In this document: piece after piece, positions 1 to 64,000 of the stretch | Layout: every line of letters starts with the position of its first letter | Numbering within the stretch: the stretch's first letter is position 1 | NCBI RefSeq assembly: GCF_905475395.1 | Contig: NC_058339.1 | Coordinates: 42,355,172 to 42,419,171 of the forward strand | Source of the DNA: Chrysoperla carnea | Lineage: Eukaryota > Arthropoda > Insecta > Neuroptera > Chrysopidae | Reading direction: 5' to 3' | Length of the DNA stretch: 64,000 nucleotides | Notes under the pieces: generated by a model | Seen by the model: the letters and a program-made list of their open reading frames with translations, nothing else | Told to the model about the DNA's origin: nothing | The model's database searches: none | Made by a program: the position numbers and the translations under genes

Positions 1-3000
1 TATTCGTTGAAATCAATTTTAAATTTTCAAATTATCTTATCTAGAATATCAAATCATAAAAACTAAAATAAGTATTTAAAAAAAAGATAAAATAAAAAGT
101 TGCGTTACAATTGATTAAATTATAAATTATTACCAACGCCTTACGCATTATTAGACACTCACGTGTGTTACACCTAGAGGTGCTATGCTCATGCAAGATT
201 TTAGGACACATAATTATCACATTTGAACAAAATTTGTCTCTAAAAATTAAAATGAAATTATACAAAACACAAAAGCAAATGACATTTTTTCGCCCATTTC
301 ATTTTATAGATTAGAAGAAGGCGACTTGAATAGATGCATGTTACCCATTCACATATCCGATATCGAATTGTATAATTTTTAGCGTAACGAATACCTATAA
401 TAAAATTTCTATTTCACCACCCCCAAAATTATGGAAATTAATTTTCTAGACAAAATTATGTGTGTGTTGTGTAACTGCCAATGTTTCCTACGTCATCATT
501 CAGGCGGAAAAGAATTATTTTAAAAGAAATATTTTAATTTATGCATTTATGATTATTAATTGAATCGTTTGATTAAAAAATTCATTCCATTCTAAAATCA
601 TTTTTTCAAAACTGTCGTCTTATCATATAAAAACTCATTAACTCATTGTTTACTACAAATATCGAACATCGATTGGGTAAATCAAATTGATCTTGATTTA
701 ATTGTTTATTTAACATTAATAATTCAACGATTTGAAACAAACTATTCATTTATTCTTTTTAAAACATATTGTTTTTATCACTTTGAAAAAACATAAATAG
801 ATATACGATAATTTTGTTCACTTAATTTTAGAAAAATTAGCTGCAGAAAATCGCGTACAAAAAAATATTAATATATTTGTATATATAATTTTAATTAAGT
901 TAATATTTTACAAACTGCTGCATGTTCAATTTAAATTTGTAAATTTTGTAAATTATATTTTTAAATCTCTTTCGGCATAAATGATCTATAGGCTCAGTGA
1001 AAAATCGCCTTAAATAAAAAGGATATTCAAATGTGTAATTATAATATCAACATATACCACTTATACATCCATGCTGGCTCCGTCAAGGGGCGAAACACAC
1101 TTCAAAAGGGTTATATAAATATTATCAAAAATAATAAATGAGAACTCACCAAATTAGCAATGAGTAACATACACTATAAGAGTAACTACGATTAGCTAAT
1201 TCATACTGATGATGGCTACATAGTAGTGGAAATCCGTATTAATATAATACAAAAATTTATCTAAGAAATTGGGGAAAAAATCGAAATTTAATTCAAAAGG
1301 GTTTGTTTGAAAAAAGAAAACCTTATATTTGGAAAATATCTACAAGTTGAAGCTTCGATTCTATAACCATTTCACAACTCGCAGTTCGTTACAACGGACT
1401 ACAAGAAAGAAGCAATGTACTTAAAATTAATCAATAACTTGGAATCGTTATAGGTTAATTGTATAGATTATATTATTTGAAACCTCAATAATTCGAGCTT
1501 CCATTGATAGATCTATCCAAATTCGATTTTTTTTATTGAATGGATACCATATGCTGTAAGAGAAAATTTTTTAAAATAGAAAATTGGCTATACAAAAACA
1601 TTCAAAGTAAATTATAAATTAGAAAATGTTTCATTTAAGTTTTTAAAACTAAAAAGTGTACCTAGGTACAATTATTAATTATAAAACGTGTATTATTATT
1701 TATTTGTAACAAATTGTGCAATTTCAAGAAATGATATGTATTATAGTGTAATAAAAAATAATATTTAAAAAAAATACATTAATTATTAATATTTACATGT
1801 GATTTTTATTTCAATCATCTCATTATTACAATATCGTCAACAGCAGGAATAAAATTTCTGATTCAGTTTTTGGTAGATGTAGATAGGCATTACGAGAATA
1901 ATTCATGTGACATCGTTCTTTAGATTTAATAACACTCAACCCAACATTCAATCTCGTAACCCCAATCTGGGAAGAGGCGTAAAATCCCACAATTTAATAA
2001 TATCGGAAGGCCTTACAATCAGCAATTAGCAATTGACTTTAATGCCACTTTGAAAAAAACTTTACATAAGAATCAGCAAGAGAAAATTATGAGGATAAGA
2101 CTATTTATCATTGCTTTTTCATGCCCAAAGAAGGGGGAAAAGAAAGGTTTCGAATGGTTTTAGGAATATTTTGCGTTTGGCCCCCGTATCTATTTTTTTT
2201 TTTTTTGGATCACAGAGTCTAGTCCTCAAGTTTGCAGGGTATTGGAAAAGTAAGTGCTCTTCTGAGGCTGATATTTGAAGACCATCATGCAATCTGAACT
2301 CAGAATCTTTAGTAGGCTATTGGAGGAGAGGGGAGCATATATTATGATATTTCAGGTTCAGTTTTCGAGCCATGTTTTCTTGCGAATATTAGGTTAGACT
2401 CACTGATGGTTTAATAATAATCAAAAAGAATCCGATCGCTTTATTCAGAGAATATATAGGTAAAATTTTTACTGATATAGACTCTGGTTTTATTATTTTT
2501 ATATAGGCAACCAATAATTGGCAATTAAAATCTCGGAGATCAACCAAGATTAAACATATTGTACCCGACACTACAGGAAGTGTCCGACGTGTATCATCCA
2601 TAATCCATACATAAATACAAACATATTCTATGGTACCATTCTTCTAAACTACTATTGTGATTTAAAGATGTAGACACTAACAAAATAAGTGTTTACAATA
2701 GCAAATGTAGATGGATTCTTTAACTCACATTTCAAAGAAACGAAACAGATGTCTCTAGTATTATGTTCTTATTATTGCTGTAAATATGTCGAAGTCGAAT
2801 ATGTTAGTTTTTTAGTTACATTACATAAATATTTATGTAATGCAACTACTATGTAACTACTATACTATGCATCAAAATAGTCAGGCAAATAACAGACAGA
2901 ATTCTTATTATTTGAATTCTTATTAGTATAAGTACCCGTGAAATACGTTCCATGTTTTAAGCGTACGGCCTAATTTAACTATTGATCTCTACCTTCCAAT

Positions 3001-3544
3001 GAAATAAAATTTTTAAGAATTTGTTCAAAATTATGTTAGTTTATGATGGCTACTAAGCATAATCTTCTGCTTCGATATTGATCGGTTTTTGGACAAACAT
3101 ATAAGAATATAAACCTACTTATATTCGAAAATGTTAAGATAGATTTCCAAATATTGAACAGCGTATAATTATTGAAATTTTATATAACCAATCAACTAAA
3201 AAATAAACTTCGCTAAAGTAAAAATTTAGTACTTATCCCTAAATTAATTCTTTATACCAGAAATTACGAAAATTTTATAAATTAGACTTTATTTACAAAA
3301 ATATTTCTATTTAACAAAAAAAAAAACTAAAAAATAAATAATTAAAAGAGTGCAAATACTTTAACTAACATATTTCATAAATTACACTTAAATTCGTAAT
3401 TCGCATTTCTTAATGAAATAACTGCTTTGATAAGCCATCACATTATATAAGCGTGCTATCCTTTCTGCATACCAACGAATATGATATAATCTCTTTAATT
3501 TTCATCTAACTTTAAAGAATCAAAATTGGCATTGATTCGAGACA
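1..3544. other. No gene seen
   Basis: AT-rich, with only short unsupported ORFs. 1185-1240 contains AATTCATACTGATGATGGCT, a block also found near 61070 (AATTCATACTAATGATGGCC); it belongs to a dispersed repeat. A T-run at about 2193-2206 may mark another old insertion. Confidence 0.5.
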
Positions 3545-4706
3545 CTATTCAACAGCACCGAATCTAAACTGACCCCAAGCCATAGATCCTACTTGATTTG
3601 AATACAATCGTTTCGCTGAATCATCACCAGCAGCCCCAGCTGCAATATGAATTGGGAATAAATGATCAAAAGTGGGATGCGCTTTACGTGCATCTCGTCG
3701 TTCACAAATATCAATTAAAGCTTGTTTCCTACTTTCACCAGTATACAAGGTTACAGCATCTTTCAAGGCTTCATCAAATGATATAGCATAATCTGTTGGT
3801 TTATCACTTCTCAGTCTAAATAAATCACGTAAATTATGTACAGACATTCCAGAACCAATAATCACAATTCCTTCTTCACGTAATGGTGCTAACGCTTGAC
3901 CCAACGCATAATGTTTTTCAGGATTTTCATTATCATATAACGAGACTTGAACTATTGGACAACGTAATGGATTTGTATTTGGATCAAAAGCAACCTTAAA
4001 TGGTACCCAAACACCATGATCAATTGAACGTTTCGTTGGTTTAGCTTTGATTCCATTTTTCTCAAATAAATCTAATACTTTGTTAGCAATTTCTGCGGAT
4101 CCACTATGTTCAAAGGTTTCTTCATACATATATTTTGGAAATCCATAAAAATCGTAAATAAGATCAGAATCCGTACTTGTATTCACTTCTACCTCATCTT
4201 TGGACGCTTGCCAATGTGCTGAAAATATAACTATTCCCTTTGGTTTCACTTTTTCAGTAATTTCTTTACCAATATATTGCACTTTTCTGTAGGCTCCACT
4301 ATCCCCACCTAAAATTACAATTAGCGTTTTATTTTTCACTAGTTTTATCGTTGAAACTCAACAAAAATATTAAATTATATTAACATAATTAGATTCTGTG
4401 ACGTAATTTAAATCCTTGATCTATTATATTTATTAAAATACTAGCGTTCATAAAATATGAACATTTTTAAATATTATCCAAAAAGATTAATAATTAATTT
4501 TAACATAGTAGGTAGTTACCTTCTTCATCTTCATACATAAAAGTAGGTCCTCCATGAGAGAAAAAATAAACAGGTGTTTTCTTTACAGGTGACATTGCTT
4601 TATAACTATTGAAAACCATACAATAAAATAAACTTAATAAAACTCCCATAAATACAGCAAAATTATATTTATTTATCAATAAACTTTCAGACAATAAACA
4701 TCGCAT
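3545..4706 (-). CDS. LigB / 4,5-DOPA extradiol dioxygenase-like protein, membrane-anchored or secreted (copy 1)
   Basis: Two exons, 4706-4520 and 4308-3545, give 316 residues. The donor is GAAG|GTAACT and the acceptor ATTTTAG|GT. The phase-1 split codon makes Gly63, at the same place as in the two plus-strand paralogues. The family opens catechol rings with a non-haem metal. Its conserved histidines are all present: SHGGP (His51), SAHW (His94), DHGVWVPF, GSGMSVHNL and HPTFDHLFP near the C-terminus. Residues 16-32 form a hydrophobic stretch that reads as a signal anchor or uncleaved signal peptide. The ATG at 4706 was chosen as the first in-frame Met; Met20 or Met38 are alternatives, and Met38 would remove the hydrophobic segment. 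The gene points away from copies 2 and 3 and is clearly more diverged from them than they are from each other. The substrate is not known; DOPA is only the family label. Confidence 0.88.
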
Positions 4707-7700
4707 TACATCATTTCTCAATATAAATTATTTTATTATAAGCACTATAAGCTAACCATGTTAATTTTATCAAAATCTGTATGTTGTGCTTGTGATGATG
4801 TCATGAACATGATAATTGAAAAAATTTTCAACACAAATATACTTTACCACAACTTTACAACAAAAAAAGTAATATTGATAATTACTATGAAATAAATATG
4901 ACGTGACCTTCTGAATGTTTTTTCCCCATTTCATGCATATACTTAGAAATTTACTATGTCATGTGTTACGTAGTGTTTTTAGTTTTTTGTTAACTATTAT
5001 TGCAACCAGTTTTGTTAACAAAAATTAGTAATTAATCTAATATCAATAGGGATGATAATTTTCAAAAATTTATAACAATGTATGGGTCATTACTAATTTT
5101 AATGTTGAAAATATTATTTGATATTGTAGGTAGATTAGTTTTTAATAAATAGATATAAAATTAAATTATTTTAAAGTCACGGCAAGGTTATGTGCATTCA
5201 ACGTTGTAAATGTTGAGTGTTGACGATTCATGTATTTTATTAACATCGTTACATCGAATGTGATTTTGAATTTATTTCGGCAACTCTCATATCATTAATG
5301 TAACTTTCTAAGATGCAAGCTATCTTTCGTCTATATCAAAACTGGTCTATGCAATTAATCTGTGAAAAATAATAAAAATGCACACTTTTCCATTTAATTT
5401 GCATAAATAGTAGTATGGCCACAAGCTTGGCGAGTAGATGTTTCTAGGCCTTTTTTACGGACCACTAATCATCCCACCCCTTCAACACCTCCAATCTTCT
5501 ACCATGATTAATTTGAACAATGTGATTCAGCTAAAGTGAAACTGCAGGTTTAAATAACGGATTCATGAGAATCCATGAAGAATAAATGAGTCAGATATAT
5601 CTCGCGACCTAAAAGCTATCATTTGTTTAGCAGGCCTGTAGCCTTTCCATTTCTTGTCCATAGACTTTTCCGTCCAATCAATTAGGGTGGAGGTGGTTTA
5701 TTTCCTTGCAAAACTCAGATGTTTGTTACTCTCGATTGTGCAACGTTCCGGTACGAACATATTTTACCTATTTTGTTCTTGCTAAATTCTTAAATGATTC
5801 TGCGAGCTCAAAAACTCAAGGAAAACTTATTTCGATGAAACAAATAGGTTTTATGAGCGAAAGTATGTTCAGTGCAAAATTGGCTATAGATTTCCTTCTT
5901 GCCGCACTTCCTTTAGCTCCCGGCTGACCTCTTTCTAGCTTTAAATCGTAGTATTCTTCATTTCCGTCGCTTTCTGCAGGAGAAAAAATATTTTAGATTG
6001 CTTCTGAAGTTTTCGTTGCCCGCTTCCTTTTATCACTTTCAAGGATGATAGTCGAGAAGTCCAGTAAAATTTTTAAAGGCATTTATGATTGTAATCATCA
6101 TAGTTTCTGTAATGCCTACGGTCCAATGCAAACGATTAGCACTTGCCATCCACCATACTACTGCTTCAATTTGAATTTATGGCCTGATGGCCTAAGTGTG
6201 CGGACAACATAAGACCAGAAGTGTAATACCCCAACTTCTTAGCATCGCTTAGGCGTCATATAGCTCCATAAGACCATATAGAAAATTGTTACAAATATGG
6301 TCGGGTATAAGAGCAATATTTCAGTTTCACCGACCTATATGTAGATATAAGTTTTAGCTCTTTAACTATAAATTCTACTTTACATATATTTGATTTTTCA
6401 AAAAATATTACGTTGATAATATGAGGTACAAATTCCACATCATTTCGTAGAAAAAAAACTCATAGAAATTACATTTAATAATAAAACAATAGAAATTTGA
6501 TTATCTCTTTGCAATAGATTTTGTTTATAATTATCTTAAACAGTTAAACACTACAAACTTCTAGATTTTTAAATTCGAAAAAATCAGTTTATTTTTATTG
6601 TGACAATAGTTACTTTGTTGTTACTATAAGTATAGTATAAGATTATTGCTTTATAATCATTATTTAATAATATATTTAATAAATATATATTATGAATGTA
6701 TAAATTTATTATTACTATATTAAAATAGGATTACTATATTATTAAATATGTTAATAATTTCCTGATTTATATTTTGATTTTGGACGAAAATCATTGGCGG
6801 CTCTAGGGGGATGTGAGTGGTGCTTCGCAGCCACCGCCATACTGAGTGTAATCATAAGTAAGCATCCAAAGCTAAACGAATAATAGTCCAATTTTTTAAG
6901 TATTTACGACTTATGGTTTTTTAATTTTCCTTATATGTAGAATAATTATTCTGCCAGTATAAGTAAATTGTGCAACAAATAAATTTTCGCACTCAATTGG
7001 CAATTAGCTATTTGTCACTGAACGGAAAATCGTGCAGAGAGAATTAATTCCCAAATTAATTCCGAATAATTATTTGTGCTATATATTTATTTTAATATTT
7101 AATATTAGGTAAATAATATTGCCTAAAATAATCTCAATAAAGTGTTAGACGCGTTTCTTTATAGCTATAAAGATGACGACTTCCGACCTCGAAAAAATTA
7201 TTGTTATCTTCCATGATATTTTATAGAAATTAAGAGAAATAATATAATAATTGTATATTATTGCGGGTGTATTGTTAAAATATTTTAACAATATATAAGT
7301 ATATACTGATTAAAACAAATGAAAACAAACAATTATTTACTGAGTTATCGTTGAAATACCATGTATAGACAGTTTTGATGATGCAATCGTTTGTTTTTTG
7401 ACGTCACGTTAGTAAAGAAAAATATCCACTCTTAGATAGCCACACATTCATAACTGATATTCTCATATAATACATAATATAAAATTTGAACCTAATTTGC
7501 ACCCTCGTGGGTAAACAGTGATGTTTACAAAAAATGTTTCAAACAAAAGTTGTATATTTTTATAAGAAACATTTAAACTTTTGTTCTATCTCTAACGGTT
7601 TGCAAGATGGATCCTATGGATCCAAGACCCAATTGACCCATGTTGCTCATTTACGAACTCGACCTCATCTGTCATCTATTCTCGTCCATTTTCAAATTTT

Positions 7701-8088
7701 AACAACAGGGCAAAGGCCTATTAAATAATCGTAAAAATAATATACCTATGAAGCTTACAATTTTACCAATAATTTAATACATTATAAGACGGAATTTCAC
7801 CATACAATCTCACACAACCCTAAAAATTCGTTACAACCGTCTATGACAGAAATATGTTTTAGAGATTTTATTGAAAACATATATGTTATTAAAAAAATTA
7901 TTATTTAATAAGTATATGAAATTATCATAGACAAAATAATTTTTTTAATTTGTTTATAATCGAGACAAATTTATTCATTCGTTAAACGTGATAAACGTAG
8001 GATAGTAAATCTTATCAGGTGATCTTAAAATTGGCAATAAACTGGTTCTGATATATTTAAAAACGAAGCATAAAATAGAAATACAATA
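4707..8088. other. Intergenic region between divergent LigB copies 1 and 2
   Basis: 3.4 kb. It holds the family A copy at 7319 and unassigned, slightly more GC-rich sequence at 5400-6200 that may be a decayed transposon. Promoters of the two divergent genes should lie here; a TATA-like GATATATTTAAA sits at 8050-8061, about 30 bases before the ATG of copy 2. Confidence 0.45.
7319..7675 (+). repeat. Repeat family A, copy 1 (3'-truncated)
   Basis: Begins GAAAACAAACAATT, then the imperfect hairpin, AAATACCATGTATAGACAG, a TGACGTCACG block, CCTCGTGGGTAAACAGTGAT and CTTTTGTTCTATCTCTAACG. It stops before the GACG microsatellite. It lies upstream of LigB copy 2. Confidence 0.75.
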
Positions 8089-9511
8089 ATGATAGCAAAC
8101 ATATTTATTGTTTTAGTTCTTATTTGTTATAGTAAAACGGAAGAAAGTTCAAAAACACCAGTTTTTTTTATTTCTCATGGAGGCCCAAATTTTATGTACA
8201 TGAAAGGTAGGAAAGAAGTCATTCGCTAATTCAAATTATTGTTCATATTGTTCGCTTCCCTTAGCCTGGCTTTTCCACCTTTTGTTTATAATTAATTTCA
8301 GTTTTATTTTTTTGGTACGGAACCCTAATTTTTTGATTATAAAATACAGCCCTTGTGAAAGGTACATAATCATGCTACCTGCATGATAATGTATCTTTCT
8401 ATTGGAGAAAGAATTTTTAATAATGATGAAATAATTTGAAAATCGGTCTAGTAGTTTTTAAGTGTATCCATTACAAACAAAAAATGGCCAACGTCCTGCT
8501 CACTGTGTAAAACGAAGCGCTTTCCGCCTCTGCCGGAGAGAAAAATAGTATACACACCACGGGAGCAAGTAAAGAATAGTTTCAGATCTCATGTTTGTCA
8601 TCCTCGACCAGTTTCTTTAATACAAATCAGAGGTTCTCAAACTATAGATAAACAATAAAAACACCTTATTAATTGTTTTATCTAAGAATTAAGAGTAAAT
8701 AAATATTTATGAGAAAATCTAATTAATAAAGTTCACACTTTTTTTTTTAGATTTTGGTGGATATAAAGCCGTTGAAAAAATTGGAAATGAAATAAAGAAT
8801 TTCCCTAATTTAAAAGGAATTATTGTAATATCAGCACATTGGCAAAGTAATCTCGATGAAATTTACGTTAATACTGCCGAACATACCGAACTGCTTTATG
8901 ATTTTCCATCTCCAGAAATTTGGCCAGCTTATATGTTTGAAGAACAGTATGCAAATGTCGGATCCAAAGAAATATCATCAAAAATTATGCAATCATTAAA
9001 AGATGCAAATATAAAAACTGTACCAAAATCACGAGGTTTAGATCATGGCGCTTGGGTACCATTTAAAATTGCTTTTCCGTCCGATAAAGTTTCTTTAAGT
9101 GTGCCAATTGTACAAATATCATTATACACAAACGAAGATCCAAACTTACATTTTAATGTAGGACGAGCTTTATCGCCATTGCGTAATGAAGGGATAGTAA
9201 TAATTGGTTCAGGAATGTCTGTTCATAATGTAAATGAACATGATTTGGCAGATAATGAAATTGCAAAATATGTAGTTCCATTTGACAATGCTATTGTGGA
9301 TGCTATGACAAAAAACAAAGGAGAAGCAAGACGAATTGCTTTAAATGAATTAGTGGAACGTTCAGATATTCGTAATGCACATCCAACATTTGAACACTTC
9401 TTCCCACTTTTCGTTGCGGCTGGAGCTACTTATGACGATACATGTGAATTGCTATTCACAAGTTACGTCGCCAGTTTTGCATGGGGTCAATTTCGTTGTT
9501 CAGTTGACTAA
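8089..9511 (+). CDS. LigB / 4,5-DOPA extradiol dioxygenase-like protein, secreted (copy 2)
   Basis: Exons 8089-8206 and 8751-9511 give 292 residues. The donor is GAAAG|GTAGG and the acceptor a T-run followed by TTTAG|AT. The frame stays open across the junction (MYMK then DFGGYKAVEKIG). Residues 1-15 (MIANIFIVLVLICYS) look like a classic cleavable signal peptide. Active-site histidines of the LigB fold are seen at His30 (SHGGP), His69 (SAHW), His138 (DHGAWVPF), His198 (SGMSVHN) and His250/His255 (HPTFEHFFP). The length is close to the 260-300 usual for the family. It is a tandem duplicate of the next gene downstream, with most residues identical. The 544-bp intron carries a transposon remnant. 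The likely place of action is the secretory pathway or outside the cell, inferred from the signal peptide. Confidence 0.9.
8300..8495 (+). repeat. Transposon remnant in the intron of LigB copy 2
   Basis: Holds TTTTTTGGTACGGAACCCTA (shared with family C) and AAATCGGTCTAGTAGTTTTT followed by ATCCATTACAAACAAAAAA. It explains why this intron (544 bp) is longer than that of copy 3 (353 bp). It does not touch the splice sites. Confidence 0.5.
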
Positions 9512-10736
9512 GAATATTATTAGTGAATAATTTTGAAATTATAGGAATTAAAATATAAATTTCAAATTAACCAGAAGATTTAATACCTAAGAGTAAATTA
9601 ATTATATCGCTTCACTAATACAGCTATTCAAGTCCTTAGCACCCCAGGAATGTGATATTTAGGCAAAAAAATAAATCAATCAAATCTCACTTTATATGTT
9701 GATTGTTTAAAATTAAATAAACTTTTAAATTCAATAAATATTTTTTTTTTTTATTAATTTAGATAAATTAATCAAATTAATAATACAATCAAGAATAATA
9801 GATTGATTAATAATTATTTAGGTAAGGAAATCAAGTTTTGTCTATGGATAGTTAAAAAATTATTAAATTATTTTATTCAATAATAAACCGTAAGCAGCTC
9901 CGCCCTTTTAGATCCGGAACTGACCGTATGTTCAAAGTATTCCATTTTCTCGTTCCAACCTAAGAAGGAATTTAGGAGTATGGACTAAAATTTCCATAGT
10001 TTTCACGTGCCAAACATACCAAAAATCTTTTCCCACTTTACGGGACAGATTTTGTCGGTTCTGCCATAGTCAAATGGTTCTTTGTGTGACATCAAGTTGA
10101 CAATTTCATTAATTTTTCATTAATGAAAATATATTGTAGCAAACCTGGTGTTGGAAAATGAAGGGCATAAGGGTTGTAAGAAACAAATAATGTGAAATAA
10201 ATATTTTATTTTATTCCATGGAAATAAGCTATTTTTCTGCATTTTAGAAGTGTTATACCTGCAATTGAAAGTATGAAAGTGGGGATCTTTAGGAAGTCTA
10301 GCTATTTGGATTCTTTTTTTTATTAACAAATATTAAGTTTTTTTCAAAAAAACATTATTTTGGTTCAAAATCCACTCTATTTCGTATGAAAAATGATAAA
10401 AATTACTTTTATTTAATTTAATTAAAACAATGGGAATATTATTATTATCTTATTTTCCATATTTTACAAATTATCTACGTAGCAACCTTCTCGATATAAA
10501 CAACATTCTTAATAAAAATATACAGTTTAATGTGATAACACGTAGTTATTATCATACTATGCTGTAGTTTTGTTTTTTTAATTTTTTCTGGTAGGTATCA
10601 AAAAAATACTTTGGGAATTTTGTTGAAAACAAGTATGTAAATTAAATACACAGTAGAACACTTTTCCTCAAATATTTAAAATTTTTTTATTAGTATAATA
10701 AAAATCGTGATTAAAACAAACAAGGAGTTTGCAATA
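9512..10736. other. Intergenic region between LigB copies 2 and 3
   Basis: 3' untranslated sequence of copy 2 with AATAAA-type signals (9668-9674 and about 9716-9740), then AT-rich DNA. A TATA-like AGTATAATAAAA lies about 45 bases before the ATG of copy 3. Confidence 0.45.
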
Positions 10737-11971
10737 ATGATATCAAAAATATTTATTGTTTTGGTTCTAATTTGTTATAGTAAAATGGAAGAAAGTTCAA
10801 AATCACCAGTTTATTTTATTTCTCATGGTGGTCCAGACTTTATGTACATGAAAGGTTTGACACTATCATTTATTACTTTAATTTAAATTATTCCGCTAAT
10901 CCAAGCGTACGTGAAAATGTTTAGATATTGATAAAATAAATCAATACCCGCACGCTCGTTTAAAGTTTTTTTTATACATACTTTGATATTTACTTAATAA
11001 CATTGTACTGAGCGTGTAAACTTTTTGAATTAATTTAAGCATGCAGGGTAAATCAGTTTTTCTCGGATACGTGAAAATTGGATGAAGTAAAAATTGTAAA
11101 CATTTTGAAGTGCAATGAAATCGCACCTTTAAAGTTTAAAAGTAGTTGCTTTTTGATCAAAATATTTGATTATTTTTTATGATCAATTTGTTACCGTTTT
11201 TTCCCAGAGTTTGGTGGATATGAAGCAGTTCAAAAAATTGGAAAAGAAATCAAAAACTTACCTTATTTAAAAGGAATTATTATAGTGTCAGCTCATTGGG
11301 AAAGTACTCCTGATGAAATTTACGTAAACACTGCAGAACATACCGAATTGATTCATGATTTTGATCGTGATCGTTGGCCATCTTATATGTTTGAAGAACA
11401 ATATGCGAATGTTGGATCCAAAGAAATATCATCAAAAATTTTGCAACTATTAAAAGATGCAAATATAAAAGCTGTATCGAAATCACGTGGTTTAGATCAT
11501 GGCGCTTGGGTGCCATTTAAAATTGCATTTCCGTCCGATAAAATTCCATTGAGTGTACCAATTGTGCAAATATCATTATACACAAACGAAGATCCAAACT
11601 TACATTTTAATGTAGGACGAGCTTTATCGCCATTGCGTAATGAAGGGATTGTAATAATTGGTTCAGGAATGTCTGTCCATAATTTAAACGAACGTGATTT
11701 GTACGCTGATAATGAAGTTGCAAAATACGTGGTACCTTTCGATAATGCGGTTGTGGATGCTATGACAAAAAACAAGGGAGAAGCAAGGCGGATTGCTTTA
11801 AATGAATTATTGAAACGTTCTGATATTCGCAATGCTCATCCAACGTTTGAACACTTTTTCCCGCTATTCGTTGTTAGTGGAGCTGCTTACGAAGATACAG
11901 GTGATTTGCTATTTACAAGCTATGAAGGCAGTTTTGCATGGGGTCAATATCGACTAGGTTCAATTGGATAA
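10737..11971 (+). CDS. LigB / 4,5-DOPA extradiol dioxygenase-like protein, secreted (copy 3)
   Basis: Exons 10737-10854 and 11208-11971 give 293 residues. The donor is GAAAG|GTTTG and the acceptor TTCCCAG|AG; the split codon gives Glu40. The N-terminus MISKIFIVLVLICYS is a signal peptide nearly identical to copy 2. His30, His69, His137, His197, His250 and His255 match the metal-binding and catalytic pattern of the family. Differences from copy 2 are clustered: FDRDRWPSYM replaces FPSPEIWPAYM near residue 91, NERDLYADNE replaces NEHDLADNE near residue 200, and the last eight residues differ. The first cluster lies on the stretch after SAHW that helps form the pocket in this family, so substrate preference could differ (inference). 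The 3' flank is also homologous to that of copy 2. Confidence 0.9.
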
Positions 11972-13917
11972 AAAAATAAGTAATAGTTAGTTCTCAGTTA
12001 CACAGTGGGGAAAAATTAATAGAAGGTGATTAATTATATCTCCTCGCATATAAATCTACTCAAGTCTTTGTGACTTCAGAACTCAAACGTGGTACCATCG
12101 TCCAGGAACTTTACTCGCAAATTTTTAACGCCTCAAGTATTCATATTTTTGAGCTGCTGAAAATCGGTGAATTGAGTGACTTTGTATGTGAAGATTTCTA
12201 GTGTTTTACTAAATTTGTTTCCGAACTATATTTATTTGTAAATAATTATGTTGTACATCAAAACGTATTAAATTTTAACAAAAGAAAAATAATATACTAA
12301 AATAAAAATAAGCTTTATATTTCAAAATAAATAAAATTTGTACAATATAAGTTTGTTGTCAAATAAATAAATTAAAGGAACAAAAATGCGATTTCATACT
12401 TTTCCGAGTGTCTAAATTAGAAATAATCCGTAGATTGCATTTTGGAAATATCAAGATACTTCTGTGGTAGAAAGCGTATAATGCTTAATAGTTATTTTCA
12501 AAGGAATTAATGATTTACGAAAATTTTTTTTATCTTGCAAAATAAATATTTATCAACCTTAATTTTTTCTTTTGAGGCTATCTTTAAGATAAAGTGTACC
12601 TTAATGGTCACTCAATGATTGAATTGCTTAAGGCAGGAATTTCCAAAAAAATTTAAATTAAAATAAAAAGGGTTTGAAAACAATTTGAATTATTTTTATA
12701 ATCATATTTATGACATGTGATTTTTAAGAATTATTTAAATAAAATGAAAGCGCTTATTGAAACACTTTTTTTTTTATTTCCTAAAATAAAATAAAACAAA
12801 TTTTATATTTTGAAATTTTCTTTATCTTTTTGTTTAGGAAATATTTATAAAAAAAATAGTTTTCTCAAATAAAACTTATGCAAACAAAAATTTGTTTTCT
12901 AAAATTAATAGTCGTAATATATTTTTATAAATGGTACGAGCTTTACGTAGATTTATTACCATTTAATATATGATTCGATAAATAAATAAATATTTACCTA
13001 CATAGTATATTTAATAAATTTTAGATATTATTTCACAATTAATTTTTTTTTTACCAATATAGTATATTATAATTTTAATTGATTTTAAATCAAAATTTCA
13101 AAATCCAAATGAGTGGATTTTTATTTTTTTGTTGTGTTATAAATAATTATTAGACTAGATTTCGTGACTAGAATAAGATAATATATTATCGCAGATTTTT
13201 ATAATCACTATCTAAACATAAAAAATTAAGTCCAGTAGAAAAGTTATCTTTGTAAAGATAAGTCGATATGATTGTATTATCATAAGCGTACAATCACACA
13301 AATAATCAGAATATATTAAACCTATGGAATATGGTTTCAAGGGCGCATACAGTGGCGTAACTACAGGATAACTTAAAACATAGCCACTGATCGAGAGATA
13401 AAGATATCGCCAATGTTTTAATATTCTTTATTAATATTCAAATTGCTGTTTCTAGGTCTGATTCACTTCTCTTAATAATATGCAAATCATTTTAGTTTCT
13501 AAAAATTATAAATAATACGATAATGAAGTAGCCTTTTCCTTCATGACTGTCGCTGGCGCCCTTGAATTGTAGTAATATTTTTGTTGTATGCTCAATTTCA
13601 GTCAAATATGCTAACATTTTTATCTAGAAAATCTTTGAACTCTCTTTAAACTTACGGAGGTCATTCAAACACATATATACTTATAAAACGTTTAGTTTAA
13701 AAGTTTAAGCAAAACTTTCAGGCGAGAGTTTACATTTTGCAAAATGTAAATAAAAAATGCATTGTATCAATTTTAATCTAAAGGCACCTTTAAATATCAA
13801 TCCATATTGAGTTAGAATTTTCATCTTTGCAGACATCCTGCATAATCTTTAACCAAATAAAAAAAATTCTTATTTCATATAAAATAATAAAATTTATAAT
13901 ATTTATCTTAAGAATAA
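11972..13917. other. Intergenic region between LigB copy 3 and the 3' end of highwire
   Basis: 12020-12080 is homologous to the 3' flank of copy 2 (TTAATTATATCTCCTCGCAT against TTAATTATATCGCTTCACTA, then CTACTCAAGTC against CTATTCAAGTC). The remainder is AT-rich, apart from the MITE at 13336. The two genes converge here. Confidence 0.5.
13336..13566. repeat. Small MITE-like element (231 bases)
   Basis: Perfect 11-base terminal inverted repeats: TTCAAGGGCGC at 13336-13346 and GCGCCCTTGAA at 13556-13566. An internal CAGTGGCGTAACTA resembles the ends of other insect DNA transposons. No clear target duplication is visible. It lies 350 bases past the 3' end of the highwire coding sequence. Confidence 0.5.
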
Positions 13918-14557
13918 TTAGAATGTATGTGCATTTCTACATACTCCACAACCCAGGGCATACTCTTCACCGGTGGGTGGATGTTTAACATGTAATGGAC
14001 ACTCTTCACCTTCTAGTTTTTTCATTTTTGGACCTGCTGGACATGGTGGTAATTCTAATTTGGACGCTCCAGTAATTTTTTGGAAATCTTCATGACAAGC
14101 ATTACAAAAATGTGTAGAACCAAAACAAAAGAATACAGCTACAGAACAGCAATAACGACATTTATATTCTAAGAAATCGGTTCCATGACGTGGACACATT
14201 TGTGCGCGGGCAATATCCGAACATCCACCACATACTAATTCCGTAGGATCATATTCAGTACCCATTTCAGCATCACATCTAGCTTCACCTCCATAATATG
14301 CCTATAAAATTAAATTTTATAATTTAATAATTGACTTAAGATAGGAAATTTTCGTTTAAACTTACCTTTTTACATTTATAACAGACATAATAAGCATATC
14401 TGTCCATTGCATAAGCTGCAGGGTCATTATGTGAAGGCATTTCACCACTTCGACCACCCTCGTATTCTAACCTCATTAAAGCTTTCCGTCGTACATCATT
14501 ATAAAGTTCTTGAACACTTTTTAGTTCATCTGCTAAAGCCTCGTGTTCAATTGTCGC
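13918..14557 (-). other. hiw: highwire tandem-cysteine (TCD) catalytic tail
   Basis: Exons 14557-14366 and 14301-13918. In human MYCBP2 the RING passes ubiquitin to Cys4520 and then Cys4572, which esterifies threonine or serine (RING-Cys relay). Counting from the equivalent of Cys4572 (in AVFFCFGSTHFCNACHEDF), this protein keeps the following Phe, the Phe and His equivalent to Phe4578 and His4583, the later Phe, the Glu 38 residues upstream (equivalent to Glu4534, in DPTEL), and a Cys in EARCDAE that matches Cys4520 with a two-residue shorter loop. The protein ends CGVCRNAHTF and stop. It should be catalytically competent (inference from conserved residues). Confidence 0.9.
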
Positions 14558-17500
14558 CTAAACAAAAGTCATACGTTTATATCAAATATCAGAAATAATA
14601 ATGAGGCCACGAAACAGTCGAAAAATAATTTTTATCTATTGCTAAAAAGACTGCATTTTACTTGTTAGAAATGAGTTTCTGCCAAATTTTCTGAAACTAT
14701 GAATTCTGATAGTTCTTGATGAATGGCTCAAAATCCCTACGAAAAAGCTTCATCCTTCCGTTTTTATTTAGAATTTTAGTCATAAAAATGGCAGACCAAA
14801 AGTTTTCAAATGGCTTTACTTCTCAGGCAAATATTATGCCAGGTATGGGTTCCGAACACATGTATTATTTTATATTTTTGAGCTTTATTTTGTACACGTT
14901 TCTAATGCAATAATGGTTATTAAAGTCATATATTCCCGTAAGAATTGCATCCTACGAATGAAAGTTGAAGATTATCACCAGAATAATAGCTTCCTAATTT
15001 TCATTAATATTGATTAAGTGGCTTACATACTCACTTTCGAATTTATAATATATAGTACAAATAAGTTTAAATTGTATATACAACAAGAAATAACAAATTT
15101 CGATCTATTTGATTTTTGAATCGTAATTAATAAGCACATTTGTTGCTTAAATGCTAAGAATTTAGCCATAACCGATAATTTTCCAGGTACTTACTTTACA
15201 AATTGGACATTGAGAAAATGCAAAAGTAATTCTTGGTCCAGCCCATCGTTTTAACAAAGCTGCACGACAACAGTGTAAATGGAATACATGTCCGCATTTT
15301 AATTGGATAGCTGGCGCACATGATAATGCTTCTGTAAAACAGATCATACACATATCGTCTGCATCCTGTCGTAAATCAGATCCTGGAGTGCATCCTTGTA
15401 AACAAGGTAAACAATTCAATTCATTTTTAACTCCACCACATAAATGTCCACATGAATGAACTTTATTACAAGCGGTTTTTGCATATTCCTAATCAAAACC
15501 ATAAAAATTGTTAAGTATTAAGGTAACATTCGAAAAAAATGTAACTACTCTGTCTAACTGTTATTACCTGACATTCATGATCGGCACATACATTACCGAT
15601 TGCCAATAATCCACTATTACTAGTAGCCCCACAAAAACGACAAACACCAGTACCACTTCCTGCAATATTGATACGAGTACCACCCGAACGAAATTCAACT
15701 AAAGCTTTTAAAGTATTTGCGTCTGCCAATGCTAATAGCCAAAATAGTTTTGTTCGACCACAACCTTCGTGTAATTCAACTTTAATAGCCTCTTCTTCTT
15801 CTTTGCAAACCTGGAATCATTTATATTCAGTTAATTTTTGCAGAGTATATAAATACAGTGTGCACCAATTGCAAAGTACTTCAGCGCGCGTCAACCAACA
15901 AATAAGATGTGCTCATTGACCGAATGGTTGTGTTATAATAACGAATTTCATATTGGTTGATTTTGACACGTTTTGTTTCTTTAAACCGATTCTTTCGCCC
16001 ATTTCAAAAATGAAAATAATAAAGTGCCCACAATTTTACAGACGCAAACAGAATTCAATTAGAAATTTGATGCATTTCAATCGAATTTTACCAACTGTTT
16101 AAAATTTTGCAATTTTTTATCTAAGTAAAATACTTTTAATTTACCTGTCTTTGATGCATTCTTGTTCTGCGATGTAAATGTAAAAATCGATCACAATCGG
16201 CACAAAGGTTACCACAAACATTACACTGAATAATGGCATAAGTTACGCCATCATCATGGTTACTACAAGTCGGCTGCAAATTAAATTTTTTATTAATTTG
16301 TAAATATATTCATTCAATAGGTAGCAATTAAGCAAAACATACTCTTGGCGGTGCTGGTTGACCATCATTTTGATGACCCCATTGTGCGGATGATAATCTT
16401 TTTCCATGTTCTGGATCTAATGCACATAGCGATGCAAGTGCTAGCCAAATAGTTGGTGTTTGCAAACATTCACTAGGAATCCTTTGTGATTCTGATAAAC
16501 GAGTTAATGATAAAATATTTTCAGCTATAGCACCTTTTGTGACACTAGCCCATGCTTCCGATAATTTTCCCTGAAATTAAAATGTTTATTATTAAAATGA
16601 AAATTATTCAAGAATGTTCAAAAACTTACCGATGCCATATCTTTAATAAGTTGTACAATAATTTCAGCAAGTTTACGATTTGTTGTACTTCGTAAGTACC
16701 ATCTAGGATCGGAGCTAAATGTTGATCGAATACAGGTTCCTAATGTGACGGTACTCAAACCTTTGTTATTGCTACCATTGGCTGCTTCATTCCCTTTAAT
16801 TTTTACTTGAACTGTTAAAGATTTTGCAATACATGCCAGGAAGACATCCAAAATACCAGCCCTATTTCAACATCAAAATTATTGTCAAATTATTGCAACT
16901 TTTAGTATTCAAGAACAGAACCGATTTATACCAGAATTTGGGTTATGTTACTATTGAAAAAAAATAAATTTTTAAAATATTAGTCAGTTTTTAACTGTGA
17001 ATGGTGTCCTTATCGTATTTCAAGGATGCGATATTTTTTTGCTTTAATTTACTATTGTCCTACTTTTCATTGTAAAAAGGCTGATATATTTAAATAACCT
17101 TATCGATTTTGTTCTGAAGAAGAAAGAAATAAAAATTTTTATTGATTGATTCTAATGAATTCATTTAGTATACCTGTGCACATCAAACGGTTCCGAACTA
17201 TCAGCATTTTTATTGGTTGTTGTAATGATATTAAAATCAGTCGGTGGTAAATGATCAATTTCCATGACATTAGCAAATGTTGATGGCGATATTTCAGGAA
17301 GAATTCGACGGATTAATGATGTAACTTGACGCTGTACTCGAGCACTACCAGTATGAAGTAAACTTAATAAATCCCTAATAAGACCATATTGATGGGATAA
17401 ATATGCTCGACCCACTGAGCTACCAGATAATGCTAAAACCATTGAAAGCATTTCAAAACAATATGTATCTGAAGCTTTTGGAGAATCTATTGATGATGTA

Positions 17501-20500
17501 TTTGTGCCTCCAGTAACAGTTTTATCAGCTGATGGTGTTTCAACTTGTCTATTATTTGTGGGGCTTACTGTTTGTGGTATATCTGATGTGGGTGATGTTA
17601 ATCCTTCTAAAGCAGTTTCCCATTCATCACGAATACGATATGATTCTTTACGAATTGCTTGTACAATGTGAACAATAACTTGTTTCTGTAAATGTGTGAG
17701 TTTACTACGACTGAACAGAATTCCAACCATATGTTCACGAAGTTCAGTACTCTCTTCTGGTGGTTCTCCTGTATCACTAGTACTTAACGAAGTTCCACTA
17801 TCAGCTAATCGATTTGCACCAATCTCTGGACTACCTTCACCCAAAATAAGTTTACCAAACACTTGTGATGTAATGAGACGAAACACTCGTAATGTTTCTG
17901 CTTCACAAGCACGTTGTTGAAGTATAGCAGGATGAATAGGAACATTTGCATGGCCAGATCGATGTGCTCTTGATCTGTTTAATGTATTTATTGGAGCTCG
18001 TCCTAAAACACGAATTTGACGAACGCGTAATGTATTATCCGGACCTTTAAGTTCTAATCTTATGGCACTGTGAGTTTCATCTGAAATTTTTAAGGTTTTT
18101 ATTATTTATCTGATTAACAACAAATTTTTGTATTATTGACTTACCGTGAATGTAACAGTTTATCCAACATCCAACCAATCGAGTTTCTAATTCAATTGCT
18201 TTCAGTTTAATTAAATCATCCGTATTTGTTCCAGAATAAAAAACAATGTTGGTGATTTTATTCTGCAATAATTATAAAATAAAGAAAATAATATTAAGAA
18301 TTATAAAGCTAGACTGGCATTTGATTATAATAAAACTCGCTAACAATTGATAGTCACTCGAGTGATCTCATAAAAACGGTAATCTCATAAAAACATATTT
18401 ACAGAAAATAACGAGAGTATATTACTGGTGGTCTAGTTTACTGAAAGTCTGTAGATTAGCTAGATTAATAGACCTTTTCATTTTAATTACGATTCATTAT
18501 TGTTTCAGACAGATAATAATAAGTTGGACAAAGATACAATATATTTGTTATTCATTTTATCACATTAAGTAGTTTTTAACAAACTGTCCAAAACAAAAGA
18601 TAATCACTTTTTAAAATGGAAAAGTCTATGGTGCTCAATTAATTGCTGGCTTAAAATAAAGTTAAATAATGTTGTAAAAATGAGTGACAAAAAAGTTTAT
18701 TAATATCGAAAATCAATATCTAGAGATAAACATACATACTTAAAGTAATTCTGCAACCTTATTTTTAATAAAACACATAGCAATGATAAATAAACAACTA
18801 TATCTATATTGGCTGGTGAATATAATAATCAATTGTGGATTTATCAGTTACAAAAAATAGTTCGTGAAGCGCAAATTAAAAGTTAAGCGTAAAATAATTG
18901 TATGTGCTCTGCAAATATCTATTTGTTTTTTATATAAATAAATATAAATTTATTTTGACAGTACTGTCTAAATCAATCCTGAGGAAAAAAGCTAAACTAT
19001 GTTTAGGAACGTTGCCTAAATTATCACGTGGCGTGACATAATTTAACGCTCAAACTTACTGTCAAGCGTCAGCATGTAAATATACCTTAAGAAATTACTT
19101 AAAAATTTGAAAATAATTTTAAGACATAATTATGAACTTACGGCTGGATCTCTACAATTATCAATGTAAACAAATATTATATGTGGTTGATGATGTGGTG
19201 CACATGAAATATTCAACCATTTTGTTTTGTTACGATCTTCATCACCTGATTCCCAAAAAGTTTCTGTTGAACTATCTGTTAGACAATTTGTCATTGCAGG
19301 TCGACTAGATGATTTTACCTCAAGATACGGTGTTAAATCTTGTAGACATTCCACAACACTAGTAATTGGCTAAAACAAAACAAAATATCTTTTTATAAAT
19401 GGCAAATAGATAATTATAGCTAGGAAACTTGTTAAATAAAAAATGTATGTTCGATTGAACGTCACATTACTGACATTGAATTTTGCGTTTTCGATTGAAG
19501 GCAAAGAGCACTGCCAGTGTACTCCGCATTACTCTGACTTGCTAAAATCAGAACATTAGTTCTGTGAAATATTGCGTCATGATTGATAAAAGAAAACTTG
19601 GTTGTTAAAATGAAAATATCCTAATAGTTTTTTTTTATAACATACCTGATTTGCAACAGAATGATGACTTTCACAAATTGAAATAATACTATCCTCCATT
19701 TCTTCAGATCGCGATAATATTTTACTAATATTACTAAATACATGAGATCTATGTAGAAATGAATGATCGGAATGTGTAAAACGTAAACCCCAACATCGGA
19801 CAGCCGCTTGTTGTAACGGAGATCCTAATGGTAATGCCAGCATAATATCAGATATTGTTTGTAATAAACCATGAAATGCAGATGGTAATGGCCAAGCTGC
19901 TTCACCAGCAATTACAATATCTGATAAAGGATGCTCACAAACATTTAAAATTTCATTATCATCTGTTTTACGATGATCTTTGCTATCTTTATTATCATCT
20001 TCATTTTCATTTTCAATATCGATTGGTGTTAAAGCTGTTACAAACCACCACAACAAATCATGAAGACATATCGGTTGCGTTACAGATCGAAGTAGCCAAT
20101 TAAATGCCTAAAAATAAAAATATTAAATTTCGGATTCATTAATAGAATTCATGTAGTTTACAAACCTGCATTGCATAAACTCGACAAGCAGCTTTACGGA
20201 TAGCTTGTTTTAAAGCGAATTGTAAGCCTTGTAAATCATGGCGTTGTAGAACAAAATTTAAAACTGGTCGTCGTAAAAGCATTAATGGTTCATTATGTTC
20301 TATGTCCGCATCTGTTGTGTTAATTTGTCCGGTTGAAACAATTGCCGTGTTATCAATCATTGGTACAAGTCTCTGTAATGTTGTGGATGGATGACATAGC
20401 AAAGATGATCCACCTTCTGGAAATTTAAGAAAATATTAATTGTTGAATTATTTAAATCTAAACGGGTTTTGATTATAAAATTCAAGTGAGTTCCGATTGA

Positions 20501-23500
20501 AATGAAATAATCGATCAAGTGCTACACTCTCCAATCACTGCTCTGGATAATATCTTCGGGCATAGTATCGGGCTACAAAATTTGGATAGTACACAATTTA
20601 ATCTACGCTCCAATATCATAAGAAAAAAGAAAACATATTTGTTTTATTATTGGCAACTTGTATTACATAATTATTGTTGTTTAATATAAGTAAGATAACT
20701 GTCATACAAAAAATATGTTTTTATAATGTAAAAACAATTAGGATGATGACTAAATTTTTTTTTCACTTCTCGTGAAGAATTCTCTTTGTACGGGCAGAAA
20801 GGAGAGGTTGGGTTTTGAAAATCTTTAGAAGTAATTAAACAAAAAGGAACTGAGAAAGATACTTTAAAAGTGATGTCATTGTTGAGTATCGTCATAGAGA
20901 TTACATATTCAAAACTCTGTTTTGCAAGAAAAAGTTTAGCAAAAATCTGTTAATGCTTATAACTTCTTCGTTTTTTAATCAATTTTAATTTTTGTTTTCA
21001 ACTTTTTTATGGAATCAAGTCTACTTTTACAATAAAAAAAAACATTTAAAACAGGAATCCATTTTTAAAATACTGATGATCAATGATACATACTTATACA
21101 AAGATCAAAAATTTGTTTTTAAACCAATCCCCAAATTAACCAGTCCTTTTAGAGAAAGAATTTAACATCTTTTCTAATTCAATCCTGCTGATACCCATTC
21201 AAAACTTTGAATCGAAATAAATGATTTTCTATCGATTCTCATCGTTCAAATTCTATTAAATTCGTTCCTACCAAAACCATTTCAAAACTATGAATAGAAT
21301 TGAATGGAAACGATGAATAGAATGGTTATAATATTATTAACTTAAAACGTTAAATCGTATAGTGATTTAACAGGATTTAAACAGAAATTTTCGATTAACT
21401 TCAATCGGATTTTTTAACCAGGAGAGTAAGAAAATTTATGTTTACCATTTGATAATTCAATGCTGCTGTTATTACGTTTTCGCATCATAATAATCCGTCC
21501 ATCTTGGCCACTTTTGCTCCACGGTGCCCCATTTGTCCCCATCGATACAGATCGATGAAAACGTAAATTTCTGCCATAATCTGATTCATTATCTGATAAG
21601 GATATTTCCGATAAAGGCTGTAATCAAATTTAAAATTTAATTGTTAAGAATCAGATATTTATTCTAATTTTTTTTACCCGTTGCCCAGTTAATGATGGCC
21701 CTGGTGAACAATAATTTCGTTCGGGTACGCTGTTAAGTCGTAATTGTGTATCATAAAAAATATGCTCGTCGTAAGGCGGAGTTAATCCTAGTGCAGTTAA
21801 ACATTGAAATGGTGGTAACGGGCTAAATGGACCACCATTCTCCGGAGGTGAATAATTTTCAGCTACAGATGGCATGTTAGTAATTGAAGAACGTCGTGGA
21901 TTTGGTGATATACCTGGGGATTTATTCAAAAATTTAAAAATGTATCATTAAACTCCAAAATATTTTACATACCAGTTCCTGCAGCACTGCCTAATTCTAA
22001 TAAAAACATAGCATTATTCATCATTATGCGGTGAGCTTCAATTACAGGACTTTCTTCAGGTGTGTTAATAGCAGGTGACGTATTTAATATAGCTGGCGAA
22101 CTAGGCATGGATGTACTTGTTGTTTCAATCGCTTTCTTTTTCACATTATTACTTTTCGTTTTCGTTGACCCAGTTTTGTCTGATTTATTTAACACTTTAC
22201 GTGATTTCATATATCGACTTCGACAAGTATCACAAATTAAATACCAAGTACTACCACCTAAAAAAATTGTAAATTATCGGATTTATTTTTATGATTATGG
22301 TTAAATTATCTCTTACCAATTCCACCATCACCACAAGCTCCAGCCCAACCGACGCAAAAATTACCACCAGAATTATATCCTTTACCACCAGCATGAGCCC
22401 CACAACCAGGATGTTGTTGTCGCATATGATAAGTTACTGGGTGTGTAAAGCTTCCTCCACACAATTCACATGCAGTTTGTCTTTCGGAACCGCTTTCTAA
22501 GACCGCACTTCCATCTTCAAAAACCAGTGTTTCATCTGAAGCGTTTAATATGATTTATAATAAATATCACAATAAAGAATGACTTTAAAGATTTCTTGTT
22601 ACGAGTTGTATTTAATTGCAACTCGATCACAAAGAACGTAGAGAGCACATGGCAAAGGGTAATATAATTTCTGCCTTCTACGACTTACAATTAGTGGCTA
22701 TAAAATTTATCGACACATTTAACTTACCTCTATAGTACGGTCGTAGAAATTCAATTTTCTTTTTATTCATTTTCTTTGTTTCACGTTCAACAATTGTAAA
22801 ATGTTTATCTTTTGCATTATTTCTTGATATATTTGCCGCTTTTTCTTCTTTTTGGTTCATTTTACTAAATGGACATGCTAATAATTCTTCCAACATTGCT
22901 GATTGCATTGTATTCGAAACTAATTCTTCCCATAAATATACCAATGCTTTTAATGCCGGTGGTAAGACAGCTACCGTATGAAACGCAGTATCTGATATCA
23001 TTTCTTCTTTAATAACTGAATCTTGCGCTTTTTTAGCGCGATTACGATTTGCGTTTGCATTAGCTGCAGAACGTGTTAACGTTTCTAAAGTGGACGGTTG
23101 AATATGAAGGTAATTACCAGCATTAGTCACTTCAACAGAATGCCGTTGTGGTACTTGTTGATTTTGATTAGATGTCGATGTTGCATGCCGTGTAACAACC
23201 AAAGCACCTTTTTTTGGTAAGCTCGGATGGAATTTTAAGAATGATGCACATGCCATCGCATCGTGAACGATTCCTTCATGCCAAATGAATGCTGCAAATA
23301 TAGCACGATGACTTTCCGCAACTGAAGGACTAATTGCTATTTTTACAGGCTCCTTTTGTGTAAATGTTAAATTTTTGTTTGTTGGTTGAGCTGGCAATAA
23401 TGGTTGCATACGTGCTGGTGAAATTGCACGTTTTGCACTACGTGTTTTTCGACATGATTTTGGTGATAATTTATTTGTTGAATCTTTATATGATGTGCCA

Positions 23501-26500
23501 ATTGAAAAATGGCTACGAATTGCTGTGGTACCACTAGTACTATTTTCTGGTGATGTTTGTGTACCAGTTTGTGTCATTTTTCTAGGACTACATTCAGAAG
23601 TTTCCTAATTAAAGTGAATAGTTTGTAAATTTTATAATTTTTCAATTAACTTAAAATTAAATTCGCGTACCTCTCTTTGTTTGTTAGGTGTATTTGGCGT
23701 ACTATCAGGCGGACTGTGCAAAGAGCTTGATCCACTTGGTGTTGGTGATGGATCTCGAGTATTTGCAGTAGCTTGACTAGGAGATTGTGATAAATCACGC
23801 GTTAGACTACTCACCAAAGCGCTGGTATCGGATTGAGTTGAACTACGTCTATGTGATGTTACTCCACTATCCACTCCTCCACCAGTACCAGATACTAAAG
23901 TTATTAAATAACATAAATTAAAAATTTTTACAAATTATTATGAGTAAGTGAAAATACCTAATGGTGAAATCCCAATACTTCTGGAAGAGCCGCATGCTTG
24001 AGGACTACTACTTGTACTATCATGAACAAATCTTCCTCCTAAAAATAATCACTGATTACATTCAAAATATAAAAAGACAATTTGTTTGAAAAATAATAAA
24101 AAAAATTTCAAATATTAAATAAAGCAATATTAGCGTAAAGTATAAAAATTGTGCAATGTGTTTAATGAGTCTCTTTCTGACAAGCGCCCGTTAGGTTTAA
24201 GACAATCATTATGACAATTAGTGGAAGTCATTATGAATTTTCAAAAACACCGAGCTAAAATTTGCTACTTGAACTAAATATATTTAAAAATCAAGTATCA
24301 TTATTGTAAAAAAAAAAAAAAAAAACAAACCAATACAAATACTGCATTGGTATTCTGTCAATTGATTGTTCTTTAGTTATTATGTCTTTTAACTTTGCGA
24401 CCGCTTGCGCTTGGTTATTTCTGTTCCGTTTTGCAGTTTTTTATTGTAAGGTATTTAATTCTTGTATCATAACTTGACGCCCAACGTGGGGGCCGTCCGA
24501 CTCATATGGGACGTATTTTACAAGGGAGTTGTCTGTTTTCAAACAACCTGTATAAAATACTTCCAAGTATTTCAATGATTTTTATTTATTTCTATGATGA
24601 TTTGTCACAATTTTTTTCGAGTTTCGTTATGTTAGGAATATTTAAACATTTATGTAAATAATATTAATAAAAATAATAAACAAAGTCTCTTAAAAAAGAC
24701 TTAATTAGTTATTAAATGAGAAATACTTTCAATTGGATTCTCTAATTACAATAATCTATGTCTATGATTAATTATTTCTAAGTTCTAAATAGAAAATAAT
24801 CGTGTAACGTGTATGTAGGTACTTAATAAATTGTGTAAATATGTATTTTTTGGAAGAGTGTGATGATAATGATTATCGTGTTTTTGTAATTATATATTTT
24901 GGTGGTAACGTCAGTGGCAGTTGTTAGATTGTAATACCTGAAATACTTTGAGATACTGGACCAATCATCATTGGAACAGGCACTCCTGGAACACCACTGC
25001 GGCTCACGGAACCACTCACTGATCAGCACAACACAACAAACATAATAAACTACATGCAAAACATACTGTTGTGCTAAATAAAATTTTCATACTAACTAAG
25101 AACTAAATTACTTACTACTTATTAAACTTTATATGAAATTATATTTAAATTTTAACTTAAATATAATAAATTATTTTCTAGCATTTTTTACTCGGAACAA
25201 TGGACCTAAATTAAGAATTTATTCACACACGATAAGTTTTGAATTTTTATTCGAAATGTGCTTGGTGTGTAGAGGCTCTAAAATGATTTATTCCAAATTA
25301 TTAGAAAATGTTTTGGAAGAAATAGAAAATGTAACAGATAATTTTTTTTAATATAAAAACTAAACAGATGGTGATGGCCTGTAAAATTGTGTAATTACAT
25401 AAATTACCAACCGCAACCAAGTTAATACGTAGATGTATTGATTAAAAGGGATCTTTTCAATATATGTGTTTGGACTAAACATGGCGGCTGCTAATAGAAG
25501 TGCCAACAACATTTAAAATATCATAAAAAAAATGAACTTTAAAAAAATAATATAATCTATCAAAAATAAATTTTTTCCCCATTTTTTGTATTTTTAAAAT
25601 TTTTGCAAATGTTTAAATAAAATGGGATTGTAATAAGAAATATTTCTTCCAGTAAGAATAAGTACATACTTCAGTGTTACTCGAAGATCATGACTGATTT
25701 CCATTTGAAGCAGAGAATTAAATTTGGTGAATTTTAATCTTATTTCGTTTTAATTAATTATTCTATGATTTGAAAAATTGTTAATCGTATGAATCTATAT
25801 TAATCCAAAACATATTCCATATCTGTTTAGATAACTATTTTTATTATTCTAGTTTTTTTGATATCAGTCATCGCGAAGCTATTTCAGTGTGTATAATAAT
25901 AATTCGCAAAAAGAAACTAAACGAAGCTCAATATTATGATACCCCTTGATTCAAGAGAGTAGATTATACCTGGAATTGGAACTGGACTTGAACTACGACT
26001 ACTAATTCTTGGGGAAATACCTCCACGTGGACTAGCGCAACGACGCGGTGTATCCGGTGGTGTAACACCATTTCCATTAGCCCTTGATTCACCAATTGCC
26101 TTTACTAATTCTTTAACAGATACACCAGATAACTCGGCTGGAATTTCCCTACAAAGAATAAAAGTAACAGTAAATTTATTTGTTTAGGATTAGTTTAATT
26201 AAACAAAATAACTAACTTTGAATCGGGAATATAAGTTGGTTTATTTTCTTCCGCTTTTAGAAATTTTTGTATGACTTTTGGTTTATCAATCCTCGGAACT
26301 TTTGGTGAATCAGAACGATTGAAATCATTTGTATGTTCAATTGTTGTAGATGCTTCGCCAAATACAAATGGATTTGTTGACTTGGTATCGGCTGAACCAG
26401 ACGATGTGCGATCGTTGCGTGAATTAAAGGCATACGAATCGGGTGGAGCAATAAGCATTTTACTTGTTGATGCAATTGAAAAATTGAATCCACGTTTATT

Positions 26501-29500
26501 GGGCGATGATGTTGTATCTCCAGTACCAGGTGTACTTTTGGTTGTTTCAGTTCCTAAGTAAAATTTTATGAGTAAATTTCAACCGTATTATAAAAGATAT
26601 TACACATAAGACTTTATGAAATTTTATTAAAACAGCTGCTAAGGTAAAAGTACATTATTACGGGATAACACAGAAATGAGGAGCGTCACACTAGGGTGGA
26701 GGGTTCGCAAATATGGCCAGCTTTGACAATGATAGGAGAGGGTTGAAGAATTGTAAAATTTGGATTACGTAATTTATGGATGGCACTTATTGAGTTATGA
26801 AATTTTCTTAACTATGCAAAAAATCGTAATGTCTTATATGGGATCACCTTTATACAAAACAATGTAATAATTATCACACACCTACACGTTGCAAATCAGT
26901 TGTTGTACTATCAAAATCACCTTTTAAGTAGACAACATCGTTACGATTCAATGCTAATGTCCATGCTTCATCATCCGTGTTAAAACAATACTTATCAATT
27001 GTTTGTGCATCCAACAATAACCATACACCTTCAGGATTGACAACGCATTGTTTTACATTTACACGATTACCCAATACCAACATTCCAATAGGTGTAGCTG
27101 ATAAACTAGGTCGTGAACGTACATTATGGCCGGATGCGCCGCATTTAATTACAGTATATGGTCCAGGTGGCAAAGAATTTTGTTTTGATTTACTAGAAAA
27201 GACAAAATCATCCAAATATTAATATAAAAATAAAATAATATCATGCATATATATATATAATTTATTTTTAAGGTAAATAAATAAAAATATTCTTCTCTCC
27301 GGCGGGGAATCGAACCCCGGTCTCCCGCGTGACAGGCGGGGATACTGACCACTATACTACCGAAGACTTGTGTAAAGTTAGAAATATTTTGGACTATACG
27401 TCCTCGCGTTTTAAAATTCACTTTTTAATTATATCTTTTTCAATATTTTATAAGAATAACTACAAAATTAAGAGGTCTATCTGATAAGGTTGTGTATTTT
27501 TATATAATAAAATTAAGGTATTGGTATGTCCTTCTTGGTTTATGTCTTTCTCAAAATATTAAGTATCATATTTTAAACAAGGGAAATTTTTATTTATTTC
27601 TTTTCAAAGAAAACTAATAGAAAATTGATGTATGTTATAATGTCTAATATTTCTCGTGCATTTGAATGTAATGAAAAAATAAAATAAAAGATTTAGGTCT
27701 GATCTTTTTGATCAGGCTGTTACAATGTACCACTCCCGGATGCGATCCCACTACTGCTCGACACAAGAACTTTTGACTGCTGGGTTTCCCCCCTGGTCCG
27801 ATTCGCTCTTCCTTAGACAACCTGCACACTTTGAATTCCTTCAAAGTGTCCATATTGATGCCAAGCTTAGTGCGGACATTAAGTCAACATGATCACAACT
27901 GTAACAGAACTCCTGATCTCATACCATCCACTAAATCCGACCTCCAAGTAGCTGGATTACAGGAGTTCGCCAAACTCCCAGTCGACATACTAACAAAATA
28001 TTCTTAACATAATGTATTAAAAATATTTCTTTGAAGAAACACATCTTACAAACTAACTTCTTCTAAAATAAAAAATAATTACTTTCATGATGCTTTGTTT
28101 TTATAAAGATTTGTATAAAGTAGTTCTTGAATCTTAAATTTAATTATGTATTTTGTTTAAAAAAATCGGGAAATTTTAAATCAAATAATGCACACATTCT
28201 CTTATCTTTAAATTGTTTTTCATTCAAGTGCACGGAAAATATCAGACATGAAAACATAAAAAGGGCAAGAAAGACATATACTCAATCTCTACTTTCATTA
28301 TGTAAAATCTACATTTACTTTATCAGATAAGTAATAAGATGATAGCAGAACTGTAGAACAATTTTAGCCTTATTAAAACAGATGTATTTTAGTAATTTTT
28401 ATAAAATATTTGACATAATATCATTAAAAAGTTAATTTTAAAACGCGAGGGCGTACAGTCCAAAATACTTGAAACGTCAAACAAGTCTTCGGTAGAATAG
28501 TGGTCAGTATCTCCGCCTGTCAAGCGGGAGACCGGGGTTCGATTCCCCGCCGGAGAGGATTTTTTTAATCAAATTTATTCCTGCTAAAAATAAATTTCAT
28601 GTAAAATATTGTACAGATCCGTATTGTAACGCTCCGTGTCCCAAATGAACCTTGTTTTTTGAATTCCTTGAATCTTAAATTTACATAACTTAAACAAAAG
28701 TTGCAGAATTTAATGGGGAGATCATATTCTGACATTAGATTGGACCTAATTCTCAGGGATGCTCTATTTGTCTATTAAATCCTAAATGGTAAGAGATAGA
28801 ATAACACTTTAAAATAGAAAGTTTATCCTCATAAAAACCTTACATTTTTCGAAAATCGTCAGCTTTCGGAGGAAATACGACTTAAAATATGTCATGATTG
28901 CATTTAATCGAAAGAATATACGCTTAAAGTTTATCGATAATTGTATAGCAAAGTCATAGACACAATCAAATGTCCTCTTTTGCCTTCGAAAACTTTTGGC
29001 TAAAGCATTTTTCCGCAATTAGCGTGTTTTATTTCGATTAATATATAAAATGGTTCACCCTGTATCTATATAAATAATTGCAATCTCAATGTTTATTTTT
29101 TGTGCTACCTTGTACGAGTAAAATAAAATAAAAATTGAGAAAAAGATTTTTAACTTTACCTTTCTTTCGCCACGTCAGGCATTCGTTTTTGTATGGTTTC
29201 TTTTATAAGTTGCTCCAAAATTGATTTTGGCTCTTCAATTGGTAATAATAATGTTTTTCCTAAATGTTGATTATATTGTAGACACCATGCTTCCATAACA
29301 GGATTTACACAATATTGTTTGATTGTCTCAGCACTAAGTCTCAACCAGACACCATCATCGTTATGGATCTCTTCAATAAATGCAATTGTTCCATTTACAT
29401 GAACAATACCAATTTGTTCACTTTGTAATGATGGATGTGCTCGTATCCGTAAACCAGCACTATTTTTTGCAACAAATTTACGTAGTTTATTTGGTTGTTG

Positions 29501-31134
29501 TTGAGGTCGTTTAATATTTTGTTGTGTGGGTGGTGTTAAACCTTGTGGTGGTTCTTTTACTTCCACCTTAAATGCCTAAAATTAAATTTGAAAACAAATG
29601 TTAAATACAAAAGCTTAGTACACTTCTTAAATATAAGAAGAAAATAGATATGTGTTTCAAAGCGTCAGTTTTTTTTTTTTAACTGTGAAATAAAACGAAA
29701 ACAGATAGCGTTAATATGAAAAAAGAATTCTTAAAGAAGGAAAAGGTCATATAATATCAAAAATAAGGAAAATTAATATCATTTAATTAATTATGATTCA
29801 TAAATGTCATAGCAAACAAAAGTGTTGTTATACATGTTTATTAATCTCATAAAAAACTGAGAGAGAAAAATTAACATTACTTGAAGGGAAACAGTTCATT
29901 TTTCGGAAAAAAAAAACAAAAACGTTTGAAGTTTGTGGATTTCTACTTAAGCAAAGTAATGTAAAAAATGGATCTTCAAAAGGTCAATGACAGTTTCCCG
30001 TAAGATTTAAGTTATTTTGAATTATATAAAGAATGAGAATGTAATTTTTCTAAGACACGTGATAAAAAACTTACCTCTTCCAATTGATATCCATCAATAT
30101 CAACTAAAATTGAATAACAGCCAACTGTATTTGGTGTCCATGACGCGCTATACGTTCCATCACCATTATTACGCACTCGCATTCGTTCCGTATTACGCCC
30201 TCCAGGTTGTGGCTGTTGTTGATTTGGTGTTAATGGTATATGATGTGTATCAATATTTTCATTCAATTTATTTCCGGTTGAAAATGGAATACCGGGAGCA
30301 TTTTCATCATCCAAATTAATATTTGATTCATTTGTTCCAACGACACAATCATTGTTAATTTTTTCATTATTTTGATGGATTGGTGACGATTGTTGTTGTT
30401 GAGTGGAAAGTTTTAATGGTTCTGGTTGACTAACACGACGTATTTTACGCCCTGAATTGCAATCTAGTTCCAGTTTATCAATATGCATCGCTTTTACGGT
30501 TACCTAAATTTTTATTAATCAATTAAAATTTTTTTTCATAATTTAATAACTTTCGTATAATTTTAGACTGGTATTTATCATGTCACGTAAAATGAATCGA
30601 AACCGAGCATTGGGCCAGGAAATGATTTGACCATACAATTTTATAAATGTTACAGTAAAATTTTATAGAAGAAAAAATGCTTTAAATAAAGAAAAATTTT
30701 GAAAAATATGGCCTAGAATCGAAATATATCTATGTGTTTATCAAGTCTTCGGTAGTATAGTGGTCAGTATCCCCGCCTGTCACGCGGGAGACCGGGGTTC
30801 GATTCCCCACCGGAGAGAATTTTTTTCTATTAAACGTAAATTTTTTTTTCGTTATTTGTCACTTTGAATTATTTACATAAAAATACGAAATACGATAAAA
30901 ATAATTGTTACCATTAATCCAGGAACATTTACAACATCAGAATATTGATCACGTGTGACTACAGTAACAATGGCTGGCCATCCAGCACGTAAATCATCTC
31001 GAGCATATAAAACTTGACATTTTGATATATCAACTCGACTGTCAGGTTGAAGCCATAACGCTAATCTTCCACCTGAAGTTCCTGGAGCACATCGAACAAA
31101 ATCTCGAAGGAATAGACGCTCGTTTGAATTTCCA
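13918..31134 (-). CDS. hiw: E3 ubiquitin-protein ligase highwire / MYCBP2 (PHR family), C-terminal half, 26 exons
   Basis: PHR proteins are very large ubiquitin ligases that limit synapse growth and drive axon degeneration. Exons, 5' to 3': 31134-30912, 30503-30075, 29575-29160, 27192-26882, 26553-26217, 26148-25970, 25018-24938, 24038-23958, 23894-23671, 23604-22728, 22535-22317, 22257-21973, 21913-21678, 21617-21446, 20416-20166, 20107-19646, 19369-19142, 18262-18145, 18080-17174, 16861-16630, 16570-16343, 16273-16145, 15810-15568, 15488-15195, 14557-14366, 14301-13918 (stop included). All junctions are GT-AG. Every phase matches its neighbour, and the total (7,738 bases, one completing a split codon) is a whole number of codons, about 2,578 residues. 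Identity rests on the DOC domain, the RING, the Cys-rich tail ending GCGVCRNAHTF, and many family-specific stretches. The first exon seen starts in mid-codon, so the RCC1-like and PHR domains lie outside the window or are missing. Confidence 0.95.
15195..15488 (-). other. hiw: highwire RING domain exon
   Basis: This exon is 98 codons, phase 0 on both sides. The ring is CMICFTEALSCAPAIQLKCG, then HVFHLHCCRAALLKRW and, after a spacer, CPIC, giving the Cys/His pattern that binds two zinc ions and recruits the E2 enzyme. Just upstream a Cys-rich segment reads CNKVHSCGHLCGG and CLPCLQGC. The upstream exons 15810-15568 and 16273-16145 carry further Cys clusters (CRFCGAT, CNVCGNLCADCDRFLHLHRR) conserved in the family. 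Confidence 0.92.
17174..19369 (-). other. hiw: highwire DOC (APC10-like) domain exons and following linker
   Basis: Exons 19369-19142, 18262-18145 and 18080-17174. The DOC domain, which in PHR proteins helps bind partners, is marked by ETFWESGDEDRNKTKWLNIS, then PHIIFVYIDNCRDPA, NKITNIVFYSGT, INCYIHD, ETHSAIRLELKGPDNTLRVR and QIRVLG. The rest of the large third exon is helical and includes a Ser/Thr-rich insert (about 17460-17610) and a Leu-rich stretch ending at SPSTFANVMEIDHLPPTDF and FDVHR. Confidence 0.88.
21973..22535 (-). other. hiw: highwire cysteine/histidine-rich zinc-binding-like region (two exons)
   Basis: Exons 22535-22317 and 22257-21973 contain CELCGGSFTHPVTYHMRQQH followed by PGCGAH, then GNFCVGWAGACGDGGIGG and STWYLICDTCRSRYM. 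The spacing of Cys and His pairs suggests bound zinc. This block is strongly conserved in PHR proteins and precedes a long, poorly conserved Ser/Pro/Thr-rich stretch (21678-21913). Its biochemical role is not established from the sequence. Confidence 0.7.
27295..27366 (-). tRNA. tRNA-Asp (GTC)
   Basis: A 72-base cloverleaf. The acceptor stem is TCTTCGG with CCGGAGA plus discriminator G, the D stem GTAT/GTAT, the anticodon stem CCCGC/GCGGG with loop CTGTCAC (anticodon GTC), and the T arm CGGGG TTCGATT CCCCG. No intron. It lies in the 27193-29159 intron of highwire, on the same strand as the host gene. It shares its 5' flank with the inverted copy at 28486. This is the cleanest version of the sequence in the window. 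Confidence 0.95.
27687..27983 (-). ncRNA. 7SL signal recognition particle RNA (copy A)
   Basis: About 297 bases. The 5' Alu-type domain begins GACTGGGAG and has CTCCTGTAATCCAGCTAC, which includes the UGUAA motif bound by SRP9/14. The central part reads TGTCCGCACTAAGCTTGGCA then TCAATATGG, very close to vertebrate 7SL. Helix 6 is a perfect hairpin, ACACTTTGAA-GGAA-TTCAAAGTGT, with the GNAR loop that SRP19 binds. Helix 8 follows (GTTGTCTAAGGAAGAGCGAA, GGGGAAACCCAGCAG), then AGCAGTAGTGGGATCGCATC. Transcription would stop at a TTTT run (27689-27686). It lies inside a highwire intron. Copy A keeps the more canonical central segment of the two, so it may be the active one (inference). Confidence 0.85.
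28486..28557 (+). tRNA. tRNA-Asp (GTC), variant or possible pseudogene
   Basis: 72 bases with the same acceptor and T arm as the other copies. The D stem reads GAAT instead of GTAT, giving one mismatch. The anticodon stem starts TCCGC (a T-G pair), and the last base of the anticodon loop is A. The anticodon is still GTC. It is antisense to highwire, in the same intron as the copy at 27295, in mirror orientation. Confidence 0.8.
30075..31134 (-). other. hiw: highwire filamin-like region (two exons)
   Basis: Exons 31134-30912 and 30503-30075 encode the immunoglobulin-like filamin repeat region of PHR proteins. Visible markers are LFLRDFVRCAP, LYARDDLRAGWPAIVTV, TRDQYSDVV and, in the second exon, NGDGTYSASWTPNTVGCY followed by ILVDIDGYQLEE, the typical closing strands of a filamin repeat. 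Between them lies a low-complexity insert rich in Gln, Asn and Pro (roughly 30210-30420). The 408-bp intron between the two exons contains a tRNA-Asp gene on the opposite strand. The acceptor CTTACAG|T at 31135 shows that at least one more exon lies upstream. Confidence 0.85.
30746..30817 (+). tRNA. tRNA-Asp (GTC)
   Basis: 72 bases, identical to the consensus except that the T arm closes with CCCCA, giving one C-A mismatch at its base. It sits antisense in the 408-bp highwire intron between the filamin exons, only 94 bases from the exon at 30912. Its 3' flank is copied again after the tRNA at 31279. Confidence 0.88.
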
Positions 31135-31278
31135 CTGTAAGAAAAAAGAAAATATGTTAAATTGTTTCTCGTTTGAATGTGATTACTAATTGAAATTTAG
31201 AATCATGCAAATATAATTTTAGATCAAGGATGAAGCTGTATTAAGGAAAGGTACTTGGTGATGCACATGTTTATCAAG

Positions 31279-31350
31279 TCTTCGGTAGTATAGTGGTCAG
31301 TATCCCCGCCTGTCACGCGGGAGACCGGGGTTCGATTCCCCGCCGGAGAG
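31279..31350 (+). tRNA. tRNA-Asp (GTC)
   Basis: 72 bases with all stems intact: TCTTCGG/CCGGAGA, CCCGC/GCGGG, CGGGG/CCCCG; anticodon GTC. It lies 145 bases upstream of the first highwire exon in the window, antisense to it. The sequence after it repeats the flank and exon edge that follow the tRNA at 30746. Confidence 0.94.
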
Positions 31351-32786
31351 AGATATTTTTGATGCAAATTTTTTTGGTCATTTACATACAAATAAAAAAT
31401 AGGATAAAAATAATTTCAACCATTAATCCAAAACGTTTAAATTTTGCCGGTACGCGTTTGTATTCGTGGACTCATTTGTATTTAAATGTGTAAGAGATTT
31501 CAATATTATCCAGAGGTCCATTTATCCATTACCCCCCACAGTGATAGAATCATGCATGGTGTTTATTCTTGATGCATGGACTTATTATACATAGAATGAA
31601 TGCATCTCTTATTATCTTTCATAAAACACTGAACTAACACAAGTGGTGATATTTGATACATGAAAAATTAGACATTCAATGTAGTACTAACATAATAGTT
31701 CGGGTACCATTATGGGTTCTGTGAGCTGTTGAGATGCCTCAGTTTTATTAATATTTTTTCGAGTACCTAAGATATTAATTTAATCCGAATTGCGATAATA
31801 AAACTCGAGGCTAGAAGTTTGAAGAGCAATTTTTTTCGAATAATGTAAGCCTTTCTTGGATAAAAGAAGTTAAGTAATCACCGACTAAAAAAGCATCTGA
31901 AATTCGACAATTTCTTGTTAAAATCGTTACTATGTGGCGTAAAGAGCACTGTGGAAGAGATATAATAATTTTGGAACTCTTCCAGTTCTACACTGACTTA
32001 ATATTGGTGTTTCTCAGCATATTTTTGCAAATCGTATGCCTGGATTTTTAAGGATTCCTACAACCGTGAGTCTTGTATCATGGAAAGCTCGTCAACAGCG
32101 CAATTTCCTAGAATGTTCCCATAGACCCCATGGAGTCCCGCCATCTATATCAGGTTTGCAAATAAGCAAACGAATTTAAAAAAACATTAAAATTTATTTA
32201 GTTTTCTAAATTCTGTTCTAAATATTCCTTTAAAAATTTCGATTAAATTTTTTATAGAGTTCTCTCACTCTCGATATTCATATTCAGGAGATAAAAATAT
32301 ATAAGTAAACACTTTTGTGTAGTAAAGGATCCCAATCTATTTTTGAAACCACTTTGGCTCCGGAACTATAAAAAGACAAGTGTTTAAAAATGGTAGTGGT
32401 AGTAAACAAAGAGAACACTTAATTATCTGGACGATTGCATATAATGAAAGAAAAAGATGCAAATAATAATAATGTGTGCTTTTCTAGCCTTTTATGAAAA
32501 CAGGTTCAAAAAAAAATAGAAGGTCGTTTCATGTGGTTGATTTTTGGTTTATGTATTACGTGGAGTCGGTGCATAGTGTTTTTTTAAACACGGCATCATC
32601 GTCATGAATTAAATTCATAACCCACTCAGAGGAGATCTTCAAATTTATTCTATGTCTGTCTACTGTTTATAAAAAAAAGTCTCCAATAGATAAATGATAG
32701 ACTTTATATAAATCGATGATTATTATGTTTACGACCCTCTGAGTTCCAAAAGATATTATAATTACTAAATATTTTATTGATTTAAT
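31351..32786. other. Intergenic or intronic stretch between tRNA-Asp and 7SL copy B
   Basis: 31351-31450 is a decayed duplicate of 30818-30940, including the ATTAATCCA that is the 3' edge of a highwire exon in the other copy. 31990-32150 holds a plus-strand open stretch of about 50 codons that starts after a CTCAG acceptor-like site and ends before a GT. It has no recognised family and no partner exon, so I do not call it a gene. The rest is AT-rich without visible genes. Confidence 0.5.
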
Positions 32787-33080
32787 GACTGGGAGTTTAG
32801 CGAACTCCTGTAATCCAGCTACTTGGATGTCGGATGTAGTGGATAGTATGATTAGGAGTTCTATTACAGTTGAGATCATGTTGACTAAATTTCCGCACCT
32901 AGCTTGGCATCGATATGGACACTTTGAAGGAATTCAAAGTGTGCAGGTTGTCTAAGGAAGAGCGAACCGGGCCAGAGGGGAAACCCAGCAGTCGAAAGTT
33001 CTCGTGTCTAGCAGTAGTGGGATCGCATCCGGGAGTGGCGCACTGTAACAGTCTGATCAATAGAATCAGACTTAAATCTT
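32787..33080 (+). ncRNA. 7SL signal recognition particle RNA (copy B)
   Basis: About 294 bases from GACTGGGAGTTTAGCGAACT to a run of nine T (33079-33087), a strong Pol III terminator. It keeps CTGTAATCCAGCTACTTGG, the helix 6 hairpin with GGAA loop at about 32928-32951, the helix 8 block and GCAGTAGTGGGATCGCATCC. It differs from copy A at scattered sites, including the central segment (TTCCGCACCTAGCTT in place of TGTCCGCACTAAGCTT). An open frame that appears to start at 32915 is only a read-through of this RNA. Both copies could be expressed, or one could be a young pseudogene. Confidence 0.83.
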
Positions 33081-33502
33081 TTTTTTTAATTTTTATGGAA
33101 ATGCATGGGAAATATCTGATTAGATACTTTTGATAATTTTCGTATTAATTTCCATTGAGAAGAAATAAATGAAATATGAAGAGATAATTTTTACGACATG
33201 ATGTTGTTTTTGAGGAGTAAAGTAGTAAAAAAGAAAGAAAGATACATATTCCAAAATATAGAAAAAGATAAAATTATATTTATTTTTAAAGAAAAAATGC
33301 AAATTTTCATAAAAGTATGAATTAATCTTAATAATCAACGACAATCAAAGTTATAGAAAGGTTAAAAGATTAATCCAAAGTAAAAGTAATAAACTCCTAC
33401 AAAGTAAAATGTTAAATGACTAATATTTAATCTGTCAAAATCAAAACAGAAATTTTTGAACGCCATGCCTATGGTTCAAAATATTTCAGCTCGTCTATCA
33501 AG

Positions 33503-33574
33503 TCTTCGGTAGTATAGTGGTCAGTATCCCCGCCTGTCACGCGGGAGACCGGGGTTCGATTTCCCGCCGGAGAG
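33503..33574 (+). tRNA. tRNA-Asp (GTC)
   Basis: 72 bases; the T arm is CGGGG TTCGATT TCCCG, with one G-T pair, otherwise the consensus. It is preceded by TATCAAG like the other plus-strand copies. It lies 420 bases downstream of 7SL copy B. Confidence 0.9.
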
Positions 33575-34449
33575 GTTACTTTTTTTATTAAACAAATAAA
33601 TATTAAAAATACTTATCAAAGATTTTTACTGATAAACAAACTTGGGACTATGATGATGAAGTAGATATATGTGTTAAGGAATTTTTAAATCATTTATGTA
33701 TATATGAAATTTATATAATTTTTTGTTATGATTGAAGACATGGGCATGGACATGAAGAATACCATGGACAAAAACAATTTATTCGTATTTCTAATTCAAT
33801 TCAAATGGTAAAGAAATTGTTAAACAATAAAATTACTAATCGTTTCTTCAAATTTTTTTTTATAATGGTTATCTTTCAAACATAGTTTTCAAATGGAAAA
33901 AATGGTCCTTGATTTTTATCTACAAAATGTCCATTTTAGCATTAATTGTCTCCATATTGAGATACATATATATTTGATCTATTGCACTTTGTGGCCTCTT
34001 AAATAAATAAATTTTAATGACGCCGCCATTGAAATAAATACTCTTTGTTTTCTTTATAATATATTTAGTTCATGAAATTTAATAATAATAATTAACTGTA
34101 GAAGTTGAAAGTTCATTAATGACAACAATTATAAAATTATAAAAACACTTTTAATTAATTTAACATAAATAACAATTAATTAATTTATTTCCAAACGGTA
34201 AAAATTAAAAAGAAAAATTTTAAGAGGGATTTAAATAAATAACTGACTTCAAAAGTAGGCATATTTAACATTGGTCTTATTGGAAAACGGTAGATGGGTG
34301 ATTTGTTTTCATAGATTTCTCCAAAACTAGTCGGTGGAAATTAAAAAAAAAAAAAAACTATTTAAATTAAAGTTTAAATCTTAATAAATAATTTAAAAAA
34401 ACCTGTTGTGCCCGACTAATGAAGAATGTATGAGCACGGAAGTGGGGAC

Positions 34450-34715
34450 ACAAATTTTAAAAATATTTTTTTCAATTTTGATGGTGAATTATGATATAAC
34501 TTGACATTGTAAGACGAAAAATAAGAATAAAATTTTACGATATAATTTTAAAAAAATCGAAAATTTTGTTTAACCATTTAGCTTTCGATATTTCGAAAAC
34601 CAAGGCAAATATCGAAAAATTTTATGCTTATTTTTCGTTACATTCATAAACTTACAACAAAATTTATCATCAAAGTTGAAAATAGAGTACAAATAATTTC
34701 AACCCTAAGTCACAA
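34450..34715. repeat. Foldback (inverted-repeat) element D1
   Basis: Two inverted arms of about 75-80 bases. The left arm has TTTTCAATTTTGATGG and GACGAAAAATAAGAATAAAA; the right arm is the complement, with TTTTATGCTTATTTTTCGTT and ATCATCAAAGTTGAAAA. The arms meet with little spacer. Confidence 0.65.
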
Positions 34716-34716
34716 C

Positions 34717-35224
34717 CTAGGTTAGGTTAGGTTTGAGTGGCTGTCCTGGGGTGGGACACACTTAGACCATAGTTTCCGTTGTGATACCGAAAAAGGACTG
34801 GCCCATCCCCGGTAACTACTCCATGATCCATTTGGAGCTGTTTAAGAACAGCCGAAGAACTTTGCTGTTTAAGAACAGCCGAAGAACTTGGACTTTAGGT
34901 CGGAGAGGTCGTCAAAGAGAGGCTGGTTCAAGTAAGTCCATCTCCTTATGACAAGAGCTGGGCAGTGACAGAGAACATGAGACGTTGTCTCCTCCTCCTC
35001 TCCACTGTGACAGCTCCTGCAGTAATCGTGACACACTGCCAGGTCCAGGCGCTCAACATGCCTGCCGCCCAACCAGTGTATTATAATAGCCGCAACAACT
35101 TTGCGAACAGAGGCCCTTGGAGGTGATATAAGATCTTCGGAACGTCTGCGATTGTACTCAGACCATATCTGTCATGTAGTAAGTACCACAAGTACGTTCC
35201 TCCGTCCATCTAAGATTTCCTAAG
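34717..35224 (-). mobile_element. 3' fragment of a non-LTR retrotransposon (LINE)
   Basis: The minus strand encodes a stretch (about 35130-34869) reading VAAIIIHWLGGRHVERLDL, then CHDYCRSCHSGEEEETTSHV and LCHCPAL. This C-x2-C-x(n)-H-x4-C pattern is typical of the C-terminal end of LINE polyproteins (Jockey/R1-like). The following non-coding tail contains AACCTAACCTAACC (minus strand). 34837-34889 holds a 26-base direct duplication. It is truncated at its 5' end, so it is inactive. Confidence 0.7.
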
Positions 35225-37097
35225 TTTCAACCCTTTTCAATAAAAGCGTATATACTTTTAATTTTTTTTTTTTTGAACTGTTGTTTTGTTAGTAATATCA
35301 AAATTATTAAATCAAATTTTTTCTGTTACAATTTAAATAAATTGAAGAGTAATTAAATGTTAGTTGACTGGAATTAAAGTTGATTAATGTTTGATAGGGA
35401 TGTTCCATCATCTATTTCAGCTGATGTTTAATTTAAATACAATAAATTTATCAATAAAAATTATTATACAGACAAAAAACTTAGTATACGGTTTGTTGTG
35501 TACATGTGTATAAGTTATTGTTAATTGTATACCAGCCAGCATACACAAACTAACACATGCATACATTATAATGTATACAATCTTTCCTTCATATAATAAA
35601 ATAACAGTTAAATATCTTGTATTTTACAGTTGTATTCTCATTATTTACAGCCAATTAACCCAGAGTAAGCGATATCAGAATGAATACGCGTCAAGCTAAG
35701 CCATTCTTCCCTATCCCTGTTCACTTGACGTCAATTGTTCCCACTAACGTTTTCTTTTTGAAGTATTTCTTATTAGAATTTTAAATGACATTAAGGTAGC
35801 TCTTTCCCTACAATCTAGTATAAAGTTTATTTTTAGTACCCATTCTATACGTATATACATAGCTTTACAACTACACACCATACCACTAAGATTTTTTACT
35901 GCTAAATGTAGAGTAATCATACTTTTCGCAATATCGACATCTAAAGATTTATAGGAGATCACTTTTAGAAGAAATAGCACACAAATGCCATTTATTTCAT
36001 CACTTTAAATCTTTTTTATGGAAAAACGACTCCCGCCATTTGTCATGTTTTTCCTAATGAATATTGGTTTTGAAAATTAATACTAAGAAAGTTACCTTTG
36101 TGACATAACAAAACATTCCTTTATAAGATTTATAAAACACTCCAATATAAGATTTATATGTTAAAAATGCAAACTTTAACATCTCAAATCTACAAATTTA
36201 GCAACGTAAGGGGTATAAAAAAATTTACCTGCTTATAAAGGACATTAATGAGAATGCAATATGCACGATTAAAAGATGATCCAAAGAAAACGTGAATTTT
36301 AGGTCCTTCCCGTAAGAACGTCTGTAAGCCATTGAATATGTCTTTTTAATGGGCTTACATTATTTTTAAAGTGAGATTATAATCAATACTTTCGTTTAGT
36401 TCATGATTTCCTAAATTAATTATCTAAACGAGTTCATTTGCTTCTAATTGCTCCTAATAATAATCAGTAATTAATTAAATTATTGAAATGGCAATTGACG
36501 TAATTTAAAAAGCAATATTGATTAAACATTCACACATTTATTTTCTCTTTAACTGTACATACAACATACAATAAATTATGTAGGACGATACAATTATAGC
36601 TGCAGCAGGTGAAAAGCGTAATCATCAAAGTAAAATCATATCTATAAAATACAACACCCACAGATGAAATAAGTAACTCAACTGTATATTGCAACTATAA
36701 ACAAAAATATGAAGGAGAGTTGTCTAAGACGACACTTAGTTTAGGTAGGCTCACAGCAATTTTTTAAAAAGTAATAGAACTTTTTTTGGTCATAAAAAAT
36801 TGGCCGGCTTAGCAATACATCTGTTTTGCAACCAGTGGCATACAAATGTAAAAAAATTTTTGTAGGTTTTAAAGTTACACAGAAACAACTCAAAACAAGG
36901 AATCATCATGATAATTGCTGTGATCGTAAAGTTGGGTTCATGTTTGAAAATATTCAAAGTGGATAGATAATTTGGTGGGGCAGGAAATGGGACAATGGTC
37001 ATTGTCGTTAATTTCATCTGTTTTCGGTACTTCAACAGTAAATTAACGAAAATAAGTTAGACATACATATATTGTTTTATCTGCATATTTTGAGTTA

Positions 37098-37600
37098 ACG
37101 TAGTTCCAGCATGGTATTTGCAGTTTCTATGTTAAAGCAATGGTACAATTTTTTTTTCGACAGAATTTAACGAAAAATTAAATTTAAGAATTTAATAATG
37201 CTTACTATTAATTCCCAAAGTTTCAGAAATTTTGACCGTTTAAAATGGGAAATAATTATGCCAACGTCCCAATTTCGATCAATTTACGTCAAAATTAATA
37301 TCTCGAAAGTGAAAATTAATTTCTAAATTTTTTTTTTAGAATTTTATTGTATAAACATTTTTTTCCACTTTTTCTTCAATATATAATAATATCATAAAAA
37401 ATAGTTGGAGAGACCGGACATTTTACATGCTTTAAATGGGACATGACCCTCAAAATCGCGAACTTTGTCTTTAAATATCTCGCGATCTAAACGGTCAAAA
37501 ATTATGAAATTTTAGGAATTCATAAATAAAGCTATTATAAACCCGAGAAAAAAAATTCGGCCAAATCTGTCGAAAAGTGATTTCATGCTGGTACTACCTT
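37098..37600. repeat. Foldback element D2, about 500 bases
   Basis: The ends are GTAGTTCCAGCATG (37100-37113) and CATGCTGGTACTAC (37584-37597), complementary with one mismatch. Further inward, TTCGACAGAATTT pairs with AAATCTGTCGAA, and GACCGTTTAAA with CTAAACGGTC. There is no ORF. MITE-like. Confidence 0.65.
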
Positions 37601-37754
37601 AATTTGATTATCGCAAATATGCCGAATTTTCCCAAAAAATTAGGAATATAACAGCGAGAATTTCATTTAATCTTTTTCTACACCATTTTCACTAATTGCA
37701 ATATATATCTCTTAGATTTTCATCGATGGGCCAACCATAACTAATTTATTTAAA

Positions 37755-38170
37755 ACTAGCTTGATACCCGCCTGCTTCGTTGGGTTTATAAAGACTGGTA
37801 AAGACCATCGCAATATAGCTTCCACCTTGCCTGCTCTCACTTATTTTCCATAACACACGGAAATATTTGTTTTACACAGATAAAATATATTTACAGTTTT
37901 CAATTATTAAATGTATCATAGTCATAATTCATTGTGTATTTATTTTTACAGAAACCTTAAATTTATGATTCCAAATGATAATCATAGATGGCGCAGTTAA
38001 ATTGTAGATTAAGTTTCATTTTTTTTAAAAATATATCTTTATAAATTATAGCTCATGTGTTAATGTGATGTATGAGCTAAATTATTGTAGAGTTACAATC
38101 AAATCCATTCAGTAGTTTTTCGTGAAAGCGTAACAATCAAACAAACAACCTTACTTTCATATATGGTCAT
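37755..38170 (+). repeat. Family B-like remnant
   Basis: Begins ACTAGCTTGATACCCGCCTG with CTTCGTTGGG, and ends near TTCAGTAGTTTTTCGTGAAA followed by an AACAAACAAC run. This is the start and end pattern of a common insect interspersed repeat. The middle is diverged. Confidence 0.55.
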
Positions 38171-38711
38171 AGGGATACGGAAGGGATCAGGATTTTTAAA
38201 TGTCTAAAAGGATTTTTAGTTTTCTTTCTCTGTCTAATGATTTTACGGAAGAAAATTATTTTTCCCCAGATCTCTTCAGATATGTGCTTGGATTTCTTAG
38301 AAACTCTTTTTGAACGAAAGACATGGACATTAGTCAAATGTATAACCCACCTTGACAACATTCCCATACCAGTCAATCTGAGAATAGTGGGGGCATTATA
38401 GTATACATCACAGTGTGAGAGACATATGAACATACACAAGTAACAATATAATAACAACAAGTAAGTCGTTGATGTTTGTTGTGTCAAATAAAAACGGGAT
38501 AACATTTAATTTAATGTAATTTTTCGTTAAAACAATCAAGTGTTGTTGCATTTTACAAACCATTAAACATTTTACAGGACATTTAAATGCTGTTAATATT
38601 GTTTTAAATAAAAAAATGTATAATATTACAAATGTAAAAATTATGCAAAATTTGATAAAAAATTCTTTTGAATATGTAAATCATTTATAGAAATGCATAA
38701 AATTTTTAACA

Positions 38712-38996
38712 ATGGGTGATTGTGATGTGTATAAAGTGCGTAATAATGGTTCATTAATTGTTGTTTTTTATTGTTTGTGGATAATGTTATTGTTACCATC
38801 GTATACAGTATCAACAACATGGAAAAACTATCAACAACAATCAACAAAATATCAACATCATCCACAATCATTAGTATCATCTCCATCAACAAACAATCAA
38901 AATCAAGGGATATCTGTTTGTAATATGTCCGAGTGTGATTGTAAACCAATTTATACAAATTGGTATACAATACGATGTAATTTTACCGATAAACAG
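38712..38996 (+). CDS. First coding exon of a putative leucine-rich-repeat surface or secreted protein
   Basis: The exon runs from ATG 38712 to CAG|GTGATT, 95 codons, phase 0. Residues 14-33 (GSLIVVFYCLWIMLLLPSYT) are a hydrophobic signal segment. A Gln/Ser/His/Asn-rich linker follows, then CNMSECDCKPIYTNWYTIRC and NFTDKQ, with a cysteine spacing like the N-terminal cap (LRRNT) of leucine-rich-repeat proteins. No downstream exon is recognised to the end of the window, so the partner exons would be far away. It is opposite in strand to highwire and would be nested in or beyond it. The call rests on the signal segment and cap-like cysteines only; it could be a chance ORF, although the codon pattern and low-complexity linker look like real insect protein. 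Confidence 0.45.
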
Positions 38997-39060
38997 GTGA
39001 TTTATTAATTTTTATTTTTTTAAAAGAGCTAAAGATAATATATTTTGCTTTTTGTTACTA

Positions 39061-39615
39061 CTGTGCCCAAAAAAATAAGGTGGCATTGTATTTATTTTGA
39101 AAATTATTTATTTATTCTTCTAAATCAATTTCATACCCTTCAAAGTAATCCCCTCCCGATGCAATGCACTTATGCCAACGGATTTTCCAATCTTCGAAAC
39201 ACAGGTTGTAGTCACTCTCCGGGTTTGCCTTCAGTTCCGTCTTCGCTGCGGCTTGAATCTCTTCTATCGTATCAAAACGGTGTTCCCGGAGCGGTCTTTT
39301 GAGCTTGCTGATATGCCAGAAGTTGCACGGCGCCAGATCAGGTGGATACGGTGGTTGCGGAACAATATGGGTTGAGTTTTTAACGAAATGATCACGAATT
39401 ATGAGTGCAGTATGGGATGGTGCAATATCGTGGTGTAAAAACCATGAATTGTCTTTCCACAATTCCGGTCTTTTTAGGTAGATAACGTTACGCAAATGAC
39501 GCATAACGTTCAAATAATATTCCTTGTTGACCGTTTGGTCGGGTGGAAGGAATTCATTATGCACAACAAACGCGAGCAGTTTAAATTCAAATGTCACCTT
39601 ATTTTTTGGACACAG
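39061..39615 (-). mobile_element. Internally deleted mariner (DD34D) element
   Basis: The ends carry inverted repeats of about 21 bases: CTGTGCCCAAAAAAATAAGG on the left, and the complement of CCTTATTTTTTGGACACAG on the right. The left end abuts TA, the usual mariner target; the right flank reads TC. Only the C-terminal part of the transposase remains between the ends. It lies just after the putative LRR first exon. Confidence 0.85.
39112..39597 (-). pseudogene. Truncated mariner transposase, C-terminal part
   Basis: 161 codons without a stop. It keeps the second catalytic Asp in WFLHHDIAPSHTAL and the third in PPYPPDLAPCNFW, the DD34D arrangement of mariner. The helix-turn-helix DNA-binding half and the first catalytic Asp are gone. 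The frame runs almost straight out of the right inverted repeat, so the deletion removed everything between that repeat and the middle of the gene. It cannot be active. Confidence 0.85.
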
Positions 39616-41060
39616 TCCCCAGATGTAGAATCCCCAAATAAAATAGCCTAGTGAGAATTGAGGTTATAATGCACCTTGTTTCTAATTAGTTTCTCATAAA
39701 CTTATTTATTTGTTGGTTCTCTGTGCGTTTCCCCTCCCTACAGTCTTGGTAGAACATTTTGACAAAGAGTCTCAATAGAATAGACAAACAATATCTCCGT
39801 AAAAAACATTCTAAAATGAAGAAAATTCCAGGAGTCGGTAACAATCATCTTTCCATAACTGAAATTAGTTTTTTCTTGTTTTGGATATTCAAATGCTACA
39901 AAAAAATAATCCTGGTACTTTAGCAATCATGCAATATCTAGTGAGAGTTTTTGCAGCGTCAAATTATTCTCATGCAAATACGAATCAGTTTACTACTCTT
40001 ACTTCTAGAAAGGTTATACGAAAACAAAATTTATTTTTTATTTGTAAATAAGTAATTACTGACTAATTAATTGCCAATTTCTTCCCTAAACTTGTCTGAT
40101 AAAAAAATTATTTTTTTTTACACAGGAAAGAATCATTATAAAAACTTTTAAACTAATAAAAAGGGTAACTTTAACTTTTGTGTTTATGCTTTGCTACTAA
40201 ATAAGTAAATAAATTACCGAGATTCATAATACAGATGAACTTGTACAGAATGTTCAGAAAACAATGCTAAAAATGATTGAAAATAGCTGAAAGATAAAAA
40301 AAGGACCCCGCACAAGTCTTATGAGGATTTGGATTTAAATATTCTTCCTGATTTTTGATCAGGGTGGTAATATTTACAAAATTGACCAAACTTCTTCCGA
40401 CCAAATTTGAGGACTCTTTAGTACACTTAAAGTCCTGAAAAGAGAAGATTCTAAATTCTCGAACAACCTCTTTATAACGAATTTTCAACTAACAAAAACT
40501 CTTTAACAAACCTCAGTTTAAATGTCGAGGTTGCACTGAATTGGGTATCTATCTGTCAAACTAATTGTATTAATGTCCTGAACACCCTGTATATTCATAA
40601 TATAAGCACCTATTGGAGTATTGATTCATCTATGTTCAACAAGTTATTTCCATGGTAATTAAGAAAATATCTAAAATGATAAAAACAAATTGGTCGTTGA
40701 TCTTGTAAATATATTATATAAAATATCTCCACTTGGTTCAATGTCTAGGAGTCTAGACTGTCGCTTTGTGGTTAATTCATCCCTTCGATATAATAAAAAC
40801 AAAAAACTATCCTTTGGTTATTATTTATTATTTAAAAAGTCAGATGTTTATAGTTTTTTGTGTGCGGTTCAAAATATTGTACATCATTCATGTTTTACGT
40901 TTTATAGTAATCGATTTTTTTATTAAGGGTATTTGTTTGTTGGAGCTGAATATAGGAATTAACCTTATATGTTCTGAAATTAACGGTTTTTTGTCATTGT
41001 TTCAAATAGAGTGTTTATATTATTTATATTTTATATCCATTAAATAGTATAGAAAACGCA

Positions 41061-41590
41061 GTGAAAACAAACAATTGACTGAGTTAATTGTTGAAATACC
41101 ATGTATAGACAGTGTTGATTACTCTTATCACATTACACATATAAGTACTATACATGTCACACATACATAACTGATAATCCCATATTAAATCATACTATAA
41201 AATTTGCATCTAATGTATGCCCTCGTGAGTACACAGTGATGTATACAAAAAAATGTTACAAACAGAAGTTGTTTATTTTTTTATAAGGAATTTCTTTACA
41301 TTTAAACTTTTGTTCTATCTCTAACGGATTACAAGATGGGTCCTACGGATCCAAGGTCCAATTGACCTCATTTACGAACTCGACTTCACGTCCTGAGTGG
41401 GCTGTAAAAATTTCAGCTTGATATCTTTTTTCGTTTTTGATTTATCATGTTCACAGACGGACAACCGAAAATGGACTAATTAGATGATTCTATGAACACC
41501 TATACCAAAATTTTTTTGGTAGCATCAATATTTTTAAGCGTTACAAACTTGGGTCTAAACTTAATATACTATGTATATTTCATGGTATAC
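41061..41590 (+). repeat. Repeat family A, copy 2
   Basis: Nearly full length, from GTGAAAACAAACAATTGACT to TATTTCATGGTAT. It includes the conserved 3' block ATCAATATTTTTAAGCGTTA with CAAACTTGGG. A short ORF at 41492 comes entirely from the repeat. Confidence 0.78.
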
Positions 41591-43975
41591 AAATTTGAAG
41601 AGAGGTTTTCGTATTACAAAATTTATTATAGAAAAATTAAAATTAAAAATTTATTATTTGAATCTAATAATCTTATCAATTTTTCAATGATTCATTTTCG
41701 AACTGTAAATTTATTTGGAACAATAGTTAATTAAAAATTGGTAATAATCATTTTTTTTTATCATTGATTTTATTGATCAGTCATTGAACTTTAAAAATAA
41801 TAATTACATATTTGCTAAATAAATAGCCTGTAGATTTCTTTTTTTATTTATTTAAAAAATAATAATTAATATCAAGTCAATATGTTAAAGAAACGAATTC
41901 TATAGTTGATTAACTTCATTTGAATAGTATTTTTTTCACTAAGTCTTACGTGGGATTTCATGAGAATAAATCACAGTCAGTGGTTAGATAAATATAAATA
42001 AATAAATGGTTTTTTGCAGGTATTAATGTAGATTCTAAAATGTACCTGCTTTTTTTCATCTTTAATCTTTCTTTATGTGTCAAAAGATAAATAATAATAC
42101 AATATATTTAAATAATAGTGAAAGTTTTTGGATAGATGTCTTTCACAAGAACAAAAAATAGGGTAGAGTTCTTTCAAAGTGGAATTAGCATCCTTGGTGG
42201 ATCATTCAAAGTTTTAATCTGGATATTTTATCTAAAAGAATCTTCAAGACGTATAAAAACGTAAGTTGCTGAAACAAAAATGTGCGAGTATATTTATACA
42301 CACCATTTGGAGGAAGTTCCCCAACTATCGGTTTCATCACAAGTGACACGAGAAAAACCGACTTAAAAAAAAAAAAAACTTTAGAAAATAATTTAGACCG
42401 AGAAAAATTTCTGTAATAGTGTACCATTTTTGAACGCAAGGGCTAAAAACTTCAGAACTCAAAGAACTCCTCTATAGTCGACAAACTCAACTCAACTAAC
42501 TCGTAATTATAACAATAATCCAGTTCTATACAATTTTCGGTCTTGTTTTTCCGGGTCTATGTTTCCGAATCTATTATTTCCGATTACTGAAGAAAATGGC
42601 TCAGCCTGGACTAAAGAAGTACACGCAACTTTCTGTATTCTGTATCAGTTTTTAAATAATGATATATCATAAGAGAGAATTTTAGAATTATTTCCAAACA
42701 ATATTTGAAAATGATTATGGAACGTGAAGCTCATTCTCAAAAATAGCATCGCTTTTTCATCCAGAAGATGTTGGATCTGCTGATACTTCCAGTTTAGACA
42801 ATATTTCTGCATTCGGTAACATAAGCACCAAAATACTAGCATATTAAAGATAAACTCCAGCATAAAGAAAGTAGCCACGAAGCAATTTTTACAAAACTGC
42901 TGGATTCGATATGAGTCGTGGGCGTTAAATCTACAGATGAAAAGATGATTTGATTTGCCACTAAAACCACGGCGACCGAATGATAAGTGGATCGGTGAAA
43001 AATTATTTGATAAAGCGGAATCGAAATCAAGGCAAATTAAGTTTTAAAAAAGTTAACAAGTGTTGATAATTCCGTACCACACTAAATGAAGTGTATCCAT
43101 TGAAGATGATTTTTTATGTCTTTCACAAATAGCCTTATTCCATGTCCCTAGCTCCTTGGGGATAAAGAATATTCTACGGTCTATTAATACTAGTTATTCC
43201 TAAAAATCATAAGCAAGGCCATCATCTCTATAGAGTAAACTAATAATTTAATTTAATGCCAGAATGTGTACATAAAAATGTATGGTTCCTTGAACAGGTC
43301 ATTTCTATTTTGAAGTTTAAGGTCAATGTAATAGCATAACAATACCAATTTTTAAAGGTTCCTTTCATTACAACAGAAAATCATATTTTACAACCAAAAA
43401 AAGTTACAGTACATGAACTAATTTTGTGTAATTATAGTTTAAATTTTTTTGTACGTTACATTGTTTACATATAATAATAAATAACAGTTCAATGAACGGT
43501 TGATTCGGGTTATAATAAATAGTAAGAACTAATAATATAACTTCACAATTGAAGTATTCTCTTCCAATGTTGTTATAGAAACCTATTTTGATTTCAGAAT
43601 GATGATTCACAGTTTTTGAGACTCACAAGTTTATAATAATCATCAGCCAAAATCTATGTTTATATTTTTCTTATTTCTATATTATAATCCATAGATATAC
43701 AAGATTGTATAGATTTATATAGATATAATTACATGTGAACAATATACCATATGAAATAAAAGTGAATGTACATCGGACAGCGACAATTTTATTTCAAGTA
43801 TTGCGCATCTGTTAATTCAAAGTCTCAATGAAAATTTGAAAAAAAAAATTCTTTTTATGATTAAATGTCTTGTTCTTGACAAGTCTGTACCTATTACCAA
43901 AGAAAAGATTTGGAAAGTTTCAAATTTTAGAATGTCAAACTAAAATTCACCTTAAATATTAAACTTAGAGAAAAA

Positions 43976-44612
43976 ACAAGTGAAAAGAAACAATTGACTG
44001 AGTTAGTTGTTGAAATACCATGCATAGTCAGTGTTGATTTCTTTATCACATAACACATACAAAAATGTAAAGACAGTGTTGATGCGCAAATGTTTGTTTT
44101 TTTGACGTCACGTAAATAACAAAAGATATTCACTTTTAAATAGACACGCCCACAACTGATATTCCTATATAAATACATACTATAAAGTTTGCACCTAATT
44201 AACGCCCTCGTGGGTAAACAGTGATGTTTACAAAAAAATGTTTCAAACAAAAGTTATTTATTTTTTTATTAGGAACATTTTTTACATTTAAACTTTTGAT
44301 CTATCTCTAACGGTTTACAAAATGGGTCCTACGGACCCAAGACCCAATTGACCTATGATGCTCATTTACGAACTTGACCTCACTTTTTACGTGCTGAGTA
44401 CGCTGTAAAAATTTCAGCTCGATATCTTTTTTCGTTTTTGAGTTATCGTGTCCACAGACGGACGGACGGACGGACGGACAACCGGAAATGGACTAATTGG
44501 GTGATTTTATGAACAGCTATGACAAAATTTTTTTCCTAGCATCATTATTTTTAAGCGTTACAAACTTGGGACTAAACTTAATATACTATGTATATTTCAT
44601 ATGCATGGTATA
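43976..44612 (+). repeat. Repeat family A, copy 3 (most complete)
   Basis: Contains every block in order: the imperfect hairpin (CAATTGACTGAGTTAGTTG), ATACCATGCATAG, TGACGTCACG, TTTACGTGCTGAGTACGCTG, the microsatellite (GACG)n near 44458-44480, ACCGGAAATGGACTAATTGG, AAGCGTTACAAACTTGGGAC and the terminal ATGCATGGTATAA. Confidence 0.82.
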
Positions 44613-46572
44613 ATTATTGAAGATAAATTGCAATAAATTTTGTTTTCTACAACTTTGCTTACAATTAAAATAATTTGACTAATAATAGAGTATCTCTTAA
44701 AATTGCAAACGTTAACTAACGAAACCTTATCTCATTAATGGTATGCTGAAAACTATAAACAACTTTCTTAGAAATTAATCTTTCTCTTATCACTTTGTTT
44801 TCTCTTGTCACCATTGTTATAACTTTATTGTGTGCCATAAACTTTATTATGTGTCTCTTTATCCAAGTCCGCAATGCTCACAGAGGAGGAAGCGAGACGG
44901 GTATACGACTCTTCTACCTATCTCAGTTTCTCTAATAGTAATGAGATAGATAGAACAAAAATGTTGTCTCTCTTATTTTTTGTTGTCACTGTCTTAGTCG
45001 TATTTAGGTTACAGAAGTCTGAGGGACTTCTCTAAGTCACGTTTGCCCATGCCTGCTGTGGAGTACAATCGCTGTTATATATTCGTCTATAAAAACTATT
45101 ATTTCTATAGTTTACGTAAATAATCTAACATCTCGTTTTATTATTCTTGGCAATTTTATTTATTTTTAGTTCTTTTTTTGTGCTCAACAAAGGATAACAA
45201 AACAAGGAAAGGGAATATATGAATATATCGACGTATAATCGTACTCTTTTTTTTAAAAGTTAGAACAGCTGTAGTTTGATTGTGTTGTTATTACGTACAT
45301 AATACATGCACATCAATACAGTTTGTTTGTATTAGTGTCTATAACATAGTGATAGGTATAATTTATAAGGGTTTCGTGAATGGATTTATGGGTTTATGGA
45401 GTAGAGAGGAAAAAAAATGTTTAAAAATAATACTAAAATTTGTTGTTAATATACCACCCTCACTTTTAAAGAAATATTAAACCGTCAAAACGTATAATCA
45501 TTCTATTATTTTGTATATAATGGGATATTTTCTCTGTTTAAAATTATATAATGTATTGCTGAAGAGTAATTTATTTAACCAATTAGCGTTCTAAATTGAA
45601 ATGAAAATTTATGGATCGAATGATAAGTATACTTATTTTGTAAGAGTAAAAGTAAAAATAGTGTATTAATGCATATAATGGGCGTATCGTAAAAGTATTA
45701 CGAGAATACCAAATTACTCTGCGATGCATTAATGATTTTCGTTATCATAAGAATATCTAGTAATTGGAGAATAGTAGAAACAAAATATAGTGGAGACAAA
45801 AGAAAGCTCGCGAGTAGTAGAGGACCAAGGTCATATTTCCTCCTCATCAGGCTGCAACCTTTCCAGAATTGATCAGGAGACTTCAGAAATCAACTCTTGA
45901 TATCATCACAAATTCGCTAGAGTTAAGAAAAAAATATTTTTTGAAAGTTTTGTTTTAAATTTAGCCAACTTAGACAGATATTTCTTTAAATTTTCAATTA
46001 TAGAAAAACGGGGTATACCCACAAAAATTGACGCAGTTTGTCAATTTGAGCTTTATTAAAGATTCTCGATTTTCGTAAGAAAATGACTCTTTTTAGTTTT
46101 AATATAAGTGGAGTGAGTGAAATATCTTTTTTATTGAACAGTGTTTGCGCTTCTAAATGTGCGCCATATTTGGAAATAATGTCATATTTTTTTTGTTTCT
46201 TAAAAATTTTTGAATTTTTATCCACGAACTTGGCTGCAAAGAAATTTTGGAATTCCCAACGATTAAATTTATTATTTTTTATTGGCAATATATTTTTAAA
46301 TGATTGTGCAATCTTTTGCATATAATAAATATAATGCTAAAAATAACAATTTTAAATTTAAGTAAAAGAAAATATTTTGTAACGTGATATAATCACATCA
46401 ATATGAGAATTTTAAATATTTGCATTTTTATATTTATTTGTACGAAAATATGCGATATATTTTTAAAGTTTTCATTTTGTCATAGTCGATTAACTGAAAT
46501 AAAGCGAATGGACTTGTCTCATGGTCCTTCTTAATGTTGAATTGTTATAAAAATCACACTAGTTGGGAGTTT

Positions 46573-47134
46573 TTATACCATGTCTATGAAATATACCAAG
46601 GTATACTAAGTTTAGTCCTAAGTTTGTAACGCTTAAAAATATTGATGCCATAAACAAAATTTTGGTATAGGTGGTCATAAAATAACCTAATTTGTCCATT
46701 TCCTGTTATCTGTCTGCCTATCTGTCCAAAACGAAAAGAGATATTAAGCTGAAATTTTTATAGCGTGCTAAGGACGTAAAAAGTGAGGTCGAGTTCGTAA
46801 ATGAGCAACATAGGTCACTTGGGTCTTGAGTGCGTAGGACCCATCTTGTAAACCGTTATAGATAGAACAAAAGTTTAAATATAAAGAATATTCCTTATAA
46901 AAAAATAAACAACTTTTGTTTTAAACAAAAATTGTTTACAAAAAATTTTTTCTTAATCATCATTGTTTACCCGTGAGAGCGCAAAATATGCGCATTTTGT
47001 ATAGTACGTATGAACGTATGATATGAGAATATCGGTTATGTATGTGTGGCATGTATATATGTGTAATGCGACAGAGTACTCTATACATGGTATTTCAACA
47101 ATTAATTCAGTCAATTGTTTGTTTTTACTTGTTA
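46573..47134 (-). repeat. Repeat family A, copy 4 (inverted)
   Basis: The minus-strand copy starts with TTATACCATG at 46573 and ends with the hairpin and TTGTTTGTTTTTACTTGTTA. It shares all blocks but has lost most of the GACG run. Short ORFs in it are spurious. Confidence 0.78.
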
Positions 47135-49486
47135 ATCTTAAAATATGCTAAAAATTTAGATATTAGGTCTGCATATTTATTAATAGACCGATACACTTGC
47201 GTGTCACAAATCACTTACACTTTTAGTATGAATGACCTAAATAAATCTTCAAAAAATTTATTAATGCTATTTAATGTTGAAGACAATCATACTTTGAATG
47301 CATTCCTTTGTTTAAATTAATATCTAAACTATTTAAACAAGGTATTTTAATATTCAATTTTTTTATCTTCAAAACTTATTAATGTCTTTGTTTAATTAAC
47401 TATCGATGTCTCATCGCAAATAATATTTCCATGAAAGTCCAAAGTGTAATGTGTTTAAAAGTAATTCAATAAGCATTTTGAAAATCATTTAGTCATGCGG
47501 AAACGGGTGGCTTAAAAATAACTACAATAACAGGTTTAAATTGAATAATTAGCAGGCGTTCAATAAATAGCTATATAATAATAAACCATAGTAATTGATA
47601 ACAATACTGATAAAATGTATGGATGTCTGTCTAATAAAACATATCCTATTCTTTTAATGGACCAGTCAGCCATACTATAGAAGATTACAGCCTCCTTATG
47701 ACCGCCATATTGACTGCTTTACATTATTAGTAACTTTTTCAATGAGAGACTCACCAGGAAATATGGTGATGAAACTTTGGATTATGATTTTCGAAAGTTT
47801 GGATTGGATCGTATCTCAAAAGCGAGCCAACATTTTCTTAGTACTTATATCAATATTGGGAATATTAATGGTCAGTTAAGAAAATAGTTTAAAAGTCTCT
47901 AAAATTAATGCAAATTTGAATTTCACACCGGTTGTAAGGTAAAAGGTTGGGGCTTGGCAGAATTTAAAACTGTAACAACGAAATTCAGTTCCTTCATTCA
48001 TTTGAAATTATTTTGCAAATTACTATAATTTGCCAATAACCTTCTATTTATTCAACACCTGCTGAAACCAGGTTTGAACCTGTTATTTATTTTAATATTC
48101 TAAGTTAGCGATTGTCGACTGGTAAAATGATTTTCCTAATAATTGACTATTTATTTATGTTTGACCTATATGGTAGTTTTAAACCCATAGAAAGTTTTGT
48201 TCTTTAAAATTTTATTGTGCTCAAATAAGAGTATGGTTAATTTTTCAACAGGATTTGTTCTTTATATCTTTATATAAATAATTATTTATTTATGAATCAG
48301 TTCTCAAATAAAAATATTATTAAAATAAAACAATACTTTAAAAAATTATAAATAAATATTTATTATTCATAAATGATTGTTTTATTTTCATAATGACTGT
48401 TTTTATGATAACAGGACTGGTTTAAATTTAAAAAAAGCATGTGTCGCACAATAAAACTCCGAGCTACTTGACTATATAAAATTAATTCTAGGAAAAGTTT
48501 ATAAAGAAAAATTTTTCTGCGTAAACCTCAAACCTATTCAAAAAATTTTATTGTAATTAATTACTACAAAAAAATTGGAAAATACTATTGTTCGCCTAAC
48601 AATGGAAAAATATTAAAAATAACAAAAATCAAAAAGAAATCTGCATTTGAACTATAGCAGATATTGGGTGCGTTTGTAACAGTAGCGGATTACCCATTAA
48701 AAGGTTAAAAAATAGTGGTGAATTTTTTTTTCGGCTAAAAATATCACAAGTGTTTTGTAAAGGTATATCATATACGACAAAGAACGACGGTAGATTCAAG
48801 AGTACTAAAAACGAATTCTTTATGGAATTAGAATTTTCTATGGTTTCCGCAGATTAAATTTGAAACGCGCCTTGCGCTGGCTAAATCCGGTGCATGTTCT
48901 AAAATTAATCCAAGCACATTGATCAGTAATGATAAATACTGCCAGAAAGTCTCGTTAACATACTGAATCTAATTTATGAACACAATTATTTTGCAAAAAT
49001 GCAGTTTTACGTCCATAATCCTTTTTAAATTTAATTTCAAATGTTACTATAAGTTAAAAAATCTTTCTGTTACGGGTCAAGAAAAAAGTTCAAAATATTT
49101 AAGCTCGAAACCCCTTTCAACGCGTGCAGTATTTGTGCTACTTTCCCAATCTGCATCTCAAAAATTTCATTTCAAAATCTATTTAAGACATTCTCAAAAA
49201 AAAAAAAAAAATTAAGAATGTTTAATATTTAAGTTGAAAGTCGTCAAATAACTTTAAAACAATTTACAAGAGGCAGGTGAACTTATAAAAAAGATACACC
49301 TGACCTAAAAAATATTTGTTAAACAATAAAATGTCAAGTAATAATAACCCTATCTCGATAACCCTTCAAGTAATCATATGATTGGTAATTATAATTATAC
49401 ACGGTTTTTGTGTAATAAAAAATTTATGGAACGTAATTACAAAAAGTATTCCGTACCAAAACTGTAACACACTGAAAAATGGATAG

Positions 49487-49757
49487 TATGTTTTTTATTC
49501 GCACCGTGCATGAGTTTAATTTCAGGAGTTCCCATGGTAATGACACACTACTTTATTAATATAATATTATGGATGGATATATAAATCTATTTTCTAAAAA
49601 CAATAAAGTATTATGTTAATTTACATTTAAAAAATATTATTTATGCAATTTCGTGTCTTATTTTCATATATTTCTAATGCAGAAAGTTTAATTAAATAAT
49701 TTTTATTTGAAATTTATTATATCAATTACATGTAAACAATCGAAAAATAGTCATATG
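49487..49757 (+). repeat. Repeat family E, copy 1
   Basis: Starts TATTCGCACCGTGCATGAGT and shares, in order with 58928-59240, CCCATGGTAATGACACACTA, AATTTACATTTAAAAAATA, GCAATTT and ATTACATGTAAACAAT. Non-coding. Confidence 0.6.
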
Positions 49758-49798
49758 TTTTTATATAAAACGTGCAATTTATTGAAATTTCTTCACTT

Positions 49799-49890
49799 GA
49801 AATTTTTTTCGTAGCATCAATATTTTTAAGCGTTACAAACTTGGTACTTAAGTTAATATACTATGTATATTTCATATATACATGGTATAA
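49799..49890 (+). repeat. Repeat family A, copy 5 (end fragment)
   Basis: Only the last 90 bases remain: GTAGCATCAATATTTTTAAG, CGTTACAAACTTGG and ATATATACATGGTATAA. Confidence 0.72.
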
Positions 49891-50580
49891 AAGTTTTTAA
49901 TATTTAGTGGTATGCATGATATTGATATAAAAATATGTTTATCTCCGATTAACATGAGTATACTACCTTAATATTTTAATTAACTAATTTTATTTATTTA
50001 AATTATTAGTAATTATATTTGTAATAAATAAAAATTTATGAAATTTGTAATATTTATTGAGAGCAGGAGCAGCTGATTATTTTATTGTTAAATTACAGTC
50101 AATAAAACCAGGAAATTATTTTTAATAACATTTTATAAACATCCATCTGTATATAAAAAATAAATATTTTTAAAGTAATAAGGGAATTCATTGAATGATT
50201 CAATATTGGAGGTATGAGTGGTAAAAATTTGATATATTCATTTATTTGTACATCTGTCAAAAATGTAAATCAATTAAAATATTTTTATTATACAAATACA
50301 GAGGAAATTATTTTTCATCTAAACATTTTATTTCAAATTGTTATACTTCTTGCAGATGGTTTCCATTATTGCATCGCACACCGGGTTACAACTTTCACTA
50401 AACGAGCATATGTACGAAAAAGAAACTTTTGTATTTCGTACTTTTATTATTTCTTATTTACTTTTTTTGCTTATTGTTTCCATTATTTAAAATTGAATTG
50501 AAACGGATGAACAGACTTTGATTTGGTTTGTTTGAAACGTAATTTGATCGAGAGTATTCTCAGCTATGTCTGCTCAACCA

Positions 50581-50765
50581 TTTGAAGATCATCATCTTTT
50601 TTTTAGTTTTTATCGGGTACGGAACTGTAAAACATATTTACAAACATTCCCGATCAAATAAATTTTCAAACAAACAAACAAATCATAATCACAGACATAC
50701 TCACAGATACTTAGATACGTTAAACTTTTAACACCCTTATTTGTTAGCCGGAGGTTAAAAATAGC
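50581..50765 (+). repeat. Repeat family C, copy 3 (3' part, diverged)
   Basis: Shares GATCATCATCTTTTTTTTAG, ATCGGGTACGGAACTG, a CAAACAAACAAA run, and the tail AACACCCTTATTTGTTAGCC then GGAGGTTAAAAA. Confidence 0.55.
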
Positions 50766-51295
50766 CTTTTTCAAAATTGTTTGCTCACAGAAAAACTGCA
50801 ACGCCTAAGCGTCAAAACAAAGCACAATTTACTTTGATTCTGAGGAAATACGTTTAGCTAACGCAGGCCTTGCGATACGAATTTTTATTTTTGAATTAGT
50901 TATTAGTCATCAAATATTGTATACTTCTTAAGGTGCACGTCAGCATAAAATATTTTCATGTTAAAAGTTGATAACTTATACAAAATAAACAAAAAATTTA
51001 AAATATCGTCATATTTAAAATATAGTATTATTTATAGTCCTTACATTAGTTTTTAATTATCTTAATGTTACGTAAAAAAAAAATAGATTACTAAATAATG
51101 TCAAAAGTTATCACTAATGACCTTTGGCAAGAAATGAAATGCATATGTAATCATTGCATGTAGGCTTTTAAAATTATTATCAAGTCAAAACTTGTGTGTT
51201 AATTTATTGATAATTATGGTATTAAATATTAATTTTTTTTATTGATAAATACTGTGTACTTCCTGTAATTGATATTCAAATTTTTATATAAATTT

Positions 51296-51563
51296 ATTAT
51301 ACCATGCATATATGTAATATGCAAGGTATGCTAAGTTTTTCCCAAGTTTGTAACGCTTAAAAATATTTATGCTACGCACAAAGCTTTTGGTATAGGTGTT
51401 CATAAAATCATCTAATTAGTCCAATTCGTAAACATTTTTTCGTAAACATCACTGTATCAGTTATGTATGTGTGACATGTATGTGTGTGTAATGTGGTAGA
51501 GTAATCAACACTGTCTATGCATGTATTTGAACAATTAACTCAGTCAATTATTTGTTTTAAGTA
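51296..51563 (-). repeat. Repeat family A, copy 6 (inverted, internally deleted)
   Basis: Both ends are present (ATTATACCATGCATA at one, AACTCAGTCAATTATTTGTT at the other), but the middle, about 300 bases, is gone. Retention of both ends supports these being the true element termini. Confidence 0.75.
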
Positions 51564-51855
51564 ATTTTATTATCTTTTAAACAAAATGTATAGAAAACGT
51601 TATTACGAAACATTTTTAACTTGATTCAAACTTTACTTACGGCAGCAAAGTTTGGTTGCTCAGGTACTAAAGTTCAAAAATACCAATATCAAAGGCTAGA
51701 ATATTTATATAATAAAAACAAATGAATGAATCTGAAACTTAAAATAAAACTTGATGATAAATTAATTGAATTAAAAACAATCACACCCAATTGAAGATGA
51801 AAAAATTCACATCCTATTCATAATAGTTTTAAAACAGCTGATAGATGGACAAACA

Positions 51856-51892
51856 AACATACATACATAGATACATACATACATACATACAA
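51856..51892. repeat. CATA microsatellite
   Basis: An imperfect run of ACATACAT/GATACATAC units, preceded by AAACAAACA; possibly the tail of a decayed retroelement. Confidence 0.6.
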
Positions 51893-52847
51893 TACGTATA
51901 CCGTTGTAATATATTTACGACTTGCGTAAGTCATTCAATCTAGTTCTATTTATCTATTTTAAAGTTGACATCATCATCTCATCCGTACAGCATAGACAAT
52001 AACAAAACATTATTACTGTGATCTTATAGTTCCCGCCCATCATTAGCGTGTTTGTGTAGATTGAACTCTTTCAAAAAAATAGGTACACACATCACATAAG
52101 GGTAATGAATTATACAGTGTGTCTAAAAAATGGGACGCCATACTTTGAGAATACGAAGATGGAGATAATCTCTTTTCTTTGATTTTCACATTTGTTTCTT
52201 GTATACAATTTGTTCTGAAAATAATTCCAGAGAATGAATTCACATTTGTCAATTTGCATGACCTTTGGAGTTTATTGGATATAAATGCACTTCAGTTATT
52301 TCTACGATTGTAATAGGGTAAAAAGTTTTATTATTTGTAAGTGTTTACTGTTTATGCACTAAAAGTGGTACCTGTGCACTAAAATTTGTGTTTAAGACAA
52401 TTCCTATTCAGCCAAATAGATTTGGTTATGGTATCAAAAATTGAATACGGTAGTAGCCTGACGTCGAATTTGCAATATTATACATAAAAATGTAAAACTA
52501 GGCTTTTTGATATCATGACAAAATTTGAAAGTGGAATTAAAATTGAATAAAAATCGAATAAGATATTCAAAGATTGTTGTCCATCTCCTTTTAGCAAAAC
52601 AAAGTTTTATATGTATCTCTTTAGTGACATTGCACAATGACGTCACTAACCTATATCTTTTCTCTTTGTTTAATTAGGAATTTTAAACGTTCACATTTTG
52701 TGTACTTCTAAATATTTTCCAAAACCAACTTCACTTTTATGCCCGTACAGTGAGAATTCTTCACCTGAAGTGATAAAAAAAATTTAGTGAACAAGTCTAT
52801 TGTATAGGCTGAATTTTCTCTCTTGAAAAACTCTTATATTTACTAAC

Positions 52848-52975
52848 TAACAGCTACTTGGCTGCTTCGCTGGACAATTTCAACTTTAAAAGCAAAGGCT
52901 ACAGGCTAGCAGTTTTTGAATTTATCTATTAAAAACAAAAAAATTTTTCCCTCTATAATGTTAGTAGATATGTTA
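52848..52975 (+). repeat. Family B-like remnant (short)
   Basis: Contains AACAGCTACTTGGCTGCTTC with GCTGGACAAT, and ends with AATTTTTCCCTCTATAATGT. It is a decayed copy of the same type as 37755. Confidence 0.4.
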
Positions 52976-53809
52976 TTTCGTCAATTCCAAACTGCTTTCA
53001 ATCACCCAATATTTGTTTGTCAGAGAATTTTGAAAGTAATTTTATTACATACTTTATTTTAGTCGACAAATTCTCACAAAGGGAAGATGGATATTATGAC
53101 AGATACTTTTTTAATTTCCATATTCAAATGCATTTTTCTGGTATCGATCTTTGATATCTACACGACATCAATTTTTTGAACCAATCTGTGCAATAAGTGT
53201 TACGCTTGCGACACGACAACATTATTTACAATTAGGGTGTGAATTATGTAATTTCTTAATGTACTTATTGAAATTAACAAAAATAGTTTGCTGGTCATTG
53301 ACCAAGTTTTAACTATAATCTCCATGAATGTCAAACTAACCCTCTATGAATATAGTGAAAATTTATCAGTCCCCAGAGCTTTTTCGACATGTTATACCCT
53401 CTTAGAGTTTCTATGTGGATAATTTTGGAATATAATTTTATTTTTTTAAAACACGAGATATCGGATACTCAATTCCCCATATAGCAAGAAACAAAGTTCT
53501 ACTTCGAAATAAATCGAATCAACTGTAAACGTCATCCATAAGAAAAAATATTCGTTTGATAGATTCATAAAAATTGAAAATACATAACAACGGGAATAAT
53601 CTGGCGGGAATTATTTTTAACGATAAACCTTTTAAAACGTTATTAAGGCTTTCTTAAATGTCTTAAAATAAATGACTCAGAAACAATTTTCTACATTAAC
53701 AAAAAATTTAAATATACAATAACTATTATTTCCTAAAAAATTTAAAATAATTGTGTAAAACATTCATCAGTAACAAAATTAAATTTTTAGTTTAAAAACT
53801 AAAATATAC

Positions 53810-53881
53810 CTCTCCGGCGGAGAATCGAACCCCGATCTCCCGCGTGACAGGCGGGGATACTGACCACTATACTACCGAAGA
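53810..53881 (-). tRNA. tRNA-Asp (GTC), solitary copy
   Basis: 72 bases on the minus strand, with the T arm closing as CTCCG (one G-T pair) and everything else as in the consensus. It is 20 kb away from the other copies in repeat-rich DNA, yet keeps the short ATCAAG leader before the gene. Confidence 0.92.
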
Positions 53882-54199
53882 CTTGATGAAATGGCTAAAA
53901 TTTTATGTTCTGAATCACATTTTGTGCATATATTTTCAATGTTTCTTTATCTTTTCGTGTTTAGACAAAATTAAAAAAAAATCATTAATCATAATTAGAT
54001 TCATAAATATTATTTTTACTAAATATCATTTTACTAATGAGTAGAATTGTATTTGTTAGAAATTAAACACAAAATACTTTCTTTCTACGATTAATAATGT
54101 AAATTTATATAGCACTTGAAATCGTGTGTGGGAATTGCTTTAAAAACACATCTTTTGTTTATGTTATTTTTGCATTAATTTCATTAAAAACAATAAATA

Positions 54200-54254
54200 A
54201 CAAGTGAAAACAAACAATTGACTGAGTTAATTATTGAAATACCATGTATAGACG
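54200..54254 (+). repeat. Repeat family A, copy 7 (hairpin-end fragment)
   Basis: 55 bases: ACAAGTGAAAACAAACAATT, the hairpin, and AAATACCATGTATAGACG, then unrelated sequence. Confidence 0.7.
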
Positions 54255-56240
54255 CCATATAATTGTGTTCAGCGATTTTGCAAACTCTGGGGTAGTAGTA
54301 ATCTTAGCTCTTTTTCGTTGAATAATAGATCCTTTATTTTGAATTCTGAAAATAGAATTTTCTAAGTATATAGAATATGATCTGCACAATATATATTCAC
54401 AAATATTTTAAATTGAGACGTCTATCTGCATTTCCTTTAAATGAGAAACAAGAGTAAATTCTACGTTACCTTGAAAATTTCTTATACCTGAAATTTTATT
54501 AATATAAAAATTAAGTCATAATAAAAAGTAAAATTCCTATAAATTGACAAAAGGTCATGAAGCAACATTTTATTATTAAATTGAATTCCACTATTATCAT
54601 ATGAATCACACTTACTGTGTACGGTCTGGTAAACATATGTTTTAAAATTAGAATACAAAAGTTCTTTTGGATGACGTACATTAAAAGCTAAAAAAAATCG
54701 TGAGCAGAAGAACTTCATGACTAAAGTCATATTTTCTCGTGATTGAATGCTTCATATTGCTTTTTAACAGAAATAAATATAGACAAAAAGCATCGTATTT
54801 CGATATAAAAAAGCAGAAAAAGAGTTGAGACGTTGACATCCCCAAATGATACATGCTTGACATTAATTTAACTTATCCTTACTAAATTTCCAACTTTTTA
54901 TCGCAACTTGGGGAGATGGCGGATGTGGAAAAAGCTTTAAAAAACCGTGAAGATTTCGTAATTTAAAAAAGGGAGCAGAAGTTGCCAAAAAGCACATACT
55001 GAACATTAACTTAATTTACCCTCTAGCTCGGTTTGGAGAACTTATAGAGGTGTACAAAGCTATTAAGACAGCGAAACAGAAAGAATTTGTGGTATAAAAA
55101 TGGCCGAGGGGGGTTGATAAGTTGATACTGCCAAAAAACACGTACCCTTAGGCCTTCACACTAACCCATAACCTATATACTCAATTTCCTCAACAATTAT
55201 AGCTCAATTTGAAGAGACCGAAAAGATATGCGTGGTCATAAAAATGTCAAAAACAATGGGTTTTACCTTGGGAATCCTATCTAAATTACTGAAACGATCA
55301 CCCGCTACATCGAACTCTACATACCGAATTTGAGCCCATTTAAATTTAAAAGAATTCAATATTCCGGCTGTGGAATGTATTTTCTTGGTTCCTTAGCCAA
55401 AAGTGCGGCATTTCCAGCCGCATTTGATATAAGAGTGGATTTTGTGGCTTGCTAAAGTGTTGCTCTATGCTACCAAGCCACAAAAATCGTACTTTCCGTA
55501 GTGAAATGCGAACGGAAAGACATTAATTTTGGCTAGAGGATCAAGAAAAAAAAAATTAGACTTTCAAAATCGCAAAAATTGTGTCCTGGGTATTTATAAC
55601 ACACTTCCTACCACCGTTGATCTTCGATACAGGGCATAAGTCTATATTTTCGGAGAAAATATGACTAAAAAAAAAAAAACTAAAACAATATAAACGGAGC
55701 TGGAATCTAAAACAATGTTTATTATGTAAACAATTATAAATGACTTAATATTTTTTAATGATCATATAAATTGTATTGTTTTTTTGAATCTTTCATCCGC
55801 TTACCCGCATCAAATTGTTATAAAATTCTTTCCTATATAGTTTAATAAATAATTGTTAACCAAGAGTGTCACACATTCCTATGATAACTAATGCCCAGAT
55901 TACATAAACTAGTTTAATTGTAAAGGTTCAATAAGGGTTTATTATACATGTGACTATATCAAAAAAGCGGTAGCCTGTGTGTGTGTATCGAATTTCCTGT
56001 AAAGTGTTAGAAAAAACTTTATCTCATGGCAATTGAACAATTTTTTTGTTTAATTAATTTTTATTATGGTTGAACACTGATTTATAGCGACATCTTTAAT
56101 TATTCAAATTCAGAAAAAAAACTTCAATTCGGGATACAGAGCACAAGGTCGATTCACAATGGGGCGATTTTTATTACTTGCATAGTCACTTAAGTAAGAC
56201 GCTTGTATGGTAGAGAACAAATAATATAGTGTTAGAAACG

Positions 56241-56598
56241 AGTGAAATTTACAAAATTTAAAGACCCCCGAATAATTTCTCGGGTACGGAACCCTAAACT
56301 CGCACTTGAAACGTATTTAAGAACACTTTCCATTAAGTTACCTTTTTCCTTAGAGTCTTCTCCAAACTGAACCGATTTTGAGGATCATCGCCCATTTTTT
56401 AGTTGTTCCGGGTACGAAACCCTAAACTCGCACTAGAAACATAGCTAAGAACTCTCCCCCATCAAATTACCTTTCAAACGAAACACAAAAAATCCAAATC
56501 GATTCATCCGCTTAGGCGCTACGATACAACAGACAGACACACAGATACACATAGCTATCAAACTTATAACACCCTTCCTTTTGGTTCGGAGTTAAAAA
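56241..56598 (+). repeat. Repeat family C, copy 1
   Basis: Runs from AGTGAAATTTACAAAATTTA to GGTTCGGAGTTAAAAAA. It holds GGGTACGGAACCCTAAACTC and, 120 bases on, a second version of that block, then TTAGGCGCTACGAT and a CAGACAGACACAC run. The tail resembles the 3' end of LINE/SINE elements seen in many insects. Confidence 0.7.
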
Positions 56599-56872
56599 AC
56601 ACGATTCTTGTATAGCTGTACTGTGCGGTTATCTATTACGGCCAAGATAGGATAGCCGTCAAAAGCTTAGTAATAAGTTATTTTAGCACTTTTTCCTAAC
56701 GAAAAATGCCTTAAAATAGCCTTGCTCAAAGAATGATTTGAATATCCTAAATCAGAAATTTTCTACACGTAAAAGCTAATATTACTCGACGCAAACAAGA
56801 TAAAAAGGAAAATTCCTAGAATTTATTTGTTATCTCGTGGTTGAATGACTGATTTTTCCAGAAATATATATA

Positions 56873-58274
56873 ACAAGTGAAAACAAACAATTAACTGAGT
56901 TAATTGTTGAATACCATGCATAAACAGTGTTGATTACTCTATCACATTACACATACATACATGTCACACATACATAATTAGTATAGCTGATATTCCCATG
57001 TAATACATACTATACAATTTACGCCTAATTTGCGCCCTCACGGGTAAACAGTGATATTTACGAAAAAATGTTTTAAATCCAAGTTTTTTATTTTTTGATA
57101 AGGAACATTTTTTACATTTAAACTTTTGTTCTATCTCTAACGGTTTACAAGATGGGTCCTACGGGCCCAAGACCCAATTGACCTATGTTGATTATTTACG
57201 AACTCCAACTCACTTTTTACGTCCTGAATACGCTGTAAAAATTTTTTTCATAGCATCAATATTTTTAAGCGTTACAAACTTGGGACTAAACTTAGTATAC
57301 CTTGCATATTACATACTAGCTGGGAACTACCCGCTTTGCTGGGCAACATCCCCACTTGCACCCCTCCCTCCACATTTCCTTGCGTTGGATAACAGTTTTG
57401 TAATGTACGCGTCATGCTCTTTTATTTGATACCCCACTTAGGTATATTTGTAAATATTCGATATTTCCTTCCCACTTTCTCGCTACACCTTTCTACCCTT
57501 CGAAGGTTAAAAAAATTTCTAAATGTAATTTAAAACATTCTGACCAAGTTTTGAACTATTAAAAGCCATAATTGAAAAATATGAATTTTTTATTCATGAA
57601 CACCCCCGCAACCCCCTTTGTGGGTGGAATTTCGTAAAATCCGTTCTTAGCTGACCTCTACTTGGCAAAAGGAATATTCCTGCCAAATTTCAAGTCTCTA
57701 GGTCTTATAGTTCCAGAGATATCGTGATGAGTGACTATCTATATCTATAGAAAGTCTCCTATATATTTACTAGCTGTTTCCCGCCCGCTTTGCGTGGCGT
57801 AAAATATACCCGCTTTGCTGGGCAACATCCCCACTTGCACCTCTCCCTCCACATTTCCTTGCGTTGGATAACAGTTTTGTAATGTACACGTCATGCTCTT
57901 TTATTTGATATCCCACTTAAGTATATTTGTAAATATTCGATAATTCCTTCCCACTTTCTCGCTACACCTTTCTACCCTCCGAAGGTTAAAAAAATCTTCT
58001 AAATGTAATTTAAAACATTCTGACCAAGTTTTGAACTATTAAAAGCCATAATTGAAAAATATGAATTTTTTATTCATGAACACCCCCGCAACCCCCCTTG
58101 TGGGTGGAATTTCGTAAAATCCGTTCTTAGCTGACCTCTACTTGGCAAAAGGAATATTCCTGCCAAATTTCAAGTCTCTGGGTCTTATAGTTCCAGAGAT
58201 ATCGTGATGAGTGACTATCTATCTATATCTATAGAAAGTCTCCTATATATATAAGATAGATATGCATGGTATAA
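56873..58274 (+). repeat. Repeat family A, copy 8, split by a tandem insertion
   Basis: The left part, 56873-57314, carries a perfect hairpin with 11-base arms, AACAATTAACT and AGTTAATTGTT (56886-56908), down to TATACCTTGCATATTACAT. The last bases, ATATGCATGGTATAA, follow only at 58260-58274. Between them is the family B insertion. Confidence 0.78.
57315..58256 (+). repeat. Repeat family B, two tandem units (period 479) inserted in a family A copy
   Basis: Each unit starts near ACTAGCTG, continues CCCGCTTTGCTGGGCAACAT (57330 and 57809), and ends in TATCTATAGAAAGTCTCCTA with a short ATCT microsatellite. The two units are almost identical, so the duplication is recent. Apparent short ORFs here come from the repeat. 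Confidence 0.8.
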
Positions 58275-58927
58275 AAACAAAAATCTTAAAAGTGTTTATT
58301 TTGTTAATTATTTTTATCTATCTCTGTTGATGCTTGTACATCGAATATAAACGATTAAGGTGCGTCGTGCGTATATTTTTAGTGAGTATAACAAATCTCA
58401 CCATCGATAATTTTCGATTAAAATAATCAATTTATTTTATAATAAATAATACACACATTCCTCTCTTTACGATGTAATAGAAAACAGATTTCTGTGTTAT
58501 ATATGATTCGTTAATACAGGAAATAATGTTTTTAATAGATTGTATAATAATGCTATGCTATGCGTGTTTCCGGTTAAGGGTTAAGTGTTTAACTTAAATA
58601 TTTAATTTAAAATAATTTATTTATTTTTTTAATATTTTAAATATATATATTTATAAGGGCCATTCTCCATATTGTAGCATTATCTCTCCGACAAACTAAA
58701 AATATTCTTGATAAAATAAACAAAGACTAAAGATGATAAGCAATAAAAACCATTTATTTTACGAAAAAATATATTATTATAGACGTCAAATGTTAGCCGA
58801 AAGACATTATCAGGGTTTTAACAAAAAAAAAAAATGTAATGACCTACTATTTTTATTTTATTTGTCTCTCGTTCATTATCTTTTAAAATTAGGTATGTAT
58901 ACTGCCGTTGTACGACTTAAAAAGACC

Positions 58928-59240
58928 TATTCGCACCGTGCGTGAGTTTTATTGGAGGCATTTCCATGGTAACGATACACTACTTTAATTATAAAATTGT
59001 ATGAATATATAATTGTATGGATTGCATTTATGACTTACATTGAAAATTTAATATTATTGTCTAACAAATTTAAATAAATAATTATGATAATTTACATTTG
59101 AAAAATAATATTTGTGCAATTTGATTTTTTATTTTCACAATTTTTTATGCATTAAGTTTAATTAATTAAGCGTTTTTCAATAATTTTAATTTGACATTCA
59201 CTATAACATTTACATGTAAAGAATTGCAAATTAGTCATAA
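58928..59240 (+). repeat. Repeat family E, copy 2
   Basis: Starts TATTCGCACCGTGCGTGAGT and has TCCATGGTAACGATACACTA, AATTTACATTTGAAAAATA and ACATTTACATGTAAAGAAT. Same strand as copy 1 and clearly homologous, with indels. Confidence 0.6.
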
Positions 59241-60520
59241 TAGCCTCCTTTAACGCCAAAACGCGCTTTTTCACTGGAAGCGCTGGCATCGATTTTATTG
59301 TCCCTACCATGACTATGCACACAACGAATCTCCAAAAAAAACAAAATTTTACAATTAATAAGAAAAACAATCTTCTTCATCTATTTTTTTTTTGACAAGT
59401 AGTATAGAATTGAAAACTATCACTTATTGACAATTTGTTGCAATGCTCGACGTTGAATCGTTGTCACCCTCCCGTACACTTCTCTCAGATTCCCAGCTAG
59501 TGAGTCAATTCGGAAACATATTCAACATTACGGGGCTTAACTCATAAAGAAATCAATGTGTTAAGATAATGATTTAATCACCAATGTCCACTTACGCATG
59601 GTTAATCTACGATTGACTTAAAACCCTCTCTTTTCGGGCGTTTTGTTAAGGTTAATGTAACAAAAAAACTATTAAAACTGGCAACTGTTAAATAATTGAA
59701 AGTCAGCGGAAAAAGTTGTTGCAAATTTTTCAAAATTCGTTGTATTTGTTTTTGAAAAACTCTTTCAAATGTGGCATCAAAAAAAATGAACTTTGCTTCC
59801 CGCGAGAGATTTTATAGTCATCTTGAGCTCATAAAAATTTCATTTTTTTTTTCTTGAAACGTTTGGAAGTAATTTTAAGGTTGCCGAACTATTTCTCATC
59901 ATAAAAGCTTCGTAATAATAAAATGCTTTGGAAAGAAACTTGTTGTAAAAACTTTTGCTAGTAGAATTAAATATAAGACTTTGTGACTATTTGATTTTGA
60001 GACGAAAATCCTCATAGAAAAAAATACTTCAATGAACAAAAGCAGTTAGTGGAAACAAGCCAAAACTCTATGAGTATTTATCACCTAATTGTGAGGTGTA
60101 AATCTCAAAAATTTCAAACACAATTCGTACACACATTTTTAAAAGTTTATAATATATTTATAGAAACATTGTTAATAGTTTACATGTTTTAAAAAATATA
60201 TATTCGAACAAACAAAAATATTTCACACTTTTTTTCATAAAAGTCAGTAAATGAAATTTATTGTGACCGTAAATACTGCTCTTTTCTCTATTTATTAACT
60301 TTCATGGTTATCATGTGTGATAAAAAATTTATGGGTTTGGTTGTGTTTATTCGTATAAGATTAGAAGAGTTTTACGAAATATTGTACATCAACAAATTAA
60401 TTTTTTATTAATTATTTTTAATAGTACACAAAATTGGTCAGTAAATCATAATCGTATAAAAAAATGCACTAGTTTTAGCTGTCAAAAGCCACCGATTTGA
60501 ACTTTATTGGCCTAAGAACA

Positions 60521-60866
60521 AGTAAAATTTACAAAATATAAAAAACCTCCCACAAATTTTTGGGGTACGGATCCCTTAACTCGTACTTGAAATATATCTA
60601 AGAATTATTTCCATTAAATTACCTTTTCCCTTACAGTCTTTTCCAAACTGAACAAATTTTTTAGTTTTTCGGGTAAGGAATAATAAGATTGCACTTGAAA
60701 CATAGCTAAGGACACTCTCCATTAAATTATCTTTCAAACGAAACCAAAAGAATCAAAATCGGTTCTTCCGTTTAGGCGCTACGATGCCACAGACAGACAG
60801 ACAGACACACATACATAGCGGTGAAACTCATAACATCCTTTTTTTTAGTTCGGGGGCTAAAAACTG
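60521..60866 (+). repeat. Repeat family C, copy 2
   Basis: Same order of blocks as 56241: AAAATTTACAAAATATAAAA, GGGGTACGGATCCC, TTACCTTTTCCCTTACAGTC, TTTAGGCGCTACGATGCCAC, the CAGACAGACAGACAC run and AGTTCGGGGGCTAAAAA. Confidence 0.7.
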
Positions 60867-63841
60867 ACCTGATCATCGATGATTTATCTATAAATATCAC
60901 CTGACCAATTCATGATTGGTTTTTAATAGTTTAGGACGCAACAATGAAGGCAAAGATGAAAGTAATTTTGACTTCTCACAAATAATTTAAAAGATGGACA
61001 AGATAAACATCTTTATGAAAGTTAACATATATCCCTACCTCCCCTGGAGAGTATAATTACGCTTATCCAATTCATACTAATGATGGCCACATTGTAATTG
61101 AAATGCAAAAATATGAACAGAAATTGATCTTTGAGTTCATGTGAATAGGAATTTCATATAAACAGAATTAACGTTTTATTAAAAAACTATGAATAAGAAT
61201 TTTTTTTAGCATCCTAAACTTCTGCGATACTATTTTGGTCAAATAAATATAGGACATATTATTAAATATGCTCTTGATTTTAGATCGGAAGTTTTTAGAA
61301 GTTTTATGCTTTAGCGTAAATCAATCGAATTACATTCAGGAAAACTGTTATTTAACCAAGAAAAAGTAAACTAACTTGACTAGGTTTTATAATAGATTGA
61401 ATTTGTTATTTTTCATTCAATTTAGCTGTTTTAATGGTTAGATACAACTTACAAACTTTAAAAAACTTGATATTTGCAACTTAAATAATATAATCAGCAC
61501 AGGTGTACAACTATTTATTTTATTAGCTCGAGTCAGATTGAAATCTTCTCTATCTTGTTTTAACTATAGCGTGCGTGGCATGGTTAGACGAACTTACAAT
61601 ATATCTGTATGAAATAACGGTTTGATCAATTAAGTAAGTGTTCAACAAGTGTTGTAAAGGTAACACTCTAGTAATAGTTTTTGTTATCCAAGCTGGACCA
61701 AGTTGATGTCAATTAAGTAATTCTACAAAGATGAAATAAAAAAAATTTTTTTATTTATTTTTTTGTAAATAAAGCTTTTTATAATTACAAGATTCATGAG
61801 TATAAAATTATTTTACGTACTTTCACAATTTTAAATATTATAATGTTGCCTTGGTACGCGATTTTAAAATAGATAAAATTTACAAGAAAATGGTCTCTTA
61901 CAAATTAATTTCCATGAAAGTGCAAAATACTTGTAATAATTAAAAATATAAAAATATTTCTGCCAGGATAATCCCTGGCACACCTAGTCCATATTGTACT
62001 TATCGTTAAATAGCATTGATTCATATGCGAAATTTCGAAATCCTTGTTAGTGCAGTTTTACTGTCACGGATTCCAAGCTTATTACGTTTTGGATGAAACA
62101 GTTGCTCAAATTGTAATGTATTTCAAATATTTATTTAAATTTTGGAAACACTATATCGACTGCTTAAAAAATGGCAAAGTTTTAAATTTATCATTTGTGA
62201 AACTTTAAAGTTTAGTTTAGGAAAAAATGAAAAAAAAAAAACTTCTGGCGCAAGAAGATTTTTCTCATCTCAAGACAATAAATCTTTTTTTTCTGTGGAT
62301 ATTTAACGAGATTTTTTGCGGATGTCCAACAACAACGGTATCTTATTGGTAAAGGTATAGAATCTAAACTATAGATGCAAAATTTATACTCTATACATGG
62401 AGATATGTTCATGATCTTCACGATCGTTAACCCGCGGAGAACTTGTTTCAGCCAGCCGAGTCCCTTTTTTATTCGCGTGGTCCTTTTTTAATCGTTCGAA
62501 TTAAATTTAAAATATGTAAGCGAAGACAATTTTTTACCCACGACGATCAATCTGTTAAAACGCGTGGTTCTCAGTGCCGCATGGGAATAAAGGAACTGGA
62601 TTTACGAGACACTGAAGTTATTTCTATTGAAGCTTAATGGAACATAATTTAGTCAACCCCGCCCCCCCCCCTTTCCTCATCTAAAATTTTCAGAATTGAT
62701 TTAGACTCAGTACATACAACTTCATATAAAATAAAAAAGCAAGAGTTTTTTCCGCAAATGCCCTGGCTCGTACATCCTTAATGACAATTTAATTACTGAA
62801 AAAAAACAAAAAAGAGTATTAAAATTGAACTTTTAATATAATAATTAATCCACTTATTACCATCAATGAAGAAAGAAGATGATTTTGAAGAATAATATGG
62901 TAGATGGATTATAAACGTCGGGTGTTTGTCTGGCCGGTCTCGGTTCTATGCATTTCGATTTCAAAACGAACAACAAGCAAGAAGCACAGTATAGATAGAT
63001 AGTCTGATTAAAAACACAACAGTGAATGAACTTAAAATATCAACCATGTGGTATAGTGTGTGTAATGTTATTCGCTCGACGTTCGCCGGTATAAAATATA
63101 AACAACATAACACTTCGAATCGAGCAAGATATACACATACGATCGCTTCTGTGCTCATCATTCATATTGAATTATAATGATATGCGATAATATAAAGTCG
63201 TTTTTGATCGTAAATCCGTTTCCGCTTTCTTTTTTGTTATGTTTAATGACAGGTTTATCTTTTATTAATAGTATGTAATAAATTTCAGTTTTTTTCATCT
63301 TACAATTATTGTTTTTATAATTACTGTTTTATGATTAGATAGACAGATTCGCAGTTAATTTTATCTTTTTTTTTATTAACTGTAAAATTAGGTACCACAT
63401 TTCATTATGTTAGTTTTTGGGACTTCGTTTGTATCTACATTCATAAGAATAGACCGTAAGATAAAATCGTGACTGATTTCGCAAAAATCTCATAAGCTTT
63501 CATACTTTCGATTGACAGTATACTTCTAAAACGAAGAAAATAGAGAAGATGCATTAATTTTTTTTGCCACAAATTCATATATTTCGCAACCGTTTGACGA
63601 TGGCGATGAAAGAATAATTTTTCGAGTTGTTTCCAAGTAAAATTATGTTATAATATTGTAAAAACAAGTTGAGAGACAAGCTATTTATCATTTTGCATGT
63701 TATTTTATACTAAACGTTACTAAACCGATATGCTGACGTCACTGGCGTTTGAATTTACAGTTCAGAAAAACCATTTTCAATTGTAAAGTTACATTACAAA
63801 TTAATAAAAATTTTTTTTGTAACTTTCGAAAAAAAATAAAA

Positions 63842-64000
63842 TTAAGGTAGTACGAGCGCTACTGCAAGTTTTCGATTTGTGGATGAAATAATTTGTACCT
63901 TATTTTCAACATTGATGATGAAATTTGTTATAACTTCATTAATGTAGACGAAAAATAAGAATAAAATTCTTTTTCGGAATATCGAAAGCTAAATAATCAA
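63842..64000. repeat. Foldback element D3, cut by the window end
   Basis: Starts AATTAAGGTAGTACGAGCGC, like the outer end of D2, and continues with TTTTCAACATTGATGATGAA and GACGAAAAATAAGAATAAAA, like the arm of D1. It therefore links D1 and D2 into one family. Confidence 0.6.

What the first reader, a model, noticed from the sequence alone, without database searches (positions are those of the whole stretch)
3545..11971. Cluster of three intron-containing LigB / DOPA-dioxygenase-like genes in an insect genome
The LigB extradiol dioxygenase family is best known from bacteria, plants and fungi. Here three full-length copies sit together, keep all the active-site histidines, and share one phase-1 intron at the same codon after the first His motif. 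They are genuine host genes, not contamination, because they have introns and are linked to highwire. A distant ancestral animal origin or an old horizontal transfer followed by intron gain are both possible.
Basis: partly seen in the sequence, partly recalled or inferred. Interest (0 to 1): 0.72.

Follow-up and report, generated by a model that had tools for sequence, protein, structure and literature searches.

The report
Three insect catechol-splitting dioxygenase genes
This animal, probably an insect, carries three intact copies of an enzyme gene of a kind best known from microbes and plants that cuts open catechol rings; such a gene is already described from moths and butterflies, so this is a useful new example and not a new kind of thing.

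Summary
The window carries three intact two-exon genes of the LigB family (Pfam PF02900, all far above cut-off): A on the minus strand, B and C on the plus strand. All five metal-binding and catalytic histidines of beet DOPA dioxygenase are kept, each gene has one phase-1 GT-AG intron, and codon composition matches a host gene. They lie between an apterous-like homeobox gene and highwire, and are the only LigB genes found in the 559-Mb assembly. B and C share 83.5% of residues (dN/dS 0.21); A is 48-49% identical to both.

Two details need correcting. A's intron lies two residues away from the B/C position. A's start codon is ambiguous.

The kind is not new. A silkworm LigB gene was published as a transfer in 2011, and a 2017 review lists it in 12 lepidopterans with fungi or Naegleria as donor; the 2011 paper calls its genes intronless. 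New here: an intron-bearing three-gene cluster in a genome that does not look lepidopteran, signal-peptide-like starts on B and C, and a changed substrate motif in B and C.

Most likely these are Fe(II) extradiol dioxygenases that cleave small catechols, B and C outside the cytosol. Origin is unresolved: no sampled bacterial relative exceeds 39% identity, and fungal and insect sequences could not be searched.

The parts
3545..4649 (-). LigB gene A (exon 1 4649..4520, intron 4519..4309, exon 2 4308..3545); possible starts 4706, 4649, 4619, 4595
8089..9511 (+). LigB gene B (exon 1 8089..8206, intron 8207..8750, exon 2 8751..9511)
10737..11971 (+). LigB gene C (exon 1 10737..10854, intron 10855..11207, exon 2 11208..11971)
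8089..8133 (+). signal-peptide-like N-terminus of B (residues 1-15; S15|K16 fits the -3,-1 rule)
   Evidence: best 9-residue hydropathy 3.87; no other in-frame ATG before the first His motif (sequence itself). Simple rules only, no SignalP.
10737..10781 (+). signal-peptide-like N-terminus of C (residues 1-15); a second in-frame ATG at residue 17 would give a form without it
13921..14301 (-). 3' part of highwire/MYCBP2, the neighbouring host gene
   Evidence: E 1e-71 to MYCBP2 chains

Best explanation
The three genes encode class III (LigB/DODA-like) non-heme Fe(II) extradiol dioxygenases of the host. Three histidines hold the iron, two more bind and deprotonate a catechol, O2 is inserted next to the diol and the ring opens to a semialdehyde. 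A is the more conserved copy with the H-N-L-R (class I LigB) motif; B and C are a younger tandem pair, under purifying selection, with a changed substrate motif. At least B, probably C, and possibly A, enter the secretory route and so meet extracellular catechols: plant phenolics in food or the gut, or the insect's own cuticular and haemolymph catechols. I favour detoxification of dietary phenolics. The family was probably acquired long ago from a fungus-like donor, as proposed for moths. SHOWN here: family, histidines, gene structure, selection, neighbourhood. INFERRED: catalysis, iron, secretion, substrate, origin. Component estimates: active extradiol dioxygenases 0.85; secretion of B and C 0.75; dietary phenolics as main substrate 0.4; fungal-type donor 0.5.
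For: PF02900 far above cut-off in 3 of 3. Best solved relatives of A are three chains named DOPA dioxygenase, first 8in2 (E 2.7e-43), the beet enzyme, then 29ky and 9j2l, and E. coli YgiD 2pw6. Five of five active-site histidines kept; the four encoded in exon 2 are invariant in 43 of 43 aligned rows. Exon 2 of A folds with mean pLDDT 89, pTM 0.89. B-C dN 0.083, dS 0.39. After the fourth histidine B and C carry Asn where 69 of 90 non-insect rows carry Arg in H-N-[LM]-R; no other matched row has Asn there, 3 of 93 rows gave no match to the pattern. Hydrophobic N-terminus in B and C with a fitting cleavage site. GC3 as in neighbouring ORFs. Parallel: 17 secreted intradiol dioxygenases of fungal origin in a spider mite, some shown to cleave plant catechols (PMC9167512, abstract and passages). 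Donor: silkworm LigB top non-insect hit is the fungus Talaromyces; the review gives fungi or Naegleria.
Against: No expression data. No SignalP; A's start is ambiguous and C has a second start that would drop the leader. Beet residues that shape the DOPA pocket (T17, D254, Y260) are G34, a gap and W288 in A, so the substrate is open. Secretion would be unusual for the family (recalled: bacterial and plant enzymes are cytosolic). Origin: the trees do not settle it, and the donor claim rests on papers about moths, one of which calls the donor a fungus in its table and a plant in its text.
Confidence: 0.5

Rival explanations
1. The genes are DOPA dioxygenases proper: they convert the insect's own L-DOPA to betalamic-acid-type or muscaflavin-type products for pigment or antioxidant protection, as reported for a tardigrade DODA1.
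For: Nearest solved structures are DOPA dioxygenases. A tardigrade DODA1 is reported as a putatively transferred gene for betalain formation (passages of PMC13389832, and PMC13263728). E. coli YgiD, which like A has H-N-L-R (for the Salmonella copy), is said to convert L-DOPA (PMC11926856 passage), so this motif does not exclude DOPA.
Against: The H-P-x-x-x-T-P motif of the three DOPA dioxygenase chains is absent: A has H-N-L-R, which PMC4493658 (passages) gives as the mark of class I, not of the betalain class; B has H-N-V-N, C H-N-L-N. T17, D254 and Y260 are not kept in A.
Confidence: 0.2
2. The family is an old eukaryotic gene passed down vertically in animals and lost in many lines; no transfer happened.
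For: Introns and full host adaptation; insect clade apart from 86 bacterial rows when the three DOPA dioxygenase chains are included, 99/97 and 95; no sampled bacterial relative above 38.8% identity to A.
Against: Papers place the lepidopteran gene with fungi or Naegleria. The insect intron, near codon 40, does not match the first beet intron after nt 246-260, so no shared old intron with plants is seen. The tree separation is lost without the three chains.
Confidence: 0.3
3. The proteins are cytosolic or peroxisomal housekeeping enzymes that clear catechols made inside cells; the hydrophobic starts are annotation error or a membrane anchor.
For: A can start at 4595, giving a short start like its bacterial kin; C can start at its second Met; no glycosylation sites in B or C, 1-3 cysteines each.
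Against: B has no other ATG before the first His motif and a stop 6 codons upstream; the hydrophobic leader is kept in B and C.
Confidence: 0.25
4. Contamination or a recent bacterial insertion.
Against: GT-AG introns in 3 of 3, GC3 as in neighbouring ORFs, copies only 48-84% identical to one another, host genes on either side on a 94-Mb contig; best sampled bacterial identity under 39%.
Confidence: 0.01

Closest known systems
Lepidopteran LigB, silkworm BGIBMGA003842 and its kin in 12 species (PMC3116507 passages, sections 11 and 13; PMC5704228 one table passage)
   Same: LigB-family gene (pfam02900) in an insect nuclear genome, passed an EST filter in silkworm, top non-insect hit a fungus.
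   Different: Silkworm gene is described as intronless and without homologues in its genome; here three copies with one intron each, in a genome of six large contigs of 39-140 Mb, which by recalled knowledge does not look lepidopteran. Direct sequence comparison was not possible.
Beet DOPA 4,5-dioxygenase BvDOD (8in2, PMC11926856)
   Same: Five active-site histidines, length, family; 95 of 253 aligned residues identical to A.
   Different: No H-P-x-x-x-T-P motif, T17/D254/Y260 not kept in A, leader present in B and C, first intron elsewhere.
E. coli YgiD (2pw6, NCBIfam NF007914)
   Same: Best NCBIfam match for A and B; shares the H-N-L-R motif with A.
   Different: 136 and 123 bits against a cut-off of 233: same superfamily, not the same equivalog.
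Tardigrade DODA1 (Li et al. 2024, known here only through passages of PMC13389832 and PMC13263728)
   Same: A putatively transferred DOPA dioxygenase in an animal.
   Different: No sequence was available to compare.
Spider-mite secreted intradiol dioxygenases (PMC9167512 abstract and passages)
   Same: Secreted, multiplied, transferred catechol dioxygenases in a plant-feeding arthropod: a working parallel.
   Different: Intradiol cleavage and another enzyme family (recalled); PF02900 is the only Pfam match here.

Membership tests
LigB / class III extradiol dioxygenase (PF02900) | Pfam profile above the gathering score | tested here: met
   3 of 3 proteins, 109-125 bits against 26.3
LigB / class III extradiol dioxygenase (PF02900) | Three iron ligands and two catalytic histidines as in BvDOD | tested here: met
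   A H32, H75, H259 and H141, H201; invariant in A, B, C
LigB / class III extradiol dioxygenase (PF02900) | Fold matches solved LigB/DODA structures | tested here: inconclusive
   Confident model of A exon 2, but no fold search was accepted
LigB / class III extradiol dioxygenase (PF02900) | Fe(II)-dependent extradiol cleavage | not testable with these tools
   needs purified protein
Betalain-type plant DODA (class II) | H-P-x-x-x-T-P motif after the fourth histidine | tested here: not met
   H-N-L-R in A, H-N-V-N in B, H-N-L-N in C; HPSNGTP, HPLDETP, HPSDDTP in the three chains; class I meaning of H-N-L-R from PMC4493658 passages
Betalain-type plant DODA (class II) | DOPA-pocket residues T17, D254, Y260 | tested here: not met
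   G34, gap, W288 in A; B and C not mapped residue by residue
YgiD equivalog NF007914 | score above curated cut-off 233 bits | tested here: not met
   136 (A) and 123 (B) bits; C not submitted
Lepidopteran transferred LigB | groups with the moth genes in a tree | not testable with these tools
   no insect or fungal sequence collection available
Lepidopteran transferred LigB | intronless and without paralogues, as stated for silkworm | tested here: not met
   three copies, one intron each (statement)

The most novel reading that the evidence does not exclude
A secreted extradiol catechol dioxygenase family, acquired or kept outside Lepidoptera, multiplied into three genes and split in substrate motif, that opens plant or cuticular catechols outside the cells: the extradiol counterpart of the spider-mite intradiol enzymes and an exported form of an otherwise cytosolic family.
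Probability: 0.3. Interest if true: 0.6.

Novelty: new member of a known kind. Interest (0 to 1): 0.35.

Why it matters
If the proteins are secreted and active, an insect would have its own enzyme for opening catechol rings, a step otherwise left mostly to microbes. Catechols are both plant defences and building blocks of insect cuticle and melanin, so it would touch herbivory, immunity and pigmentation. If the host is not a moth, the published lepidopteran transfer would have to be older, repeated, or not a transfer.

Tried and rejected
Bacterial donor: no row above 38.8% identity to A among 90 non-insect rows. The 86 bacterial rows other than the YgiD row lie on one side of a branch when three DOPA dioxygenase chains are in (99/97; 95), but not when these are left out and the YgiD row roots the tree. 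Cautions from the tool: the bootstrap had not settled and the YgiD row L090 is very long; A, B, C and some others differ in letter make-up; the long plant-type and insect branches may join falsely. So 'not inside bacteria' is not shown.

I took 29ky and 9j2l for plant enzymes from their names; one search does not give the organism. An earlier scan of genome contigs with an insect-only alignment found none; two scans of viral contigs found none, with their own narrow patterns. Phage collection: 5 records, of which 3 are labelled ygiD or LigB and 2 have no annotation.

Naming the host: the COX1 search gave one bacterial-type gene on C1, a piece on C2 that reads on in the mitochondrial code, and two weak matches on C6 below the cut-off that I did not examine; no full mitochondrion was found. 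Contig C337, tried as a possible mitochondrion, reads as repeats without tRNAs in its first 10 kb. The C2 piece looks like arthropod COX1 to my eye (recalled). A search for nuclear receptors, to compare with insect receptor structures, did not complete.

Papers: ten searches (one search was rejected for its wording) listed no paper that I recognised as on LigB in insects outside Lepidoptera. Three lists were cut: 20 of 21, 20 of 54, 10 of 2,651. I opened seven papers, all in part only; the library lacks most subscription papers. I saw nothing of the 2013 lepidopteran study that I recall as the other source of the review's table.

Recalled, not tested: that ascomycete LigB proteins resemble copy A closely; that moth chromosomes are many and small; that DODA is usually cytosolic.
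Full report
WHAT IS THERE. Three LigB-family genes lie at 3545-11971. A is on the minus strand (exons 4649..4520 and 4308..3545), B and C on the plus strand (8089..8206 + 8751..9511; 10737..10854 + 11208..11971). Each has one GT-AG intron in phase 1, of 211, 544 and 353 nt, and no internal stop. Pfam gives LigB, PF02900, as the only family in 3 of 3. Chance is excluded: frames of 262-270 aa against a maximum of 153 in 200 resamples, and E-values of 2.2e-31 or better. A search of the whole 559-Mb assembly found three LigB matches from three candidates, all here; that search works exon by exon, and the tool warns that counts of large families are lower bounds.

ARE THEY HOST GENES. Yes. GC3 is 0.178, 0.181 and 0.211, against 0.14-0.19 in five neighbouring ORFs that I took as highwire. 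Of these five only 13921-14301 is confirmed, by MYCBP2 chains; 15165-15488 has a RING match below the curated cut-off, 17164-18105 and 22681-23604 have no Pfam match, 15514-15816 was not searched. Further along the same strand one filamin-repeat match passes its cut-off and two SH3_3 matches fall short. On the other side, about 0.6 kb before the window, ends a homeobox gene: one exon matches Lhx9 at 3.8e-24, a second homeobox exon and a LIM-domain exon were read by eye as apterous-like. All lie on a 94-Mb contig.

HOW THE COPIES RELATE. B and C share 243 of 291 aligned residues, A-B 139 of 289, A-C 142 of 291; dN/dS is about 0.21 for B-C, while A against B or C is near saturation at silent sites (dS 1.1-1.4). 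B and C align over their exons and a few bases around them, with nothing else between the two loci but two matches of 28-41 bases. So the duplication is old enough for introns and flanks to lose likeness while the proteins were held by selection. The intron of B and C is at the same codon; in A it is two residues further from the FMY motif. I read it as one inherited intron. Beet LigB genes have exon 1 of 246-260 bp (PMC4493658 passage), so their first intron lies elsewhere.

ACTIVE SITE. Beet BvDOD, chain 8in2, holds iron with H15, H53, H229 and needs H119 and H175 (PMC11926856 abstract and passages). These map to A H32, H75, H259, H141, H201, invariant in the three copies; the four in exon 2 are invariant in all 43 rows of alignment A3. 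The DOPA-pocket residues T17, D254, Y260 are G34, a gap, W288 in A. After the fourth histidine A has H-N-L-R, the class I LigB mark, B H-N-V-N and C H-N-L-N. Among 93 rows H-N-[LM]-R occurs in 70 (A and 69 of 90 non-insect rows), Asn in the last place only in B and C; 3 rows did not match the pattern. A model of A exon 2, which lacks exon 1 and its histidine, has mean pLDDT 89; no fold search was accepted.

WHERE THE PROTEINS GO. B and C begin with a strong hydrophobic stretch (best 9-mer hydropathy 3.87) followed by a site that fits the -3,-1 rule; A has a weaker one (2.3 from the 4649 start, 2.77 from 4706) and two later starts that would leave it out. B has no alternative start before the first His motif. 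In the first 18 codons B and C differ by 2 silent and 3 replacing changes, too few to show selection on the leader itself. These are simple rules, not a trained predictor. One N-x-S/T site in A and none in B and C neither helps nor excludes secretion.

ORIGIN. Of 90 non-insect rows none exceeds 38.8% identity to A; BvDOD is 35.4% by BLAST. The careful tree of 93 rows (3 insect, 3 DOPA dioxygenase chains, 87 bacterial) puts the insects in one clade (100/100) apart from 86 bacterial rows (99/97), with the YgiD row beside the three chains; a quick tree without YgiD agrees (95) but warns of meeting long branches; without the three chains the insects fall among bacterial rows with weak support. So there is no near bacterial donor in the sample, and the deeper place is unresolved. 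Fungi could not be sampled. The 2011 silkworm paper gives Talaromyces, a fungus, as top non-insect hit for its LigB gene, although its text says plant donor; the 2017 review table says fungi or Naegleria, in 12 lepidopterans. The silkworm paper states that its ten genes are intronless.

WHICH ANIMAL. Six contigs of 140, 101, 94, 77, 76 and 39 Mb hold 527 of 559 Mb; nine others whose length I saw are under 0.7 Mb. Of five contig starts fetched I scanned three for tandem repeats: two are long-period satellites throughout their first 6 kb, one shows none. By recalled knowledge this karyotype is unlike moths. Order and species remain unknown, and 'insect' is likely, not proved.

MECHANISM. Best reading: Fe(II) extradiol dioxygenases that open small catechols; B and C, and perhaps A, work outside the cytosol, most likely on dietary phenolics. 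The nearest working parallel is the set of 17 secreted intradiol dioxygenases of the spider mite, of fungal origin, some of which were shown to degrade plant compounds (PMC9167512 abstract and passages). DOPA cleavage as in a tardigrade is a rival: the betalain-type motif is missing, but YgiD with H-N-L-R is reported to convert L-DOPA, so it is not excluded.

NOVELTY. A new member of a known kind. What adds interest is the cluster, the intron, the leader and a host that may not be a moth.

Noticed in passing
window 27687-27982 (-) and 32788-33081 (+): Two full-length metazoan SRP RNA matches (244.9 and 176.2 bits), 86% alike, in the stretch that also holds the SH3_3 and filamin-like ORFs.
   Followed up: no
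window 27295-27366 (-), 28486-28557, 30746-30817, 31279-31350, 33503-33574 (+), 53810-53881 (-): Six tRNA-Asp(gtc) genes or tRNA-derived copies, most listed pairs at or above 90% alike over about 82-111 bases.
   Followed up: partly
L112 1330-2928 (-), contig C1 of the assembly near 138.89 Mb of 140 Mb: An intact bacterial-type cytochrome oxidase subunit I gene; the five best plasmid hits shown, up to 72% identical, are from genera I recall as alphaproteobacteria. Two more long frames beside it were not searched. Looks rickettsial to me (recalled): a symbiont stretch joined in assembly, or a real insertion.
   Followed up: partly
window 39115-39663 (-); L108 1450-1929: Mariner-type transposase remnant, PF01359; a similar frame lies just beyond the window (by eye).
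   Followed up: no
window 7361-7667, 41060-41591, 44065-44614, 46570-47134, 51287-51558, 56871-57244: A dispersed repeat family, about 79-92% alike between copies, one copy between genes A and B.
   Followed up: no
window 57328-57766 and 57807-58250: A direct pair 97% identical over 444 bases.
   Followed up: no
L107 361-909 and L106 8227-9376 (before the window): LIM and homeobox exons of an apterous-like gene on the plus strand, ending about 0.6 kb before the window.
   Followed up: partly
PMC3116507 table 1 against section 13: The silkworm paper names a fungus as top hit for its LigB gene but calls the donor a plant in the text.
   Followed up: yes
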